DNA of 64,000 nucleotides from Salinibaculum litoreum (GTDB lineage: Archaea; Halobacteriota; Halobacteria; Halobacteriales; Haloarculaceae). The position numbers were made by a program, and so were the translations under genes. Below are positions 1 to 64,000 of this stretch, piece after piece. How positions within the stretch are numbered: the first letter of the stretch is position 1; each line of letters begins with the position of its first letter. The stretch is taken from positions 372,001-436,000 of the forward strand of contig CP046866.1 of NCBI GenBank assembly GCA_009789175.1, read 5' to 3'. Below the pieces are notes generated by a model, which saw only the letters and a list, made by a program, of their open reading frames with translations, ran no database searches and was not told the origin of the DNA.

Positions 1-236
1 CCACCAGCGGCCGTTCGACGCTCCGCAGTGTTCTCGCCGGCCTCCTCTCCGTCGGGCCGTGGCTTTTCCTCCATCTCGTCTTCATCGGCAGCGCCGCTGC
101 GACGGCCTATCTCGCCGTGGTCACCGCCGACGCACACGTGACCCTCTCCTGGCCGACGCTGTTCGGTGGCATCGTCTTGCTCGGGGCTGTCGTCTTTGCG
201 TCAGTCCTCCACGTCGTCTCACAGTTGTATTCGTGA
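1..236 (+). CDS. C-terminal end of a small integral membrane protein (partial)
   Basis: The frame is open from the left edge of the window to a TGA at 234-236, giving about 77 residues. Two hydrophobic stretches can be read (around VGPWLFLHLVFIGSAAAT and FGGIVLLGAVVFASVLHVV), separated by a short polar loop, so this is the end of a protein with at least two membrane helices. The gene stops 40 bases before hisD on the same strand, so the two may be co-transcribed. I do not recognise the family, and the N-terminus lies outside the window. Confidence 0.6.
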   Translation, partial: TSGRSTLRSVLAGLLSVGPWLFLHLVFIGSAAATAYLAVVTADAHVTLSWPTLFGGIVLLGAVVFASVLHVVSQLYS

Positions 237-276
237 GATGGCAAACCGTTTGTACGCGCCAGAGATACGTACTAGC

Positions 277-1554
277 ATGAATGTTCGCGAGGTAGCCGAC
301 CTCGGACCCGCCGAGCGCCGGGCGCTGTTCGAGCGCGAGGCTGGCGTCGAGGCCGTCCGCGAGGACGTCCGCGAGATTATCGAGCGGGTCCGCTCGGACG
401 GTGACGTGGCGCTCCGGGAGTTCAGTGCCGAGTTCGACGATGTCGAGGTGGGAAACGTCGAGATAACCGACCAGGCCGAGCGGGCACGTGACCGCGTCGA
501 CGACGAGTTGCTGGCCGCTATCGAGACGGCCGCCGAGAACATCCGCGCGTTCCACGAGCGCCAGCACCCCGAGGACTGGCGCGAGGACTTCGATGGCCGG
601 GAACTCGGCAGGCGCTACCGCCCCGTCGAGAGTGCCGGCGTCTACGCACCCGGGGGGACCGCGGCCTACCCCTCCAGTGCGCTGATGGGCATCATCCCCG
701 CCAAGGTGGCCGGCGTCGAACACGTCGCCGTCGCGACGCCGCCGGCGGAATCCATCAATCCCGCCACGCTTGCAGCCATCGACGTTGCCGGTGCAGATGC
801 CGTCTATCAGGTCGGCGGCGCACAGGCAATCGCCGCACTGGCCTACGGGACGGAGACGGTCACGTCCGTCGACACCGTCGTCGGCCCCGGGAACCGGTGG
901 GTCACGGCAGCGAAAGCCGAGGTCCAGGGTGAGGTGGAAATCGACTTCCTCGCAGGCCCCAGCGAGTTGCTGGTCGTCGCCGACGAGACGGCCGACCCCG
1001 AACTGGTCGCCGCGGACCTCGTGGCACAGGCCGAACACGACACCGACGCCTCGGTCGTCGCTGTCACCGACGATGCCGACCTCGCGGACGCAGTCGTCGC
1101 TGCCATCGACAGACAGGTCGGCGAGCGCGACCGCGAGGCGGTCATCCGTGGCGCACTCGACAACGACGCAAGCGGCGTGTTCCTCGCTCGCTCGATGAGC
1201 GAGGCGACGCTCTTCGCCGAGGAGTACGCCGCAGAACACCTCTCGATTCAGGCGGCTGACGACGAAGCCTTGCTGGACCGCATCGACAGCGCCGGGTCGG
1301 TCTTCCTCGGGTCGTACACCCCTGTCGCGGCAGGCGATTACGCCAGCGGCACCAACCACGTCCTCCCGACTGGCGGGAAAGCCCGCTTCGTCGGTGGGCT
1401 CTCGGTCGACACGTTCCTGCGCTCGACGACAGTGCAGCGTCTCCCCGAGGGTGCACTCGCGGACCTCCGCGAGACCATCACCACGATGGCCACTGCAGAA
1501 GGACTCGAAGCACACGCCGAAAGCGTTGAGAAACGGTTCGACTCCGATACCTGA
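277..1554 (+). CDS. hisD: Histidinol dehydrogenase
   Basis: The 425-residue protein matches histidinol dehydrogenase, which catalyses the last two NAD-dependent oxidation steps from L-histidinol to L-histidine in the cytoplasm. Readable family landmarks are the glycine-rich APGGTAAYPSSALMG segment, the VVGPGNRWVTAAK nucleotide-binding region, DFLAGPSELLVVAD, and the EHLSIQA and SGTNHVLPTGG segments that supply zinc and substrate ligands. The length is normal for the family. I chose ATG at 277 (MNVREVADLG); an upstream in-frame start at 166 would add 37 residues unlike the family. No other his genes are adjacent, which is usual for haloarchaea. Confidence 0.96.
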   Translation: MNVREVADLGPAERRALFEREAGVEAVREDVREIIERVRSDGDVALREFSAEFDDVEVGNVEITDQAERARDRVDDELLAAIETAAENIRAFHERQHPEDWREDFDGRELGRRYRPVESAGVYAPGGTAAYPSSALMGIIPAKVAGVEHVAVATPPAESINPATLAAIDVAGADAVYQVGGAQAIAALAYGTETVTSVDTVVGPGNRWVTAAKAEVQGEVEIDFLAGPSELLVVADETADPELVAADLVAQAEHDTDASVVAVTDDADLADAVVAAIDRQVGERDREAVIRGALDNDASGVFLARSMSEATLFAEEYAAEHLSIQAADDEALLDRIDSAGSVFLGSYTPVAAGDYASGTNHVLPTGGKARFVGGLSVDTFLRSTTVQRLPEGALADLRETITTMATAEGLEAHAESVEKRFDSDT

Positions 1555-1630
1555 CGTTCACCGGGTATCAGCCAGTGATTCCATAGTTCCACCACAGGAG
1601 TTTTTGCTCTGGGATACAATCAATACAATT

Positions 1631-2737
1631 ATGGGTTCCCGCGAATACGAACGTCGAGACGTACTGAAGACGGGTGCCGGTCTCGCCACTGTCGGCCTCG
1701 TCGGTGGGCTGAGTGGGTGTTCGGCGCTCGAGGATGGCAACGCAGAAGCGGCCGAGGACGACGGTGAGGGCGACAAAACCGCCGCGAGCGTCACAGCGGA
1801 CGTACCCGCTCGCGCGAACGTCGTCGTCGAGACGGACTTTCAGGCACTGCTTGAGGACGACGCCCTCCGGAGCGCCGTCAACGATGGCCTCTCCGAGGGG
1901 ATGCAACGGAGCGACGGGATGCCGACCTCGGTCGACGCTATCTTCAACAGTGTCGAGGAAGAAACCGAGGTCGACCCTCGTCAACTCCAGCAAACTGTCC
2001 TGTTCGCTGAGGGTGAGTCACAGGATACCGCCGAGACGGCGTATGCAGGCTATCTCGTCTACTCGAACTGGTCCGGAGATGTCATTCGCGGGAAAATCGA
2101 GGAACTGCGTGCGGAGTCCTCCGCGGACGAAACCGAGACGGAAGAGTACGGTGGACAGACCGTCTACGTCTCCGCCGAGGCCGAACAGGACGGCCGACTC
2201 GTCGTCTTCGACGACGGGACGGTCGTCTTCGGCGGTGGCGGCGCGGTCTACGATGTCATCGACGTTCGCAACGGCGAGACGGACGCGCTGTCCGGTGACG
2301 TACTCGACGCCTGGAACGCCGCCCGCAGCGGCTACGTCCGGTTTGCATTCGATGTCGACCCCGAGAACCTACCCGAGGGCGAGGCACAGATGGCCGGCGC
2401 GAACCTGGAGAATCTCCAGTACACCTACGGCGCGATGTATCCCGACGGCGATGTCCGTGGCATCGAGTTCAACATGCAACTCGGCAGCGAGACGGAAGCC
2501 GAAGACGCAGTCTCTCTCATCGAGAACGGCCTGCTGATGGCCGCATCGGATGCGGAGGATGAACAGACTCGGGAGTTCATCGAGAATACCGAGGTGTCAG
2601 CTGACGGTGCGACCGTCACTGCCCGCAACGAAGTCAGCGTCGACAAAATTGTCCCCGTCGTCCGGGAGTTCGTCCGTGGACTCGTCCTCGGATTCACCAG
2701 CCGACAAGTCTCCGAGGCCAGCGACACCCTCGCCTGA
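1631..2737 (+). CDS. Tat-exported lipoprotein of unknown function
   Basis: The 368-residue protein begins with a twin-arginine signal (ERRDVLKTGAGLATVGLVGG) and a lipobox ending LSGC. It is therefore probably exported folded by Tat and lipid-anchored outside the membrane. An acidic Glu/Asp-rich linker follows, then a soluble alpha/beta region of about 300 residues with no motif I recognise. The ATG at 1631 places RR at residues 8-9. It stands alone between hisD and the hesB-like gene, 76 bases after hisD. The function is unknown; secretion is well supported and the fold is not. Confidence 0.75.
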   Translation: MGSREYERRDVLKTGAGLATVGLVGGLSGCSALEDGNAEAAEDDGEGDKTAASVTADVPARANVVVETDFQALLEDDALRSAVNDGLSEGMQRSDGMPTSVDAIFNSVEEETEVDPRQLQQTVLFAEGESQDTAETAYAGYLVYSNWSGDVIRGKIEELRAESSADETETEEYGGQTVYVSAEAEQDGRLVVFDDGTVVFGGGGAVYDVIDVRNGETDALSGDVLDAWNAARSGYVRFAFDVDPENLPEGEAQMAGANLENLQYTYGAMYPDGDVRGIEFNMQLGSETEAEDAVSLIENGLLMAASDAEDEQTREFIENTEVSADGATVTARNEVSVDKIVPVVREFVRGLVLGFTSRQVSEASDTLA

Positions 2738-2797
2738 GGCTGCTAGCGCTTTTCATTGTTGCAAACAGTTAACAGCGTCCGGCACGGTTATTGGAAT

Positions 2798-3166
2798 ATG
2801 AGTTCGACTGCAGAGGACTCCGACGGTGGCAGCCACCCGGTCCAGGTCACCGAACAGGCTGCCGAGGAGGCACTCTCGCTGATGGACGAACAGGGGATGG
2901 ATGTCGACACTGGCGGGCTACGGCTGTACGTCCAGCAGGGCGGCTGCGCCGGCCTCTCGTATGGGATGCGCTTCGAACATGAACCCGAAGAAGACGACCA
3001 GATAACGGCCCACAAGGGACTCAGGGTATTCGTCGACCCCGCGAGCCTGAACTACGTCGAGGGCTCCGTCCTCGATTACGAAGGGGGGCTGCAAGGCGCT
3101 GGTTTCCACGTCGAGAATCCGAACGTGGTTAGCGAGTGCGGCTGTGGCGAGAGTTTCCGAACCTAA
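2798..3166 (+). CDS. A-type iron-sulfur cluster carrier (HesB/IscA/ErpA family)
   Basis: The 122-residue protein has the A-type carrier fold sequence: a [11 protein letters not shown] segment holding the first conserved Cys and a C-terminal CGCGESF holding the Cys-x-Cys pair. These three cysteines ligate an Fe-S cluster that is passed to apo-proteins. The start at 2798 (MSSTAEDS) is preferred over an upstream frame start at 2756 because family homology begins shortly after it. The stop overlaps the end of the converging dodecin gene by three bases. Which target enzymes it serves cannot be told from the sequence. Confidence 0.9.
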
Positions 3167-3363
3167 TCCTCGAGTTCGAACGCGACCTCGACTTCTGCCT
3201 GGTACTCCCGTCCGTCGACACTCGCTATCTCGACTCCCTGTTCGACCACGTCCACCCAGTAGACGTTATCTAGCGTCGCTTCTGCGCGGTCGATTGCATT
3301 CTCTGTCGCCTCCTCGAAACTGTTCGGACTCGTCCCGATGAGTGTAATTTTCTTGAATACCAT
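3163..3363 (-). CDS. Dodecin (flavin-storage protein)
   Basis: The 66-residue protein begins [12 protein letters not shown] and contains the dodecin pattern [19 protein letters not shown] followed by the conserved Trp of YWVDVVEQG, the residue that stacks on the isoalloxazine ring. Dodecins form dodecameric spheres that store riboflavin and lumichrome and protect against flavin photochemistry. Length and motif spacing match the halobacterial protein. It converges on the Fe-S carrier gene. Flavin-related genes ribH and ribL lie elsewhere in this window but not in its operon. Confidence 0.95.
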
Positions 3364-3471
3364 GGTTTTTGTCTTGGTAATTTAGGTTGGTTATCGGGGG
3401 TGCCGTACTATGTGAGACACCCGCATACAAGCCGAGAGTTGGCACTGCAAAATAACTACCGGCGGACAGGA

Positions 3472-3699
3472 TTAGTAGCGAAACTGTCGTTGAAAAGACG
3501 ACAGAAGCGTATCTGCCTCTCGCGCTTTCGCTCTCGTTGCTTGCAGCGCCGACCGTACCACTTCGGGCGGGTCGTTTAGCTCGCTGGCTATGCCCTCGAT
3601 GGATTCGCCAGTAGCGTGGCGGATTACTACTGTCGGTACTTCCAAACCGGCGTGAGCAGCGGAGCTGAAGCGTCGCTCTGATTGAGGAAGATGTCCGGT
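3472..3699 (-). pseudogene. Remnant of a small HTH-like gene without a start codon
   Basis: An open minus-strand frame of about 75 codons runs from just after an in-frame TGA (3700-3702) to a TAA at 3472-3474. The readable part includes VIRHATGESIEGIASELND followed by a second helix (PPEVVRSALQATRAKARE). That is the pattern of a small helix-turn-helix or DUF433-like antitoxin domain. There is no ATG/GTG start at the expected place, and the upstream part is disrupted. I read it as the decayed C-terminus of a small DNA-binding protein. The family assignment is weak. Confidence 0.35.
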
Positions 3700-4226
<527 letters not shown>

Positions 4227-5531
4227 CTACTCGTCGTCCATCCGCTGTTTCATCAACTGTTTCACTTCGGGATCATTCAGCAGTTCATCAAGTGCCTGTA
4301 TTTTTTCGACTGTACCCATGTCGTCCGCTTCTTGGTATGCGCCACGGACCTTCTCGCCCTCTGGATTCTCTGGCCTGCCGCGTTCGGCCTCGCTATGCGT
4401 GAGTGGTGTCTGGCACGTTGGGCAGCGTTCCTTGCCTTCGGGAATTTCGTCATGACACTCCGGGCAGGTATCAAGTGGCGGCGCTCCAAGATTCGGGGTG
4501 CCAGTGTCACTGGTTGGTAGTCCCAGTTCCGACCGAACCGAATCTGTGGTTAGATTATCTGCCAGATGAACATACGTCCCGAACTGGCTGCTGTCCGGGT
4601 TCCAGCCTGCGATTTGTTTTATTTTCTGCTCTGACAACCCCTCAATCACCATGCGCGTGATTGCAGTGTGTCGGAACAGGTGGGGATAGACTCTCTTTTC
4701 TAAGCCTGCATCGTCTGCACGTCGGCGCACCATTCGGCGCACTGTATCATCTTCCATCGGTTCTTGGGCTTGCTCGGCATCTATCCCGTTCGCTGGCTCT
4801 TCGCGGACACAGAACAAGGCTGCATTTGGATTGTCCTTGTGCGGGTGTGCTTCATACCACGGACGGACGTAGTGTTTGGCCCACAGAAGCGGTTTAGCAC
4901 CACTAGCGCCTTTCAATGCTCCGTCGTCGGTGTTCAATTGAACTTCCATTGTTGGCCCGTCAACTCGAACGTCTTTCAACCGAAGTGTGCGGACAGCATC
5001 GAGGCGCTGTCCCGTCGCCAGCATGAGAGCAATCATAGCCAAATCGCGGGGGTTCTGACGACGGCAGGCGTTCAACAACTCTTCCACTTCATCTTCAAAC
5101 AGCAAGTCGTCAGCCGACAACTGCCGCCCCTCTACTGAGTCTAGTTCTATCTCTTCTGGGTCGACTGGCGTATCATCGTGGTACTTGTAGAACACACGGA
5201 GCGACGACTGATACCCACGTACTGTGATACCATTCTCTTTCACATCGGGATGCCGCCCGGATTTCATCGCTGCAAAGAGATCGTCTAAGTCGTCGTTGGT
5301 CATATCCAGCAGTGGCTTATTTGCCCGCTGTGCCGTCTTTCGGCATTGGAGCATATGATTGCGAATCGTGCCGTCCGCTTTCTCTCCCTCTTCGTAATCA
5401 GCTAGTTCAAGAATTGCATCTGCGTCCTTGTCGGAGATAGGCAGAATCCGTCCAGTCGGGTCATTCGCTACCTCTTTTACCTTTTCACGCTCGCGCTGTT
5501 TGTCCCGCTCACTCTGGTTCGGTTGGGCCAT
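4227..5531 (-). CDS. Tyrosine recombinase (XerC/D-like) with C-terminal zinc ribbon
   Basis: The 434-residue protein has an N-terminal SAM-like core-binding region (about 30-130) and a C-terminal tyrosine-recombinase catalytic domain. The catalytic Arg lies in ATGQRLDAVRTL (near 176), the HxxR motif is HLFRHT (near 286), and the nucleophile Tyr lies in FGTYVHLAD (near 319). After the catalytic domain is a CPEC...CPTC zinc ribbon (about 355-375) and a charged tail, as in other haloarchaeal stand-alone recombinases. It could be a mobile-element integrase left behind, or a resident recombinase acting on repeats. No tRNA gene adjoins it. An AT-rich TATA-like stretch lies 20-30 bases upstream of the ATG. 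Confidence 0.88.
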   Translation of the reverse strand: MAQPNQSERDKQREREKVKEVANDPTGRILPISDKDADAILELADYEEGEKADGTIRNHMLQCRKTAQRANKPLLDMTNDDLDDLFAAMKSGRHPDVKENGITVRGYQSSLRVFYKYHDDTPVDPEEIELDSVEGRQLSADDLLFEDEVEELLNACRRQNPRDLAMIALMLATGQRLDAVRTLRLKDVRVDGPTMEVQLNTDDGALKGASGAKPLLWAKHYVRPWYEAHPHKDNPNAALFCVREEPANGIDAEQAQEPMEDDTVRRMVRRRADDAGLEKRVYPHLFRHTAITRMVIEGLSEQKIKQIAGWNPDSSQFGTYVHLADNLTTDSVRSELGLPTSDTGTPNLGAPPLDTCPECHDEIPEGKERCPTCQTPLTHSEAERGRPENPEGEKVRGAYQEADDMGTVEKIQALDELLNDPEVKQLMKQRMDDE

Positions 5532-5676
5532 GGCACAATGTGCTAGCGCTATGATATTATAGATTTGAGACAGACTTTCAGTTATACTTCTTAAATACCA
5601 TCGCGGTGGCTTTTGACACGCCCCACTATTATAAAACCCGCCCTCCCCACCAGTTTCGGAGACGCCGTGCGGGCTC

Positions 5677-6321
5677 TCAGGCCTCGTCGTTGTCGAGTGT
5701 CGGCGCGTTCATCGGTAGTGCACTATCACACTCCGGGTCGAACGCCAGAGGTATCCGGTCGGCAAAGTTCGGCTCCCTCGCCCGCAGTGTGGCGGTTGTC
5801 GCCTCGCTGGGAACAATGAACGTCAGCAGACCGCTCACTGTCCCACTGGGTTTGATGTTCGCGTCGATCTCGTCGATGCCGTTGATGGCCGACGATACCG
5901 TGTCAACGGCGTCTGGCGTCTCGTAATCTAGTTCGAAGTTGAACGCATCAACGGTGACGATGTCTTCTGACGTGTTCGTGACTGCGAGTCTGAAGATAAT
6001 GTACTTGTTCCCGGGGTTGGCCTCACTCCCGATGAAGTCATCCGGCTCGTCTTTGATAGACTGCTGGGCGCGTGCGTTCCACCGCAGGCCTCCCACGGCC
6101 TTTGCTCCTTCGAAGGTTCCATCGACCGTGATTCGCGTTGTCTCGACTCCCTTCGTCGATTGCGCTATCGAACACTCCTCTGCAGTCCCCGGTGGTCCGT
6201 CGGTCGTCCCCGTTTCTTCTGTCTCGTCATTATCCGCTGTACTGCCTTCCCCCGTCGATTCGCTACATCCCGCGATACCGGCTGTACCGACTGCGAGGAA
6301 GAGAAATTCCCGACGGTTCAT
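5677..6321 (-). CDS. Tat-exported lipoprotein with a DUF4352-like beta domain
   Basis: The 214-residue protein starts MNRREFLFLAVGTAGIAGC, a twin-arginine signal with lipobox Cys at residue 19. A Glu/Thr/Gly-rich linker follows. The rest reads as an immunoglobulin-like beta sandwich: KYIIFRLAVTNTSEDIVTV, then TVSGLLTFIVP. That is the pattern of DUF4352/telokin-like extracellular domains. It is likely a membrane-anchored outer-surface protein of unknown role. It sits about 110 bases downstream of nuoI on the same strand, where nuoJ normally follows in haloarchaea. Confidence 0.72.
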   Translation of the reverse strand: MNRREFLFLAVGTAGIAGCSESTGEGSTADNDETEETGTTDGPPGTAEECSIAQSTKGVETTRITVDGTFEGAKAVGGLRWNARAQQSIKDEPDDFIGSEANPGNKYIIFRLAVTNTSEDIVTVDAFNFELDYETPDAVDTVSSAINGIDEIDANIKPSGTVSGLLTFIVPSEATTATLRAREPNFADRIPLAFDPECDSALPMNAPTLDNDEA

Positions 6322-6435
6322 ACAACGTTGAGAGCGTGCCCGTTCAAAGGCATGTCGAGGACTGTCCGAAGAATTGCTTCCGGATAGTAAAAACGTGGGT
6401 AAACGGTCGAACGCTCGTGTTTCTCGCGTTCGGGA

Positions 6436-6897
6436 CTACTGATAGTCGACTTCGCCGTCGCCTTCGCCAATCCACGCACCGCGGTCCGGTTCGCGGGACT
6501 CCAGCGGGTCGATGTCCTTGTACCACGGGACGTTTTTGAGTTCTTCCTTGCTGTAGGCGAACTCGTCTTTGGTGTCGGCGACGAACTCGAAGTTCTGGGT
6601 CAGAAGGATGGCGTCGACGGGGCAGACCTCCTCACACAGTCGGCAGTAGATGCACTGGCCGATGTGGAGGTTGTACTGCTCGCCGTTGCGTTGGTCGTCG
6701 GTGACGATCTGGATGGTGTCGTTCGGACAGACGTTCTCGCACTGCCGACACCAGATACACCGCTCCTGACTGAACTTGTGGACGCCACGGAACCGCGGCG
6801 ATACCTCAGGCGTCTCTTCAGGATATTTGACCGTGAACTTCTTCCCGTCGAGCGCGTGCTTCATCGTCGTCGCCATACCTTTCAGGATACCTAGCAT
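6436..6897 (-). CDS. nuoI: NADH dehydrogenase-like complex subunit I (two 4Fe-4S)
   Basis: The 153-residue protein carries two 4Fe-4S motifs, CIWCRQCENVCP and CIYCRLCEEVCP, typical of NuoI/FpoI. This subunit passes electrons through clusters N6a and N6b toward subunit B in the peripheral arm of the complex. It is the last nuo gene present here. The gene order A-B-CD-H-I is the haloarchaeal one, but J1/J2, K, L, M and N do not follow. The start at 6897 lies 34 bases after the nuoH stop. Confidence 0.95.
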   Translation of the reverse strand: MLGILKGMATTMKHALDGKKFTVKYPEETPEVSPRFRGVHKFSQERCIWCRQCENVCPNDTIQIVTDDQRNGEQYNLHIGQCIYCRLCEEVCPVDAILLTQNFEFVADTKDEFAYSKEELKNVPWYKDIDPLESREPDRGAWIGEGDGEVDYQ

Positions 6898-6931
6898 TGT
6901 GGGTCACCTCCGGCGGAGACTGTCGGGGTCA

Positions 6932-7984
6932 TTAGAGAACCACCCCGACGATGACGGCTGTCAGGAACAGGTTCGCAAACGCAAGCACGAGCATGCCCTT
7001 CCAGCCGATTTCGATAAGCTGGTCGATGCGCACACGTGGGACCGCCGACCGGGCCCACTGCGTGAACAGGAACACTGCCCAGATTTTGATCATGAACCAG
7101 ATAAACCCGGGCAGTGCCGGGCCGGCAGGGCCACCGAGGAACAGCGTCGCAATGATGGCTCCGCCGAGGAAGATGTGGATGAACTCACCGAGGTAGATGA
7201 GCACGAAGTACACCGAGGAGTACTCCGTCTGATACCCGGCGACAATCTCGGTCGGTGCCTCCGGAATGTCGAAGGGGTTCCGGCCGACCTCTGCGAGGTT
7301 CGCTATCACGAACAGCACGAAGGCAAACGGATTGACGATTGCGTACCACGACGGCACCGCGATGCCCGCGACGGTAAACAGCGTCTCCTGCTGTGCAGCG
7401 ACGATTTCACTCATCTGCAGGGTCTCGGCGAAGATAACGACCGAGACGCCAGTCAGGATGAGCGGAATCTCGTAGGCGAGATTCTGTGCCACCGCACGCA
7501 GACCACCGAGGAACGAGAACTTGTTGTTCGACGCGTAGCCGGCCATCACAAGTCCGACCGAGGCCATCGAGGCGAAGGCAAAGACCAGCGCCAGTCCGGC
7601 CTCGGGGTCGGCCAGATGCATGTTGATGCCGACAATCGACCCCATCGGGATGACCGAGAAGCCAAGGAGTGCGGTCGAGGCGATGATAAGCGGTGCGAGG
7701 TCCCACGCCGGCCGGTCGACGCCCTCGGGAACGATGAGTTCCTTCGAGAGCAGTCGGACGGCGTCGGCCACGATGATGAGCAGGCCGAACGGACCGATAC
7801 GGTTGACTGCAATACGGTCGGTGAAAGCGGCAGTGATCTTCCGCTTTGCCCACGGTCCCGCGAGTGCGGTGTTCGTGAGCATGATGGTGCCGATGATAGC
7901 CGCCGCGATGAGTGACGCGACGACTTCCGCGCCGACACCGCCGAAGGGCAGGATGCCCATAATCTGCTCGGGGAGCAGTTGCAT
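6932..7984 (-). CDS. nuoH: NADH dehydrogenase-like complex subunit H
   Basis: The 350-residue protein is hydrophobic, with about eight membrane helices and the family segments KRKITAAFTDRIAVNRIGP, ETNRNPFD-type motif here as VGRNPFDIPEAPTEIVAGY, and WARSAVPRVRIDQL near the end. NuoH anchors the quinone-binding peripheral arm to the membrane arm and contributes to the quinone tunnel. The ATG overlaps the end of nuoCD by one base, so the two are translationally linked. Length is normal. Confidence 0.96.
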   Translation of the reverse strand: MQLLPEQIMGILPFGGVGAEVVASLIAAAIIGTIMLTNTALAGPWAKRKITAAFTDRIAVNRIGPFGLLIIVADAVRLLSKELIVPEGVDRPAWDLAPLIIASTALLGFSVIPMGSIVGINMHLADPEAGLALVFAFASMASVGLVMAGYASNNKFSFLGGLRAVAQNLAYEIPLILTGVSVVIFAETLQMSEIVAAQQETLFTVAGIAVPSWYAIVNPFAFVLFVIANLAEVGRNPFDIPEAPTEIVAGYQTEYSSVYFVLIYLGEFIHIFLGGAIIATLFLGGPAGPALPGFIWFMIKIWAVFLFTQWARSAVPRVRIDQLIEIGWKGMLVLAFANLFLTAVIVGVVL

Positions 7985-9660
7985 CAGCGGTCCACCTCCC
8001 CGAGCACGATGTCCAGGCTGCCAAGCGAGGCGATCATGTCGGGGATGTACTCACCCTCGGACATGACCGGCAGCGTCTGGAGGTTACAGAAGCACGGACT
8101 CCGAATCTTGAACCGCGCCGGCTTGTCCGTGCCGTCCGAGCGCATGTAGATGCCGAGTTCACCTTTCGCACCTTCGACGGCGCGGTAGATTTCGGTGTCG
8201 GGCTCGGGCTTGAGGGTGCGCGGGACGTTCGCCTGAATCTCGCGGTCCTCTTCCGGCCAGTCTTCGAGCAGGTCGAGACACTGCTCGATGATGCGGCCCG
8301 ACTGCTCCATCTCTTTGAGGCGCACGAGCGCCCGCGAGAAGTTGTCACAGCCGTCCTCGGTGATGACATCCCACTCCAGCTCATCGTAGTAGCCGTAGGG
8401 GTCGTCACGACGCAGGTCGTAATCGATGCCCGACCCGCGTGCGACGGGGCCGGTCGCACCGAAGGACTTGGCCTGCTCCGGGGGCAGGACACCGGTGTCG
8501 ATGACCCGCATCTGGAAGATTTCGTTGCTGGTCAGGAGGTTGTGGTACTCCTCCAGGCGGTCGGGCAGTTCGTCGAGGAAGTCCCGCGTCTGCTCGAAGA
8601 AGTCCTCGCGAGGTTCGGGCAGGTCCCACGCGACGCCGCCCAGGCGCATGTAGTTGAACATCAGCCGCTGACCGGTGAGGTCCTCCAGGATGTTCTGGAT
8701 GACCTCCCGGTCGCGGATGGCGTACATGAAGATTGCCGTGAAGTCGCCGTAGATGTCGAGTGCGAAGGTCCCGACAGCAAGCAGGTGCGCGGCGATACGA
8801 CACAGTTCCGCGGACATCGTCCGGATGACCTGTGCGTACTCCGGCACTTCGATGTCCGCCATGTCCTCGGCCGCGCGGGCGTACGCCCACTCGTTGAGGA
8901 TGCCAGCCGAAATGTAGTCCCACCGGTCGGGGTAGGGCATAATCTGGTGGCGGTAGGTGGACTGCTGGCACATCTGCTCCTCACAGCGGTGCAGATACCC
9001 GATGTCCGGGTCCAGGTCGGCGATTTGCTCGCCATCAAGCGTCGTCTTGACGTGGAGGACGCCGTGGGTCGCCGGGTGGTGTGGCCCGATGTTGACGAAC
9101 ATCGTGTCCGGGTCGTCCGGAATCTTCGTCTTCTCTTCCATCGGGTTGGCGTGCTCCCGCAGCGGGACAATCTGGGGTTTGTCCTGGTTGTAGTCCTGGG
9201 AGAGCGGGTGGCCCTGCCAGGTCTCGGGAAGCAGAATCCGGCGCAGGTCCGGGTGACCCTCGTATTCGATGCCGACGAGGTCGTATGCCTCGCGCTCGTG
9301 CCACTCGGCGGTGTCGAAGACACCCGCGGCGGACTCACTGACCGGGTCGTCACGCGCGGTGGGCACGACGACCGACAGCTCCTGGGTCGGGTCGTCGAAC
9401 TTCTTGAGGTGGTAGATGGACTCGTAGCGGTCCTGGTACTCCTGTGCGGTCACACTGGAGAGGTGGTCGAACCCGGCTTCTTCTTTGAGCGTCGAGAGCG
9501 TCTCCTCCACCTCGTCGGGGCGGATGACGAAGCCCTCGGCGTTCTCGTGCTGTTCGCGGTCGACCACGTTGTCCCCGAGCAGGTCTTCGAGGGCGTCGTA
9601 ATCGAGGTCGCCCTCGCCCGTTACGCCGACATCCGGTGCCTGTGGCTCCTCCAGACTCAT
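7984..9660 (-). CDS. nuoCD: NADH dehydrogenase-like complex fused subunit CD
   Basis: The 558-residue protein is a fusion. Residues about 40-165 match NuoC ([21 protein letters not shown], then [29 protein letters not shown]). From about 185 it matches NuoD ([15 protein letters not shown], then [16 protein letters not shown]), ending in the conserved [16 protein letters not shown]. NuoD helps form the quinone site. The C-D fusion is normal in haloarchaea. The start overlaps the nuoB stop by four bases (ATGA). Confidence 0.96.
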
Positions 9661-10355
9661 GGCGAATCAGCCCAGTTGAACCGCATGACGAGGTCGTCGT
9701 CGTCCACTTCCGAGGCGAGTTGCTGGACGAGTTCGTCCTGTTCGAGGTCGCCGAACTCCTCAAGCTCGTAGGGCTTGACCGTCACGGGTGCGGTCTCGCC
9801 GTTGGCGACCCGCTCCTGAAGCTTGGCGACACCGTAGATGAGTGCCTCCGGGCGCGGGGGGCAACCAGGAACGTGGATGTCGACCGGGATGACTTCCTCG
9901 GCACCCTTGATGACGTTGTACCCCTCCTGGAACGGCCCGCCGGAGATGGTACACGAGCCCATCGAAACGACGAACTTGGGCTCGGGCATCTGGTCGTAGA
10001 CCCGCTTGAGACGGGGTGCGAACTTCGAGACGATGGTTCCCGGGACGATGATGACATCTGCCTGCCGCGGCGAGGCACGTGGGACGCCGGCCCCGAAGCG
10101 GTCGAGGTCGTGTTTGACCGCGTAGGTGTGCATCATCTCGATGGAACAGCAGGCAATCCCGAACAGCAGCATGAACATCGACGAGCCCCGGACCCAGTTC
10201 ATGAACTTGTCGAACTTCGTCAGGATGAACGGGGTATGGCCGAAGGCCTGCCTGAGCGTGGAGTTAAAGCGTTCGTCGACGCCTTCCCCCATCCGGGCTT
10301 CCTGGGTGGACTGTGCCTGTTCCAGCGTGTCGTGGAGTTCTGTATCGTTGCTCAT
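9657..10355 (-). CDS. nuoB: NADH dehydrogenase-like complex subunit B
   Basis: The 232-residue protein contains the NuoB cluster N2 ligands: the tandem Cys in [14 protein letters not shown], a later Cys in [13 protein letters not shown], and the fourth in [18 protein letters not shown]2 is the terminal cluster that reduces the quinone. Halophilic NuoB proteins have extended acidic ends, as here. It overlaps nuoA at its start and nuoCD at its end by ATGA, consistent with one polycistronic message. Confidence 0.96.
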
Positions 10356-10768
10356 GTTTGTTGTTCGGTCCGTTGTCTGTCAGCCCGTGGGCTTCGGACC
10401 CACTCGACTGCACCGTTGCGCCAGGCCCACGCCAGACCGACGACGAGGATGCCGATGAACAGCACCATCGGTCCCAGCGCGCGGAAGAGACCGACCTTGT
10501 CGATTGCGTCGTCGTAGACGACCGTCCACGGGAAGATGAGAACGGTCTCGATGTCGAAGACGACAAACAGCAGTGCGACCATGTAGTACTGGATGTTGAA
10601 CCGAATGGCCCGACTGCTGCCGGTCGGCACCTCACCACTCTCGTAGGTGGCGCGTTTGCTCGTTTCGGGTACACTCGGCCGCAACAGCGATGATACCACC
10701 ATCATACTCACGGGTATGACGACGGCGACGACTGCGAGCGCCCCGATGGCTATCCATGGATTGACCAT
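10352..10768 (-). CDS. nuoA: NADH dehydrogenase-like complex subunit A
   Basis: The 138-residue protein has three membrane helices and the NuoA loop YESGEVPTGSSRAIRFNIQYY followed by VALLFVVFDIETVLIFPW. It lies at the junction of the peripheral and membrane arms. It is the first gene of the operon A-B-CD-H-I. Haloarchaeal complexes lack NuoEFG, so the electron donor to this complex is not NADH by the usual module and remains uncertain. Confidence 0.95.
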   Translation of the reverse strand: MVNPWIAIGALAVVAVVIPVSMMVVSSLLRPSVPETSKRATYESGEVPTGSSRAIRFNIQYYMVALLFVVFDIETVLIFPWTVVYDDAIDKVGLFRALGPMVLFIGILVVGLAWAWRNGAVEWVRSPRADRQRTEQQT

Positions 10769-10798
10769 CTTCTATCGTATTCGGCTTTGAAGCGGTCC

Positions 10799-10808
10799 CA
10801 TATAAGGG
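10799..10808 (-). promoter_or_regulatory. TATA-like promoter of the nuoA operon
   Basis: Read on the minus strand, CCCTTATATG lies about 30-40 bases before the nuoA start codon and is followed by a GC-rich leader. This fits an archaeal TATA box with a short leader. The bases upstream (AAAAAATCCCG) are AT-rich but I assign no specific regulator. Confidence 0.5.
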
Positions 10809-10868
10809 TTGATTCTCGGGATTTTTTGACGCTGGTAACCGCTCTGTAGACTCCCGGCGGCGATGGGC

Positions 10869-11876
10869 TTACTCGGCCAGTCGCGCCTCAAGCACCGACC
10901 GCTCGATAGCGTCCGCGACATCCTCGTAGTGGGCCGTCCGCGAGGATAGCGTCACCACGTCGACGACGTTCCCGTCGGTCGGTGGCTCCGCTGTCCCCTC
11001 ATTCGTGTACAACACCACCGGCAACGACCGTTCCCGCGCCGTCACGTCGGCACGCACCGTGTCGGCGAACTGTGCCGAGCAGACCAGACACTCCAGGTGT
11101 CCCTCGTCCTCGTCGAGTGCTTGCTTTGCCTCCGTGGCGGACTCGGCGTGGGTCACCTCGAACTCCAGATTCCGGTGTTTGAGCAGTTTCGCCACGAGCA
11201 CCAGCGCGTCGCGGTCCTCCCCGACGAACAGGAACTGGACCGGGCCGGCACCGCTCGCGATCTCTGCCCGGAAATCGAGATACGTGCGTAGCAGCCGGGT
11301 CTCCCGCTGGGTCTCGGGGATGCACTTCGTCGCCACCCGCCCCGTCCCGGAGAGATGGCGGACGACCAGTCCCTCACCGTCCTCGCACGGGCGGACGCCC
11401 GTGACTGTCGCAATGTCGACTGGCAGGAGCTCGGTCGCCTCGAACGTGATACGTTCGCGTTTGGGCAACAGCGTCACCGTCGTCTCCGCCTCGACGGCTC
11501 CGGGCTCGCCCTCCAGTGGATACTGCTTTTGCTTGATCGTCGCCACAGTCTCGTCGAGCTGGAGTTTCAGTAGCGCGGTCACGAACCGGTCGGCGGTCCC
11601 CGTGTCGGTCCCGATGGTGACGGTGTATTCCTCGCCGGCGTCGACAAAGCGAATGCCCACGAGGTCGTCGAAAAAGCCTTTCCACTCCGGTGGCACCGTC
11701 CGAAAGTCGAACTCGACGACGCTTGCAAGCGGCAGTTTCTGCTTCTCGTCCTCGCCCGCAACAACGAGTTTCCGTCGCGTGACTGCGACGGTCCCGTCGT
11801 CGGCCTGGAACAGTTGTTCGTCGCCTCCGGTCACCGACAGAAACGCACTGAACTTGGCGACGACGTTCCGTGCCAT
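10869..11876 (-). CDS. CheF-like archaeal taxis protein with receiver-like tail
   Basis: The 335-residue protein begins with a region like archaeal CheF (DUF439), for example GTVAVTRRKLVVAGEDE then KLPLASVVEFDF, the PH-like half that links the Che system to the archaellum. From about 210 to the end there is a response-regulator-like fold (VQFLFVGEDRDALVLVAKLL, then HLECLVCSAQ, then VVLYTNEG). The usual phospho-acceptor Asp is not evident: the equivalent strand reads CLVCSA. It may be a degenerate receiver used for docking. It is not next to che or arl genes here. Confidence 0.7.
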   Translation of the reverse strand: MARNVVAKFSAFLSVTGGDEQLFQADDGTVAVTRRKLVVAGEDEKQKLPLASVVEFDFRTVPPEWKGFFDDLVGIRFVDAGEEYTVTIGTDTGTADRFVTALLKLQLDETVATIKQKQYPLEGEPGAVEAETTVTLLPKRERITFEATELLPVDIATVTGVRPCEDGEGLVVRHLSGTGRVATKCIPETQRETRLLRTYLDFRAEIASGAGPVQFLFVGEDRDALVLVAKLLKHRNLEFEVTHAESATEAKQALDEDEGHLECLVCSAQFADTVRADVTARERSLPVVLYTNEGTAEPPTDGNVVDVVTLSSRTAHYEDVADAIERSVLEARLAE

Positions 11877-11954
11877 TCACCCTCCGATTCACACCACAGG
11901 AGGATAAAGCAAATTGTTGGCGACGATACCCGTCCCGCGCGTGGCCGACCGTGT

Positions 11955-12602
11955 TCACTCGTAGTGCTCGCGAAAGCCCGGCGTCCCGAGTTCGTGGAGG
12001 TCCCGCGAGACTTCGCCGACGCCGTCCTGCAGGTCACGGTGGTACTCGACCAGTCGCTCGCGGAGGTCGTCGTGCTGGCGGGCGAGCATCTGGACCGCCG
12101 AGAGTGCGGCGTTGAACGATTTCCCGGCGTCGACGGCCACCAGCGGCGCACCCTGTGGCATACCGATGACCGATTGCAGGGACTTCTCCTGGACGGGGAC
12201 GCCGATGACCGGCAGCGGGTAGGCGATAGAGGCGGTCATGTTCGGCAGGTCGGCGGATTTGCCGCCCGCGCCGGCGATGATGACATCCAGTCCGCGGTCC
12301 TCGGCAGTCTCCGCGTACGCGGTCATCAGCTCCGGCGTCCGGTGGGCCGAGACGACGAACGTCTCGAAGGTAAACCGGTCCTCCGGCGGGTCCTCGTAGC
12401 TGGTCTGTTCCGCAAAGCCCAGCTGTTCGGTGAGTACGTCGTAGGCCCCCGGTCGCCCGTCCTCGGAGCCGGCCATCACGTCGAGGTCCGAATCCGAGCC
12501 CATGATGATGCCGATGTCGGGGGTCTGTGTCGGGTCACGCTCGCGCTTTGCTTCCGCGTGCAGGTCGTCGATGAGTGACTGCACCGCCTGTGAGTCGGTC
12601 AT
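11955..12602 (-). CDS. purE: N5-carboxyaminoimidazole ribonucleotide mutase
   Basis: The 215-residue protein carries the class I PurE motifs GSDSDLD, VVSAHRTPE and AGAGGKSADLPNMTAS. It converts N5-CAIR to CAIR in purine synthesis, the step after PurK. The start at 12602 (MTDSQAVQSL) is preferred: the longer frame to 12704 adds an un-family-like leader. It has a haloarchaeal insertion (SEDGRPGAYD) and a helical C-terminal extension. purK lies 370 bases upstream on the same strand, with a small opposite-strand gene between them. Confidence 0.95.
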   Translation of the reverse strand: MTDSQAVQSLIDDLHAEAKRERDPTQTPDIGIIMGSDSDLDVMAGSEDGRPGAYDVLTEQLGFAEQTSYEDPPEDRFTFETFVVSAHRTPELMTAYAETAEDRGLDVIIAGAGGKSADLPNMTASIAYPLPVIGVPVQEKSLQSVIGMPQGAPLVAVDAGKSFNAALSAVQMLARQHDDLRERLVEYHRDLQDGVGEVSRDLHELGTPGFREHYE

Positions 12603-12719
12603 GCCTGTGGTTCCCGGTGGCTTGGCCGTAAGCGTTGCTGTCCCCAGGTTGCACCCCCTCTTAGTACACGGCAAGACGTAGGATATAGATTCAAGAGTCT
12701 GCATGTGTTTCGCCTGGAT

Positions 12720-12950
12720 ATGGTCGAGCAGAAAGGGATCGACGAGATTCGTCGGGACCTGGCGACTGCGGTCGGACTGGTTGCTCTCGGGGACGTATCG
12801 ATGACTGAAGCGGCACAGGAGACGGATGTCACCCGCTGGGAAATCGAAGAAGCGCTCGAACAGGCCGCACTCGCGGAACCGCTCGGCGTCGAACTCGACG
12901 GCGACCTGGCCAGTGAAATCGATAGCCTTCTCAACGAGAGCCAGCCGTAA
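12720..12950 (+). CDS. Small HTH protein, UPF0175-like
   Basis: The 76-residue protein starts at ATG 12720 (MVEQKGIDEIRRDL) and contains a helix-turn-helix pattern, LVALGDVSMTEAAQETDVTRWEIEEAL, resembling UPF0175/antitoxin-like small DNA-binding proteins. An alternative GTG start at 12705 would add five residues. It lies on the opposite strand between purE and purK, its end 21 bases from the purK stop. No toxin partner is adjacent. It may be a regulator, but that is an inference. Confidence 0.6.
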   Translation: MVEQKGIDEIRRDLATAVGLVALGDVSMTEAAQETDVTRWEIEEALEQAALAEPLGVELDGDLASEIDSLLNESQP

Positions 12951-12971
12951 CGTCCCCGCTGTCTCGAACTG

Positions 12972-14120
12972 TTACTCGAAGCGCAGCGCCTCGCGCACAG
13001 CACGAATCTCAGCCAGCAAGTCCTCGACCGGTTCGGCACCCGAGAGTGTCAGATGGCCCATCTTCCGCAGCCGATAGACCTCGCGTTTGCCGTACCAGTG
13101 GACGCCCAGCCGGTCGGTCTCGAAGGCCTGCTCGACGCCCGCGAGCCGTGCCTGCTGGCGACCGTCCACGTCCCCGAGGATGTTCGCAGAGACTGTCGGC
13201 TGGCGTCGTTCCGTCGTGCCCAGAGGTAGGCCAGTGACGGCACGGGCGTGTTGCTCGAACTGGGAGGTGTGACAGCCCTCGATGGTCCAGTGACCTGAGT
13301 TGTGCGGGCGGGGGGCGATTTCGTTCAGCAAGACCTCGCCGTCGGTCGTCTCGAACAGTTCGATACCGAAGACCCCGCGGCCGTCCATGACATCGAGCAC
13401 GTCGTGTGCCACCTCGCGTGCGCGCTCGCGAACATCGTCACTGGCTCGCGGGGGCGAGACGCTCTCGCGGAGAATCTCCTCGCGGTGGATGGTCTCGGTC
13501 ACCGGGAAGGTGTCCCGCTCGCCGTCGCCGAGACAGCCCATCACCGCCAGCTCCCGCTCGAAGTCGAGGAACTCCTCGACCATCGCCGGCCCCGCGATTT
13601 GCTCCATGGCCGCCTCGACATCTTCGGGTGACTCGACGGGAACGTTCCCCCGGCCGTCGTAGCCGCCCTCGCGGGCTTTGAGCATCGCCGGATAGCCCAG
13701 GTCCTCCAGTGCGTCCCGTAACTGGTCGGCGGTGTCGACCTTGCGATACGCCGGGACCGGGACGCCGGCCTCGCTGAGCCGTTCTTTCTGGACGTACTTG
13801 TCCTGAATCGTCCGGAGCGTGTCGGGGTGTGGATGGACCGGCGTGCCCGTCTCCTCGCTGACCCGCTCCAGCACGTCCGGGTCCGTGAGTTCGATTTCGA
13901 ACGTGAGATAGTCCGATTTCTCGGCGACGGCCCGGACGGTCTCCTCGTCGTCGAACTCACCGACGACCTGCTCGCGGGCCACCGGTGACGCGGGCGCGTC
14001 GGGTGTCGGGTCCGAGACGACGAGGTCGATACCCAGCGGCGTGGCAGCCTCGCCCAGCATCCGGCCGAGCTGTCCGCCGCCCACCACGCCCAGCGTCGTC
14101 CCTGGCGAGGTCAGTTGCAT
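12972..14120 (-). CDS. purK: 5-(carboxyamino)imidazole ribonucleotide synthase
   Basis: The 382-residue ATP-grasp enzyme carboxylates AIR to N5-CAIR with ATP and bicarbonate. It starts TLGVVGGGQLGRMLG, the N-terminal nucleotide-binding loop. It continues with the ATP-grasp segments YPAMLKAREGGYDGRGN and FERELAVMG, then the metal-binding VLLNEIAPRPHNSGHWTIEG. ATG at 14120 (MQLTSPGTT) is chosen over the frame start at 14147. It works directly before PurE, whose gene follows on the same strand after a small intervening opposite gene. Confidence 0.96.
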   Translation of the reverse strand: MQLTSPGTTLGVVGGGQLGRMLGEAATPLGIDLVVSDPTPDAPASPVAREQVVGEFDDEETVRAVAEKSDYLTFEIELTDPDVLERVSEETGTPVHPHPDTLRTIQDKYVQKERLSEAGVPVPAYRKVDTADQLRDALEDLGYPAMLKAREGGYDGRGNVPVESPEDVEAAMEQIAGPAMVEEFLDFERELAVMGCLGDGERDTFPVTETIHREEILRESVSPPRASDDVRERAREVAHDVLDVMDGRGVFGIELFETTDGEVLLNEIAPRPHNSGHWTIEGCHTSQFEQHARAVTGLPLGTTERRQPTVSANILGDVDGRQQARLAGVEQAFETDRLGVHWYGKREVYRLRKMGHLTLSGAEPVEDLLAEIRAVREALRFE

Positions 14121-14177
14121 ACGCGCCCATCTCCCGCCCGCAGTCAAAAGCTTGTTTCATCGGCCCGGGCCTGCCGG

Positions 14178-16256
14178 CTAGCCGCTCTCCCAGCCCGGCG
14201 CCCGGTCGACGTACTCCTCGTGGACGTAGAACGTCATCGGGTGGGCACCCCGGTAGAAGTTGAACGTCCGGGCAGTGTACCCTTCGGCTTTCAGAGTCTC
14301 GCGGGGCACGGTGTTGTCGCTCGGTTTGACGATGACGATTGGTGGCGTCTCCTCCTCGATGCGGGTCTGCAAGTCGAACTCGTTCCGTTCACAGGAGGTG
14401 TTTGCCCCTGACTTCTCCAGGTACCACGGCAACGGCAAGGAGGCAATCCACCCGCCGCCAGTACATGTCGGTTTTCGGTACCGGCTCGACTCCGCGCCGA
14501 GGTAGCCGTAACTGCCGGAGTAGTTACTTCCCATGTAGAGGACCACATCGGGGTCTTCGCTGCCGCCGATGGCCGAGACGGCATCGAAGGCCGCCCGCGC
14601 CTCGGATTCGGGCTGGGCGAACTGGACGAGGCCGTTGTCTTCGGAGGTAGTATCCAGATAGGAGGTCTCGGCGGTCTGGAACGCACCCCACGAGACGACG
14701 AGAAAGAGCATGAAGAACACGACAACGTCCACGTCCGAATCGGGGTCTGACAGCGCGTCCCGGCCCCACCGGTAGAACCGCGAGACGCCGACGGCTGCGG
14801 GCACGGTCAGCGGGACGATGATGTGAATCGTCAGCCAGTAGCCCGTCCCGGGGTCGTTCTGGAGTGCGTAGCCAAACAGCGACGCGATGCCACAGTACGA
14901 CAGAAACGTCACGAGCGCACGCGGGCGCTCGGTCGCGTAGCGTTCATACAGGAAGCCAAAGAGCGCAAACGCCCCGAGCCCGGGTGCGTAGGTCAGGATG
15001 TTGTTTTTCTCCTCGTTGAACGCCTCGATGTACAACTCCAGGAAGCCGCGGTCCTCGGAGCCGACCTCGCCCCACTGGTCGATGGCCTGGTCGAACGCGC
15101 CGGCGACGGTATCGTAGGCGTAGCCGGGGAACTGGAGCGGTTGCCCGAGGGCCTCGTAGAGGCCGGTCGACCCCTGTGAGGCCGGCGTCGGGGGCGTCTG
15201 TAACCCGGCCATACCGGCCCCGCGGTCGGCATAGAAAAACACCAACACGAGAAAGCCAAGCAGCGCTGCCGCGCCGGTGTGGAAAGCGAGAGTAGCGACC
15301 TTCCGCCGGACTGCCAGTGGGTCCTCGAAGCGCCGGTTCGCGACCTCCATACCCTTGAACGGGACGAGTGCGACTGCCTTCGCGTCGCCGAGCAGGCGGC
15401 CGACCCACGACTGCTTGATGCGTGCCACGCCGGTGCTGAACCCACGCGGTGGGAACAGCGCGTGGTCGGCCAGCAAGACCGTCGCGCCGACCCACGTCAG
15501 GAGGTAGACGAGGGCGTTTTCCTTGGTTGTCAGCCCGAGGGCGACGAACAGGCCGACGCCATAGAGGTAGCGAATCCGTCGGGTGTCGTAATAGCGCACC
15601 AGCAGCCCGAAGCCGGTAAAGACGAACGCGACCAGCAACATGTCGCTGCGGAGATATCGCGAGTAGTAGACGAAGATGGCGTTGAAAGCGAGAAAGCCCG
15701 CGAGCGCGATTACTTCGGTCGCCCGGAGGTGTTTGCGGTAGAGGTAGGCACTCGCAGGGAGCAGGCCGGCGATGAGTGCTGGGGTCAGGCGGGCGAGGAA
15801 GTCACTCGGGCCGAACAGGCGAAACAGCCAGGAGTTGACGAGCTGGATGAACGGGCCGTGGACGATGGGGCGGTAGGCGAACGAGCCGGTGTCGATGTAG
15901 TGTAGTGACCAGTAGCCCACACGAGCCTCGTCGAAATGGAGCGGCCGCGCTCCGAGTCCGACGAGTCGGACGACCAGCGATGCGACGGTAATGACGACCA
16001 CTGCCTGTGCCAGTGTGAGCGGGACCATCTGGAGGCGGTCACCGCCACCGGTGAGCCGGCTGAGCGGTCCCGTCACAGCGCCGTCGCTGTCAGTTTCGCC
16101 GTCGCCGTCGGTCTCGGCTGTCTGCTGGGGTGTGGTCGTCTCCGGCCCGGGTCCACCGTCGCTGGTGGATTCGGCGTCGTCTGGGGCACTGCTGTCGGCG
16201 ACAGCACTATCGGAGTCGTCATCGCTGGGAGGGCTCTCGTCGCCACGACGCGACAT
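14178..16256 (-). CDS. Agl23-like membrane glycosyltransferase-fold protein (TIGR03663 type)
   Basis: The 692-residue protein has a low-complexity acidic N-terminus (about 1-75) and then roughly ten membrane helices of the GT-C/PMT type. Early in the membrane region are the conserved RPLHFDEARVGYWSL and YRPIVHGPFIQL motifs typical of lipid-linked-sugar transferases. A C-terminal extracellular domain with paired cysteines follows. It resembles the archaeal flippase activity-associated protein Agl23. The frame is open to 16781, but that extension overlaps ribH, so ATG at 16256 (MSRRGDESPP) is used. Exact substrate unknown. Confidence 0.75.
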   Translation of the reverse strand: MSRRGDESPPSDDDSDSAVADSSAPDDAESTSDGGPGPETTTPQQTAETDGDGETDSDGAVTGPLSRLTGGGDRLQMVPLTLAQAVVVITVASLVVRLVGLGARPLHFDEARVGYWSLHYIDTGSFAYRPIVHGPFIQLVNSWLFRLFGPSDFLARLTPALIAGLLPASAYLYRKHLRATEVIALAGFLAFNAIFVYYSRYLRSDMLLVAFVFTGFGLLVRYYDTRRIRYLYGVGLFVALGLTTKENALVYLLTWVGATVLLADHALFPPRGFSTGVARIKQSWVGRLLGDAKAVALVPFKGMEVANRRFEDPLAVRRKVATLAFHTGAAALLGFLVLVFFYADRGAGMAGLQTPPTPASQGSTGLYEALGQPLQFPGYAYDTVAGAFDQAIDQWGEVGSEDRGFLELYIEAFNEEKNNILTYAPGLGAFALFGFLYERYATERPRALVTFLSYCGIASLFGYALQNDPGTGYWLTIHIIVPLTVPAAVGVSRFYRWGRDALSDPDSDVDVVVFFMLFLVVSWGAFQTAETSYLDTTSEDNGLVQFAQPESEARAAFDAVSAIGGSEDPDVVLYMGSNYSGSYGYLGAESSRYRKPTCTGGGWIASLPLPWYLEKSGANTSCERNEFDLQTRIEEETPPIVIVKPSDNTVPRETLKAEGYTARTFNFYRGAHPMTFYVHEEYVDRAPGWESG

Positions 16257-16350
16257 ACCCCCACACGCGAGGGGGATGGTTAGAACGGTTACGGTTGCGG
16301 CCGAGGTGGCGACGCAGGCACGACCCGACCACAGCATCACAAGAACGGTA

Positions 16351-16360
16351 CTTCTTTTAG
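16351..16360 (+). promoter_or_regulatory. TATA-like promoter of ribH
   Basis: The sequence CTTCTTTTAG lies 23-32 bases before the ribH ATG, in the divergent spacer with the Agl23-like gene. Spacing fits an archaeal short-leader promoter. Confidence 0.4.
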
Positions 16361-16382
16361 GACACACCCCGCCTGCTGAACT

Positions 16383-16796
16383 ATGGTCCGGCTCGGGCTG
16401 GTCGTCGCCCAGTTCAACAAGGAGAGCCCTATCACCGAGGAGATGGCAGACCGGGCGCGTACGGCAGCGGCCGAACGCGACGCCACGGTCGTCGCGGAGC
16501 TTGCCGTCCCGGGCTCGTACGACACGCCGCTGGCAGCAGACCGGCTGGCCCGACGCGATGACGTGGACGCCGTCGCCGTCATCGGTGCAATCGTGACCGG
16601 TGACACCGACCACGACCAGGTCATCGCCGACGCCGCCGCCCGGAAGCTGACCGACGTGAGCCTCGACCGGGACACGCCGGTGACGCTGGGTATCACCGGT
16701 CCGGGCATGAGCCAGGACGAAGCCCAAGCCCGCACCGACTACGGCGCACAGGCCGTCGACAGTGCAATCGACATGGTACACGAACTCGACTCATGA
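16383..16796 (+). CDS. ribH: 6,7-dimethyl-8-ribityllumazine synthase
   Basis: The 137-residue protein is lumazine synthase, the penultimate step of riboflavin synthesis. Readable motifs are LVVAQFNKES at the N-terminus, VPGSYDTPLAA, AVAVIGAIVTGDTDHDQVI with the catalytic His region, and VTLGITGPG. Length is usual for archaeal RibH. The stop overlaps the start of the next aminotransferase by four bases (ATGA), so they form an operon even though their pathways differ. Confidence 0.95.
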   Translation: MVRLGLVVAQFNKESPITEEMADRARTAAAERDATVVAELAVPGSYDTPLAADRLARRDDVDAVAVIGAIVTGDTDHDQVIADAAARKLTDVSLDRDTPVTLGITGPGMSQDEAQARTDYGAQAVDSAIDMVHELDS

Positions 16797-17947
16797 CTCT
16801 CGACTTCACAGACCGCGTACAGCGGGTCGAACCGAGTGCAACGCTCGCAATCAGTAACAAGGCCGCCGAACTCGAAGCGGACGGCGTCGATGTCGTCGAC
16901 CTGAGTGTCGGCGAACCCGACTTCGATACACCACAGAACATCAAAGAATCCGCCGAACGCGCCCTCGAAGCCGGCGAAACCGGTTACACCACCTCCCAGG
17001 GTATCCCCGAACTGCGCGAGGCCATCGCCGAGGCCCTCCACGACCGCGGCCTCGACCAGTACGGCTCGGAAAACGTGATGGTCACGCCCGGCGGGAAGCA
17101 GGCCCTGTTCGAAATCTTCCAGACGCTCGTCGACGACGGCGACGAGGTCGTCTTGCTCGACCCCGCGTGGGTCTCCTACGAGGCGATGGCGAAGATTGCC
17201 GGGGCCGACCTCAAGCGGGTCGACACCGCACAGTACGATTTCCGACTGGAGGACGCGCTGGGTGACCTCCGTGGCGTCGTCTCGGAGGATACCGACCTGC
17301 TGGTCGTCAACTCCCCGGGCAACCCCCACGGTGCCGTCTACTCCGAGCAGGCGCTGCAGGGGGTCCGCGACGTGGCCGTCAACCACGACGTGACGGTCAT
17401 CTCCGACGAAATCTACGACCAAATCGTCTACGACGGTGCATCTTACACCAGCCTCGGCACGCTGGAGGGCATGCGTGACCGCACCATCACGGTCAACGGC
17501 TTCTCGAAGGCCTACGCGATGACCGGCTGGCGGTTGGGTTACTTCGCTGGCCCCGAAGAACTCATCGACCAGGCAAGCAAGATTCACGGCCACTCGGTCT
17601 CCTGTGCCGTGAACTTCGTCCAGCACGCCGGTATCGAGGCGATTCGAAACACCGACGACGCCGTCGACGAGATGCGCCAGGCCTTCGAAGAACGGCGTGA
17701 CATGCTCGTCGACCTGTTCGACGAGTACGGCAAGGACGTACCCGAACCCGAGGGCGCGTTCTACATGATGCTGCCCGTCGCCGACGATGACCAGGCCTGG
17801 TGTGAACAGGCCATCGAGGACGGCCACGTCGCGACGGTCCCCGGCAGTGCCTTCGGCACGCCCGGCTACGCCCGCATCTCCTATGCCAACAGCAAGGAGC
17901 GCCTGCGGGAAGCCGTCGACCGACTCGACGACGAGGACCTGCTGTAA
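16793..17947 (+). CDS. Class I/II PLP-dependent aminotransferase (aspartate type)
   Basis: The 384-residue protein is a fold-type I aminotransferase. It shows LSVGEPDFDTP near the N-terminus and the substrate loop VVNSPGNPHGAVYS. The PLP-binding VISDEIYDQIVYDG precedes the Schiff-base Lys in TVNGFSKAYAMTGWRLGY, and GSAFGTPGYARISYA lies near the end. It probably uses aspartate or another amino acid with 2-oxoglutarate. It starts inside the ribH stop, so it is co-translated with ribH. A paralogue lies at 59094-60239. Confidence 0.93.
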   Translation: MTLDFTDRVQRVEPSATLAISNKAAELEADGVDVVDLSVGEPDFDTPQNIKESAERALEAGETGYTTSQGIPELREAIAEALHDRGLDQYGSENVMVTPGGKQALFEIFQTLVDDGDEVVLLDPAWVSYEAMAKIAGADLKRVDTAQYDFRLEDALGDLRGVVSEDTDLLVVNSPGNPHGAVYSEQALQGVRDVAVNHDVTVISDEIYDQIVYDGASYTSLGTLEGMRDRTITVNGFSKAYAMTGWRLGYFAGPEELIDQASKIHGHSVSCAVNFVQHAGIEAIRNTDDAVDEMRQAFEERRDMLVDLFDEYGKDVPEPEGAFYMMLPVADDDQAWCEQAIEDGHVATVPGSAFGTPGYARISYANSKERLREAVDRLDDEDLL

Positions 17948-18004
17948 CCCTCGGTATCGTCGAACTGCCTACTATTTTGACCTGTTAGTCCGCTTCAGTC
18001 GGCG

Positions 18005-18157
18005 ATGGACCGACGACAGTTCTGTCTCGCGGTGATCACGGGCGTAGTAACGGCTGGTGCCGGGTGTAGCGGACAGTCAGACGCCGAGAGTGTCATAGAA
18101 CTCTCCACAAAGGAGTTATTTTCCAGCGTAGAACTGGCTGAACACGCTGTTCACTAA
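18005..18157 (+). pseudogene. Truncated Tat lipoprotein
   Basis: A 50-codon frame starts MDRRQFCLAVITGVV and reaches a lipobox AGCSGQSDAE. It is a complete twin-arginine lipoprotein signal, followed by only about 28 residues before TAA at 18155. No mature domain is present, and the sequence after the stop becomes AT-richer without a continuing frame. I read it as a signal peptide left from a gene that lost its body, perhaps when the neighbouring lipoprotein at 18217-18636 arrived. A genuine short secreted peptide is possible. Confidence 0.5.
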
Positions 18158-18216
18158 GCGTGCCTATCGAACGCTCAAGGTGAGATATTCATCATTTCTA
18201 CAAGTTTTTCTTTGTA

Positions 18217-18636
18217 TTAGTCTGAACTATCGCAGTTTTGTTCAACCAGTTGGAGATTAAGCCCTGTTTCAGCAGGCGTAATAGTCCAGTATTTGACCTT
18301 CGAACACTCATCTTCGGTGATTTTCCATTTGACAGTTTTCTCAGGTCTTGGGTCCACGTCATCGATATTCACCATCATCTCATACGAGCCGGGCGAGACT
18401 GAAAGCTCGACTCTCTCGGCTACTCCACTTTCAATTGGGAGAATTCGGGCTTTTTGAAAACTCTCGTCATCAGGACGTGTGAGTTCTAAATATGCATCCT
18501 GACTCTGTTCTGTGGCATTAAGCACGTGAACTACGGCAGAAACCTCAGAAGCAAGGACTGACTGACAACCAGCCAATGAGGCTATTCCTCCGACGCCAAC
18601 AGCGAGAAGGTGACGGCGAGTGATGAGAGCATCCAT
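18217..18636 (-). CDS. Tat-exported lipoprotein of unknown function
   Basis: The 139-residue protein starts MDALITRRHLLAVGVGGIASLAGC, a Tat signal with lipobox Cys near 24. The mature part (about 115 residues) reads as a small beta domain (VSAVVHVLNATEQSQDAYLEL, then GSYEMMVNIDDV) with two later cysteines that could pair. The coding sequence is AT-richer than its neighbours, suggesting later acquisition. ATG 18636 is preferred over the frame start at 18684 because it puts RR close to the start. Function unknown. Confidence 0.65.
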   Translation of the reverse strand: MDALITRRHLLAVGVGGIASLAGCQSVLASEVSAVVHVLNATEQSQDAYLELTRPDDESFQKARILPIESGVAERVELSVSPGSYEMMVNIDDVDPRPEKTVKWKITEDECSKVKYWTITPAETGLNLQLVEQNCDSSD

Positions 18637-19027
18637 ATCTAATGTTCTGTTATGAGAGTGAAAGTTTTTGTGGTGAATTCGCAAGATTTCTGGAGCATAG
18701 TTCTACTGTATCGAGCGTTCAGCCCGTGTAGACTGGCGAGGTATGATAACTGTTCTATGACACCCTCAGACGCCGGTAACTGGGACATCGTCCTGTAACG
18801 TCGACCGAGGAGGCCCCTCTCTGCCCCCAGAAGCGACCAGCCTCTCCGCTGTCCACGCATAGCCCGGACACACGAGGGTCTGCCTGGGAACAGGCCTCAG
18901 CTGGGATGATGGAATCCGTCGTTTCCCACTCGAATCCAAATCAGTTTGGTATTCTTTCTATCTCGCTCCTACACCATCTAGAGTAACAGTTGCCTGCGAC
19001 ACGAATCGCAGTGCGTTCACTTCACAC
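18637..19027. other. Intergenic stretch, no supportable gene
   Basis: About 390 bases separate the lipoprotein and the sensor kinase, which are transcribed divergently. A 73-codon minus-strand frame exists (18639-18860) but has no start context or family resemblance. The kinase promoter should lie in the last 100 bases, where AT-rich tracts (TTTGGTATTCTTTCTATC near 18945-18965) occur. No repeats or RNA genes are seen. Confidence 0.4.
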
Positions 19028-21442
19028 ATGGCGGACACAGACCCGATACCCTCGACCGACGATATCAGCCGAACACGACTCTACGACGCCGTTTCGACTG
19101 GCAACTCGCTCACGGAGAAGCGACGAGCAGTGGCTGCACTCGGGGCCAAGTATCTCGGTGTGACCCTCGGCTTCGTCTCGACCATCGATACCGACAGCGA
19201 ACGCTTCGAAGTACTGGTGAGCACCGACAGCAGCATCATCGAGGAGGGTGCCGTCTACGACCTTTCGCAGACCTATTGCCGGCGTTGCATCCAGACTGAG
19301 AATTCCCTGGCCGTGGCAGACGCTCTCGAAGACGGCTGGGAGGGCGATGCCGCATACGAGGAGCACGGCCTGGGCTGTTATCTCGGTGCGCCAATTCATG
19401 CCGATGGCGACCTGGTCGGGACGATTTGCTTTGCCGACACGAAGCCACGCGAGACAGGGTTCACCTCCGTCGAGCGTGCATTCGTCGAACTCGCGGCCAG
19501 ACTGCTTGGACGTGAGCGGGAACTCTGCCTGCACGAACGGGAACTCGACGAGCGTGACAGCCGTCTCGACGAGCGAGCGGCGGCTCTCGAAGACTCCGAG
19601 CGCAAGTACGAGGCGCTGATGACGACCGCGCCCGACGCCATCTTCGTTGCCGAGGCTGATTCCGGTGCTATCGTCGATGCAAACGAGGCCGCAGTCGACC
19701 TTGCCGGCGTGTCTCTGGACCAACTCCGCGGGATGAACTTCCAGCGGTTCCATGACAGCGAGGTACCCGGACGCCACTGGGCGGAGTTTCAGCGCTTCGT
19801 CGCGACCGGCGAGGGGACGATGAGTCACTACAGTGATGGAACCCGACTCACCATCGCACGGCCCGACGGCACGACGGTCCCCGTCGAGGTTGGTGCTCGG
19901 ACGGTCGATATCGACGGAACGACCTACGTTCAGGGCATCGTTCGCGACGTTACTGACCGACTGCAACGCGAACAGGACATCAAGCGCCAGCGTCGCCAGC
20001 GCGAACAGACCGAACGAAAATACGAGTCCCTGGTCGCAGCAGCCCCAAACGCCATCGTACTTGCAGACCTGGAGACGCACGAATTCGTCGAAGCTAACGA
20101 GGCTGCCCTCGACCTCACCGGGTATCGGCGCGAAGAACTCCTCGGCACCACCGTTGAGACGATACATCCGCCGGAGACGACTGCACAGGTCATCCAGACA
20201 CTCACAGACAGTCTCGGCGATGGTGAGAAGACGAAGAGTAAACTTCCCGATGGGAGTCCCATCCTGGTCCAGCGCAGGGACGGCTCGACAGTCCCCGTTG
20301 AAATCAGTATCACGGACGTCTATGTGGACGGTCGGCCACATGCTTTTGCCATCATTCGGGACATTTCCGACCGGCGAGAGCGCGAGCGCGAACTGCGTGT
20401 CAAGGACCGCGCTATCGAGGAGGCACCTGTCGGAATCACCATCTCTAACCCCGACACTGCCGACAACGAACTCGTCTACGCAAACGAGCGGTTCGAAGAC
20501 ATAACTGGCTACGACCGGACGGAGCTCACGGGGCATAACTGTCGGTTCCTGCAAGGCCCGGAAACCGCTCCTGAGGACGTAGAGCCGTTGCGAGCCGCCG
20601 TGCGTGACGCACAGCCAGCGCGGGCGGAGGTGCTGAACTACCGCAAGGACGGAACCCCATTCTGGAACGAAGTCTCGATAGCGCCGGTCACCGACGACAG
20701 CGACGAGGTGACGAACTTCGTCGGGTTCCAGCGTGACGTGACCGCTCGCAAGCGCCAGTCGAAACTGGTTGCCGTCCTCAATCGTGTGTTACGGCACAAT
20801 CTCCGCAACGGGATGACTGTCGTTCTCGCCCGCACCGCGGAACTGAACGACAGGCTCGACGGCGCAGAGTCGGACTTGGTCGCGGCTATCAGGGACCGTG
20901 CCCACCAACTGGTCGCGCTCGGCGAGCGAGCAAGCGATATTGACAATGCCGTCACGGCCGACCGGACGGTCACACCGACCGATGTCGTGGCGATGGTCTC
21001 TTCTGTGACGGCCGAGCTCGACGCCAACCATCCCGACGCGACAGTCAGTGTCGATGCGCCCGAGTCACAGCCAGTCTGTGCGACCGAGACGCTTCGAGAA
21101 GCGCTTCGGGAACTGGGAACAAACGCCGTAAAGCACGGCGGACCCGAGCCAACCGTCGAGTTCACTGTCGAAGCGACTGACCGCGGCGTCATCGTCGAAG
21201 TCAGCGACGACGGCCCCGGCCTCCCAGAGGAAGAACAGACGGTGCTTGACAGGGGTTACGAGACGCCGCTTGAACACGCCAGCGGGCTCGGTCTGTGGTT
21301 CGTCAACTGGGTCGTCACCGGGGTCGGCGGTCACGTCTCGGCGGTAGTCGATGACGGGACCAGTATCAAACTTGTCCTTCGTGACCCAGAAACGGCCGAT
21401 GACGGAACGGAGCCACCGTGTTCGGCGTTCACCGTGCACTAG
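19028..21442 (+). CDS. Sensor histidine kinase: GAF-PAS-PAS-LOV-kinase
   Basis: The 804-residue cytoplasmic protein has no membrane helix. Domains in order are: GAF (about 20-165, Cys-rich TYCRRCIQ), a short coiled coil, PAS (195-315), PAS (330-450), a LOV-type PAS (455-578), a phospho-acceptor helix with [10 protein letters not shown] (His near 590), and HATPase with N box LGTNAVKHG (near 696), DDGPGLP and [11 protein letters not shown]. The third PAS has the LOV signature [12 protein letters not shown], including the flavin-adduct Cys near 504, the [11 protein letters not shown] strand and the Gln of FVGFQRDVT. It is likely a blue-light or redox sensor kinase. No response regulator is adjacent. 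Its stop overlaps the converging ribL end. Confidence 0.9.
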
Positions 21443-21867
21443 CTCCGTTCGTCGACGATTTTGTCGATAATGTCGCCGGTCGAGAGTATCTCCGCCCCCT
21501 CGTGGGGCTCCCGTTCCGAGGCACGCACCACCTCACAGTCGAGACCCCGGTCCGAGAGTGCCTCGCGGATGGATTCGGCGTCGTGGTGCTGGTCGTGGCC
21601 CAGGGCGATGACGGCCGGCTCTAGCTCTTCGATAGGGACGAAGATATCCGACGGGTGGCCGAGCCGCGCGTGGTCGACCGGGTCCAGTGCTTCGACCATT
21701 TCGACGCGTTGTGGGCCGGGAATCACCGGGTCGGGTTTGTGGGTGACGTTCTCTGTCCGGGCGACGATAACGTGCAGTTCCTCGCCCATCGAGGCGGCGT
21801 CTTCGAGGTAGTGGACGTGGCCCGGGTGCAGGATATCGAAGGTGCCCTGTGCGACGACTCGTCTCAT
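21439..21867 (-). CDS. ribL: Archaeal FAD synthase
   Basis: The 142-residue cytidylyltransferase-like protein starts [20 protein letters not shown], holding the HxGH nucleotidyltransferase motif, and later [20 protein letters not shown]. It matches archaeal RibL, which adenylates FMN to FAD and differs from bacterial RibF. ATG at 21867 overlaps the stop of the upstream JAMM gene (ATGA); an upstream GTG at 21873 is possible. The neighbouring LOV kinase binds flavin, but that adjacency is probably chance. Confidence 0.9.
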
Positions 21868-22370
21868 AGCCACCCACCGTCGTCGTCACCCTCGCGGAGT
21901 TCGCGGTCGATGTCTTCCTGTGTGATGTCGAAAAACTCCTCCTCCGGTGGTTCGACATCGAGCACCGGGAGGTTGAGTTCCTCTCCCTCGCGGTCGAAGG
22001 CCTTCCAGTCGGTCTTGCGGTAGGGTGCGCCGACGATGATATGGACCTCGTTGCGGCCGAAGGTACCGAGGTCGGCGTCACTTGGCCGGAGGACGCCGTT
22101 TGGGTGAGAATGAATCGACCCCGCGGCCCGCAGGTCGTTTGGCACCATGTTCGTCTTGACGGTCGCGCTCACGGGGTTGGATTCGGTCCCGGGAATGACG
22201 AGGACATCCGTCAGCACCGTTCCGTTGCGGTCCAGACCGACCTTGCTGGCGTCTTCTCCCCGGAGCAGGCCCATATACTCGTTGGGGTGGGCCTCCTCGG
22301 AGGCGGCGAGGGCGAACTCGAGCGCTGGCTCGGCGATGCCGAGTATCTCGCCCGAGCGAAACAGTCCCAT
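21864..22370 (-). CDS. JAMM/MPN+ metalloprotease, desampylase-like
   Basis: The 168-residue protein has a JAB/MPN+ fold. It shows the catalytic Glu in [11 protein letters not shown], the zinc motif [17 protein letters not shown] (HxH-x(n)-SxxD), and a Phe-rich C-terminal acidic tail. Archaeal JAMM proteins cleave isopeptide bonds of SAMP (ubiquitin-like) conjugates. This one is shorter than HvJAMM1 and could instead be of the RadC/JAB peptidase type. It is co-translated with ribL and divergent from the GIDE-like gene. ATG 22370 ([10 protein letters not shown]) is used because the longer frame overlaps the divergent gene. Confidence 0.82.
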
Positions 22371-22457
22371 AGGGCAAATTCGGGTCTGACTCTTTCTAAG
22401 CGTTCCGACTGCCAGCCGAGCGCGAGACCTTGCCTGACGACTCGACACTGCCACAAC

Positions 22458-22465
22458 GTATATGA
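22458..22465 (+). promoter_or_regulatory. TATA box of the GIDE-like gene
   Basis: GTATATGA lies 24-31 bases before the GTG start at 22489, the spacing expected for a nearly leaderless haloarchaeal transcript. It supports the GTG as the start. Confidence 0.5.
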
Positions 22466-22488
22466 TGGTATAGGCGAATCCGTGGGCT

Positions 22489-23529
22489 GTGTCAGAAGAC
22501 TTCTCGGTATCCGGTGCGCTCCCGCTGATGCGACCCGGTGCCACGGTCTGGAACGGCATCTTCGGCATCGTCCACATCTGCTTGCTCGGCATCTGGCCGC
22601 TCATCGGCGCGTATCTCATCGGGACCAACAGCGGCCACAGTGCCGACTGGCTCTCCGGACTTCCCGGCATCGAGGACGGTGGTGGCCTCGTCTCCGGGAT
22701 CACCGGGTTGATACTGACTGCTGTCCCCATCTGGGGTGGACTCTGGGTGCTAAACGGCGTCGCACCCGCGGTAGTGAATACCGTTTTCATACTGATTTTC
22801 CCGACGCTGTATCTCCTCCTCGTGGGCCACTTCGTCCTCGACGGCATCGGCTCGTTCCGTGGCTGGTGGACGCTCTACCGCTCCGACACGGATTCGCTTC
22901 TCAACCTTTCCCCCGGGCCGGTACAGGTCACCGGCCGCGCACAGGTCGTCGAGGCGACGGTCAAAGCGCCCTACACGGAGACGGAGACGCTGGTCTACGA
23001 GAGCGAACACGAACACTACACGGTCCCGGACCACGAGCGAGACAGAGACAGCCCCGGCCATCATGACGAAGGTATCGAGGTACACACCAAAGAGTGGGTG
23101 ACCGAGGAGAGCGTCGAGGACGACGTCCCGTTCGAACTCCGGGGTGACGGCGGCGCCGCGCTCGTGGACCCGACGGACGCCCGCCTCTCGCTCGACCGAA
23201 GCTACCGCGAGGGCGACGACGAAACGCGGGACACGGAACGCCGTGTCGACCCCGGTGAGACCGTCTACGTCAGCGGAACTGCAGTACCGGCAGCCGACCT
23301 CGACCGGGAGACGCATGGCTACGACTACGTCATTACGGAGCCACAGTCCGACCTTTCCCCGCCGATTCGGCGGCTGCGGCACATCCCCTTCACGCTCTCG
23401 ACCGACGGCGAGGGAACTGCCCGCGGTGACCTCTTCCGGCGGGGCATCCAGCTTGCAGTGCTATCTCTGATACTGACGGCGCCGGTGTTGGTTGGCGTTT
23501 TCGGGCCGCTGCTGGTGCGCGTGCTGTAG
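22489..23529 (+). CDS. GIDE-like membrane protein
   Basis: The 346-residue protein has two N-terminal membrane regions (about 20-45 and 68-115), a soluble middle (130-310) and a C-terminal helix pair (320-346). The middle reads like a GIDE domain (QVTGRAQVVEATVKAPYTET, then FELRGDGGAALVDPTDARL, then PGETVYVSGTAV), the region found in MUL1/MAPL ubiquitin ligases and in many prokaryotic membrane proteins. There is no RING domain. The GTG start at 22489 follows a good TATA box. It is divergent from the JAMM protease gene. Function in archaea is unknown. Confidence 0.68.
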   Translation: MSEDFSVSGALPLMRPGATVWNGIFGIVHICLLGIWPLIGAYLIGTNSGHSADWLSGLPGIEDGGGLVSGITGLILTAVPIWGGLWVLNGVAPAVVNTVFILIFPTLYLLLVGHFVLDGIGSFRGWWTLYRSDTDSLLNLSPGPVQVTGRAQVVEATVKAPYTETETLVYESEHEHYTVPDHERDRDSPGHHDEGIEVHTKEWVTEESVEDDVPFELRGDGGAALVDPTDARLSLDRSYREGDDETRDTERRVDPGETVYVSGTAVPAADLDRETHGYDYVITEPQSDLSPPIRRLRHIPFTLSTDGEGTARGDLFRRGIQLAVLSLILTAPVLVGVFGPLLVRVL

Positions 23530-23608
23530 CCCGGCAGCTCAGTCTCCCGGCCGCCGAGCACCGACACGTATCGAAGCTTAAAAACACGCCTACGTCAAAG
23601 AACTGCGC

Positions 23609-25525
23609 ATGTCTCCACCGAACGGCACCGGAGAGGCCGGTGCCACGGGCTCCAACGGGAAGCCCACCGTCTACGACCTTGCTGCGAACTGTACGCTTGC
23701 CGACCTCGAAGAAGGCAATCGCTACCACGCCACCGTCAACGGCGTCATGGACTACGGCGTCTTTGTCGACGTGTCCGAGCAACTGTCCGGGCTCGTCCAC
23801 TCCTCGAATCTCGTCGGGACCTACGACGTGGGCGAGGACCTCATCGTCGAACTCGCGGAAATCCGCGAGGACGGCGACCTGAACTTCACCGAGGTTCAGC
23901 TCAGTGAGTACGATACCGAACAGGTCGGCCACGGGAACCCAGCCCAGGCCGACGCGCTCGAGGACCACATCGGCGAGACGATTCATCTCGACGGACGCGT
24001 CGTCCAGATAAAACAGACCGGTGGCCCCACCATCTTCCAGATTCGCGGTGAGCGTGCCATCGTCCCCTGTGCGGCCTTCGAGGAAGCTGGCGTTCGTGCC
24101 CACCCCGACGTGGAACTCGACGATACTGTCCGTGTCACCGGGACTGTCGAGACCCGCGACGGGGCGATTCAGATAGAGGTCGACGATGTCGAGCGCCTCG
24201 GCGACGAGAAGGCCGCCGACGTGGAGAAGCGACTGGCCGCGGCGACCGAAGAGCTGGCCGAGCCGGAGGATGTCGACCTGCTCGCGGACTGGCCAGCCTT
24301 CGAGAAGCTTCACGATGACCTCCGGGATGTCGCCCGCCGCCTCCGAAAGACGGTACTTGCGGGTCGTCCCATCCGGATGCGCCATCACGCCGACGGTGAC
24401 GGCCTCTGTGCCAGCGTCCCGCTGCAGTATGCTCTGGAGGAGTTCATCGAAGAGGTCTACGAGGACCCCGACGCCACCCGGCACCTGCTCAAGCGCCTCC
24501 CGAGCAAGGCTCCCTTCTACGAGATGGAGGACGTGACCCGTGACCTGAACTTCGCGCTGGAGGACCGCAAGCGCCACGGTCAGAAACTCCCCCTGCTTTT
24601 GATGCTCGACAACGGGTCGACCGAGGAGGACACGCCGGCTTATCGGAACCTCGCACACTACGATATGCCCATCCTCGTGGTCGACCACCACCACCCCGAC
24701 CCCGAAGCGGTCGAAGGGCTGGTCGAAGCCCACGTCAATCCGTATCTCTACGACGAAGACTACCGCATCACCACGGGGATGATGAGCGTCGAAATCGCGC
24801 GGATGATTGTGCCGGAACTGACCGACGAACTCGAACACGTCCCCGCAGTGGCCGGTCTCGCCGACCGCTCCGAGGGCGAGGCGATGGGCGAGTACCTCGA
24901 GCTGGCAAGCGAGGCTGGCTACGAGAAGTCGCGCCTCCGAGACATCGGCGAAGCGCTCGATTACGCCACCTTCTGGCTGCGCTACAACGACGGTCGGGAA
25001 CTCGTGAACGACCTCCTGAACGTCAATTGCGACGACAGACAGCGCCACGAGGAACTGGTCGACCTGCTGGCCGACCGTGCCGAGCGTGACGTGGACCACC
25101 AGCTCGATGGCGCGCTCGCACACGTCGAACACGAGGTGCTTGACAACGACGCCCACCTCTTCCGAATCGACGTGGAGAACCACGCCAAGCGCTTTACCTA
25201 CCCCGCACCCGGCAAGACCACGGGCAAGATTCACGACCGGAAGGTCGAAGAGACGGGTGACCCGGTCATCACCATCGGCTACGGCCCCGACTTTGCCGTG
25301 CTCCGCTCGGATGGCGTCCGTCTGGACATCCCACAGATGGTGACGGAACTCGTCGAGGAACACCCCGGCGCGGGTGTCAGCGGCGGCGGCCACCTCGTCG
25401 TCGGCTCTATCAAGTTCGTCGAGGGCCGCCGTGAGGAGGTCATCACCGCGCTCGTCGAGAAGATGGCCGAGGCCGAAATCGACGAGGACCTGCAAAGCTC
25501 CGCGGCGATTCCGGACGAACTGTAA
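23609..25525 (+). CDS. RecJ-type DHH nuclease with S1 and OB domains
   Basis: The 638-residue protein has an S1 domain (about 30-105, NGVMDYGVFVDVSEQLSGLVH), an OB-fold (about 120-205), a coiled linker and a DHH phosphoesterase core. Its metal motifs are RHHADGDGLCA (near 255), LDNGSTEED, and VVDHHHPDP (near 357). The DHHA1 end has GVSGGGHLVVG (near 589). It belongs to the archaeal RecJ-like single-strand nuclease group with nucleic-acid-binding domains at the front. It is likely involved in DNA or RNA end processing. All catalytic residues look intact, in contrast to the gene at 30114. Confidence 0.88.
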   Translation: MSPPNGTGEAGATGSNGKPTVYDLAANCTLADLEEGNRYHATVNGVMDYGVFVDVSEQLSGLVHSSNLVGTYDVGEDLIVELAEIREDGDLNFTEVQLSEYDTEQVGHGNPAQADALEDHIGETIHLDGRVVQIKQTGGPTIFQIRGERAIVPCAAFEEAGVRAHPDVELDDTVRVTGTVETRDGAIQIEVDDVERLGDEKAADVEKRLAAATEELAEPEDVDLLADWPAFEKLHDDLRDVARRLRKTVLAGRPIRMRHHADGDGLCASVPLQYALEEFIEEVYEDPDATRHLLKRLPSKAPFYEMEDVTRDLNFALEDRKRHGQKLPLLLMLDNGSTEEDTPAYRNLAHYDMPILVVDHHHPDPEAVEGLVEAHVNPYLYDEDYRITTGMMSVEIARMIVPELTDELEHVPAVAGLADRSEGEAMGEYLELASEAGYEKSRLRDIGEALDYATFWLRYNDGRELVNDLLNVNCDDRQRHEELVDLLADRAERDVDHQLDGALAHVEHEVLDNDAHLFRIDVENHAKRFTYPAPGKTTGKIHDRKVEETGDPVITIGYGPDFAVLRSDGVRLDIPQMVTELVEEHPGAGVSGGGHLVVGSIKFVEGRREEVITALVEKMAEAEIDEDLQSSAAIPDEL

Positions 25526-25604
25526 CGTCAGGGACTGCCCCGGGGCTCCGGCCCGTTCACACTCACAGGCTGATACGAGGATATCGCAGCCGTTTCGGCG
25601 TCGC

Positions 25605-27293
25605 TCACTTCTCGAACTCCAGTTGTACCCCTCGTGTTGCCGCACCGAGACAGACCAGCACCAGTGCTACCACCACACCCACCGGTAGTCGTCTGGCCCC
25701 GCCGTGCCAGTCCGCGACGAACACGCGCTGGTAGTAGTCGCCCACTTCTTCGCCTTCCAGGACGAGCACGACTTCCCGGTTGTGCCGTGCGGAGTTGTTG
25801 TTCCAGTTGAGACTCCCGAGGACGACAGTGTCGCTGTCGACAATCATCCCCTTGGTGTGTATCTTCTCGTAGCGCCCGCGTGGGTCTGCGAGAGCCGCTT
25901 CGAGCGGGAGGCCCTCGGCCTCTGCTCTGTCGTTTAGCCACGTCACGAGCGCCCGGTTGTCCTCTTGGACGTACCAGGCACTGGACAGCAGGATACGCAC
26001 CTCGACTCCGCGCCGGGCCGCATCGAGCGTTGCCTGCACGAACGGCTGCTTGCGACCGCCGAGTGCGACCTGCTGGACCTCGATGCTGTCTGTGGCTTCC
26101 TCGATGTGGCCGACGATGGCCCGTTCCGCGTTGTCCGGGGCGACCAGCAGTTGGGTCCGTTCAACTGATATCCGCTTGGGCTCGAACCGGCTGGGGTAGC
26201 TGCTGTTCGCCGTCGTGCCCGCTTCGAACGTTCGCCCCTTCCGGTAGGAGGGCCACTGTCGGGCATCGTGCCAGCCGGTGTCGGCCCGGAACGTCTCAAC
26301 CAGCCCCTCGACGATTGGCTGTTGGGCCGTGCGGACACCCCACCCGCGACTGCTGTTGCCCCCGAGCCCAGATGCCTTCCAGTTTTCCGTCGCGACGAGT
26401 GCCCTGTCGTCGACGACGGCGTATTTCGCGTGATGGAAGCGGTAGCGCGCCCGCTCGCCGCCGGAGACTCGAACCTCGATGCCGGCGTCTGTGAGTCTAT
26501 CCAGCAGTCTCGCCTGTCGCCGGGTCATTCCGCCGACCGGACTGTCATCGACCAGCACCCGCACCGTGACGTTCCGGCGAGCGGCAGCCACGAGTTCGTC
26601 GGCAACGGCACGGTCTGTCAGTGTGTACGCCGCAAGCAGGACGCGGCGGTCCGCCGCCGCGAGTGTTTCCGTCGCAACGTCGCCGCCATCGGGCAGGACG
26701 AACGCTGTCACGGTTCCCGGGCCAGCAGTCACGACCGGCCTGTCTGTCGCACCGAGCGGTCGCCACCCGCCATCGTCGGCCTGCCCGTCAGCGTCGACGC
26801 TCAGTTTGCCTGCCGGCGCGCGCCTGTACGTGACTGAATCGACTGGCTGGTCCCCCCTGGAGAGGGTAATTGACTCCCCACTGTTGGCGAGTTCGAGTCG
26901 GTCCGGTAGCGAGAGGACACGCTCATCGACCAGTGGCCGCGTCACGTTGGGATGTGTCGAGAGGACGACCCGGCCGTCGACGGTCCGGTTCGGCAGGTCG
27001 ACAGTCGCGTCCTCGTCGCCGAGTTCGTACGCCCCCAGGTCGGTATCGGCTGGGGCCGAGAGGCTGACAAACTCGCCGGTGTCACCGTCGGTAACCGGAT
27101 TGGGGTAGACGCCAGCAATGCGCAGGTGAGACGCGTTTTCGCTCGCCAGTGTCTGTGACGGCAGTGATGCCGTGCCGCCGATGCCTCCCGCTTTCGTTGT
27201 GGCATCTTCGGATGTCGCACTCGTTGCCACCCCAGCCATAGCGGTCGCTACGAGGCATACTGCGACAAGTGGGATGACGAGGCGCCCGGACAC
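25605..27293 (-). CDS. Secreted phospholipase D-family protein with lamin-tail domain
   Basis: The 562-residue protein has a Sec-type signal peptide (about 1-26), a lamin-tail-like domain (about 55-150, HLRIAGVYPNPVTDGDTGEF) and two PLDc domains. The first has FHHAKYAVVDDRAL (near 286). The second has the full HKD motif IHTKGMIVDSDTVVLGSLNW (near 478). A C-terminal membrane helix (about 536-552) ends in a short tail. It is probably an envelope-anchored phosphodiesterase or nuclease facing outward. The coupling of LTD with a nuclease fold is seen in extracellular nucleases of halophiles. Confidence 0.83.
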   Translation of the reverse strand: MSGRLVIPLVAVCLVATAMAGVATSATSEDATTKAGGIGGTASLPSQTLASENASHLRIAGVYPNPVTDGDTGEFVSLSAPADTDLGAYELGDEDATVDLPNRTVDGRVVLSTHPNVTRPLVDERVLSLPDRLELANSGESITLSRGDQPVDSVTYRRAPAGKLSVDADGQADDGGWRPLGATDRPVVTAGPGTVTAFVLPDGGDVATETLAAADRRVLLAAYTLTDRAVADELVAAARRNVTVRVLVDDSPVGGMTRRQARLLDRLTDAGIEVRVSGGERARYRFHHAKYAVVDDRALVATENWKASGLGGNSSRGWGVRTAQQPIVEGLVETFRADTGWHDARQWPSYRKGRTFEAGTTANSSYPSRFEPKRISVERTQLLVAPDNAERAIVGHIEEATDSIEVQQVALGGRKQPFVQATLDAARRGVEVRILLSSAWYVQEDNRALVTWLNDRAEAEGLPLEAALADPRGRYEKIHTKGMIVDSDTVVLGSLNWNNNSARHNREVVLVLEGEEVGDYYQRVFVADWHGGARRLPVGVVVALVLVCLGAATRGVQLEFEK

Positions 27294-27332
27294 ACGCCGG
27301 GGTGGTCCCGGCCTGTCTGATAAAGATGGGGG

Positions 27333-28577
27333 CTATGCGCTGGTCGCCTTCTCGGCTTCGACCTGCACGATGTACGAGCGGTCGTCGGCGTACTCGGCGG
27401 CCGCATCGAGGGCGCGTTCCGTACCGATCTGGTTGAGCGCCCACGCTGCGCTGGCCCGAACCTCGTCCGCGTCGTCCTCTTCGAGGATGCGTGCGAGCGG
27501 GTCGATAGCTCGGGTGTCGCCGATGAGACCCAGCGACCGGGCGGCCAGCGACCGAATCTCGGGGTCGTCGGCGACCAGACGGTCGGCGACTGGCTGGGTG
27601 GACTCCGCGCTGCCGATGGCACCGAGCGCTCGCAGCGTCGTCTTCTCCAGTTTCACGTCGCCGCCACCGAGGAAGTCATGGAACGTCTCGCAGGCCCGCT
27701 CGTCGCCGATACGGCCGAGGATGCGGATGGGCTGAATCGCGCGTTTCTGCGCGCGCTGGTGCATCTCCTCGAAGGCCTCCTCGGGCGCGATGTGTTCCAG
27801 CGCGTCGAGGATGTTCTCCTCCATGAAGTCGGACTCGAAGCGCTCCAGTGCGGTCAGGATTGGCTCGACGTCCTTGTCCTTCTCGTAGATTTTCACCGCG
27901 TTCCACTCCGCCGGGTAGTCCTTTCGGTTCTCCGATTCGAGCACGTCGTAGAAGCCCTGTGTGGCCAGTTGCTCGCGAACAGTGAGGTCGTCCCACTCCT
28001 CGGCGGCGTCGACACCGTCGGCGAGGGCTTCCGCGCTTTCCAGCAGGTCGGCGATAGTCTCCTCGTTCTCGTCGGGGTCAAGGCCCTGCTCGCTGATGGT
28101 GTCAGCGAACCGCTCCAGGTCGTCGGCGACGCTCTCGGGGCTGTCGGGGGAGACCGACAGCGACTCGTCCAGCGTCTGGCCCACGGCGTCGGCGAATGCC
28201 TCTGCGGCATCGACGACGGACTCCTCGCCGTCCTCTGTCCATCGTGTATCGCGGACCGTCCCGGCGGTATCCTCGACAATTTCGACGACATCCTCGACGT
28301 ACGGACCCCGCTGTTCTTCGAGTTCGTCACGGAGGTCATCGAGTTGGCTCTCCAGTTCCCCTTGCAGGTCTTCCTCGTCGTCGTCCGACTCCGGCAGGTC
28401 GGCGGCCTCGACATCGGTCGCGATATCGTCGAGTTGCGCTTCTACTTTGTCGAGTGCGTCCTCGGTGTTGGCGTCTTCAAGCGCGGACTCGGCCATATCG
28501 AGACGGCTCTGGAGGTCGTCCGGGTCGAGTGCGCCAGCGTCCTCGGTCTCGTCAGTCTCGTCGTCCCCGTTGCTCAT
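27333..28577 (-). CDS. HEAT-repeat protein
   Basis: The 414-residue acidic protein has a Glu/Asp-rich coiled-coil N-terminal half (about 1-200). The C-terminal half contains HEAT-like repeats: LALERF-type helices, RILGRIGDERACETFHDFL, LRALGAIGSAESTQPVADRL, ARSLGLIGDTRAIDPLARIL and AAWALNQIGTERALDAAAEY. Such proteins act as scaffolds. No catalytic motif or membrane segment is seen. It is alone, minus strand, 39 bases after the PLD gene start region. Confidence 0.78.
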   Translation of the reverse strand: MSNGDDETDETEDAGALDPDDLQSRLDMAESALEDANTEDALDKVEAQLDDIATDVEAADLPESDDDEEDLQGELESQLDDLRDELEEQRGPYVEDVVEIVEDTAGTVRDTRWTEDGEESVVDAAEAFADAVGQTLDESLSVSPDSPESVADDLERFADTISEQGLDPDENEETIADLLESAEALADGVDAAEEWDDLTVREQLATQGFYDVLESENRKDYPAEWNAVKIYEKDKDVEPILTALERFESDFMEENILDALEHIAPEEAFEEMHQRAQKRAIQPIRILGRIGDERACETFHDFLGGGDVKLEKTTLRALGAIGSAESTQPVADRLVADDPEIRSLAARSLGLIGDTRAIDPLARILEEDDADEVRASAAWALNQIGTERALDAAAEYADDRSYIVQVEAEKATSA

Positions 28578-28659
28578 GAGTGAGTGTGCGGTGGTTCGGA
28601 AAAAGAGCGTTTCCCTTTCAAACCGAGGTATCTATGTCTGCCCAGCCCCGAGAACAGAT

Positions 28660-29094
28660 ATGGACCGTCGGGTGTTCCTGTCGACCGTCGCCAGCGTCGG
28701 CACAACGGTTGCTATCGCGGGCTGTATCGGCGGCAGTGCGCAAGAGGACTACGACATTGGCATGTCGACCAACCGGTTTCGACCCAACACCTTCGAGGTC
28801 GAACCCGGGACGACCGTCGTCTGGCAAAACACGAGCAAGCAGGGTCACACCATCACAGCCTACGGGGACGATATTCCCGACGAGGCCGAGTACTGGGCCT
28901 CGGGTGGGTTCGATTCGGAGTCCGACGCCCGCGAGGCGTGGCGCTCCTCCACCGGTGGCCTCATCACACAGGGGAAGACCTTCGAACACGAGTTCACGAC
29001 GCTTGGCACGCACAGCTACGTCTGCATCCCTCACGAGGCCGACGGCATGTCCGGGGCCATCGTCGTCACCGAGAACCCGAGCAACGACCAGTAA
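28660..29094 (+). CDS. Halocyanin-like blue copper lipoprotein
   Basis: The 144-residue protein has a Tat signal and lipobox (MDRRVFLSTVASVG, then IAGC). Its plastocyanin-like domain carries type 1 copper ligands: His in KQGHTITAYG, Cys and His in YVCIPHEADGM, and the closing Met. It is probably anchored on the outer face of the membrane and carries one electron between respiratory components. It starts at ATG 28660; the long upstream extension is not family-like. It is divergent from the HEAT gene. Confidence 0.9.
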   Translation: MDRRVFLSTVASVGTTVAIAGCIGGSAQEDYDIGMSTNRFRPNTFEVEPGTTVVWQNTSKQGHTITAYGDDIPDEAEYWASGGFDSESDAREAWRSSTGGLITQGKTFEHEFTTLGTHSYVCIPHEADGMSGAIVVTENPSNDQ

Positions 29095-29242
29095 CGCCTC
29101 CGAATCTGCCGAGTCGGCTCACTTTTGACTCTCACTGTCAGAGACGTGCAACCAGTGCCTGTGGGACAGACGCCAACGGCACTCCCGGACGAAGATATCA
29201 CTCGGCAGCAAAGCGACACGCAGAAAGTGAAAGGTAGCCGCG

Positions 29243-29884
29243 TTACTCGTCGACTTCGACGTCTTCTTCGTCGACGTCGACGCTGGTCTCTTCTTCGGCC
29301 GCGACTTCCTCGGGCCGTGCTTCGAGCGTGGTCTTCTGGATTTCCACGCGGCGAAGCGGGTAGATGGTCTTGGCCTCGTTGTAGATGGCCGAGGAGAGCC
29401 GTCCCTCGACGATGCTGTCGATAAGCTCTTCGAAGGTCCGCTCCGTGCCGGCTTCCTCGACGATGTCGATCATCTCGCGGCGGATGGCCTTCTCCTGGCT
29501 CTCGTCGGCGCTTTTCGTGGTGAGTGCGACGGGCTGAATCTGGACGCGGTAGTCGTCCGTGGTCAGGACCGTCACGTACGCCTCGATCTTCGAGGAGCCA
29601 CGGCGGACGAGACTGCGCAGGTAGTCCCGCGTGAGTTCGTGTTTGATGAACTCGGTGTATGCCGTATCCGAAGCCACCTCGTTGATCTTGAATTTCAGCT
29701 TCGTGTTGTTCTCGCTGGCGTCGTTTTGCAGGTCGCCAAGCGTGGTTTCGATGGTCCGACCGAGGACCTTCTCCGATTCGTCTGCCGGTGTCTGGCCGAG
29801 CTCTTCCCGGTCGAACTGCTCCGGGGCGAGCACGTCGTACCAGCGCTTCTCCTGTTTCTGTCGGGATACTGAACGTTCGCTCAT
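29243..29884 (-). CDS. 30S ribosomal protein S1e (S3Ae)
   Basis: The 213-residue protein matches S3Ae/eS1: KRWYDVLAPEQFDREELGQT at the N-terminus, LVRRGSSKIEAYVTVLTTDDY in the middle, and a very acidic halophilic C-terminal tail. It is an archaeal/eukaryotic-type small-subunit protein. It is the last gene of the operon rps15 - RecJ-like - pcc1 - rps1e, and its start overlaps the pcc1 stop by four bases. Confidence 0.96.
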   Translation of the reverse strand: MSERSVSRQKQEKRWYDVLAPEQFDREELGQTPADESEKVLGRTIETTLGDLQNDASENNTKLKFKINEVASDTAYTEFIKHELTRDYLRSLVRRGSSKIEAYVTVLTTDDYRVQIQPVALTTKSADESQEKAIRREMIDIVEEAGTERTFEELIDSIVEGRLSSAIYNEAKTIYPLRRVEIQKTTLEARPEEVAAEEETSVDVDEEDVEVDE

Positions 29885-30117
29885 GTGTCGTTTGTTGATG
29901 GTTGGTTTGCGAGCTGTGCTGCGACTGTGAGATTGACGACGTAGTCGTCGAGACTCGACTGCAGGCCACCTGTCGTCTCTCGCTCGATGGTCGTCGCGAC
30001 GGTCTCGTCTTCGACCTGCGTGGTCATCTCAGCGGTGTTATCCGGACTGACCGCACGCGCGATGCGCTCGGCGGTCTCCCGGTCTCCGTGGTCCGTGGTG
30101 ATAGTCGCCCGTCTCAT
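29881..30117 (-). CDS. pcc1: KEOPS complex subunit Pcc1
   Basis: The 78-residue protein fits Pcc1, the dimerisation subunit of the KEOPS complex that makes t6A37 on ANN-decoding tRNAs. It shows the strand-helix pattern with IARAVSPDNTAEMTTQVED, then ETTGGLQSSLDDYVVNLTVA. Length is typical. It overlaps both neighbours by four bases, placing tRNA modification within a ribosomal-protein operon, as in other haloarchaea. Confidence 0.88.
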   Translation of the reverse strand: MRRATITTDHGDRETAERIARAVSPDNTAEMTTQVEDETVATTIERETTGGLQSSLDDYVVNLTVAAQLANQPSTNDT

Positions 30118-31235
30118 TGTGCCTCCCTGAACGCGAGGACGAACTCGGTCCCTTCGGCGTCGAAGCGGGCGCGACCCCGCGTTGGGGTGCCCCCGCCGTC
30201 GCCGTCGACTGCCTGTGCCGCGACCCGGGTCGTCTCGCCGACCGCTTTCCCAGCGGGTCCGACGACCGCAGCCTCGCCGTCCGCGACGACGAGGACGACC
30301 GGCTCTGGGGAGCGAAACTCCCGGACGAGTCGAGCAACGGTGCCGACTGGCGCGGGGTCTCCACAGCGGACGACGAAGAGGCCGTCGTACCGACCGGTCT
30401 TTGCGGACGCCAGTGCCGCGTGGGCCTGTCGGCCGTGGTCGCGCCAGGTCCGTAAGGCCGTCTCGGTGTCGGCGCTGCCGACGGCGAGTGCAACGGCCAG
30501 ACCCGGCTGCTCGCGTGCGACCGCGTCCAGCACGTCCGCGTACCCGCCGACGGTCTCGAAGGGGCCGCCGACGTAGGGTCGAAGCACCCGCTCGACGGCA
30601 TCGGCGCCGCGCTCGATACCGTCCGAGTCGCCGGCGACGGCGAGTGCGACCAGCGAGGCCACCGTCCGTCGGGTCTCCTCGTCTGTGGCGTCGGCGTCGA
30701 TGTCGGCCAGCAGTTCGCCGGCGGACTCGACATCGCCCGAGAACGGGCCAGTTACGAGCGTCGAGTGTGCGAGGCCATCGATGCGGTCGGCGGTCGGCAC
30801 CGCGATACCGGGCCGGCGCTCGATGCCAGCCGCCTCAGCGGCTTCGAGGACGGTTCCCTGTGGGGTATCGCCCGCTGCGACTGTCCCGGCCAGCGCCAAC
30901 ACCGGGTCGGGTGAAGCGATGGTCGCTGCGGCGTCGAAGGCGACCGTACTGGCCGCCTCTGAGCAGCCGATAGTGAGGTCGGCACTCGCGGCCGGGCGGC
31001 CGATGGCGACTGTACAGTCCGCGTCGGTCGTCCGGTCGCCGGTACTGGGCACTGGGACGACGGAGGCCTGATAGGCTGTGTCCCGGGTTTCCAGCGCGTC
31101 GGCGAGAACGCCCGTGGCGGCGACAGCGTCGCCGGTGGCGGCCGCGACGATGCGGACGAGGCCGGCGTCGTCGAGACTGGCGGCGAGGTCACTCGCCACG
31201 GGGGCTGACTCGTCCGGACGACCAGCTGTGGACAT
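30114..31235 (-). CDS. RecJ/Cdc45-like DHH-superfamily protein, degenerate
   Basis: The 373-residue protein is in the place where haloarchaea carry a RecJ-like gene between rps15 and rps1e. It has a DHHA1-like end (ALASAKTGRYDGLFVVRC, then GDGGGTPTRGRARFDAEG). The front half lacks the DHH metal-binding motifs (no HxDxD or DHH string). It is therefore probably an inactive RecJ/Cdc45-type partner, such as those tied to the GINS-MCM replicative helicase. The specific role is inferred from position and fold resemblance. Confidence 0.65.
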   Translation of the reverse strand: MSTAGRPDESAPVASDLAASLDDAGLVRIVAAATGDAVAATGVLADALETRDTAYQASVVPVPSTGDRTTDADCTVAIGRPAASADLTIGCSEAASTVAFDAAATIASPDPVLALAGTVAAGDTPQGTVLEAAEAAGIERRPGIAVPTADRIDGLAHSTLVTGPFSGDVESAGELLADIDADATDEETRRTVASLVALAVAGDSDGIERGADAVERVLRPYVGGPFETVGGYADVLDAVAREQPGLAVALAVGSADTETALRTWRDHGRQAHAALASAKTGRYDGLFVVRCGDPAPVGTVARLVREFRSPEPVVLVVADGEAAVVGPAGKAVGETTRVAAQAVDGDGGGTPTRGRARFDAEGTEFVLAFREAQ

Positions 31236-31700
31236 CTATTCGAGGAGTTCGCGGACCTTGTCGGGGCTGTAGGAGAACTCGGCGTCGAGTTCGTCGCCGC
31301 GGTAGTAGTCGATGAGGCGGCGAATCTTCGCCTCCGTGTTCTGGAGCGCGCGCTTGTTCTGGTAGTCAGTCGGGTTCTCGTCCATGTGCTCGTGGAGGCG
31401 AAGCGCCTGCTCGAAGAGGCTCCTGAGGTCTTCGGGTATCTCGGGGTCAGCGTCGTTCTCTTCGAGAATCTCGGTGATCTTCTTGCCCGTCGCGAGTTTG
31501 ACGTCGGGAATCGGTGTTCCCTGCACGCCCTCGTCGCGCAGCTTCAGGCCAATCTGGCTCGGGCTGTGGCCCTGCTCTGCGAGCTCGACGACTCGCTCTT
31601 CGATTGCGTTTTCGTCTACGTCACTCCACTCCGGTGGTTCGTCTGTCACGGGTTTATCCGAATCGGACGACCCGCGACGGCGTGAGTGCATTCGTGCCAT
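31236..31700 (-). CDS. rps15: 30S ribosomal protein S15
   Basis: The 154-residue archaeal S15 (uS15) has the long archaeal N-terminal extension (MARMHSRRRGSS), GHSPSQIGLKLRDEGVQGTP and the RNA-binding QNKRALQNTEAKIRRLIDYY helices. ATG at 31700 is chosen; the frame to 31775 adds no family-like sequence. It is the first gene of the four-gene operon ending with rps1e. Confidence 0.96.
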   Translation of the reverse strand: MARMHSRRRGSSDSDKPVTDEPPEWSDVDENAIEERVVELAEQGHSPSQIGLKLRDEGVQGTPIPDVKLATGKKITEILEENDADPEIPEDLRSLFEQALRLHEHMDENPTDYQNKRALQNTEAKIRRLIDYYRGDELDAEFSYSPDKVRELLE

Positions 31701-31755
31701 AGTTTGGGTTGGAACTGCACAGACCGCTGGCGAGTGGCGACTATTGTCGCCCGTT

Positions 31756-31769
31756 GCGTCATGTGACGC
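31756..31769. promoter_or_regulatory. Palindrome upstream of rps15
   Basis: GCGTCATGTGACGC is a perfect 6+2+6 inverted repeat 56-69 bases upstream of the rps15 start. It could be an operator or regulator site for the ribosomal operon. It is seen once here and is not tied to a known regulator. Confidence 0.3.
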
Positions 31770-31920
31770 GAACACTGCCGCAATCCCAAGCCGACCAACC
31801 GGCCGACGAGTCGGATTTGCAGCCGTGCGTTCCCAGCCGAACCCAGTCTACCCGCACTGTTAACGGTTTCTCTTCTCGCCCGTCCGGGATGTCCGGTTTT
31901 CAGATATTGATATGTGCACG

Positions 31921-31932
31921 CTATTTATGTGC
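31921..31932 (+). promoter_or_regulatory. TATA-like promoter of the first large pilin gene
   Basis: CTATTTATGTGC lies 24-35 bases before ATG 31956, consistent with an archaeal TATA box. No shared motif with the second pilin promoter is evident here. Confidence 0.4.
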
Positions 31933-31955
31933 TATACTCGCCAACGTGCTGAAAG

Positions 31956-33803
31956 ATGCGTCCTCCGTCCTGGAACAGGTCGACCGACAGCAGGCGGGAG
32001 TCCACGGACCGCGCTCAGATGGGCCCCATCGGGCTGACGCTCGTCTTCGGGTTCGTCCTGGTCGGGTCCATACTTGTTATCGCGTTCGGGCTGTCGGCGC
32101 TGAGCGGGACTGAGGACACGCTAAACGAGGACCGTGCCGAGAAGACGCTGACGCAGTTCGACTCGAAGGCCGCGCTCGTGGCGCTTGGCAATACAGACTC
32201 CCAGAAAGTCTCTTTCCCCAGTGGGTCGACCGAGTACGAAGTGCGTGAGGGCGACGGGTGGATGAAAGTCACCATCAACAACATCTCGAACTCGAAAAGC
32301 GGGAAGACCATGGTCAACCAGTCGATGGGGTCTATCGTCTACGAGACCGAGGGCGGCGAAATCGCCTACCAGGGTGGCGGAGTCTGGCGGAGTACGTCGA
32401 ACAACACCCGGATGGTCTCCCCGCCGGAGTTCCACTTCCGCAATGGCACATTGACGCTTCCTGCGGTGAACGTTACGGGAGACGACTCACTCAGCAACAG
32501 TGCGACTATCCGTCACGAGGAGACCATCGGAAACGTTTCGAAACTGCCCGGGAGCGAATACAGTCGAAACGAGTTCACGAACCCGTTGACCAACCACGAA
32601 GTGAAAGTCATCGTCCAGAGCGACTACTACAAGGGCTGGGGTAGCTACTTCGAGGAGCGGACGGAGGGCGAAGTCGCGTACAACCACGAGCGCAAGATAG
32701 CGAACCTGACGTTGAAATCTCCGGTCGGGAAACGCATCGTGTCGAACGCGATTGCAGCGACTGCGACCGGTGGTAACTTCGATATTTCCGGGAACGGAGC
32801 CAAAACGGACAGTTACAATTCCTCACAGGGACCGTATTCACTCACCCAGGGTGACAACGGGAATATCACCATCGGTGGGAGCTTCGAGGCGTCCGGTGGT
32901 GCGCAGGTAGATGGCAACGTCAAGGCAGGGGGCGATTTCTCTATCACCGGGAACACCGAAGTGAACGGTGATGTCAAAACCGGCGGCGACTTCACCTGTA
33001 GCTCCGGCTCCTCCCGAGTGTACGGGGACTTGGTCTACGCCGGGACAGCTGCGACGAGAAAGTTCTGTCCCGACGGGAGCCAGGAGACTGGCAGTGTCGA
33101 AGTCGAAGGCGAGTCACCGATAAACAACCTCGTCGAGTCGACAGTCACTGAGGCGGAAACCTCGAACGACAACGCCGGCACGCCGGCCGATGGGCACGCT
33201 ATAGACTTCACTTCGAATACGGCCACGCTGACTGCCGGGACCTACCACGTGGACAGACTGGAGGTCGACGACGGTGAGACGCTGTTCCTCGATACGTCCG
33301 GTGGAACGGTGACCATCACCGTCGATGAGTACGCCCTGCTCGACGGCGACGCCAGCATAGAGATACTGGGTGATGGCAGGGCTGAAGTGTACGTCCGCGG
33401 CGAGGCCACGGTCGACGGGACGAACCACTTCAAACTCGCCAACCAGGGTTCGAGTACGCCGGCGATAAAGACGCCCGGCCCCGCAGAGAACTCGTCCCAG
33501 TTCTGGGTGTACGGAAAAGACGATCTGCACGTCGAAATCCAGGGCTCAGGCGGCGGGCAGTCGTCGCGGTTCGTCGGTGTCATCTATGCTCCTGCGGGGT
33601 CAAGCGGGACCAGCACGGCGTATATGTCGGCCGGCGAGGTGTTCGGCGGCGTCATCGTCGGTGATGCCGAGGTCGACCAGGGCGGAAACGTCCACTTCGA
33701 CAAGATTCTCAACGACCGGCGGGCGGTCCCGAAAGACACGAAAGTCATCAAAATCACCTATCTCCACGTCTCGGTCAACCGTATCGAAGTGACCTCCGGG
33801 TAG
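31956..33803 (+). CDS. Large type IV pilin-like surface protein (DUF7305-like), copy 1
   Basis: The 615-residue protein has a basic leader and a prepilin-type hydrophobic segment (RAQMGPIGLTLVFGFVLVG, residues about 19-45). It then has a domain shared with its downstream neighbour (EDRAEKTLTQFDSKAALVAL). Residues about 290-370 read as a bactofilin-like polymer-forming repeat (GGSFEASGGAQVDGNVKAGG, then SITGNTEVNGDVKTGGDF). The C-terminal third is a beta-helix-like domain ending SVNRIEVTSG. It is likely cleaved by the prepilin peptidase and exposed at the surface. It is a tandem paralogue of the gene at 33962. Confidence 0.75.
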   Translation: MRPPSWNRSTDSRRESTDRAQMGPIGLTLVFGFVLVGSILVIAFGLSALSGTEDTLNEDRAEKTLTQFDSKAALVALGNTDSQKVSFPSGSTEYEVREGDGWMKVTINNISNSKSGKTMVNQSMGSIVYETEGGEIAYQGGGVWRSTSNNTRMVSPPEFHFRNGTLTLPAVNVTGDDSLSNSATIRHEETIGNVSKLPGSEYSRNEFTNPLTNHEVKVIVQSDYYKGWGSYFEERTEGEVAYNHERKIANLTLKSPVGKRIVSNAIAATATGGNFDISGNGAKTDSYNSSQGPYSLTQGDNGNITIGGSFEASGGAQVDGNVKAGGDFSITGNTEVNGDVKTGGDFTCSSGSSRVYGDLVYAGTAATRKFCPDGSQETGSVEVEGESPINNLVESTVTEAETSNDNAGTPADGHAIDFTSNTATLTAGTYHVDRLEVDDGETLFLDTSGGTVTITVDEYALLDGDASIEILGDGRAEVYVRGEATVDGTNHFKLANQGSSTPAIKTPGPAENSSQFWVYGKDDLHVEIQGSGGGQSSRFVGVIYAPAGSSGTSTAYMSAGEVFGGVIVGDAEVDQGGNVHFDKILNDRRAVPKDTKVIKITYLHVSVNRIEVTSG

Positions 33804-33917
33804 CCCGTTTTCACACGCAATCCTTTGGACCTGCTGTGGGCTGTTTGCGGCACCTTCCGAGAAGCGCCGCCACAACAGCGCTTCCCTCGGATGGCAGCAA
33901 CCGTGACGGATAGCCGT

Positions 33918-33935
33918 TCGGCCACACGGCTTATG
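33918..33935 (+). promoter_or_regulatory. Promoter-proximal motif of the second large pilin gene
   Basis: TCGGCCACACGGCTTATG overlaps the TATA-like position (27-44 bases before ATG 33962). Its first part resembles the 29-bp tandem repeats upstream of pilin cassette A (TCGGCCACAAGGACTAATA at 42885). It may be a shared regulator site; evidence is similarity only. Confidence 0.3.
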
Positions 33936-33961
33936 TCGCTGGCCAATTTACAATTTTGATA

Positions 33962-35809
33962 ATGGTGTCATCCATTGAGGGGGGGAAGAGTCGCCGGTCT
34001 GTCCTGCGAGGCGAGCGCGGACAGATGGGTCCGATTGGACTCTCCTTTGTTTTTGGGTTTGTCCTCGTCGGGGCGGTGCTCGTCGTCGCTTTCGGCGTCT
34101 CCTCGCTCGGTGGAACACAGGAGACACTGAACGAGGACCGCGCCGAGAAGACGCTGACACAATTCGATTCGAAGGCTGCACTGGTCGCATTGGGGAATAC
34201 GGATACGCAGACGGTCCAATTGCCCAGTGGCAACGGCGACTACCAGGTCCGCGAGGGTGAAGGCTGGATACAGGTCACCATCGACAACCGGTCGGACAGA
34301 CGCGGCGAGAAGACGCTTTTCAACCAGACGATGGGCGCAGTCGTCTACGAGACGAACGATGGGGAGTTGGCCTATCAGGGTGGTGGCGTCTGGCGTAGCC
34401 AGTCCAACAACAGCCGGATGGTCTCGCCGCCGGAATTTCATTTCCGTAACGGCACCCTGACGTTGCCGGCGGTCAACGTCACTGGGGACCGCTCGCTCGG
34501 GGGAACTGCGACTGTCACCCACGATGGGACAGTGACGAAGTTCCCGAACGCCACGGCCGACTCGAACTTCACCAACCCGCTGACGAACCACGAGGTGAAA
34601 GTGGTCGTTCAAAGCGAGTACTACAAGGGCTGGGGCAGTTACTTTCAGGAGCGCACTGACGGGGACGTGGAGTACAACCACGAACGGAAGATAGTGAACC
34701 TCACACTGGTCTCCCCGCTCGCGGTGACGAAAGTCACTACGGCGTCATCCAGTCTGGCCACGGACGGTGATTTCATCCTTCAGGGCAGCGCCAACTCAGT
34801 CTGTGGCGCGACCTCGAAGACCTATACGGACAGCTACAACTCCTCCGCGACGGCCGACGACTACTGTTCGCAGGCCAGCAACGGGAACACGGGCACGAAG
34901 GGTGATATTGTCTATGGGGGGACAGTCGATATCAGTAACGGTGCCGGTGACTCCGACATCTACGGCAACGTGGAGGCTGGCGCCGATGTCGATGTCGGTG
35001 ACAACAACGGCGGCGGGTCCCCGGCGGTCAACGGCTGGATAAACTACACGAGGGACTGTCTGAACACGGTCTCGCGCTGTCAGGACGAGACTACCAGGGG
35101 AGTCTCCCAGATAGATGGTATCGACGGCATCTCGTCGGTCGATTTCTACGTCGGTGGGACCTCCGCCGAGGTCAGGGCGAACAACGACAACGCCACACCA
35201 CAAATAACCGGTAACACGCTTGATTACAGCAGTACGGACTCCAGAACGCTCGGACCGGGTGATTACTATCTCGAACGCATCCACCTCAACGAGGGCGAGG
35301 AACTCCTCCTCGAACCCGATGGTGGCGTTACACGCGTCGTCGTCGAGGAGAACGTCGAGCTGGCAGGGTCGGGGAGCGGTGGCGCGGAGATACGCGTCGT
35401 CGGGGACGGGACGGCACAGGTATTCGTCAACGGAACCGGCCTCAGTTCCAGTGAGGACCACCTCTACATGGGCAAAAACAGCGGTATCGTCAATGCCGGC
35501 GACGACGCTCCGCAGTTCCGGATGTACGGCAAAGGCGACTTCAACGCCTCGCTGGACGGCAGTGGGAGCAATCCCGCCCGCTTCGTCGGCGTCATCTATG
35601 CGCCTCCGGGTGATTACGGACGCGGTACTATCAACATCACCGGCGGCGAAATCTACGGTGGCATCCTGACCGGCACGACGGTGCTCGACGAGGGGTCGAT
35701 ACACTTCGACGAAGCACTCGAAGTCAACCGCGTCATCTCTCAGAGTGCGAAAGTCGTGCGCGTGACGTATCTTCACGTCTCGGTGAACCGCATCCGCGTG
35801 AGCGGATAG
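33962..35809 (+). CDS. Large type IV pilin-like surface protein (DUF7305-like), copy 2
   Basis: The 615-residue protein parallels copy 1 along its length. It has GERGQMGPIGLSFVFGFVLVG as the prepilin segment, the same EDRAEKTLTQFDSKAALVAL block, and the same GGGVWRSQSNNSRMVSPPEFH and NPLTNHEVKVVVQSEYYKGWG blocks. Its C-terminal beta-helix-like half has diverged (Cys pairs, GDIVYGGTVDISNGAGDSDI) and ends SVNRIRVSG. ATG 33962 is used in preference to an in-frame TTG at 33956. It is the product of tandem duplication with divergence of the exposed half. Confidence 0.75.
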   Translation: MVSSIEGGKSRRSVLRGERGQMGPIGLSFVFGFVLVGAVLVVAFGVSSLGGTQETLNEDRAEKTLTQFDSKAALVALGNTDTQTVQLPSGNGDYQVREGEGWIQVTIDNRSDRRGEKTLFNQTMGAVVYETNDGELAYQGGGVWRSQSNNSRMVSPPEFHFRNGTLTLPAVNVTGDRSLGGTATVTHDGTVTKFPNATADSNFTNPLTNHEVKVVVQSEYYKGWGSYFQERTDGDVEYNHERKIVNLTLVSPLAVTKVTTASSSLATDGDFILQGSANSVCGATSKTYTDSYNSSATADDYCSQASNGNTGTKGDIVYGGTVDISNGAGDSDIYGNVEAGADVDVGDNNGGGSPAVNGWINYTRDCLNTVSRCQDETTRGVSQIDGIDGISSVDFYVGGTSAEVRANNDNATPQITGNTLDYSSTDSRTLGPGDYYLERIHLNEGEELLLEPDGGVTRVVVEENVELAGSGSGGAEIRVVGDGTAQVFVNGTGLSSSEDHLYMGKNSGIVNAGDDAPQFRMYGKGDFNASLDGSGSNPARFVGVIYAPPGDYGRGTINITGGEIYGGILTGTTVLDEGSIHFDEALEVNRVISQSAKVVRVTYLHVSVNRIRVSG

Positions 35810-35972
35810 CGACTGCGTGTACGGCAGCGCACGACACGACCGGTTTGCGACAACCGACCTTCGATTTTCAAACGACGGGGAAAACTGGATTCGACTGGAC
35901 CGAGCAACCGCGACGCGTTTGCGGGGTCTGTGAGGAAACGACCGACTGACGGGGCGAAGTGGCGGAAGGAAG

Positions 35973-35985
35973 TGGACTCGCCGGG
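35973..35985 (+). repeat. Left attachment site (attL) of an integrated element
   Basis: The 13-bp sequence TGGACTCGCCGGG repeats the 3' end of the tRNA-Ala gene at 42721-42733 in direct orientation. It sits immediately outside the element genes, and a 9-bp inverted repeat (CGCCGGGGG at 35979-35987 with CCCCCGGCG at 36000-36008) overlaps it. It is read as the junction created by integration. Confidence 0.75.
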
Positions 35986-36046
35986 GGGGAGCCGGAAATC
36001 CCCCGGCGTGGTCAGGGCACGCAGTGCTCGTCCAATCTGGCGCTGA

Positions 36047-36802
36047 TTGCCGCCTGCCATTCTGCCGTTCGAGGTGGTCCCGATGTCTAGCGGCGAGTGC
36101 CTTCTCCTGGAAGACCTCGCTCGCCTGCTCGACGACAGTCCGGTCTCCGAGCAGGAAGCCGAAAGTATCCGAGACGGCCGCGACAGTTCCCTGTTCCACC
36201 CGGTGGCACTCGACCTCATGTCTACCGGTGGACACTGGTGGACCTGCGTCGATGCAGAGCCACCGGAGTGGTACCCGTACACCGACACCACCGTCACGTC
36301 CCGTGACGAACTGCTGCCCGAACACCGGCCAGAGATTCCCGAGACCGTCGAGTGGTCGAAGTACGTCGAGTACAACTGCAGAGAGCCAGAGTGCCAAGAC
36401 CGCTGTCTGAACCGTGCCGACGGTGTGTACGCACAGACGAAGCTCTGCCGTTCGTGTTACCCTGAGAAAGACATCGAGTCTCTGTCCCCGCGTTCTCATC
36501 ACCTTCCGGATTGGGCACGCGGTCTCGACATCGACCACACAGCCGCCACAAGCGAGGGCGAGGGAGAGCCGGTCCGCCCGGACGCGCAGGCGACGCCGCG
36601 CAGCGGTGCCGACGAGCATCCGGGACCGGGCCGCGAGCGCCCCGAGCGGCCCGCACCGGCTCGACGGACCGGAAGCGCCCCCTCGCGGGGCGACCCGGAA
36701 GCCCGAGCGCACGTCTCGAACCCGAAGGGTGAGAGACCTCTTCACTCGGACGCACACCAGTCAGACGAGTCTGATTCGCCGGATTCCGGTTCCGCTGACT
36801 GA
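36047..36802 (+). CDS. Unknown Cys-rich protein of the integrated element
   Basis: The 251-residue protein has a folded part of about 165 residues containing a cysteine cluster (YNCREPECQDRCLNRAD, then KLCRSCYPEK) that could bind zinc. Its Ser/Pro/Arg-rich C-terminal tail of about 85 residues is probably disordered. A start at 36083 (MSSGECLLLED) is also possible. It lies between attL and rep. I do not recognise its family. A Zn-ribbon nucleic-acid-binding accessory protein is a guess from the cysteines alone. Confidence 0.5.
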   Translation: MPPAILPFEVVPMSSGECLLLEDLARLLDDSPVSEQEAESIRDGRDSSLFHPVALDLMSTGGHWWTCVDAEPPEWYPYTDTTVTSRDELLPEHRPEIPETVEWSKYVEYNCREPECQDRCLNRADGVYAQTKLCRSCYPEKDIESLSPRSHHLPDWARGLDIDHTAATSEGEGEPVRPDAQATPRSGADEHPGPGRERPERPAPARRTGSAPSRGDPEARAHVSNPKGERPLHSDAHQSDESDSPDSGSAD

Positions 36803-36959
36803 TGCTCGTCGGACCCGCAGGGTGGCCGACCAACCGACCCACCCGCTCTGACGTACGTGGGTCCAGCGGAGAACCGGCCTCCTCGACGGGGGTTGGTTCG
36901 ACGTTCTCGAAGAGTTGCATCGCACGCCAAACTGACCATGCTGTGTTTTCGCTGTACCG

Positions 36960-38708
36960 ATGAGTTGGGTCGAACCGCCCGGACACCTCGGCGGCCTCGA
37001 CCTCTCCGACAGATGTAACACTCCCGTCCTTGCGGACCTCCTGGAAGAGCGCGACCTGCTCGGCTACGGTCCGCTCGTCGACGGAACACTGACCGAGCGC
37101 GATACCGACCGCGTGCGGATAGCGAAGTTCATCGCCTCGAAACCGGAAGGTACGCCGCTCACACACGTCGTTTCGTATGCCCTGAAAGGCGTCTCGCCGG
37201 AGACGTGCGAACGCGTCGATGGCTCGGACCCGGACTACCAGTTTGCATACCGCTTCGTCGACGACCTCGCTGAGCCAGATGAGCCGTACGTCCGGAAATC
37301 GGAGCAGTCAGGCGTGCTTTTCGTGACCCCCACGGTTCGCCTTCTTGACTTGATTACAGAAGGCATTACTCAAACGGCAGACTCGGAGGGACTCACTTAC
37401 GACCGTGAGTTCCTCCGGAACTACCTCGCTCGCGTCGACTCTGTAGACGATGACCTGCGCGAGTTGCTCGAAGACGATTTTACATCCTACCTGAACCGCA
37501 TCGAAGACTACCGCCTGCTGTTCGATGTAGTGATGGTCGACCGGCGCGGCGGCCAGTCTAGGCGTCGGATGACGAAGAAGTACAAGACCCGGTTCAACGA
37601 CGAAGGACGTGTCTCGAAGCAGTTTGCCCGATTCAACGACGCACTGGAACACGGCTACGAGAACGCGGACAACGCCGTGCTGGCGACGTTCACAACGGAC
37701 CCCAAGCAACAGGACTCGCTGCTGGACGGAATCGAGTCCATAAACGAGAATTTCAATCGATTGTTGTCGTATCTTGCGTCGGACCCGTCGACGAAGAGCG
37801 ACACACGGACGGAAGGCACGGTCGGTTGGCGGCCCGACCTCGACGGCGACGTGACCGGACGACCGCGTGAGCGATTGGACTACATCAAGGCGCTGGAGTT
37901 TTCGGAGAAGGGCTACCCCCACCTGCACGTGCTGTTCTTCGACGTGCCTACCCGCGACGAGGACGGAATGCCGTGGCTCTGCGACAAGCCAGAGCTGGCA
38001 CAGAAGTGGTCCGACTACGGCCAGGGTGAGATTGTGGATACGTACCCGCTGGTCTACCGTGACGACCTAGACGACCTTGACCCCGAATTCCAGAGCGACG
38101 AAGGATTCGTCGACTGGTACCGCTTCGGTGACCACGACCACGGTGAAGCCTGGGTCCGCAACCGGGCCCGCGCACACGAGCTAATCGAGTTCGACGACGA
38201 CGGCCACGAGATGGAGTCAACCGCTGGCGCGTATCTCGGCAAATACCTGAGCGCGACGTTCGGCTCGCTGCTCGACGCTACGGAGTCGTTCACAGAGGCA
38301 GACGACCAAGACCGAGAGTCGTACGCTGACAAAGCCGCGACGTGGAAACTGGCGCTGTACTGGGTATCGAATCGTCGTTTCTGGTCCTGTTCGCAGTCGA
38401 TAACTGAGGGTATTGACCCGCATGACCACACGCAAGACCCCGACGTTCGGCAAGTCGTTCGGCAGTGGTCACTCGACTCCGTTCGGGCTGCCTGTGAATC
38501 GTCGATACGTGACCACCTTGCTCGCCGTTCATGGGACGACATCGACGACCTCAACGCCGCAATGGAACGTGCTATCTCAAATGTTGAACAGCCAGAAGTG
38601 CGCTCTACGTTACCTGGTGAGGCCCTATTCCAGTGTGTTGTGGACTACCGGGGTACATTTGCGTATTGGGACCTGCCAGCTACTGAAGCCAAACGGTTGT
38701 CCGGATAG
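36960..38708 (+). CDS. Rolling-circle replication initiator (HUH endonuclease)
   Basis: The 582-residue protein has the three RCR motifs in order: motif 1 LATFTTDP (near 240), motif 2 HUH as YPHLHVLFFD (near 319), and motif 3 YLGKYLS (near 425) with two candidate nicking tyrosines separated by three residues. This would nick the plus-strand origin of a circular replicon. It resembles Rep proteins of haloarchaeal small plasmids and alphapleolipoviruses. The region before motif 1 is unassigned. No helicase domain is seen. Its downstream neighbourhood is AT-rich. Confidence 0.78.
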   Translation: MSWVEPPGHLGGLDLSDRCNTPVLADLLEERDLLGYGPLVDGTLTERDTDRVRIAKFIASKPEGTPLTHVVSYALKGVSPETCERVDGSDPDYQFAYRFVDDLAEPDEPYVRKSEQSGVLFVTPTVRLLDLITEGITQTADSEGLTYDREFLRNYLARVDSVDDDLRELLEDDFTSYLNRIEDYRLLFDVVMVDRRGGQSRRRMTKKYKTRFNDEGRVSKQFARFNDALEHGYENADNAVLATFTTDPKQQDSLLDGIESINENFNRLLSYLASDPSTKSDTRTEGTVGWRPDLDGDVTGRPRERLDYIKALEFSEKGYPHLHVLFFDVPTRDEDGMPWLCDKPELAQKWSDYGQGEIVDTYPLVYRDDLDDLDPEFQSDEGFVDWYRFGDHDHGEAWVRNRARAHELIEFDDDGHEMESTAGAYLGKYLSATFGSLLDATESFTEADDQDRESYADKAATWKLALYWVSNRRFWSCSQSITEGIDPHDHTQDPDVRQVVRQWSLDSVRAACESSIRDHLARRSWDDIDDLNAAMERAISNVEQPEVRSTLPGEALFQCVVDYRGTFAYWDLPATEAKRLSG

Positions 38709-38715
38709 TAATAGT

Positions 38716-39238
38716 TTAGTCTATATATTTCTCTAAACCTGCGTGTGATAGTAACTTTTCTTCGTCAGTGTTTGCTATCCAAATGAAAAAACCTCTGTCG
38801 ACAATGCTCAAGATGTTGTTTGTCTCATTATAACCTAATATGAATGGCTTTATTTCTAAGTTTGACTGGAGGGAGCCGATAGATTGCAAGGATTGAGTTA
38901 AGTTACCAGGGTTCAGACTCTTACCCTGTGGGTGCTGACTCTCTATTTGTTCTCTGAGATACCCGTATTCAAGACCTTGGTCGAGCTTCTCTGTATTGCA
39001 GGTTAATATCGGATACAGCAGCCATCTATACATTTCAAGTTCGGTGGACTGGAATCCTTCGGAGAACTCTCTTAGGAATGATCTGTATCTAGAGCTTCTG
39101 GACCTAATCACCTCATTGACAATCTCATATGGGTCTTGGTCTCGTCCTACTGATTCTATTTTTGTATTCTGAGTTTCATCTATCCCTGCATGCTCACATC
39201 CAACTCTAGCAGCTTCTTGTAATGCTCCGTTGAATGCT
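38716..39238 (-). pseudogene. C-terminal fragment of an AT-rich ATPase-type gene, cut by an IS
   Basis: The frame reads on the minus strand from about 39238 down to TAG/TAA near 38716 and contains NGALQEAARVGCEHAGI, GFQSTELEMYRWLLYP, NPGNLTQSLQSIGSLQS and RGFFIWIANTDEE. It has no start codon, opening instead directly at the IS5-like element. It would continue a P-loop ATPase like the fragment at 40307-41116 on the other side of the IS, and its base composition matches that fragment. The two pieces meet or overlap at a similar LQ(D/E)A stretch, so the junction is not a clean target duplication. Confidence 0.6.
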
Positions 39239-39295
39239 GACGCCCTCTGCGGATTGTATCGCTGATTTCAGGGGATTTGGACGCCGTCTGGTGGT

Positions 39296-40111
39296 ATGGG
39301 ACGGCTCAGGAACCTTACACAGGCATTTCACGAGTTTGCCACGACCCACGTAGAAGAGTCAGACGTACCCGCCGTCGCCGACGGCGACGACGGGTACGAT
39401 AAGGCCACGAAGATCGCGCTACTCTTGCTCAAAGAGGAGGTCAACAAACCGCTCCGGCAGTTCGAAGACTACCTGAACGAGATGCCGGGAATCCTCGACG
39501 TGTTTGACCTTGAGGAATCGCCTGACTTCACGTCGTTCAGCGTGTGGGACGGTGAATTTCCGATGCAAGAGTTGCGCCGCCTGCTCCGCCGGTCAGCGGA
39601 GCAGGCGGGGCTGTCGGGAACGGCGTCGATTGACGCCAGCGGCTTCCAGCGCGATCAAGCCAGCTCACACTACCGCAATCGTGTCGGCTACTCGTTCAAT
39701 GCCATGAAGACGACGCTGCTCGTCGACACGGAGTCACTGGCCATCATGGACGCTCATTTCACGACGAAGAAAGCCTATGACGGCCATATTGGGCTGCAGG
39801 TCTTTCGGCGAAACGCCGAAGACCTGCAGGCACTGCTGGCGGACAAGATGTACTCATGGAGCGAACTCAGGGAAGCTTGTCGTGATGCATCAACGCGTCC
39901 AGTGATCAAACACTGCGAGCAAAACGCGCTCAAGAAAGCTCACAACGCTCGAATTGACGACGATGTCTACAATCAGCGGTCAATGAGCGAGACGGTGTTT
40001 GCGATGTTGAAGGACGACGGCGACGAGATCCGCTCCCGGAGTTGGCACGGCCAATTCCGGGAGCTCACGCGCAAGTGCATCGTACATAACCTAACGCAGG
40101 CGGCGAGTTAG
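39296..40111 (+). CDS. IS5-family (ISH1-like) transposase
   Basis: The 271-residue DDE transposase shows the first catalytic Asp in SIDASGFQRDQ, the second in ALLADKMYSW and the Glu in NQRSMSETVFAMLK. It ends with a basic KCIVHNLTQAAS helix. Length fits ISH1-type halobacterial transposases. Its stop lies in a strong stem-loop. The catalytic residues look intact, so the IS may be active. Confidence 0.88.
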   Translation: MGRLRNLTQAFHEFATTHVEESDVPAVADGDDGYDKATKIALLLLKEEVNKPLRQFEDYLNEMPGILDVFDLEESPDFTSFSVWDGEFPMQELRRLLRRSAEQAGLSGTASIDASGFQRDQASSHYRNRVGYSFNAMKTTLLVDTESLAIMDAHFTTKKAYDGHIGLQVFRRNAEDLQALLADKMYSWSELREACRDASTRPVIKHCEQNALKKAHNARIDDDVYNQRSMSETVFAMLKDDGDEIRSRSWHGQFRELTRKCIVHNLTQAAS

Positions 40112-40125
40112 AGCTCGCCGCCTGC
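40096..40125. terminator. Strong stem-loop at the transposase stop codon
   Basis: Arms GCAGGCGGCGAG (40096-40107) and CTCGCCGCCTGC (40114-40125) pair perfectly over 12 bp with a 6-nt loop TTAGAG that contains part of the stop codon. It could stop transcription entering or leaving the IS, or limit read-through translation. No T-tract follows, so a classical terminator is not proven. Confidence 0.45.
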
Positions 40126-40158
40126 TCCCCTTCTCTGGACGTATCGAGGAGAGGCGTC

Positions 40159-40306
40159 GCCATCGTCCACCTCATACTTCGTGCGGTATCTTGTGAAACT
40201 GATGTTTTGGTCACCGCACAAGGCGGCTGAAATTGAATCGTCCGGTCTAAGAATCCGCTGAGAGAGCACCGCTACTGGTGGAAAGCTGAATATCATTATT
40301 CCAATA
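40159..40306. other. Spacer between the IS and the ATPase fragment
   Basis: A minus-strand frame of 71 codons starts inside the ATPase fragment (40323) and runs into the IS end. It has no recognised family and overlaps both neighbours. It may be scrambled remnant sequence from the insertion event. Nothing else is seen here. Confidence 0.3.
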
Positions 40307-41116
40307 CTAGCGCCGTCTTCCATTCAACAGTGCATCTTGTAAAATAGAGACGCTACCGTAACAATTTTGCATAATCATGTATTTGAAATTTTCATCAAAT
40401 TCTATATTCATCAACTCTTCTCCCTCCTCAATCACTTGCTGTAGGTCATCTCTTTTCCATTCGTCAACGTCTACCGACAAGACTCGACCCCTTAGATCTC
40501 CATTGTACAATATCAAGCGGTTCTCCTCAAGCCAGACCCCTACGATAATGAACTTGACATCAGACTTTTCATGGAAGGCTTACAGGGCAATTGAAAAGTC
40601 TTTTTGAACTTCCTGCGGCAAATAATGAAAATCCTCTAGTGTAATGTGCTTATCAAATCCAATCTCAGACAGTGCTCGAATGATATCATTGACGTTCTCA
40701 GGGTCTAGCTCTAAAGTCTCCTCTTCTGTCTCTGTGGTCTCGGTTTCTGAAACCTCACTTCCGATATTTATTACTTTGCTAATCCCTGCTTTTATTTTCT
40801 GTGTTCCGGATACTGTTGTTGTCTCAGTTGCAGTTACTGTAAAGCCAGCCTCCTTCAAAATCGTTGTATGTATGTCGGCAATATCCCACTTGTTGCTACA
40901 CTGAATGACAACTTGGTCCTCTTCGTCTATGTGCTTTTTTCTCAAGCAGGTTTTCCCTTGTTTTGACCCACCAAATATCACCAAGTGCTTATCTCTGTTT
41001 AGATAAGAATTCAGCTTATCATCAACATAACTTCGTTCAACGTAGTTTTCTGGAATGTCGCCAGTTATATCATATACTTCTTCGACTAGTTTGCCTTCAC
41101 GACTCATAGAATCCAT
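40307..41116 (-). pseudogene. N-terminal fragment of an AT-rich P-loop ATPase gene with a nonsense codon
   Basis: The frame starts near 41116 (MDSMSREGKL) or 41107. It holds a Walker A GGSKQGKT (around residue 50) and a Walker B-like ITLEDFHYLP, then an in-frame TAA at 40580-40582 where a Lys codon is expected (reading SIAL-stop-AFHEKSD). It resumes in the same frame with EENRLILYNGDLRGRV and GSVSILQDALLNG and ends at TAG 40307. The part beyond is separated by an IS from a likely C-terminal fragment at 38716-39238. It looks like a decayed STAND/AAA-type ATPase, possibly a defence gene; that role is a guess. Confidence 0.6.
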
Positions 41117-41256
41117 ATACAAGACAAGTTACAAAAACCTAATTGATTTCGGGAAGAGTAACGCGACATCAAATCTTGTCTGTGGGTAATTCATCACCAA
41201 CGATACTTGTCTGAATATCCACTTGAGAACTGAATCTATGTTGGGAGCAATGGTAC

Positions 41257-41385
41257 CTATTCGTCAGCGGATTCTTGAAGCAACTCCTGAATAACGTCGT
41301 CGAAGGTATCGCCTGGCCCCTTTTGCCGGTTTAGCTGCTTCCAGGTCTCCTCGCTCACCTGAATCGTCGTCGTCTCGTCATCCAT
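41257..41385 (-). CDS. Small antitoxin-like ribbon-helix-helix protein
   Basis: The 42-residue protein reads DDETTTIQVSEETWKQLNRQ followed by GPGDTFDDVIQELL. It is a VapB-like (DUF7557-like) ribbon-helix-helix or DNA-binding antitoxin fold. It starts at ATG 41385; the longer frame adds non-family residues. There is no toxin gene beside it. It is divergent from the integrase and may regulate it through the palindrome at 41472. Confidence 0.6.
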   Translation of the reverse strand: MDDETTTIQVSEETWKQLNRQKGPGDTFDDVIQELLQESADE

Positions 41386-41471
41386 ACAACCGGTATGAGT
41401 ACGAGTAGGTATAATCTTGGCTCCTTTATCATTTCTATAATAATACAGAACCATAGTATTATAACACTTCG

Positions 41472-41485
41472 CTATAGTACTATAG
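41472..41485. promoter_or_regulatory. 14-bp palindrome between the RHH gene and integrase
   Basis: CTATAGTACTATAG is a perfect inverted repeat in the divergent spacer, with a related half-site ATAGTATTATA at 41453-41463. It is a plausible operator for the adjacent RHH protein or for excision control. It is also AT-rich enough to overlap promoter elements. Confidence 0.45.
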
Positions 41486-41629
41486 CCGATGGCGTGGCAG
41501 AGAAAACAGAAATTATTGCTGCTAATCCGGGGCCGTATCGTGTATCGGTCGTATATGGGCGCTTCCTCCGAGTGGTAGAATGTCATGATGACCGCCCTCT
41601 TTGAGCGACGGACTACGAGGTGAGCGTCG

Positions 41630-42649
41630 ATGGGTAACGACCTCGAATCGCTGGCCCCGCAGGAAGCAGTCGACCTCTACATGGACCACCGGGAGCCGGA
41701 ACTGAGCGAAAAGACGCTTGAGAACCACCGCTACCGGCTTAAGATGTTCGTCGAGTGGTGCGAGCGTGAGAGCATCTACAACCTGAATGACCTCAGTGGT
41801 CGTGACCTCCATCGGTACCGCGTCTGGCGACACAAGGACATCAACACGGTGACGCTCCGTGGCCAGCTCGCTACGCTGCGCGTGTTCCTTGAGTTCTGCG
41901 CCGACATCGACGGTGTAGAACCTGGACTGCGTGAGAAGGTGAAGCTGCCCAATGTCGAACCGGACGAAGAAGCCCGCGACCGGCTGCTCGACGACGACCG
42001 CGCCGCCAAGCTCCTGCAGTACCTGGAGACATACCGGCGCGCCAGTCGAGAACACGTCATTATCGCCGTGCTGTGGCACACTGGTATCCGGCTCGGTAGC
42101 CTCCGTGCGCTTGACCTGGATGACTACGAGAGTGACGGCGACGAATCCAGCATCTGGATTCGGCACCGACCGGAGAGCGGAACACCGCTGAAGAACGGCA
42201 ACGCCGCTGAACGGCCTATCTCACTGGACGAGAAGTACGCTGACATCCTCGACGACTACATTCGGCTTCACCGCCCGAACGTTGAGGACGACTACGGTCG
42301 CCGGCCACTGCTTGCCAGTGAACAGGGTCGTCTCAGCGACACACAGATTCGCGCCGACGTGTATCAGGTTACCCAGCCCTGCGTGCTCAGTGACTGCCCA
42401 CACGACCGCGACATCGAGTCCTGCGAGTACCGCTCGTATGGTCACTACTCGGAGTGCCCATCGAGTCTGTCGCCACACTCGATACGGCGAGGTTCGCTGA
42501 CCCACCAGCTCCGTGAAGGCGTTCCCGAGGAGATTGTCAGCGGCCGCTGTAACGTATCCCGAGACGTGCTGGACCAGCACTACGACCGGCGAACTGACCG
42601 CGAGAAGATGGAACAACGCCGAGAGTTCATCGAGAAATTAGACCTGTAA
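41630..42649 (+). CDS. Tyrosine integrase of the element (SNJ2-type candidate)
   Basis: The 339-residue protein has an N-terminal SAM-like domain and a C-terminal catalytic domain. Arg lies in WHTGIRLGSLRA (near 152), HxxR in HSIRRGSLTH (near 283) and Tyr in VLDQHYDRRT (near 317), with a Cys-rich insertion (CVLSDCPHDRDIESCEY) typical of haloarchaeal pleolipovirus/plasmid integrases. It lies 71 bases from the tRNA-Ala 3' end and points toward it, as expected for a site-specific integrase using that tRNA as attB. Confidence 0.9.
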   Translation: MGNDLESLAPQEAVDLYMDHREPELSEKTLENHRYRLKMFVEWCERESIYNLNDLSGRDLHRYRVWRHKDINTVTLRGQLATLRVFLEFCADIDGVEPGLREKVKLPNVEPDEEARDRLLDDDRAAKLLQYLETYRRASREHVIIAVLWHTGIRLGSLRALDLDDYESDGDESSIWIRHRPESGTPLKNGNAAERPISLDEKYADILDDYIRLHRPNVEDDYGRRPLLASEQGRLSDTQIRADVYQVTQPCVLSDCPHDRDIESCEYRSYGHYSECPSSLSPHSIRRGSLTHQLREGVPEEIVSGRCNVSRDVLDQHYDRRTDREKMEQRREFIEKLDL

Positions 42650-42720
42650 CGCATGAACGCACATTACGACCTCAGAGTCGAGAAGAACAGTGGAAACGCA
42701 AGCAGAGAGTTTAATTCGTA

Positions 42721-42733
42721 TGGACTCGCCGGG
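42721..42733 (+). repeat. Right attachment site (attR) within the tRNA-Ala 3' end
   Basis: TGGACTCGCCGGG here is the tRNA-Ala 3' end and matches the copy at 35973-35985 exactly over 13 bp, in the same orientation. This is the expected product of integrase-mediated recombination at a tRNA 3' end. Confidence 0.75.
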
Positions 42734-42792
42734 ATTTGAACCCGGGGCCTTCCCCGTGCCAGGGGGATGATCTACCGCTGATCTACGAGCCC
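42721..42792 (-). tRNA. tRNA-Ala (anticodon GGC)
   Basis: Read on the minus strand, the cloverleaf is complete. The acceptor GGGCTCG pairs with CGAGTCC (one G-U pair) with discriminator A. There is a D arm, an anticodon stem TCCCC/GGGGA with loop CTGGCAC (anticodon GGC), and a T arm CCGGG/CCCGG with loop TTCAAAT. CCA is not encoded. Its 3' end is the attachment site of the integrated element, which leaves the gene intact. Confidence 0.97.
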
Positions 42793-42884
42793 GCGACGAC
42801 TGTCGATTGCCAGTGTTCTTTATTAAACCCATCGGAAGCCAACCGCCGTCGATGTGAGGTACCGCATGCCGTGGTGTACCCGAA

Positions 42885-42971
42885 TCGGCCACAAGGACTA
42901 ATATTCTCGAAATACGGCCACAAGCTCTAATACCGTTGAAAATCGGCCACAAACGCTAATACCATCGAGCG
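42885..42971. repeat. Three 29-bp imperfect tandem repeats upstream of pilin cassette A
   Basis: Copies begin at 42885, 42914 and 42943, each exactly 29 bases apart, sharing (T/A)CGGCCACAA then CTAATA. They lie 98-184 bases before the first gene of pilin cassette A and may be regulator-binding sites or TATA-like repeats. The spacing and lack of unique spacers argue against CRISPR. Confidence 0.6.
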
Positions 42972-43068
42972 GTTTTGTCCGGAAGCGACACGGTGCCATC
43001 CGCTATCGCGACGTGTCTTCCCGCAACCAGCCGGATACAGCGCGACGATACACGATTACCGACAAGCA

Positions 43069-43614
43069 ATGAGGGGACAGACGACACTCGACTTCGCTAT
43101 CGGTATTAGTGTCTTCCTTGCCGTCATCCTGTTCGTGTTTACTTTCGTCCCGGGGCTGCTGGAACCCTTTGCCCTCAGCGGTGAGGCTGACACCGTCCGG
43201 GCCGACCAGCTGGCCGACCGGCTCGCCGAGGGTGAACTCGGCAATCCGCAGGAACCATACGTGCTGGACCGTCACTGTACGGTTTCGTTTTTCGACAACT
43301 CCAGTTCCTCTCCCGACCGCTGTCGATACGAGGGCGATAACTGGCGAGACAGGCTGGATGTTCCTGACACGACGCGGGTCAACGTCACGCTCGAGCGAAA
43401 CGTTACGGTCGGGGCCGCAACCCCGGACACGCTATGCTGGGACGAATCGAACGACGATATCGTCACACAGTCCAACTGTAGCCCCTCTTCCGGTGATACG
43501 CGGCTTACTATCGGAGCGTCTCTGGATGACGCCGGTGACGATTCGACGATAACGGCCAGGCGCGTCGTCACAATGTACGGGGAAGACATGACTCTGAAGG
43601 TGGTCGTATGGTAG
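43069..43614 (+). CDS. Minor pilin-like protein, cassette A gene 1 (DUF7287-like)
   Basis: The 181-residue protein begins MRGQTTLDFAIGISVFLAVI, a short basic leader and hydrophobic segment like an archaeal class III (prepilin) signal, followed by an extracellular domain with paired cysteines. It is the first of five genes (43069-46291) with short overlaps. Its counterpart in cassette B is 53869-54297. Minor pilins of this type are thought to prime or cap type IV pilus assembly; the exact role here is unknown. Confidence 0.72.
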   Translation: MRGQTTLDFAIGISVFLAVILFVFTFVPGLLEPFALSGEADTVRADQLADRLAEGELGNPQEPYVLDRHCTVSFFDNSSSSPDRCRYEGDNWRDRLDVPDTTRVNVTLERNVTVGAATPDTLCWDESNDDIVTQSNCSPSSGDTRLTIGASLDDAGDDSTITARRVVTMYGEDMTLKVVVW

Positions 43615-44210
43615 GACAGCGCGGACAAGCGCACACGCTGGAAGCCGTCGTTGCAGCGCTGATGTTGCTGGTCAGCATCGGCATCGCACTCCAGATGACG
43701 GCCGTGACTCCGCTGTCAGCGAGTACGTCGAGCCAACACTTGGAAAACCAACTCGAAAAGACCGCCAATGGAGTCCTCGCCAGCAATGCCGAAACGGGCG
43801 GACTGAAAGACGCCGTCCTATACTGGAACACGAGTTCGGAGTCGTTTCACAACACCGCGGGTGACCGGGCATACTACACCGAGAAGCCGCCGGAGGACCT
43901 CTCGCTCGGCCGGACACTCAATCGGACGCTCGACGCACGAAACGTCGCGTACAACGTTTACATCTACTACAAGACCGAGGATGGGGACCGGGACCGCCAG
44001 CGGATGATATACCGGGGGGAGCCAAGCGAACACGCTGTGACAGCAACACACACGGTCACCGTAGTTGGTAGCGACCGCCTCCGCAAGGAACACCCCCAAA
44101 ACACTGGTGGACGTGTCGACCAGACGGACTTTTACCTCGATAACAGTACGTCGGGGACGGACGGCCTGTACAACCAGGTACGCGTGGAGGTGGTCGCGTG
44201 GCGAATCTAG
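43608..44210 (+). CDS. Minor pilin-like protein, cassette A gene 2 (DUF7288-like)
   Basis: The 200-residue protein has the segment RGQAHTLEAVVAALMLLVSIGI at the N-terminus and a soluble domain containing YNVYIYYKTEDGD. The cassette B counterpart (53273-53866) has the matching RGQAYTLEGLVAAVL and YNVFLVYQTGET. The start overlaps gene 1 by seven bases. The family match is recalled, not searched. Confidence 0.72.
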   Translation: MVGQRGQAHTLEAVVAALMLLVSIGIALQMTAVTPLSASTSSQHLENQLEKTANGVLASNAETGGLKDAVLYWNTSSESFHNTAGDRAYYTEKPPEDLSLGRTLNRTLDARNVAYNVYIYYKTEDGDRDRQRMIYRGEPSEHAVTATHTVTVVGSDRLRKEHPQNTGGRVDQTDFYLDNSTSGTDGLYNQVRVEVVAWRI

Positions 44211-45097
44211 GCGAGCGGGGACAGATAATCCTCGTCGCGGCGTTTGCCCTGGGGGTCATCTTCATCGCGCTTGCAGTCGTCGTCAACACGGCAATCTTCA
44301 CGGAGAACCTCGCGACCCGGACGGAGGCGACCGACGGGTCCGACGCGCTCGAGTCCAGACACGAGGTCGAACAGAGCGTCGGGGAGATACTGGTGACGGT
44401 CAACGAGGATGCGGACAACCCGTCTGTGGCCTTCAGGGAGAACGTCTCGGAACTGGACAACCAGAGCAGCTACTGGGAAGCGGGCAGCGGTCGCATCGTC
44501 TCGACTGAGGTGGTCGGTACGACGAACGGGCGGCGCTTCTATCAAGACACGGACGGGACCTTCGACGACGGCGGTGACGACTGGATAGTCGCCGAGTCCG
44601 TCGACCAGTCCCGGGCCATTCGGCTGAACATCACCAACGACCTCGCACTATCGGGCTCCGAGGACAGTGCGTTTAGACTCTCCCTGAATGATACCAGCGA
44701 CGACTACTGGAATATGACGGTCTATCGGTCGGGTGGGAATGTCGTCGTCTCCGTCGAGGAGGACGGTGGCAACACGGCGCAGTGCTCTACAACGACGGCC
44801 GAGCCACGCATCGACGTGACTGCGGGGACACTCGGTGGTGAACCGTGTACGGCCCTGCGCATCGACGGTGGGACCGAGATGCAGTATGGGACTGGTCTGG
44901 ACGACCGGTACGACATCGTCTTCTACAATGGAACTCAGATGGAGGGCACGTATGAGGGGGTCACCCAAGGCGGAGTGGTAAGCGTGAGTGCAAACGATGA
45001 GACAGCCCTCTACAGTAGCACGGTCAGGTACGTCTACGAGACGAGCGCGGTCAGATACGAGACGGACATCCGGGTCGCACCGGGGGAGCCAGCATGA
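44198..45097 (+). CDS. Minor pilin-like protein, cassette A gene 3 (DUF7261-like)
   Basis: The 299-residue protein begins at GTG 44198 with ERGQIILVAAFALGVIFIAL, then a large extracellular domain rich in Asn/Thr/Ser. It overlaps the end of gene 2 by 13 bases. Its paralogue in cassette B is 52314-53279, with RAQLLLVGSVLIAIAIVATV. Likely an extracellular pseudopilin. Confidence 0.7.
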   Translation: MANLGERGQIILVAAFALGVIFIALAVVVNTAIFTENLATRTEATDGSDALESRHEVEQSVGEILVTVNEDADNPSVAFRENVSELDNQSSYWEAGSGRIVSTEVVGTTNGRRFYQDTDGTFDDGGDDWIVAESVDQSRAIRLNITNDLALSGSEDSAFRLSLNDTSDDYWNMTVYRSGGNVVVSVEEDGGNTAQCSTTTAEPRIDVTAGTLGGEPCTALRIDGGTEMQYGTGLDDRYDIVFYNGTQMEGTYEGVTQGGVVSVSANDETALYSSTVRYVYETSAVRYETDIRVAPGEPA

Positions 45098-45558
45098 GCG
45101 GACGCGTCGGGCCCTTCCCCGGCCACCGTGGCGTCTCTTCGACGCTGAGTTACGTCCTTTCGCTGGCGATAGCGACGCTGCTCATCACGGGACTCATCAC
45201 AGCGAGTACCGGATTCGTTACAACACAGCGCGAGGTGGTCGTCCGCGAGGAACTGGAGGTCATCGGCCAGCACCTCGCCTCGAACGTCGAGCAAGCCGAC
45301 CGCATGGCCAACGCCAGCGAGGGGTCGGCGACGGTCTACGTCAATCAGACCTTTCCCGACGCTGCCGCACGCTCGCAGTACGACGTGCGACTGAGCGAGT
45401 CTCGGGACCAACTCGTCTTAAACAGTACCTCGCCGGAGCGCACCGTTCGCATCAATATCTCCACGACAGCGGAGCTTCGGGAATCCACTGCAGACGGCGG
45501 GACGATAACCGTCCGGTACGACGATTCGAGCGACGAGCTGGTGATTGGCAATGCGTAA
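45094..45558 (+). CDS. Minor pilin-like protein, cassette A gene 4 (DUF7266-like)
   Basis: The 154-residue protein has HRGVSSTLSYVLSLAIATLL, a prepilin-type segment, and a short beta-rich domain (YDVRLSESRDQLVLNSTS). It overlaps gene 3 by four bases and gene 5 by eight. The cassette B equivalent is 51832-52317, with RGASIAITHALTLAITAIL. Confidence 0.72.
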   Translation: MSGRVGPFPGHRGVSSTLSYVLSLAIATLLITGLITASTGFVTTQREVVVREELEVIGQHLASNVEQADRMANASEGSATVYVNQTFPDAAARSQYDVRLSESRDQLVLNSTSPERTVRINISTTAELRESTADGGTITVRYDDSSDELVIGNA

Positions 45559-46291
45559 CCGGGCCGTCAGCGAAGTGCTGGGCTATGCCCTCGTGTTCAG
45601 TCTGGTCGTCGTCATCGTCGGTATCATTTCTGTCTCGGGGCTGACGGGTTATCAGGATGTCCAGAACTTCGAACGTCAGTCAAACGCCCAGAAAGCCTAC
45701 GATGTGATGCACAACAACATCGAGGACATCTACTACAGGGGGGCACCTAGTCGGGCGACGGAACTCGACCTCGGGGAGACAACGATTACGCTTGCAGAGC
45801 CAGTCACAATCAACGTCACAGCGGGGTCGGGAAGCGAGAGGGTCTCCACGAACGTGACGACCCGTCCAATCGTACAGGACCTGGGTGAGGGCAACAAACT
45901 CGTCTACGAGGCAGGGGCCGTCTTCCAGACGACTCGGGACGGGGGGCTCCTCCGTCGTGAGCCACCGATGACGCTGCGCCCGGACAGCGGTCACGTCATC
46001 GTCCCGAACATCAGCCAGCAAGGGCGGCGCGGCATCGGAAACGGTGTCGTCCGGGTTCGTGCCCGCTCGCTCTCTGACACTATCCGCTACGAAAACCGGT
46101 CGGGCTCCGGTGATGATTATCTCAACATCACCGTCCACTCACCGCGTGCCGGCCTCTGGGCCACGCATCTCGAAGACAGTTCCACGTTCGACAGTTGCAC
46201 AGTCGGCGATTCAGTGGTGACCTGCGAGACTGACGACCTCGACCGACTGTACGTCGTTCGCTCTGACCTCGGCATCTATTTCGACCGCTGA
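45551..46291 (+). CDS. Minor pilin-like protein, cassette A gene 5 (DUF7289-like)
   Basis: The 246-residue protein begins MRNRAVSEVLGYALVFSLVV, followed by an extracellular domain ending with a CETDDLDRLYVVRS strand. ATG 45551 is chosen over a TTG at 45545. Its partner in cassette B is 50984-51841 (RGLSDVIAFVLTFSVIILSV). It is the last gene of cassette A, 200 bases before the giant vWA gene. Confidence 0.72.
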   Translation: MRNRAVSEVLGYALVFSLVVVIVGIISVSGLTGYQDVQNFERQSNAQKAYDVMHNNIEDIYYRGAPSRATELDLGETTITLAEPVTINVTAGSGSERVSTNVTTRPIVQDLGEGNKLVYEAGAVFQTTRDGGLLRREPPMTLRPDSGHVIVPNISQQGRRGIGNGVVRVRARSLSDTIRYENRSGSGDDYLNITVHSPRAGLWATHLEDSSTFDSCTVGDSVVTCETDDLDRLYVVRSDLGIYFDR

Positions 46292-46456
46292 ACCGTCCAT
46301 CTCCGGGTAAATTACTCCCAGACCAACATTTCGAACGTCGCGCACCTCACAGCCGGAGAATACCGTCTATAGACCTTCCTTCGTGGGATATTTGACGTTA
46401 CAGGCGACTAATTGGTCTCAGCACCCTGTTTTTCTTACTGTGGCAGAGCCCGGGAA

Positions 46457-46464
46457 TTTTATAC
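46457..46464 (+). promoter_or_regulatory. TATA-like promoter of the giant vWA gene
   Basis: TTTTATAC lies 28-35 bases before ATG 46492, with good spacing for archaeal initiation. A separate promoter means the gene can be expressed without cassette A. Confidence 0.5.
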
Positions 46465-46491
46465 AGTAGTAGATATATTATTGGGAACAGT

Positions 46492-49400
46492 ATGGTATGG
46501 GAGTGGGACCTATCAGATGAACGGGGTGTATCTGATATCGTCGGGGTGGCGATTCTCATCTCGTTGAGTATCGTCGGTTCGCTGGCTATCGTGGCTATTG
46601 GCGGCATCGCGTTGAACACCCTGACAGAACAGGCACAGAACGATTTGGCCGACGATTCGATTCGCAACGTCGACGCCCGGCTCTCCGCGCTAGCGGACAG
46701 TTCCGTGGACGCGACTACCGAGTTCACTATCCCCGAGGGAACTGGCGACCAAATCGAGGCCAACGCGAGCGCCGGTCGCGTCTACGTCAGCGCAACGACC
46801 AACGCGACGTATGCGAATCAGACCGTCGAGTATGCTGATACGGGCGATTCCTCCTGTACGGTCCAACAGGGGCTGGGGACTATCGTTCACGAGCGTGACA
46901 ACGGCAACGCGATCGTCTATCAGGGCGGTGGACTCTGGAAACAGACACCTGCGGGCACGCAAGTCGAGTCCGAACCCAAGTTCGACTACGATGGGAGCGC
47001 CATCCGGTTCGGGTTCATCAACATCACCGGACTCCGGAGTGTCTCGGAAGGCGAGACGCTGACCGCGGAGAAACTGGCACGCGAGTCCGAGACGGCCACA
47101 GCCGAGATGACGCGTGAACTCGAGGATTGCTGGCAGATGGACGGTGCAAGCGGGACCGTCCCTGTCAGTATCAACGTGACCATCAGCAGCGAGTACTACG
47201 AGGGGTGGGCACGCTACGCGAAACAGGACATGTCCGCACAGCCAGCGGATATCACCTGGGACAACGCCAGCAACAACGTCACGCTACACTTCGGGAACGT
47301 CGGAGGCAAAAGCGGTGCGTTCTCCGAGGCCGACGAGTTCCCTGGGCCGGTCATCTACTCCGGACTTTCCGACTATGCACAGTACAACGACAAACTGAGT
47401 CCGGAAAGCGCCGGCGCGGCCGCATTCAGTGCAGACCTGAGCGAAATCAACGGCAACAAGGTCTCCGTTGCCTACTACGATGCCGATGCGAGCGCGTGGG
47501 CATACAACAAAGGCTCGGAGACAGACACCACCACCTGGGAGTACAACGGTAAATCCGGGGGCCCAGACCCGAGTGACAATCCGCTCATTGCCAACCCCAG
47601 TGGCACAGTCTACAATTTCGACGAGGGCGTTCCCATCTGTGTCATCAAGGGCAAGGGCTTCCCCGGTCAACTGAACAGCGGGAACTGCAAGGCCGATATG
47701 GTCGGCACCAACGGCAGTGCCGTTTCCGGTTCCAACCAGTCCATCTACGAGATTGCAAGCGTTACCGTTGTGAACACCTCCAATACGGTCTCGGAAGGCG
47801 AACAACTGAGCGCGGAGGTGACCATCGAAAACACCGGAACGAAGGATGGTGAAAAGTACGTCGCACTGTTCGATGATAACAAGAACCTTGTCGACTACGA
47901 GAAACTCAACATCGATGGTGGCGAGTCTCCACCGGCCTCGAAGACGGCCACGCTGACCTGGCAGACGGGGACCGGTGATAGCCCGGCCGGGACCGACGAG
48001 CGGACGCTCATCCTGGCGACGGCAGACGACAACGTGACCAGAGATGTCTACGTCCAGGAAGCCGACGTGGACACGCCGGAGTTCGATGTGGATATCGACC
48101 AGAGCAGTAGCTCCGATACCGTCGAGGTCGACGAGACGGTTCAGGTGACAGCGACTATCGACAACGTCGGTGACGGCGACGGAAGCCAGTACGTCACGCT
48201 GACCGACCACAACGGCAACCTCGTGGACGTGACTCGGGTGACGAACCTCGGCGACAGCGACCCTGCACAGACGGTCACACTATCGTACACGCCTGTCGCC
48301 GCCGGGAGCGGTGACGTAACGGTCTCGACCGAAGACCACAGTGACACCCACAGCGTCACAGTCACCGACTCCTCCTCATCTGGGGGCGTTCGCTACATCG
48401 GCCCGGCAAGCAACAGTGATGCGCTCAACTACCTCCTCCAGCAGGGCTACAGTGGCCCGGGCGGCAACGACACCGCCGGTAACAGCGGGAATCTGAAGGA
48501 TACCGGCTATATCGACAACGGATACGTCATCGAGCCAAAAGACGACTCCACCTACGACGTGTATCTGGCTGATACGGACGCCGGCACGTGGGTCGAAGTC
48601 GTGCAGGGAACAGATAGTCACCGGTACGTCAAGGGGTCAAACGTCGCCGGCGGTGACAGTGGAACGATGTACGATACGCTCGCGGCCGACTCGAACGCTA
48701 TCGTCTGTATTGCCGATACGGGAGCGGACATCAACGGGACGGACCCCTCGACCAGTGACTGCGGCGCACTTTACAACAAAAGCGGCGGCCTGGAGTATAA
48801 AAAAGGCGAGAACGTCCTCGAAGTTGAGGGCACCCAGGGGAACCTCTCGGTGCTGACCACTCAGATCGGTGAGCGCGTCGAGGAACGCGAGGATGTCCGC
48901 CAGCCACTCGACGTGATGTTCGTCCTCGACGAGTCCGGGTCGATGGGTGACTACGATTTCACCGACACCGCATACCCAGGGAACACATACAGCCCACCGG
49001 AGAATTACTTCTACGTCCTCGAAACAGGCGAAGTGTACGATTCCGAGGACAGCTTTAGCGTCAGCACCGAGACTGAAGTTGATGTTTACACCGGCTCGGA
49101 CCCGCTCGGGTTCCGCATCGACGCGACGAAATCCTTCGTCGGGAGCCTCAACGACACCAAAGACGAGGCCGGTGCAGTGCAGTTCGATTACGATGCTGAC
49201 GTGAAACAACCACTCACGGACGACCTCGACGATGTCAACTCCTCCGTCGCACAGGATGTCGGCGGCAGCACGTACCTAGGGAATGCAATCGACGAGGGCC
49301 GGACACAACTCACTGCAGCCTCGAACCCGGACCGGCAGGTGATGGTCGTACTGAGCGACGGTAAGGCCGACGACGACCCCGTCGCTGCCGCCAACCGGGC

Positions 49401-50841
49401 TGCCGACGAGAACATCACTATCTACACCGTGGGTCTCGGCGACGACGTCAACGAGGCGGAACTCAAGCAGGCGGCAAACGTCACTGGCGGGAAATACTAC
49501 GCTGTCGACCAGGCCGATCAACTGAAGCAGATCTTCGAGCAGATTGCCACGGACGCGAAACAGGAGTCTATCATCCAGCGCAGTCGGACGGAAGTGGCCG
49601 CGGTCAACGACGCCGGCAAGGAGTGGTCTGTCTCGCTGGACGGTGACTCGAATCTGAACGACCCGACGCAGTACAACACCAGCAGTTCCACTGCCCTCGA
49701 AGAACAACTCTCCAGTGGCCTGAACAACTCGGACCTGTCCTTCGAGGTGACGGTCTATGGCTGTAACAACTACTCGGCAATCGACGGCGTCACGTCGACG
49801 GTCGGCGGCGAGACGTACACGCACGCGACGTGTACCGAGTACGACACCACCGACTCGACGACCATCAACAACAGCAACGTCCACGACCACGTCATAATCA
49901 CTGCCAACAACAGCAACTACCTGTCGAACATCTCCGCGACCGGCGACTGGCAGCCCGACCCCGAGGACGTGGCGTCGGTGGACAAAGACGACCTCGGTGA
50001 GGGTGAGGCACTCATCGGCCTGGAGGTCGCCCACGAGAACCAGACCGGCTACGTCCTGATGCACTTCGAGGTGCCGACCAACGAGACGGTCCGTGACAAC
50101 TGGGATGGGGATGTCGGCGACGGTGATACCCCTGACGAGACCGAGTTTACGGTCAGTACCGATAGCGTCTCTCCTGACCCCGTCACGCGTGGTGATACCG
50201 TCACTGTCGATGCCACCGTGACCAACACCGGTGATACGGGAACTGAGGCCATCGTGCTCAAAAACGACGACGGCATCGTCGTCGACAGCACGACTCGGAA
50301 CCTGAGCAACGGCGAGACGGACCTCAGTGTGACCCTGACGTGGGATACCACTGGTGCCCGGACGGGTGACAATAGCCTCACTGTTGCAGTCGAGAACGAC
50401 AGTGCCGCCGAGACCGTCACTGTCGAAGCTGACGACCCGTTCTTCGAAGTCGATAGTGTCTCCGGTGAGACCGTCACAGAAGGCGAGACGATGGAGGTCT
50501 CGGGCACAATAACGAACACCGGCCAGGACGACGGCCGGGCACAGGTCGTCCTGGAAGTGAAAGACGGCGGCGAGTGGTACACGGTCGACGCGATGGAGAC
50601 ATCCGCCACGTTGACCGCGGGCGACCCCGGACAGTCGGAGACGGTCACCCTGTCCTGGGAGACTACCATCGGCGACGCAGGCAATCCTCGTCAGGTACGG
50701 CTTCAGACCGCACACGACGCCGATACCGCCTCCCCGACGGTTGACCCCGCTGACACCGGCGGTTCCAACCTCGGGACGAGCGTCGGTGACCCGAGTTCCG
50801 AACCGATAAACATCGATGTCTCCCGGATAGAAATCGAATAG
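46492..50841 (+). CDS. Giant pilin-anchored surface adhesin with CARDB and vWA domains
   Basis: The 1449-residue protein starts with a prepilin-type segment (ERGVSDIVGVAILISLSIVG) and then a pilin-like domain (about 45-330). Two CARDB-like beta domains follow (about 420-520 and 520-640), then a von Willebrand A domain with MIDAS DESGSMG (near 812) and DGKADDDP (about 805-1015). Two more CARDB-like domains (about 1215-1310 and 1310-1410) and a short basic end complete it. It is probably exported and anchored like a pilin, with the vWA domain binding a partner through a metal ion. It lies between two pilin cassettes that converge on it. Confidence 0.8.
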   Translation: MVWEWDLSDERGVSDIVGVAILISLSIVGSLAIVAIGGIALNTLTEQAQNDLADDSIRNVDARLSALADSSVDATTEFTIPEGTGDQIEANASAGRVYVSATTNATYANQTVEYADTGDSSCTVQQGLGTIVHERDNGNAIVYQGGGLWKQTPAGTQVESEPKFDYDGSAIRFGFINITGLRSVSEGETLTAEKLARESETATAEMTRELEDCWQMDGASGTVPVSINVTISSEYYEGWARYAKQDMSAQPADITWDNASNNVTLHFGNVGGKSGAFSEADEFPGPVIYSGLSDYAQYNDKLSPESAGAAAFSADLSEINGNKVSVAYYDADASAWAYNKGSETDTTTWEYNGKSGGPDPSDNPLIANPSGTVYNFDEGVPICVIKGKGFPGQLNSGNCKADMVGTNGSAVSGSNQSIYEIASVTVVNTSNTVSEGEQLSAEVTIENTGTKDGEKYVALFDDNKNLVDYEKLNIDGGESPPASKTATLTWQTGTGDSPAGTDERTLILATADDNVTRDVYVQEADVDTPEFDVDIDQSSSSDTVEVDETVQVTATIDNVGDGDGSQYVTLTDHNGNLVDVTRVTNLGDSDPAQTVTLSYTPVAAGSGDVTVSTEDHSDTHSVTVTDSSSSGGVRYIGPASNSDALNYLLQQGYSGPGGNDTAGNSGNLKDTGYIDNGYVIEPKDDSTYDVYLADTDAGTWVEVVQGTDSHRYVKGSNVAGGDSGTMYDTLAADSNAIVCIADTGADINGTDPSTSDCGALYNKSGGLEYKKGENVLEVEGTQGNLSVLTTQIGERVEEREDVRQPLDVMFVLDESGSMGDYDFTDTAYPGNTYSPPENYFYVLETGEVYDSEDSFSVSTETEVDVYTGSDPLGFRIDATKSFVGSLNDTKDEAGAVQFDYDADVKQPLTDDLDDVNSSVAQDVGGSTYLGNAIDEGRTQLTAASNPDRQVMVVLSDGKADDDPVAAANRAADENITIYTVGLGDDVNEAELKQAANVTGGKYYAVDQADQLKQIFEQIATDAKQESIIQRSRTEVAAVNDAGKEWSVSLDGDSNLNDPTQYNTSSSTALEEQLSSGLNNSDLSFEVTVYGCNNYSAIDGVTSTVGGETYTHATCTEYDTTDSTTINNSNVHDHVIITANNSNYLSNISATGDWQPDPEDVASVDKDDLGEGEALIGLEVAHENQTGYVLMHFEVPTNETVRDNWDGDVGDGDTPDETEFTVSTDSVSPDPVTRGDTVTVDATVTNTGDTGTEAIVLKNDDGIVVDSTTRNLSNGETDLSVTLTWDTTGARTGDNSLTVAVENDSAAETVTVEADDPFFEVDSVSGETVTEGETMEVSGTITNTGQDDGRAQVVLEVKDGGEWYTVDAMETSATLTAGDPGQSETVTLSWETTIGDAGNPRQVRLQTAHDADTASPTVDPADTGGSNLGTSVGDPSSEPINIDVSRIEIE

Positions 50842-50983
50842 GAGATAGCTTCTTCGTCGCTCGAAGGAGTGGTTCTGGTCGGCTACGACTGCTCGGGCTT
50901 TTCATCGACCCCTTTCGTTGTCGATTCTACGGCTCGGCTTGTAGACCCATCCCCATCCTGCAACGGACCGCGGTCAGCGCCGG
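50842..50983. other. Convergent spacer between the giant gene and cassette B
   Basis: About 140 bases, GC-rich, with no repeat or gene I can support. Convergent transcripts meet here; no strong terminator hairpin was seen. Confidence 0.3.
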
Positions 50984-51841
50984 CTACTCGTCGACAGTGA
51001 CGTCGATGGTGACCAGCCGGACGACGACCGTCTCGAGGTTGCCGCTTCCGCACTTGTAGCCGTAGTCGTCGTCGGCAGCCGACTCCCAGCCGGTGTCGCC
51101 GTCGTCGAGGTAGGCCCTCCAGCCGTCGGTGTTGGTAGTCTCAGAGAGATCCAGAAAGACCGTCTTCCCGGTCCCGTCGCTTCTGTTGACGTAGATGACC
51201 TTGGATTCGGTTTTGTTGAGCGTCCCAGACAGCTGGACGGACTGCTCGCTGTCCTCGACCGGCGCATCCGCTCCGGGGGCGTCCTCGGGGCCGACACTGA
51301 ATCCGGGTGACCCCGACCCGATGCTGAGAGAGCCGTTCAGAGCGACGAGTGTCACAACCGCTATCCCGGTATCGGGAGCACACCGCATCGTCGGCCGGTA
51401 CCGCATGCGTGACTCTTCGTCTGCCGCGATGTCCTGACGGAACACGGCTCCGTTCTCGTAGCTGATGTTGACCGCACCGAAGGATTTCTCCAGTCGATGC
51501 TGGAGAGTGTTCACCGTGACTGACCGGGTCCAGTTGCCGCTGCTGTTTGTCGTCTCGTTTATCCGAAGTCGCAGGCTGGCGTCGGCCAGGTGGACGTGTC
51601 CGTCTTGCAGTGCGATTTCACCGGCACGCATGCGGTCGCCCTGCTGACTCACGTCGTCGAGGTTCTTCGCGAAGGAGACCATGCTGCGTTCGGCGCTGTT
51701 GACCTGCTCGCGGTCGCGCACCTCGGTGAGCTGTGAGACACCCAGTACCGACACTGCCGACACTGAGAGGATGATGACCGAGAAGGTCAACACGAAGGCG
51801 ATGACATCGGAGAGTCCGCGCTCCTCGAACATCACGGACAC
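50984..51841 (-). CDS. Minor pilin-like protein, cassette B gene 5 (DUF7289-like)
   Basis: The 285-residue protein starts MSVMFEERGLSDVIAFVLTFSV, a prepilin-type segment, followed by an Asn/Ser/Thr-rich extracellular domain ending DDDYGYKCGSGNLETVV. It is longer than its cassette A partner (246 residues). It is the last gene of the pilB operon and overlaps gene 4 by ten bases. Confidence 0.72.
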   Translation of the reverse strand: MSVMFEERGLSDVIAFVLTFSVIILSVSAVSVLGVSQLTEVRDREQVNSAERSMVSFAKNLDDVSQQGDRMRAGEIALQDGHVHLADASLRLRINETTNSSGNWTRSVTVNTLQHRLEKSFGAVNISYENGAVFRQDIAADEESRMRYRPTMRCAPDTGIAVVTLVALNGSLSIGSGSPGFSVGPEDAPGADAPVEDSEQSVQLSGTLNKTESKVIYVNRSDGTGKTVFLDLSETTNTDGWRAYLDDGDTGWESAADDDYGYKCGSGNLETVVVRLVTIDVTVDE

Positions 51842-52317
51842 CCCCGAAGCGCGATGCGTTGGTTGCCGCCCCCGTCAGCACACAGCCTCACAGTCGGGTT
51901 CTCCCCACGCGTGCGTGAGTTGACCATTGGTGTGTCAGTCCGGACCGGAACTGTGACCGACAGTCCCAGCTCCGAGGCGTTGAGATACAGCGTGGCGTTT
52001 GTCCTGTCGCTGCTGTTGGGGACCAGAGCCATAGAGTAGGGCTCGCCCGCAATCTGCTCGGGGTAGGACGCCTCGAACGTGGCGTTGACCTGCTCGCCGG
52101 TCTCGTTGACCCGGTCTGCCCTGTCGATGACCGAGGCCACGTCCCCACCCACGTCTTTGAGCTGTGACTGGGCGACTTTGTCCTGCTGGTTCGTCAGGTA
52201 GTTCCCTGTCGTCACGAGTAGTGTCGTGATGAGAATTGCCGTGATGGCGAGTGTGAGCGCGTGCGTGATTGCTATCGATGCGCCGCGGTCGTCTGTCTGG
52301 AGGGCGTTGCGTCTCAT
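51832..52317 (-). CDS. Minor pilin-like protein, cassette B gene 4 (DUF7266-like)
   Basis: The 161-residue protein has DRGASIAITHALTLAITAIL and an extracellular domain ending with a Cys pair (LCADGGGNQRIALRGCP). It overlaps gene 3 by four bases. It matches the cassette A protein at 45094-45558 in segment pattern and length. Confidence 0.72.
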   Translation of the reverse strand: MRRNALQTDDRGASIAITHALTLAITAILITTLLVTTGNYLTNQQDKVAQSQLKDVGGDVASVIDRADRVNETGEQVNATFEASYPEQIAGEPYSMALVPNSSDRTNATLYLNASELGLSVTVPVRTDTPMVNSRTRGENPTVRLCADGGGNQRIALRGCP

Positions 52318-53279
52318 GGTTCGGTCCTGTTGTACAGCCGGAACGTCGATTCGTAGGTTACGTCAGCGCTCACGTAGGTGACGGCGAAGGCGGGGTTGAC
52401 GATGGTGTCTGATGAGTCCTCCCACTTGGGGGCCTCACTGAAGCTCGGAGTGCCACCGGTCCCAGTAATCGTGTAATTCCCCGAGACAGTATCCCCGCGG
52501 ATGAAATGAACCGCGCGCGAGTTCACGTCGGGTGCCACCCGAAAGTCCCCACAGCGATGTGCGAGGCCGCTCTCGGTGTGTAACTCCACGTGCCCTCGAT
52601 TCTTCGTGATTTCGGTGCGGATTTCGTACGAGTCGAGACTCCCGCTCACCCCGCAGATAGCCCGCTTCGGCCCGGTAGACCGATTGACCGTCACGCGGGT
52701 GTCGCTGACGTTGAGATACCACGCTGCTGTCGAAGCCCCCGTTCCGTTTATCTTCAGTGAAAACGGCGTACCACCCGGGTCGTACATCGTCATCCGCATC
52801 CGGACGATATCCGGGCCACCGTCGGCGACGGTCCAGTTGCTCTCGGCCGGACTCGCCGCGCTGTGATAGGTCGTATTGTCGTTCTGGTAGACCGCCCACC
52901 CCTTCTCGGACTGTTCGGGGAGATACTCCACGTCGAGTGTCCCGCTCCGTCTCTCGTTGCGTACATCCGCGTAGGCCGGACCGAGTGTGGCACTCACGTT
53001 CTCCTGGAAGGTGTCGTTTATATCGACGGCCGGGTGTGGCGAGTCTGTGATAAACGGCGTCCGCATCCCGCCTTTTCTGTCGACTTCCAGAAACAGTCCA
53101 TCGAGAGCGACCCGGAGTTCGTCATGCATCCGGTCGATTTGCTCCGTGTTCTGTTCGATATCGTCGGTCTGGAGGTTCGCGGGCGTGTAGATGGAGTTCA
53201 GCAGAACGACTGTCGCCACGATGGCGATGGCTATGAGGACGCTCCCGACGAGCAACAACTGGGCGCGCTCTCTCACCAT
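52314..53279 (-). CDS. Minor pilin-like protein, cassette B gene 3 (DUF7261-like)
   Basis: The 321-residue protein has MVRERAQLLLVGSVLIAIAI at the N-terminus and a large beta-rich extracellular domain with two Cys. It overlaps both neighbours. It pairs with the cassette A gene at 44198-45097. Confidence 0.72.
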   Translation of the reverse strand: MVRERAQLLLVGSVLIAIAIVATVVLLNSIYTPANLQTDDIEQNTEQIDRMHDELRVALDGLFLEVDRKGGMRTPFITDSPHPAVDINDTFQENVSATLGPAYADVRNERRSGTLDVEYLPEQSEKGWAVYQNDNTTYHSAASPAESNWTVADGGPDIVRMRMTMYDPGGTPFSLKINGTGASTAAWYLNVSDTRVTVNRSTGPKRAICGVSGSLDSYEIRTEITKNRGHVELHTESGLAHRCGDFRVAPDVNSRAVHFIRGDTVSGNYTITGTGGTPSFSEAPKWEDSSDTIVNPAFAVTYVSADVTYESTFRLYNRTEP

Positions 53280-53866
53280 ACTTCCACCCGCACCTCCACC
53301 ACGTTGTACAGTTGTGAGTCGGGATGTTCGTCCGCGAGGTAGACGGCCCCCGTATCGTCACGCTCGCTCAGGTTCTCACCAGCCGGTCGACACCCGTCAC
53401 TCGTCGTCTCGTGGGCTGGCGTCCCGTCGTACAGAGCCACCGTCCGGGAGACCGTGACGACGCCGTTCCGCGGCTCCTGCTCGGTTTCCGGATACACCAG
53501 TTTCTCCGTCGTCGTCTCCCCGGTCTGATAGACGAGGAAGACGTTGTAGCTGTAGCCGCGGTTCCCAAACGTCTCGTTCAACATCGGCCCGAGTGCTGTG
53601 GCACTGTCCCCGCCCGGGGCGTAGGCAGCCGTCGCCGGGGCTGCTCCGTCCAGACAGGTCACTGCCCGTTTGAGTGTGCCGTTTTCTGCGGCCACAGCGA
53701 GGGTGTCCTCTCCCTGAGTGCGTAGCGAATCGAGCATGTCGTCGTCGGGGCCGCTTGTCCAGGGGGCCACGTCGACCGCCTGCATCCCGAGGATGACCGA
53801 CGACGCGATGAGCACCGCCGCGACGAGTCCTTCCAGCGTGTACGCCTGGCCTCGGTCGTCGGACAT
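53273..53866 (-). CDS. Minor pilin-like protein, cassette B gene 2 (DUF7288-like)
   Basis: The 197-residue protein starts MSDDRGQAYTLEGLVAAVLI and has an extracellular domain with YNVFLVYQTGETTTEKLVY. The start at 53866 is chosen over the longer frame, which reads into gene 1. It matches the cassette A gene at 43608-44210. Confidence 0.72.
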   Translation of the reverse strand: MSDDRGQAYTLEGLVAAVLIASSVILGMQAVDVAPWTSGPDDDMLDSLRTQGEDTLAVAAENGTLKRAVTCLDGAAPATAAYAPGGDSATALGPMLNETFGNRGYSYNVFLVYQTGETTTEKLVYPETEQEPRNGVVTVSRTVALYDGTPAHETTSDGCRPAGENLSERDDTGAVYLADEHPDSQLYNVVEVRVEVW

Positions 53867-53868
53867 GA

Positions 53869-54297
53869 TTACCACACCCTCACCACCAGCCGGCACACCG
53901 GTGTACAGTCTCCGGAGGTGTCGTTCGCGAGCGATATCACGCGGACCGACGTGGCTGCTGGCTGTCTGTTGTCGGCGTAGTTACTGCCCGAGCCATCGAG
54001 TATCTCCGTCCCGTCCTGTACTGTCACGTTTACTGTCCCCGTCTCCCCTGGCGGATTGACTGTCTGGATGTTCTGTCGCAGTTGTTCCCCATCGACAGTA
54101 TTCGAACTCCCCTGTACAGCACTTGCCGTCAGGAGTTCGTCGGCGATTCTGTCGGCAGTTGCCTCATTATCGGCATCGACTGGGTCCTGGAAGGGTTCGT
54201 AGATGCCCGGGACGAACGCGAACACGCCTGTCAGCGTCAGGAGGACGAGTGTCATCCCCACGACGTAGTCGAACTCCGTCTGCGCGCGGCTAGTCAT
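53869..54297 (-). CDS. Minor pilin-like protein, cassette B gene 1 (DUF7287-like)
   Basis: The 142-residue protein begins MTSRAQTEFDYVVGMTLVLL, a prepilin-type segment, and carries a Cys pair (SGDCTPVCRL) at the end. It follows the PilC gene by ten bases, so it is translated in the same operon. It pairs with the cassette A gene at 43069-43614. Confidence 0.74.
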   Translation of the reverse strand: MTSRAQTEFDYVVGMTLVLLTLTGVFAFVPGIYEPFQDPVDADNEATADRIADELLTASAVQGSSNTVDGEQLRQNIQTVNPPGETGTVNVTVQDGTEILDGSGSNYADNRQPAATSVRVISLANDTSGDCTPVCRLVVRVW

Positions 54298-54307
54298 GGT
54301 ACCGTTG

Positions 54308-56464
54308 TCAGTCGGCTCCTCCGTCGGAAGCCGACACCCCGCACCCATCTGTCTGCCTGTCCCCAGTCCAGTCCCACACTGACCTGCCAACTGACCCGAC
54401 GGCCAGCAACAGGAGCGCCTCCTCGCCGCCACCGCCGGCGGTCATCTGCTGGACGCCAATCCAGACGACCAGCGCCAGCGTCGCCAGCCCAACAGCGTAT
54501 TTCACCCCGGAGATGAGCTCCACGTTCCGGATGTAACCGGCGATAAACGAGGAGATGATAGCCTGCAGTGTCACGGCGTGGAAAAACAGCATCGACATCC
54601 GCTCTTCGGAGAGCGACCCGCCGCTGCCTCCTCCCGGTCCCTGTCCGCCGCTGGTACTCAACTCCAGCCCGCCGATGACGTCGATAAACTGCACGCGAAG
54701 CAACGCCATCACGCCCAGCAGCGTGAGGTAGGTCATGATGATGATGACCGTCTGCATCCGGGTCCGGGACTTTCGCTCGCGGTCGATGTCGTCCTGGTTC
54801 TCGGAGGCCTGTGCGGCCGTCGAGAGCACGTCCTGAATCTGGCTGGAGGTCTCCTGGGCCTCGCTGATGAGCTTGACCGTCCGCGCCAGCCGCGGAATGT
54901 GGTATTTGTTGTTGAACTCCCGGAGAGCGTCTTTCAGGTTGGTCCCGTAGTTGACCTTCGCGTGCATCGTCTCGAACTCGTCGGCCAGTTTCCCCGAGGA
55001 CGTCTCGGAGACGACTTTCACCGACTCCAGAAGCGTCATCCCCGTATCGTTGGCGCTGGCCAGTTTGCGCAGGTTCTCCGAGAGGTTGCCAAGCACCCCC
55101 CGCCGCGAGCGGACGTTCCACTCGTAGAATATCCCCAGCGGCAGGAGGTTCATATACAGCGGTACGTAGACCCACATCACCGTCCCGTAGACGACGTTGT
55201 TCTCCATCGCCTCGATAGAGAGGGGCAGATTGTCGGTCAGAAACGCCCCGAGCAACACGAGTACCGTCAGCGGCACTGTCACGAGCAACACCATCGTCGG
55301 GTGGTCCCGGAAGAAGCGATGCGGTGCCCGCAGAATCGCCATCAGTTCGTGGGTCCCCTCCCGGCGTTTGATGCGGTCGAAGACGCTCCGGTCGCCGGTG
55401 TATTGCTCGACAAGACCGGGATTGAACACGCCGATGCCCTCGTCGACCCGGAACTCCTCCTCTTTGCTGTCCGGGCGGAGATATCCATCACCGATTTCGT
55501 CCTGCGTGACCGTCGAGACGAGCACCAGGAAGCCGACCCCGATAAGCGGAATCAGCCCGTACACCGTCCCCATCAGGAGCATCTCCTGGTTACCACCCTG
55601 CATCAGGTCCATGATGACGAGGATGATGATGAGAAGCAGGGGAAACAGCGACAGCGTCATGTACATCTCGCCGAACAGTTCCAGGGTGTCAAGCAGCTTT
55701 TTTTGTTCCTGTTTGGCCGTCCGCATGTGCTTGTCTTTCTGGTCTTCGAGGAAGTCCGTCATGTCGCCCCCGGAGTTGACGATAGAGAGCATGTCCGTCA
55801 GAAACTGCGAGAGTTCGTCGCTGGGGGTTTCCAGTGCCTGATTCCGGATAGCAGTCCGGTAGTCCGTATCGAAATACTCCGTCTCCAAGACGATAGACTG
55901 GAACTCCTTGGCGACTTCCCCGTATGTGTCGTCGGCTTTGGCCATCGCTTGCAGAATCTCTAGCTGGTTCATCCCACCCACAGACAGCGCGTACATGAAC
56001 GAAATCGAGTCAGCGAGCAAGACGTTAATCTCGCGTTCGCGGGCGCTGGACCGGAAATAGGGTATCGAGACGAGCGATCCAAACCCAATGGCAAAGCCGA
56101 TCGAGCCGAATACCAGGCCCGAAAAGAAGACGATAGCCGGCGTCTTCAGCGCCGTAATGTAATCGGGCAGATTGAACGTCACCAGTCCTTCCGGGACGCC
56201 GAAAAACTGGACGAACAGCCAGCCGACGAACATCCCGAGAAACCACAGCGCGAGCCCGGCGATGACGCCCACCGCGAGCGCACGCGAGAGGAACATCTCG
56301 ACGTTGTCGGCCATCCTGGCCTCCGCGAGCTTGTCCTCGATACCTTTGACGAAGTCACCGTCCTCGTTGAACAGCCACTCGTAGAGCGGGTAGAACGCGT
56401 CACCGAGGGCTGACTCGCCGGCATTCCCCAGCTGTTGCTTGTCACCTCGCGTATCGAGGCTCAT
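54308..56464 (-). CDS. pilC: Type IV pilus membrane platform protein (PilC/TadC-type)
   Basis: The 718-residue protein has two repeated T2SSF/ArlJ-like halves, each with a soluble helical part and membrane helices. Examples are IGFAIGFGSLVSIPYFRSSA then ALSVGGMNQLEILQAMAKADD, and LASANDTGMTLLESVKVVSE. The C-terminal membrane group is followed by a low-complexity tail. It anchors the assembly ATPase and passes prepilins into the fibre. The ATG overlaps the end of the ATPase gene by four bases, so the two are co-translated. Confidence 0.87.
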   Translation of the reverse strand: MSLDTRGDKQQLGNAGESALGDAFYPLYEWLFNEDGDFVKGIEDKLAEARMADNVEMFLSRALAVGVIAGLALWFLGMFVGWLFVQFFGVPEGLVTFNLPDYITALKTPAIVFFSGLVFGSIGFAIGFGSLVSIPYFRSSAREREINVLLADSISFMYALSVGGMNQLEILQAMAKADDTYGEVAKEFQSIVLETEYFDTDYRTAIRNQALETPSDELSQFLTDMLSIVNSGGDMTDFLEDQKDKHMRTAKQEQKKLLDTLELFGEMYMTLSLFPLLLIIILVIMDLMQGGNQEMLLMGTVYGLIPLIGVGFLVLVSTVTQDEIGDGYLRPDSKEEEFRVDEGIGVFNPGLVEQYTGDRSVFDRIKRREGTHELMAILRAPHRFFRDHPTMVLLVTVPLTVLVLLGAFLTDNLPLSIEAMENNVVYGTVMWVYVPLYMNLLPLGIFYEWNVRSRRGVLGNLSENLRKLASANDTGMTLLESVKVVSETSSGKLADEFETMHAKVNYGTNLKDALREFNNKYHIPRLARTVKLISEAQETSSQIQDVLSTAAQASENQDDIDRERKSRTRMQTVIIIMTYLTLLGVMALLRVQFIDVIGGLELSTSGGQGPGGGSGGSLSEERMSMLFFHAVTLQAIISSFIAGYIRNVELISGVKYAVGLATLALVVWIGVQQMTAGGGGEEALLLLAVGSVGRSVWDWTGDRQTDGCGVSASDGGAD

Positions 56465-58974
56465 TCCCCACCCTCCTCCGAACCGGCCTTGGGAACGAAC
56501 TGGCCGAAGTCGATGGCCTCGTCCTGGGACTCGCTTTCCTCACCACCCAGCCCGGACAGCGCCGAGACGATGTCGGAGGATTCCTGTTCCCGGTAGCGTT
56601 TGAGCAACGGCCGTGCGTTCTCAAGAATCTCGTCGGTCTCCTCCAACAACTCGGCCGGCGGCTCCGGACGCGGGACGAGTTCCTCTTTTTCCGGGTCGAT
56701 TTCGATCTGGACTGACTCCATCTCCCGGAGGTCCTCTAGGGACCGTTCGAGGTGGTCGTCTGCGATGATGGTCAGGATTGTGTCGGGGTCGTTGATAAAT
56801 GCCTGGACCGTCGCCGCCACCTCGGTGTAGGTGTTCAGCCCGTTCTCGATGAGATAGGCCAGGACGACCTTTCGCTTGAACAGTTCCTCGTCCAGTCGCT
56901 CCTGGGTCCACCCGCGGTCGAACTTGATTTCCTCAAGCGTCGAGGAGGACCCCATCTGGATGAAGTTGTCCGTCTCCGCGCGCCACTCGTAGACGTCGCG
57001 GACGTTGATTTCGTCGTTTTCCGGCGAGTACTCGTTGATTTCGGTCAGCGTCTTGTTCCGGCGGACCTTGTGGCCACCGACCCTCGTCTGCGTCTGAATC
57101 GAGACCAGGTCGAGTGCGGTAAACAGCGTCTTCGAAACGTTGATGGGTTCGGTCGTAAACCGCTTGATGACCTCGCCGACGGAGTCAGCGTGGAACGTCG
57201 TGTAGGTGGTGTGGCCCGTCGACATGACCTGAAAGAGCGTCCGACCCTCCTCACCACGAATCTCACCCATGACGATGTAGTCCGGTCGTTGCCGGAGTGC
57301 AGCCTCTAGCAGGTCGAATTCGTCGACATCGCCGGTGTCGTCCTGGCCGAAGGATGGCCGGGTGACGCTTGCGACCCAGTTGCGCTGTGGCAACTCGACC
57401 TCACGGGTGTCCTCGATAGAGACGATTTTTGCGTTCGAGGGAATGAACAGTGAGATGGCGTTCAGGCTGGTGGTCTTCCCGGATGCCGTACCGCCGGCGA
57501 AGATGAGCGACTTGTGGTTCTCGATACAGAGCCAGAGAAAGGCCATTTCGTCGAGATTGAACGTGTTCCAGTTGATGAGGTCGATTGGGGTGAAAGGCAC
57601 GTCCTTGAACTGACGGATCGTGTAGTTGGTCCCATGGTCCGAGACCTCCCGGCCAAGCGTCAGCTGGGCACGCGAGCCATCGGGGAGGGTAGCGTCGACC
57701 TGTGGCTGACGTTTGGAGATGCCTTTCCCCGACCGCTGAGCGAGTTTGACGACGAACTCGTCGAGTTCGGCCTCGCCGTGAGTGACATTCGAGATTATCT
57801 GCTCGTGGTCGGTGTGGTAGACGAACACCCGTGAGTTGTAGCCGTCACAGGAGATGTCCTCCACGTTGATGTCGTGTTTGATGGCGTCGATGCGAGCGTA
57901 GCCGATGAAGTTGCGCTTGAGCAGGTAGAGCAACTTCTCGACCTGATACTCGCTGAGCGTGTCGGGGTCCTCCTCGACGATGATGGGCTCGGGCCGCACT
58001 TCGATACCCTCGATTCCGGTGTCTTCGAGTTCGGCCTCGGAGTCGCCCATCCCGAGTGCAGCCTTGATGGAGTGCATCATCCCGCTGCTTTCGGATTCGC
58101 CCATGTCGTCGGAGATACTGCCGTCGTAGAGCCCGTACCGGGACAGCAGGCGTTCGGCTTCGCGCTGGATGACTTCCGCGCGGTCGGCCTCGTCACCCTG
58201 GACGATGACGTCGTCTTCCGAGTATTTGATAGCAGTCTTGAGCTTCCGTGCGAGAAAGTCCTGTAGGTCCTCTTCGATTTCGTTGAGATACGGCTCGATG
58301 ACGTAGTATTTCCGCTCGTTTTCCTTCCGGGAGTGGAAGATGATGACACAGGCGTATGGCTTGTTCACCCAGTAGCGGTTCTCCTCGACGAAGTGTTCCT
58401 TTTTCTCCAGCGGGACCGCTTTCTCGACATCGTAGCGGTTGACGACTGTCGTGTTGCCGTTTCGGTCCGAGAAGAAGGCATCCTCGTCCATCTCCTCGGG
58501 CACGTCGACTGTCCGTTTCTCGACCAGCGCGTGCAAATCCGAGGCCAGCGACTCCGCCTGGTTTAGCCGCTGTTCGGTCTCCTCGGGCTCGAAGCCGAGG
58601 TACTGCTCTGGTTCGAAGGGTTCCTTGTTCCCCTCGCTGTCCCGTGGTGCACGCCCCTCCTCGTCGTAGTAGTACTCTTGTTTAAAATGCTCCCAGGAAT
58701 ATTCATCTTTGACAACGGGTCGACGCGATGGGTCCCTGAATCGCTCGAACTCCTCGTGAAGCGTCTTGCCGGCGCTTGCACCCGCCGTTAGCCGTCGCGG
58801 AAGGTCACGAGGGTCAAACCCCAGATAGGCACTCCGGTCGAACCGCCCCTCGTCGTGTTCCTCCCGGCGAAAATCACTCCAGGAGTACTCCCCCACGGCG
58901 GCGACAGACTCACGCCCCACAGCAGCGCCCGAAGTGGCCTGTTCTTCCCCTCCCCCAGTGTCATCGATTGCCAT
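56461..58974 (-). CDS. pilB: Type IV pilus assembly ATPase (PilB/TadA family)
   Basis: The 837-residue protein is a secretion ATPase. A long N-terminal region (about 1-400) with repeated SWEHFKQEY-like segments precedes the motor. The motor has Walker A GGTASGKTTS (near 494), an Asp box SIEDTREVELP, Walker B VMGEIRGEEG and a His box STGHTTYTTFHADS. It powers fibre assembly from the cytoplasm. It is the first gene of the operon that continues with PilC and cassette B. The long N-terminus is usual for haloarchaeal PilB. Confidence 0.9.
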   Translation of the reverse strand: MAIDDTGGGEEQATSGAAVGRESVAAVGEYSWSDFRREEHDEGRFDRSAYLGFDPRDLPRRLTAGASAGKTLHEEFERFRDPSRRPVVKDEYSWEHFKQEYYYDEEGRAPRDSEGNKEPFEPEQYLGFEPEETEQRLNQAESLASDLHALVEKRTVDVPEEMDEDAFFSDRNGNTTVVNRYDVEKAVPLEKKEHFVEENRYWVNKPYACVIIFHSRKENERKYYVIEPYLNEIEEDLQDFLARKLKTAIKYSEDDVIVQGDEADRAEVIQREAERLLSRYGLYDGSISDDMGESESSGMMHSIKAALGMGDSEAELEDTGIEGIEVRPEPIIVEEDPDTLSEYQVEKLLYLLKRNFIGYARIDAIKHDINVEDISCDGYNSRVFVYHTDHEQIISNVTHGEAELDEFVVKLAQRSGKGISKRQPQVDATLPDGSRAQLTLGREVSDHGTNYTIRQFKDVPFTPIDLINWNTFNLDEMAFLWLCIENHKSLIFAGGTASGKTTSLNAISLFIPSNAKIVSIEDTREVELPQRNWVASVTRPSFGQDDTGDVDEFDLLEAALRQRPDYIVMGEIRGEEGRTLFQVMSTGHTTYTTFHADSVGEVIKRFTTEPINVSKTLFTALDLVSIQTQTRVGGHKVRRNKTLTEINEYSPENDEINVRDVYEWRAETDNFIQMGSSSTLEEIKFDRGWTQERLDEELFKRKVVLAYLIENGLNTYTEVAATVQAFINDPDTILTIIADDHLERSLEDLREMESVQIEIDPEKEELVPRPEPPAELLEETDEILENARPLLKRYREQESSDIVSALSGLGGEESESQDEAIDFGQFVPKAGSEEGGE

Positions 58975-59093
58975 TACGAATCATCTGCCCCTATGGGTGA
59001 AAAAACTTTACGCCAGAAACACCTTTCGGCCCGTCTCAGTATCAATTCTGAAGGCCAGAGGGAACGCCAAATGTGGGCGTCTTCACAGCCCGG

Positions 59094-60239
59094 TTATTTG
59101 ACGAACTGTTCGATACGTGCCATCGCTTCCTTGAGTTCGTCGAGCCCGGTCGCATACGACACTCTGAGATGGCCCTCACCGCCCTCACCGAAGGCGCTCC
59201 CGGGGACGACGGCCACGGACTGTTCCTCGATGAGTTGTTCGGCGAAGGCATCGGCGTCGTCCCACGGACACTCGGGGAAGGCGTAAAACGCGCCACCGGC
59301 GGGGAAACAGTCGATGCCCATCTCCGAAAACCGCGAGAGGACGAACTGTCGGCGGCGGTCGTACTGGGTTTTCATCTCCGCAACCGCGTCGTCACACGAC
59401 TCCAGAGCCTCGATGGCCGCATACTGGGCCGTCGTCGGTGCCGACAGCATCGTGTACTGGTGGATGCGGTTCATCGCCGTCGTCGCCTCCGGTGGGGCTA
59501 GCACGTAGCCCAGGCGAAGTCCGGTCATCGCATAGGCCTTCGAGAAGCCGTTGAAGACGACGGTCCGCTCGCGCATCCCTGGCAGCGTCGCGATGGACGT
59601 GTGGTCGTGTTCGTAGGTCAAATCCGCGTAAATCTCGTCTGAGAACACCACGAGGTCGTGTTCCCGGGCGAACTCGGCGACCTCTTCAAGTTCGTCGCCG
59701 GTCATCGTTGCTCCCGTCGGGTTGTTGGGGTAACACAGTACCAGCACTTCCGCGTCGGCCGCGCCCGACTCCTGTAGCCCCTCGTAGGTGAGTTTGAACT
59801 CGTCTTCGACGTGGGTCCGGACGGGCAATACGTCCCCTCCGGCGAAGATGACGCCGGGGACATAGGAGACATAGCAGGGCTGTTGGACGGCGACAGTATC
59901 GCCTGGGTCGACCAGTGCCCGGTATGCGAGGTCGATACCCTCGCTGGCCCCGGCGGTGACCAGGATTTCCTCGTCGGGGTCGTACTGGAGGTCGTACCGG
60001 CGGTCGACGTGGTCGGCAATCTGCTCGCGTAGCTCTCGGCGGCCCCGGTTCGCGGTGTAGGAGGTCTTGCCCTGTTCCAGCGAGGCGATGGCCGCGTCCC
60101 GGGCCGCCCAGGGTGCCGAGAAGTCGGGTTCGCCGACACCCAGCGAGATGATGTCGTCCTGTTCCTCGGCGAGTTCGAAAAACCGGCGGATACCCGATGG
60201 TGGCACTGCGTCCACCCGGTCTGACACGTCAAATGTCAT
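59094..60239 (-). CDS. Class I/II PLP-dependent aminotransferase
   Basis: The 381-residue protein has the fold-type I pattern: ISLGVGEPDFSAP, VLCYPNNPTGATMT, VVFSDEIYADLTYEH and the PLP Lys in VVFNGFSKAYAMTGLRLGY, then GSAFGEGGEGHLRVSYA. It is a paralogue of the gene at 16793-17947. It overlaps the Lrp-type regulator upstream by four bases, suggesting control by an amino acid. Confidence 0.93.
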   Translation of the reverse strand: MTFDVSDRVDAVPPSGIRRFFELAEEQDDIISLGVGEPDFSAPWAARDAAIASLEQGKTSYTANRGRRELREQIADHVDRRYDLQYDPDEEILVTAGASEGIDLAYRALVDPGDTVAVQQPCYVSYVPGVIFAGGDVLPVRTHVEDEFKLTYEGLQESGAADAEVLVLCYPNNPTGATMTGDELEEVAEFAREHDLVVFSDEIYADLTYEHDHTSIATLPGMRERTVVFNGFSKAYAMTGLRLGYVLAPPEATTAMNRIHQYTMLSAPTTAQYAAIEALESCDDAVAEMKTQYDRRRQFVLSRFSEMGIDCFPAGGAFYAFPECPWDDADAFAEQLIEEQSVAVVPGSAFGEGGEGHLRVSYATGLDELKEAMARIEQFVK

Positions 60240-60724
60240 GGTGAGACCGAGAGCCTGTCGTCGTCGTCACCGTCTCCGAAGAAGATGCCACTCTCCTTGT
60301 AGGAATCCATCATGTAATGGGTGACCGTCTGGGTAATCTCCGGGACGGGCGCGACCTTCTCACTGATGAAATGTGATACTTCCCGCATGGAGTCGCCCTC
60401 GACTTCCATCATGAAGTCGTAATCGCCGCTGACGAGGTGCAGCGACTCCACCTTGGGGAATTTGGCGATGCGCTCGGCCACGTCGTTGTAGCTGGTTTCG
60501 CGGTCCAGCGTGACGTTGAGTTCGACCGCTGCACGGACCCTCTCCTCCTCGGTTTCGTCCCAGTCGACGACGGCCCGATAGCCCTTGACGACGCCCTCGG
60601 CTTCGAGGTCAGCGATAATCCCCTCGACCTCGTTTGCGTCGGCGTCGATTTGCCGGGCGATGTCTTCGACGGTGTAGCGGGCGTTCTCGCGGAGTAGCTC
60701 CAGAACGTCGTCGCGGCTGCTCAT
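60236..60724 (-). CDS. Lrp/AsnC-family regulator
   Basis: The 162-residue protein has an N-terminal winged helix (DDVLELLRENARYTVEDIARQI) and a C-terminal RAM/ligand-binding domain (VESLHLVSGDYDFMMEVEGD). It forms an operon with the aminotransferase and likely senses an amino acid. Its start at 60724 has a clear TATA box upstream. Confidence 0.92.
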   Translation of the reverse strand: MSSRDDVLELLRENARYTVEDIARQIDADANEVEGIIADLEAEGVVKGYRAVVDWDETEEERVRAAVELNVTLDRETSYNDVAERIAKFPKVESLHLVSGDYDFMMEVEGDSMREVSHFISEKVAPVPEITQTVTHYMMDSYKESGIFFGDGDDDDRLSVSP

Positions 60725-60744
60725 GCAGAAAACCCACCGCGGGA

Positions 60745-60754
60745 CTGTATAAAG
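60745..60754 (-). promoter_or_regulatory. TATA box of the Lrp regulator operon
   Basis: On the minus strand, CTTTATACAG lies 21-30 bases before the Lrp ATG, a clear archaeal TATA position. It supports the start at 60724. Confidence 0.6.
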
Positions 60755-60819
60755 ACTTGCTACACGCGCCCGGGCAATCCGACGCGGAGCAACTGCTCGT
60801 CTCTCAAGAGAGTTCGAGG

Positions 60820-60827
60820 CTTTATTG
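60820..60827 (+). promoter_or_regulatory. TATA-like box of the small HTH gene
   Basis: CTTTATTG lies 25-32 bases before ATG 60852, supporting that start over the in-frame start at 60825. Confidence 0.5.
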
Positions 60828-60851
60828 CCACGTGTACCCTACGTATATGCG

Positions 60852-61175
60852 ATGCGCCCCCAAGTCCCCGAGACTGGTTGGGAACTCGTCGAACAGCGCG
60901 ATGAGGCACCGGCGCTCTTTCGTGCGCTCGTCGCGTTGAACCCTGGCGAGGAGTACACCCGCTCGGAAATCGCCGACGCTGCAGACGTACCGCTGAAAAC
61001 GCTCTATCTCGCCGACGCACTCGAAGACCTCGTCGATGTCGGCGCGCTTTCACACACCGAGGCCGAAGACCAGGAAGCCACGTTCGTTCTCAACGACGAG
61101 AGTCCCGTCGTCCAGGCGGCCCGCGAGTTCGACGATGCCGTCGCCGAGCAACTCTCGACTGCGACGGCCGACTAG
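60852..61175 (+). CDS. Small HTH protein of unknown function
   Basis: The 107-residue protein reads RPQVPETGWELVEQRDEAPA, then a helix-turn-helix-like SEIADAADVPLKTLYLADAL, then an acidic C-terminal helix. It is probably a conserved haloarchaeal DNA-binding protein. The start follows a TATA box. It is 84 bases ahead of the MFS gene and could regulate it, but there is no direct evidence. Confidence 0.7.
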   Translation: MRPQVPETGWELVEQRDEAPALFRALVALNPGEEYTRSEIADAADVPLKTLYLADALEDLVDVGALSHTEAEDQEATFVLNDESPVVQAAREFDDAVAEQLSTATAD

Positions 61176-61259
61176 GCTCCCAGTGCAGCGACGGCCGTCG
61201 AGTCGTCCGTGCCCCGGTGTTTCGAGCCACCTTTGTTCCCGGGAGTTCGTTTCGTAGCT

Positions 61260-62534
61260 GTGACGGGCTTTCGTGACTCACAGGCTGCCCTCGTTGTCGC
61301 GCTCGTCGGCGGGTCCCACGTCGTCAACCACATGTACTACATGTTGTTACCGCCGGTGACCGTCGCCGCGGCCGCCGAGTTGGGCGTCGGCGTCGCCCGC
61401 ATCGGCCTCGCCATCGGTGTTCTCGGAGCCGTCGTCACGGGACTGCAACTCCCGTTTGGACACCTCTCGGACACGCGCGGGCGAACGCCCATGCTCGCGC
61501 TCTCGCTTGGCTTCGGTGCAATCGGAGCCGTCCTCACTGCGACCGCAACTACCTACGTCCAACTCCTCTTTGCACAGGCAGTCCTGGGTGTGGGTATCGC
61601 TGGCCATCACCCCGCACACTACCCGCTGCTGTCGGCGGCGACCGACCCCGGCACCCGGGGACGCGCATTCAGCGTTCACGGCTTTACCGGTGCTGTTGGC
61701 TTCGCCGCACCGCCCGCTATCGTCGCCGGGGTCGTCACGCTGGGCTATGGCTGGCGAACCGCGCTGGGTCTGATTGCCGCTGTCGGTGTCGTCTACGCCG
61801 TGGTCTGTGTCGGCGCGTTCCGCCGGTACGTCGACGACGGGATTACCGCGCCGAGTGACACCAGCCGGGCCGACGAGGCCTGGACGCTCTCACGAATTAC
61901 CGACCTGCCCGGCCGCGCGTTCGCCAGCCTCCGAGAGATGCTCACGGACCGCGGTATCGTCCTCGTGACGGTCCTGTGGTTGATTACTTCCATCGCCGCC
62001 TGGGGTATCAAGACACAGACCCTGCCTCTTTTGACCGAGGTCTACGGCCTCTCCGAGGCGACCGGGAACACGCTCGTCTCCGTGATGTTCGTCGCCGGCG
62101 CTGTCCTCATGTTCGGTGGCGGCTGGCTCACCGACCGCACCTCGCCGGGCGTGGTGCTCGCGGCTGGCTACATCGGACTCGTCGCCGTCACCGCTGCGCT
62201 CGCGACGGCGATGCTTCCTGTCGTGGCCGTCATCGGGCTAACCCTCCTGCTCGCCTCGACCATCGATTACAGTCGACCTGCGCGCGCGACGCTCGCGGAC
62301 CGCTTCTCGACCGGCGAGGACATCGGGAAGAACTTCGGGCTCGTCACTATCGGCATCTCCGGCGGCGCGGCAATCGCACCGCCGGTGCTGGGCTGGCTCT
62401 CCGAGACCTACGGCGTGGCGACTTCCTTCGGGGCGATGGCTGGCCTCGGCGTGGTCTGTCTCGGCCTGACAGCCGTCGTCTTGCGGGTGGGCCAGCCCGG
62501 AGCCACGCCGACGCCCCAGCCCGGCGACGACTAA
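61260..62534 (+). CDS. MFS transporter
   Basis: The 424-residue protein has about 12 membrane helices and an MFS loop motif (HLSDTRGRTPML). Similar repeats, such as GGWLTDRTSPGVVLAAGYIG, occur in the second half. The GTG start at 61260 (MTGFRDSQAAL) is preferred because a TATA-like CTTTGTT lies 23-29 bases upstream; the frame is open from 61209. The substrate is unknown; neighbours give no clue. Confidence 0.85.
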   Translation: MTGFRDSQAALVVALVGGSHVVNHMYYMLLPPVTVAAAAELGVGVARIGLAIGVLGAVVTGLQLPFGHLSDTRGRTPMLALSLGFGAIGAVLTATATTYVQLLFAQAVLGVGIAGHHPAHYPLLSAATDPGTRGRAFSVHGFTGAVGFAAPPAIVAGVVTLGYGWRTALGLIAAVGVVYAVVCVGAFRRYVDDGITAPSDTSRADEAWTLSRITDLPGRAFASLREMLTDRGIVLVTVLWLITSIAAWGIKTQTLPLLTEVYGLSEATGNTLVSVMFVAGAVLMFGGGWLTDRTSPGVVLAAGYIGLVAVTAALATAMLPVVAVIGLTLLLASTIDYSRPARATLADRFSTGEDIGKNFGLVTIGISGGAAIAPPVLGWLSETYGVATSFGAMAGLGVVCLGLTAVVLRVGQPGATPTPQPGDD

Positions 62535-62638
62535 TTCTGTGACCTCGGAGCCTGCCCCAGCCCACCCGTTGTCGTCGCCGGCGGGTCGGCGCTTGCCGCT
62601 GGCCCAACGGCTTAGGTCGCGGGGGTAGATACGCGTGT

Positions 62639-63223
62639 ATGGTCGCAGCCGACTCCAAACAGGTACTCGAACGCGGTGACGACGCACCGGATTTCGAACT
62701 CACGGGCGTCGACGAGCAGACGTATTCCCTGGACGATTTCGCGGACAACGAGGCCCTCCTCGTTGTCTTTACGTGTAACCACTGCCCGTACGCGAAAGCG
62801 AAGTTCGACGAACTGAACGCCCTCGCCGACGAGTACGACGACGTTGCCGTCGTGGGCGTAAGCGCAAACGACCCCGAGGAGTATCCCGAGGACTCCTTCG
62901 AGCGGATGCAGGAACTGGTCGAGGCGGGCACCGTCGACTACGACGCATACCTCTTCGATGAGACCCAGGACGTTGCCAAATCCTACGGCGCGACGTGTAC
63001 GCCGGACCCGTTCCTCTTCCAGCGGGTCGACGACGGCTTCGAACTCGCGTATCACGGCCGACTCGACGACGCGATGAACCCCGACGAGGAGCCGACCGAG
63101 CGGGAGATGAAAGACATCATCGACCGCCTGCTTGCCGGCGAGGAGATAGACGACGACTTCCGGCCCTCGCGTGGGTGTTCCATCAAGTGGCGCGAGGGGA
63201 ACGAACCGGACTACTGGAATTGA
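62639..63223 (+). CDS. Thioredoxin-fold redoxin (AhpC/TSA-like)
   Basis: The 194-residue protein has a redoxin fold with the active-site segment VVFTCNHCPYAKAKFDEL, a paired-Cys CxxC-type motif, VSANDPEEYPEDSF, and GATCTPDPFLFQ with the cis-Pro region. A C-terminal extension carries a further Cys. It is likely a cytoplasmic thiol-disulfide oxidoreductase or peroxiredoxin-like protein. Substrate unknown. Confidence 0.83.
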   Translation: MVAADSKQVLERGDDAPDFELTGVDEQTYSLDDFADNEALLVVFTCNHCPYAKAKFDELNALADEYDDVAVVGVSANDPEEYPEDSFERMQELVEAGTVDYDAYLFDETQDVAKSYGATCTPDPFLFQRVDDGFELAYHGRLDDAMNPDEEPTEREMKDIIDRLLAGEEIDDDFRPSRGCSIKWREGNEPDYWN

Positions 63224-63324
63224 GTGCTCTCGGGAATCGCAGTCGGTGACCGCGCATGTGAGAGGGTATCGCGAACGCTGACGCGAGCGCGGCTATTTTC
63301 ACCCGTGCCGCTGAACCGGTCGGT

Positions 63325-64000
63325 ATGAATATCGCCGAGCGGTTCGGGAGCCAGTCACCGGTTGTGGGGATGGTCCACCTGCCGCCGTTGCCGGGGGCAC
63401 CCCGCTTTGCCGGCGACCGGACGGAACTGCGCGGGCGCGCCCTCGCTGACGCTCTTGCCCTCGTCGAGGGCGGTGTCGATGCCTTGCTCGTCGAGAACTA
63501 CGGCGACGCCCCGTACTATCCCGACGAGGTACCCCAGCACACCGTCGCCGAAATGACGGCTTTCGTCCGGGAACTCGGCATTGGCGTCGAGGTCCCCTAC
63601 GGCGTCAACGTCCTCAGAAACGATGCGGCGGCTGCGCTCTCGGTGGCGGGAGCCGCGGGCGGTTCGTTCGTCCGGGTGAACGTCCACACCGGTGCTCGCG
63701 TCACCGACCAGGGGTTGCTGGAAGGACAGGCAGCGGAGACGTTGCGCCTGCGTGACCGACTGGACTCCGACGTGGCGATTCTCGCCGACGTGGCCGTCAA
63801 ACACTCCGCACCGGCCAGCGAGCGCGCTATCGCCGACGTGGCCGAGGAGACAATCACACGCGGGCTTGCCGATGGCCTGGTCGTTTCCGGCCCCGCGACA
63901 GGGGAAGCAGCCGACGCCGACGAACTGAAAGCCGTACTGGACCGCCGGGACGAAGTCGACCAGAACGTGCCGGTCTTCGTCGGCAGCGGCGTCACTGCGG
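63325..64000 (+). CDS. BtpA-family protein (partial, runs off the window)
   Basis: The frame starts at ATG 63325 and is open to the window end (about 225 residues). It reads ERFGSQSPVVGMVHLPPLPG, then VDALLVENYGDAPYYPDEVP and PYGVNVLRNDAAAAL. These match the BtpA/SgcQ TIM-barrel family, named for a role in photosystem I assembly in cyanobacteria but common in archaea with unknown function. The C-terminus is not in the window. Confidence 0.85.
   Translation, partial: MNIAERFGSQSPVVGMVHLPPLPGAPRFAGDRTELRGRALADALALVEGGVDALLVENYGDAPYYPDEVPQHTVAEMTAFVRELGIGVEVPYGVNVLRNDAAAALSVAGAAGGSFVRVNVHTGARVTDQGLLEGQAAETLRLRDRLDSDVAILADVAVKHSAPASERAIADVAEETITRGLADGLVVSGPATGEAADADELKAVLDRRDEVDQNVPVFVGSGVTA

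Follow-up and report, generated by a model that had tools for sequence, protein, structure and literature searches.

Two pilin cassettes beside a pilB–pilC pair

The window, i.e., the whole stretch of 64,000 nucleotides of Salinibaculum litoreum analysed here, contains two cassettes of pilin-like genes, A (43069-46291, plus strand) and B (50984-54297, minus strand). Pfam assigned the genes of both cassettes to the same five families in identical order, in agreement with the gene order proposed by a first-pass annotation. On the plus strand follow A1 (DUF7287, 43069..43614, E 2e-43), A2 (DUF7288, 43608..44210, E 4e-60), A3 (DUF7261, 44198..45097, E 1e-5, just below the Pfam cut-off), A4 (DUF7266, 45094..45558, E 2e-25), and A5 (DUF7289, 45545..46291, E 8e-54). 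The minus strand carries B1 (DUF7287, 53869..54297 with the start at 54297, E 1e-27), B2 (DUF7288, 53273..53866, E 1e-46), B3 (DUF7261, 52314..53279, E 7e-5, again just below the cut-off), B4 (DUF7266, 51832..52317, E 2e-20), and B5 (DUF7289, 50984..51841, E 2e-33). Within both cassettes genes overlap by a few bases, as in an operon. A literature search for the five DUF numbers found no paper naming them.

When the proteins of A and B were compared by position, all five pairs proved to be mutual best matches with 24-34% identity. The local scores of A1/B1 to A5/B5 were 107, 176, 83, 140, and 181, and the off-diagonal scores among the ten proteins were at most 60. The proposed contrast between matching N-termini and diverged extracellular parts turned out to be slight: identities in the first 45 residues were 40, 36, 26, 32, and 27% for pairs 1 to 5 (26-40%), those in the remainder 30, 33, 24, 29, and 28% (24-33%). 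At E <= 0.001 the whole genome contains exactly two DUF7288 genes, A2 and B2. Class III pilin signals consist of a basic residue and G or A, followed by a hydrophobic helix. Signals of this type were read directly off the translations for the ten cassette proteins and for the three long proteins described below; a search of the genome with PF07963 gave no match.

Cassette B is preceded by pilC, coding for the membrane platform protein (54308..56464, minus strand; T2SSF, E 1e-28), and pilB, coding for the assembly ATPase (56461..58974, minus strand; T2SSE, E 4e-32), which overlap by 4 bases. From pilB to B5 all genes share a strand and either overlap slightly or are separated by short gaps. The orientation of the cassettes and the joining of B alone to pilC and pilB had thus been described correctly. 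The PilB protein is of the haloarchaeal type labelled subclade 4C, a name taken from papers on the basis of the gene neighbourhood. Its gene is the single one of this type in the genome.

Cassette A is preceded by a divergent tRNA-Ala (GGC) gene (42721..42792, minus strand); in many relatives, too, such a gene marks the 5' border of the A-type cassette. An integrative element (35973..42733) is situated at this tRNA gene and is bounded by a 13-bp direct repeat (35973-35985 and 42721-42733); it carries a Rep-like gene (36960-38708), an IS5-family transposase gene (39296-40111), and a tyrosine recombinase gene (41630-42649). A 29-base repeat present three times before A1 was considered as a conserved control site and was rejected, as no such array precedes other A cassettes and only single matches were found elsewhere, in L136 and L141.

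Long modular pilins

Between the cassettes lies a gene for a giant protein of 1449 amino acids (46492..50841, plus strand), which is composed of DUF7289, CARDB repeats, and a vWA domain. By its sequence it is itself a long pilin: Pfam places residues 11-259 in DUF7289, to which A5 and B5 also belong (E 5.5e-13), and the protein has a class III-type start, DERG|VSD. The vWA domain was recognised by Pfam (VWA, E 6e-23), and among PDB sequences 4rck was matched (E 9e-11). The translation contains DESGS and SDG, which we take to be the metal-site motif of vWA domains. A PilY1-type match did not appear in a general Pfam scan of the giant.

Two further long pilins, P1 (615 amino acids, 31956..33803) and P2 (617 amino acids, 33956..35809), are encoded in tandem on the plus strand and are related to each other. 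Both consist of DUF7289 and DUF7305, the latter a predicted beta-solenoid. For P2 as well as for the N-terminus of the giant, AlphaFold2 predicted a single long N-terminal helix followed by a beta domain, the start of the P2 helix having a pLDDT below 50. In a comparison of the N-terminal model of the giant with solved structures nothing scored above Z 4.1 and no pilin was matched, and Foldseek returned no match at E < 0.001 for either model. Residues 256-594 of P2, i.e., its C-terminal domain only, could be superposed on the Thermus pilin ComZ (Z 15.4, 251 residues, rmsd 3.6). Ice-binding DUF3494 solenoids gave values as high (Z 16-17), and the likeness of P2 and ComZ is therefore one of shared fold only.

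Cassettes and their partners in related genomes

In total 134 cassettes were found, of which 133 were placed in a tree, one two-gene cassette being left out. The A-type and B-type cassettes form two deep clades, the labels of cassettes from other families resting on midpoint rooting. The closest branch to cassette A of the window (sister, support 1.0) is the cassette that immediately follows pilC in the congeneric genome G270; cassette B belongs to the other clade. The two deep clades together with the low identity of 24-34% rule out a recent duplication of one cassette. The five single-gene trees reproduced the split, with 0, 2, 0, 0, and 1 rows on the wrong side, each of them from another family, and this agreement indicates that the genes of a cassette move together. 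In the same family, 86 genomes yielded one or more classified cassettes: 42 have A alone, 24 have both types, and 20 have B alone; the loci were hand-picked, and genomes counted as having one type may carry the other set outside the fetched stretches. For the gene maps, open frames were called by a simple program and models built up from the window proteins were used, so that some genes are merged or missed in them. One genome, G200, has two A-type cassettes despite a map resembling the type with A and B.

The type of cassette goes along with the type of long pilin. All 38 long pilins located by B-type cassettes fall into one clade, and 88 of the 89 located by A-type cassettes fall outside it. 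Distances between cassettes and between their long pilins are correlated with a Mantel r of 0.92 (69 loci); for pilBC and the adjacent cassette the value is 0.35 (79 loci). The sampled partners of A carry DUF7305 or DUF7308 as tip domains (5/5), those of B vWA or CARDB (5/5). One B-linked giant, that of G246, also matched our own DUF7305 model. The suggestion that the adhesin might be common to both cassettes was not supported: giants accompany B-type cassettes and shorter, solenoid-ended DUF7289 proteins such as P1 and P2 accompany A-type cassettes, which makes the giant the partner of B, probably not shared. The large partner of either set is probably adhesive.

The set beside pilBC has changed repeatedly. 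On the pilBC tree built with FastTree the neighbouring cassette switches type 10 times (mean with shuffled labels 26.5), at least 8 times when weak branches are collapsed, and on an IQ-TREE tree 9 times. Such a change may be a loss as well as a gain of B, which parsimony does not distinguish. There are 15 loci with tRNA-Ala after pilC, then an A cassette and the long pilin belonging to it, and with neither B nor a giant in the stretch; in two of these loci an element and the tRNA lie between pilC and the A cassette. G270, with a PilB 86% identical to that of the window, has A and not B beside pilC, and in the sister pair G165/G169 B together with the giant appears as a 9.1-kb insertion beside the tRNA. 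The machine is also found without an adjoining cassette, in G003 and G272 and in the fetched stretches of G233 and G267. To judge from these sequences, machine and cassette are loosely tied.

The first-pass annotation had proposed that the cassettes are alternative minor-pilin sets for one machine, and the comparison supports this claim: the same pilBC lineage is accompanied by B in some species and by A in others, and all 24 genomes in which A and B were both seen have one pilB of the window type. Separate pilBC copies for the two cassettes, which had been named as speaking against the claim, were found in G076, a member of another family, where each cassette has its own pilBC. Within the family some genomes possess extra pilBC copies, but not in the A/B pair.

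Two tip modules for one pilus machine as an interpretation

To our knowledge, little is known about the role of archaeal minor pilins. We consider it rather probable that the locus comprises one type IV pilus machine, PilB–PilC, and two interchangeable tip modules. A module would consist of five minor-pilin-like proteins and their own long modular pilin bearing the exposed domains, B being paired with the vWA/CARDB giant, and P1/P2 with their solenoid tips belonging to A. Filaments would be initiated or capped by the five small pilins, which would bring their long partner to the tip, and the set being expressed at the time would be the one that PilB–PilC assembles. Cassette B, as part of the pilB operon, would be the default set. 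Cassette A, preceded by a divergent tRNA gene, must have its own promoter and would therefore be an independently controlled alternative. We infer the position at the tip, the use of one machine for both sets in a cell, the alternative expression, and adhesion.

The two cassettes could also belong to two different pili, B being assembled by the adjacent PilB–PilC and A in trans by another machine, e.g., a PilB3-like one. The genome offers seven T2SSE genes above the cut-off, and of the 24 genomes carrying both sets only G271, which has B elsewhere, shows A immediately after pilC, whereas the other 23 do not. The 15 loci in which A follows this very pilBC lineage in a stretch without B, G270 among them, speak against this arrangement, which we regard as unlikely though worth keeping in mind. 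A quite improbable view is that A is an ancestral cassette which became redundant, without a distinct role, once B and the giant had been acquired and took its place. It would fit that in other genera of the family pilBC adjoins a cassette of the A-type, that Haloferax loci (L265/L266) contain a single canonical cassette, with pilB, pilC, the same five families, and a convergent long DUF7289 gene, and that A of the window was parted from its usual long pilins by an inversion and the integrated element. Yet the five A genes all have intact, full-length frames, P1 and P2 are undamaged too, and A is kept beside B in 24 genomes.

It had further been proposed that the giant gene could be inverted between the cassettes, and a nearby tyrosine recombinase might switch the sets in this way or by inverting cassette A. 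Inversions do occur: the giant has opposite orientations in G146 and G147, two species of one genus, and A with its tRNA-Ala is inverted in the window relative to relatives such as G270. Relatives of the window recombinase are found near cassettes in many genomes, because the recombinase belongs to the element at tRNA-Ala. In 12 of 18 composite loci tested the tRNA 3' end (13-23 bases) is repeated at the opposite boundary of the element, and of the six without the repeat (G270, G206, G103, G208, G148, G147) only G206 has a recombinase relative; G075, G098, G119, G271, and G137a were left out, as their stretches contain no tRNA-Ala (GGC). Inverted repeats flanking the giant were not found clearly beyond chance in the window and 15 other loci; an inverted match of 13 bases in L161 (shuffled maximum 12) and one of 11 in L136 (10) were counted as chance. 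Rapid switching of the giant is therefore not supported. As the recombinase is not dedicated to an inversion but sits in an element flanked by tRNA-derived direct repeats, which explained its linkage to the cassettes, recombinase-driven inversion was dropped, and phase variation appears very improbable to us.

Returning to interchangeable modules on one machine, the window resembles described subclade 4C loci, in which a number of pilin genes come after PilB–PilC (Makarova et al. 2016, PMC4858521; the pilB1-C1 operon of H. volcanii, PMC6491452) and of which pil-2 of H. salinarum is described as a co-transcribed unit of seven genes (PMC4292770). Here, too, pilB and pilC are adjacent with pilins downstream, and the five families are those of Haloferax. 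Unlike these loci the window combines full sets from both clades at one locus, and each set is paired with a separate long pilin. The parts of these papers available to us do not describe, for subclade 4C loci, that a set is coupled to its long pilin, that an A cassette is anchored at a tRNA gene, or that sets are exchanged repeatedly on a fixed machine. For the long pilins, the modular pilin PilB of Streptococcus sanguinis is described with a grafted vWA domain containing a metal-site motif and with a proposed tip location and role in adhesion (PMC8179133). The giant is alike in combining a pilin stalk with such a domain; it differs, as part of an archaeal and not a bacterial system, in its DUF7289 stalk, its CARDB repeats, and its 1449 residues, the likeness being one of description and the tip location putative. 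ComZ of Thermus thermophilus (6qvi) is described as a large pilin with a solenoid-like domain (PMC6561018); P2 is alike in fold, the comparison concerning the fold only and not DNA binding or competence. In type IVa pili PilY1 and minor pilins are reported to form a complex (PMC7541494), to which a minor-pilin set with a large protein would be comparable in the way it works.

In relatives either set is accompanied by a large partner of its own and can take the place of the other, which suggests that pilus tips may be exchanged as whole modules. Extended to haloarchaea in general the idea becomes tentative, and we hold it to be possible but somewhat doubtful: a cell would own two kits, with a vWA/CARDB or a beta-solenoid tip on the filaments of one machine chosen by expression. 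Each kit would evolve and spread as a whole, docking at tRNA-Ala, and surface specificity would change by swapping the kit and not the machine. The coupling predicts that the five pilins exist to load one particular tip protein, and the natural swaps between the close relatives G000/G270 and G165/G169 make this prediction directly testable. Two kinds of likely tip protein can thereby be named; for their pilin parts Pfam offers no annotation beyond domains of unknown function.

Two pilin cassettes and their long pilins

On the minus strand of the window, which comes from a haloarchaeon, pilB (56461-58974) and pilC (54308-56464) are followed by the small pilin-like genes B1-B5, with small gene-to-gene overlaps or gaps. 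The genes A1-A5 on the plus strand (43069-46291) overlap in like manner. Both cassettes show the Pfam family order DUF7287, DUF7288, DUF7261, DUF7266 and DUF7289, and the A and B genes at like position are mutual best matches in every pair, which bears out the first-pass annotation of two same-order five-gene cassettes on opposite strands.

The giant gene between the cassettes (46492-50841, plus strand) codes for 1449 residues. Its N-terminus is pilin-like, with DERG|VSD followed by a hydrophobic run, and Pfam matches comprise DUF7289 at residues 11-259, CARDB and vWA. For residues 1-290 the AlphaFold2 model (mean pLDDT 82.5) shows a single 56-residue helix and a beta domain. Left of cassette A two shorter long pilins, P1 (31956-33803) and P2 (33956-35809), are arranged in tandem, both with DUF7289 and DUF7305. 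In the predicted model of P2 (mean pLDDT 84.7) residues 255-590, holding DUF7305, are predicted to form a beta-solenoid resembling ice-binding DUF3494 proteins. Structure comparison of the C-terminal part of this model yielded Z 16-17 for ice-binding beta-solenoids and Z 15.4 for the Thermus pilin ComZ, the next-ranked match reaching only 8.3. DUF7308 takes the place of DUF7305 in other partners of A cassettes. Among ten long pilins sampled with Pfam, all five A partners contained DUF7305 or DUF7308 and all five B partners vWA or CARDB. The DUF7261 gene of a cassette in G025, a genome of another family, reads as 1382 residues (L049:10340); thus the giant can be another cassette member.

Coupling of cassettes, long pilins and PilB-PilC

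A tree of 133 cassettes is divided into two deep clades. Cassette A of the window is the sister of the pilC-adjacent cassette of G270, the other genome of this genus in the collection (support 1.0), and cassette B belongs to the opposite clade. Single-gene trees give the same split with zero to two misplaced rows, every one from outside the family. The long DUF7289 proteins split likewise (38/38 beside B and 88/89 beside A, the one exception being in G025). It had been proposed that the adhesin might be shared between the cassettes; this was not borne out, since in the long-pilin tree the giant groups with the partners of B, and P1 and P2 with those of A.

The pilBC tree, by contrast, tracks the genera. 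Along it the neighbouring cassette switches type 10 times (9 times on the IQ-TREE tree). With weak branches collapsed at least 8 changes are needed; shuffled labels give 19-33, so that the adjacent cassette type is not random on the machine tree. On the long-pilin tree cassette type changes twice on 127 tips. The link between machine and cassette is far looser than that between cassette and long pilin.

DUF7288 is present in 117 of 146 genomes spanning the order; two or more copies were seen in 11 members of the window's family and in two other genomes. Of 146 genomes from that family, 131 contain DUF7288, and 131 a PilB of the window type (E <= 1e-200). The first-pass annotation suggested that the cassettes are alternative sets for one assembly machine, and took separate pilBC copies for both in related strains as speaking against it. 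Separate copies do occur in G076, a genome of another family with two cassettes each having pilBC, but all 24 genomes seen with both cassette types possess a single window-type PilB. Two window-type PilBs are found in some genomes (e.g., G154, G202, G250 and G270). Contig 3 of G270 carries a second, more distant pilBC (L186), whose PilB shows 56% identity and which is accompanied by a pilin cassette of its own. Two more T2SSE genes are situated outside the window in the window's own genome (G000:C1), about 11 kb apart on opposite strands, at 175556-176770 (+), with one stop read within the match, and 186774-187961 (-).

Locus order and the tRNA-Ala site

A-type and B-type cassettes occur together in the fetched stretch at 13 pilB loci. 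Nine of these (G103, G208, G146, G157, G170, G199, G201, G209 and G210) show the order pilB> pilC> B> <giant <tRNA-Ala A> <P, with pilB leftmost, interrupted by an element in G146 and by another tRNA in G209. The others are the window, G147 with the giant reversed, and G169 and G075 with other orders. At fifteen loci pilC is followed by tRNA-Ala, an A cassette and P, without B or giant; the tRNA comes directly after pilC in G270, G161, G159, G154, G165, G166, G198, G220, G221, G222, G223, G225 and G226, and an element lies in between in G164 and G224.

Aligned with G270, the window runs antiparallel across cassette A and its tRNA but parallel to either side, a reversal seen in no other pilB-anchored map. 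The sister pair G165/G169 gives a clear case of the loose tie between machine and cassette: the flanks are 95, 92 and 84% identical, and in G169 9.1 kb with the B cassette and the giant sits between tRNA and A. Inversion of the giant had also been suggested. Its opposite orientations in G146 and G147 indicate that reversals occur over evolutionary time, but no inverted repeats clearly beyond chance were found flanking it. In G020 (L060/L061), G091 (L071/L072) and G131 (L042/L043) some 150-170 kb separate A from B and pilBC, and the giant has stayed next to A, as if a large rearrangement had taken place.

Upstream of A1, by about 100 bases, a 29-base unit (GGCCACAA..CTAATA) is present in three tandem copies (42883-42968); this array was not found in the other loci examined.

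Left of cassette A, tRNA-Ala(GGC) (42721-42792) is the site of a 6.8 kb integrative element (35973-42733), whose genes include a Rep-like one, an IS5-family one and a tyrosine recombinase. Close relatives of this recombinase are found in the vicinity of cassettes in many genomes. The tRNA 3' end (13 to 23 bases) is repeated at the far side of the element in 12 of 18 composite loci tested, and five of the six composites in which no repeat was seen are without recombinase. The window repeat has 13 bases (35973-35985); it is short by itself (E 0.05 in the window), but it is located between P2 and the Rep gene and recurs in relatives. The window gene is thus best read as an integrase docking at tRNA-Ala. 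Many relatives carry related elements at this tRNA as well, which makes the pilus locus an integration hot spot.

Proposed use of the two kits

No paper describing coupled kits, i.e. five small pilins with their own long pilin, was recognised under the DUF names, haloarchaeal minor pilins, tip adhesins or modular pilins, mostly by title or abstract start and with subscription literature thinly covered. The exchange of modules is already published as such; the coupled kits add a sharper, testable rule.

Published work supports the view that PilB-PilC pairs work with several pilin sets (PMC4858521; PMC6491452). In Streptococcus sanguinis a vWA module borne by a pilin that is modelled at the tip plays a direct part in adhesion (PMC8179133). 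By analogy we infer a tip position for the long pilins, to which each set of five would bring its own long pilin. A single cell would use one machine for both sets and would change between them through expression. The prepilin peptidase search gave one match in the genome, and this single enzyme could process all pilins.

Follow-up and report, generated by a model that had tools for sequence, protein, structure and literature searches.

A probable giant DUF7289 minor pilin of haloarchaea that would display a vWA and CARDB arm at the pilus tip

We analysed a 64,000-nucleotide stretch of the Salinibaculum litoreum genome (contig CP046866.1, positions 372,001 to 436,000; hereafter the window) and interpret the 1449-residue protein encoded in it as a giant modular minor pilin that displays an arm of vWA and CARDB domains, probably at the tip of a pilus, a reading to which we give a probability of about two in three. 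Judging from the profile match, a complete minor-pilin module of the DUF7289 type (PF23960; 49.4 bits against a curated cut-off of 27, which places the protein in DUF7289) takes up its first ~260 residues. Two paralogous prepilin cassettes of five genes each (DUF7287-7288-7261-7266-7289) flank the gene, and a pilB-pilC operon, encoded on the other strand, lies 3.5 kb downstream (Table 1). The 1449-residue open reading frame first reported from the letters alone is real, with an ATG start and a GC content by codon position (0.59/0.45/0.76) similar to that of the neighbouring genes. Since the gap of 200 bp between it and the small DUF7289 gene of cassette A contains a TATA-like element ahead of the ATG, the gene likely has a leaderless promoter of its own.

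Table 1. Features of the giant pilin gene and its surroundings (positions in the window)
Feature	Position	Strand	Evidence
Cassette A DUF7287 prepilin-like	43069-43614	+	PF23958 2.3e-43
Cassette A DUF7288 prepilin-like	43608-44210	+	PF23959 3.6e-60
Cassette A DUF7261 prepilin-like	44198-45097	+	PF23922 1.3e-5, slightly below cut-off
Cassette A DUF7266 prepilin-like	45094-45558	+	PF23928 2e-25
Cassette A small DUF7289 pilin	45545-46291	+	PF23960 8.3e-54
TATA-like element, ~28-35 bp upstream of giant pilin ATG	46457-46464	+	read by eye
Giant modular pilin gene	46492-50841	+	ATG start, 1449 aa ORF
Leader peptide, residues 1-12, predicted cut R11-G12/V13	46492-46527	+	conservation in alignment
DUF7289 pilin module, residues 11-259	46522-47268	+	PF23960 5.5e-13; 1.5e-13 scanned alone
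Long pilin helix, residues 13-68	46528-46695	+	AlphaFold model; only hydrophobic segment
CARDB units 1-2, residues 421-628	47752-48375	+	Pfam
vWA domain, residues about 806-1025	48907-49566	+	PF00092 6e-23; Foldseek
MIDAS DESGS, D813-S817	48928-48942	+	with T927 at 49270-49272, D956 at 49357-49359
vWA insertion after DxSxS, residues 820-868	48949-49095	+	alignment of relatives; length very variable
Domain X3 behind vWA, residues 1041-1227	49612-50172	+	phmmer
CARDB units 3-4, residues 1228-1430	50173-50781	+	Pfam
Conserved strand-like C-terminal tail (EPINIDVSRIEIE)	50797-50838	+	held-out motif tests
Cassette B small DUF7289 pilin	50984-51841	-	PF23960 2e-33
Cassette B DUF7266	51832-52317	-	2.4e-20
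Cassette B DUF7261	52314-53279	-	6.6e-5, below cut-off
Cassette B DUF7288	53273-53896	-	1.2e-46
Cassette B DUF7287	53869-54297	-	3.9e-27
PilC-type platform protein (T2SSF)	54308-56464	-	PF00482 1.4e-28
PilB-type assembly ATPase, 837 aa	56461-58974	-	PF00437 3.7e-32; ncbifam ArlI-like

The N-terminus reads ...DER-G/VSDIVGVAILISLSIVGSLAIVAIGG, where the slash marks the predicted cut, and matches the class III signal pattern; as in archaeal type IV pilins, a charged leader and a [RK][GAS] cut site are followed by ~20 hydrophobic residues. Residues 12-45 are moreover the sole strongly hydrophobic stretch of the protein, and the class III-type pilin N-terminus of the original prediction is thus borne out. 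When 19 long members of the family were aligned, the prepilin motif was present in 19/19, with R11 invariant and S14 nearly so, and nearly all long members whose N-terminus could be read carry a single strongly hydrophobic segment, which is N-terminal, and none at the C-terminus. The bacterial N_methyl motif (IPR012902) was missing from the giant pilin in a Pfam scan at E <= 0.1, and because this is the defining motif of the bacterial modular pilins we do not file the protein among them but in DUF7289. The protein has eight cysteines, spaced as four close pairs, together with 29 sequons for N-glycosylation, as suits an extracellular protein.

The Pfam VWA match spans residues 877-1017, and the MIDAS, claimed at the outset to be intact, is indeed complete, with D813, S815, S817, T927 and D956 at the standard places and D813, S817, T927 and D956 invariant among seven aligned relatives. 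Structure prediction had been suggested as a check on both the head and the vWA region. The vWA model, built from seven sequences, is weak overall (pLDDT 49), and its core matches vWA structures in Foldseek with a TM-score of 0.7-0.79 to the target, the matches including two pilus adhesins, Streptococcus sanguinis PilB (7ba2, 3e-8) and SpaC (6m3y). The AlphaFold model of the head (17 sequences, pLDDT 64) consists of the long helix with strands after it and matched no fold in the PDB. On its metal face, after the DxSxS strand and before the helix that follows, the vWA domain carries an insertion whose length ranges from ~8-9 residues in the relatives L109 and L115, through 49 in the window protein and ~170 in L112, to ~380 in L111, where it contains a PPC domain.

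Of the rest of the body, the four CARDB domains named in the original prediction fared reasonably well: all four Ig-like units are recognisable and CARDB reaches 1.3e-11 in the whole-protein Pfam scan, though three are weak. Scanned singly, the units score 0.0017, 1.2e-5, 0.003 and 5e-4, and all but the second fall short of the Pfam cut-off. Domain X3 had no match in Pfam and is conserved in other members (phmmer 2.7e-6 to L081 and 6.4e-6 to L073). Compact members of ~710-770 aa consist of the head and the vWA domain, plus X3 in several, and compared with them the window protein additionally has the CARDB units and two regions of no recognised kind. The idea that X1 and X2 are repeats of a single domain was rejected, sequence comparison showing no relation.

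Proximity to pilB, proposed earlier as a point to look for, was found here and in other genera. Seen from the strand of the giant gene, cassette B lies on the opposite strand, in the same operon as pilC and pilB; its DUF7287 frame opens at 54432, and we prefer, by inference, the start at MTSRAQ. The PilB has long extensions at both its N- and C-terminus and is not the PilB3-type ATPase of the genome, its PilB3_N and PilB3_C matches being only 0.012 and 1.4e-7; that ATPase is encoded elsewhere (L093:16744-18447; PilB3_N 2.6e-13, PilB3_C 1.6e-22). The genome holds seven T2SSE ATPases and one PibD-type peptidase. Directly after a second pilB-pilC pair it also encodes a long DUF7289-headed protein with a Big_1 domain (L093 8727-10526). 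In the window itself, two genes in tandem (31956-33803 and 33956-35809, + strand) encode proteins of 615 and 617 aa that join a DUF7289 head to a DUF7305 domain, and proteins of this type also adjoin cassettes in L050, L076 and L079.

Immediately ahead of cassette A, at 42886-42961, CGGCCACAANNNCTAATA occurs three times with 29-bp spacing, and a genome-wide search allowing one mismatch gave no further copy; the three are possibly regulator sites. The region before them (36960-42792) has a lower GC content and, besides genes for a Rep-like protein and a DDE transposase, carries one for a tyrosine recombinase (41630-42649) that adjoins a tRNA-Ala(GGC) gene at 42721-42792 (- strand); it is probably an integrated element. 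We considered phase variation through inverted repeats and this integrase, and rejected it: the inverted repeats between the cassettes are weak and of the kind expected of paralogues, and the position of the integrase beside the tRNA gene indicates an integrated element rather than pilin switching. tRNA-Ala(GGC) is also found near giants or cassettes in L050, L054, L076 and L079. Tyrosine recombinases related to that of the window lie immediately upstream of giant pilin genes, in the same orientation, in L051 (7928-8974), L073 (7426-8454) and L074 (10805-11854), and no tRNA was found in these three fetched stretches.

In the reading we prefer, PibD would cut the giant prepilin after R11-G12, and the helix and globular part of its DUF7289 module would join a minor-pilin complex supplied by cassettes A and/or B, which the adjacent PilB-PilC pair would assemble with the giant pilin in it. 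The bulky body of ~1190 residues would be best accommodated at the filament tip, where the CARDB units would form a stalk and the vWA domain, its MIDAS occupied by Mg2+ or a comparable ion, would bind a ligand located on a surface, on another cell or in the matrix; the variable insertion beside the MIDAS would set the specificity. Of the originally proposed display of a metal-dependent adhesin by a pilus apparatus, the gene linkage, the complete MIDAS, the CARDB units and the pilin signal are supported, and we infer cleavage, incorporation, tip location, metal binding and adhesion. The protein could instead be a membrane-anchored surface adhesin whose pilin helix serves as export signal and anchor only and never enters a filament. 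So large a body is awkward in a filament subunit, and some long members lie away from any pil cluster within the fetched stretch, which counts against a pilus role. However, the cut site is conserved, a PibD homologue is encoded, the gene has a prepilin cassette on either side and pilB-pilC close by, and linkage of long members to pilB-pilC and/or five-prepilin cassettes recurs in many genera (giants flanked by two cassettes also occur in L037, L049, L054, L076 and L079), so that we consider mere anchoring unlikely.

A search for homologues in other Halobacteria, suggested with the original prediction, uncovered a haloarchaea-wide family. A contig search with the single protein as query gave no match, whereas an alignment-based query did, and the head profile matches 219 of 242 haloarchaeal genomes and 65 of 73 genera at E <= 1e-25, a count that takes in DUF7305-type and shorter members. 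Outside the order, in a small sample of 60 genomes of the phylum, no match has an open frame longer than 541 aa, and on these sequences the giants look like a haloarchaeal elaboration. From 57 mapped stretches we obtained 46 DUF7289-headed ORFs of more than 650 aa, with a vWA domain in 22, PilC nearby in 22 and a cassette nearby in 32, figures that are not prevalences because the stretches were chosen for long ORFs. Long members range from about 700 to 2300 aa (the largest relative has 2267), and Halovenus carboxidivorans, H. aranensis, H. salina and H. rubra are among the named species that carry one. The giant gene of L049 (9137-13062) appears to be split in the head region over two overlapping frames, by a frameshift or an assembly error.

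DUF7289 domains fall into three sets: the small pilins of the operons, proteins of the DUF7305 type, and long modular members, whose heads group together in a single clade that excludes the small operon DUF7289 (43 rows, SH-aLRT 99). The small DUF7289 pilins of cassettes A and B belong to different groups of the tree; therefore the cassettes split before these genera did. Bodies on the same carrier vary (vWA, CARDB, PKD, PPC, TSP3, DUF7305), the distribution of the vWA domain over the head tree requires some six gains or losses, and since several close relatives lack it, it is not essential to the family. We rejected a recent exchange of vWA domains with non-pilin surface proteins, as a single clade of modular-pilin vWAs was not rejected (p-AU 0.256). 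Giants of 1535-2669 aa in L101 (5308-13317), L102 (5694-11846) and L103 (6893-11500) have no DUF7289 head, and their vWA domains are ~40% identical to that of the window protein.

This variability bears on two further alternatives. By analogy with what has been proposed for PilY1 and CpaL, the protein might be mainly a tip mechanosensor, in which a pull on the vWA domain signals surface contact and adhesion is secondary. The four cysteine pairs and the pilin-plus-vWA design shared with CpaL (PMC12607857) agree with this, but variable bodies and insertions resemble ligand selection more, and we think a chiefly sensory role quite improbable. A scaffold for filament priming or secretion, whose vWA domain would mediate subunit assembly instead of binding an outside ligand, suits a gene placed between two prepilin cassettes and the priming of assembly by bacterial minor pilins (PMC9934059), yet it is hardly credible for a highly variable body that often has no vWA domain, unlike a conserved assembly part.

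The C-terminal tail raises a further question about the giant pilin. A motif trained on one clade recovered the others in three of four held-out tests (two directions with p from 1e-5 to 3e-7, another with 3e-3, the fourth not significant), and a regular expression derived post hoc from the giants matches 36 of these 43 proteins but 14 of 319 others. The Pfam matches of the heads usually end ~15-35 positions short of the end of the DUF7289 model, a truncation that would be explained if the last strand returned from the C-terminus of the protein. A PSSM of small DUF7289 C-termini scored the giants' tails above other proteins (p 0.007), and the reverse test was positive; as proof of a returning strand, however, the PSSM failed against internal stretches (p 0.28), and the strand stays hypothetical. 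It is tempting, though doubtful, to regard the whole body as a loop within the pilin domain whose C-terminal strand completes the pilin fold, which with the MIDAS-side insertion and the two ancient cassettes would amount to a haloarchaeal tip organelle. An adhesive arm of 400-2000 residues would then be clamped on the pilin at both ends, and such an organelle would be without bacterial counterpart.

The original prediction considered an archaeal vWA protein built directly on a pilin to be notable and named PilY1 and the pilus adhesins of Gram-positives as bacterial counterparts. As a principle this is not new, being known from S. sanguinis PilB and Caulobacter crescentus CpaL, and these two, not PilY1 or sortase pili, are the closest analogues. 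PilB (PMC8179133) likewise has a class III pilin N-terminus and a vWA domain whose MIDAS is flanked by protruding arms, and it has a role in adhesion such as we propose for the giant; however, it is about one third of the size, lacks CARDB units and has a canonical pilin part that is small, whereas the giant is archaeal, 1449 aa long and carried by DUF7289. CpaL, a Tad minor pilin (PMC12607857), also joins a pilin module to a vWA domain with MIDAS that is split by an insertion (beta-rich in CpaL), is predicted to lie at the tip and has a further parallel in that archaeal PilB/PilC are Tad-like, but it has 626 aa, no CARDB, another pilin family and a secretin-based envelope. The PilY1/PilC tip adhesins are large tip proteins with a vWA domain in some members; unlike the giant, which ends in CARDB plus the tail and had no Pfam match to a beta-propeller at its C-terminus, they are non-pilins defined by a C-terminal beta-propeller. 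More than 1,200 bacterial modular pilins are known, the most extreme multi-domain case cited having 860 residues (PMC8179133, in which the word archaea is absent), and function has been tested or modelled in the precedents (PMC8179133, PMC9934059, PMC12607857). By analogy of design, the giant may work like those with a vWA domain.

Among archaeal systems, arCOG02911, which we infer to be DUF7289, is a duplication-prone minor pilin of euryarchaeal type IV pili with variable length; the passages on it in PMC4858521 report ~250-550 aa and describe no vWA-bearing or giant members. According to the same paper, the ATPase of the Haloferax volcanii PilB4 locus has additional domains at its N- and C-terminus and is accompanied by pilins of its own, a description that the PilB locus of the window fits; there, Makarova et al. 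(2016) also assign a tentative position near the base to the minor pilins of one archaeal system, leaving several pilin roles open. In the open-access literature we found no paper naming DUF7289 or describing archaeal modular pilins, and no experimental work on archaeal pilus tips. With the giant, the known pilin-plus-vWA design gains an archaeal version of far greater size, and this suggests that bacteria and archaea came to the design from pilins that are unrelated to each other. Because their carrier stays the same while the effector modules differ, the DUF7289 giants offer a testable tip-adhesin candidate across haloarchaea, a family that probably equips the pilus ends with sticky modules that can be swapped.
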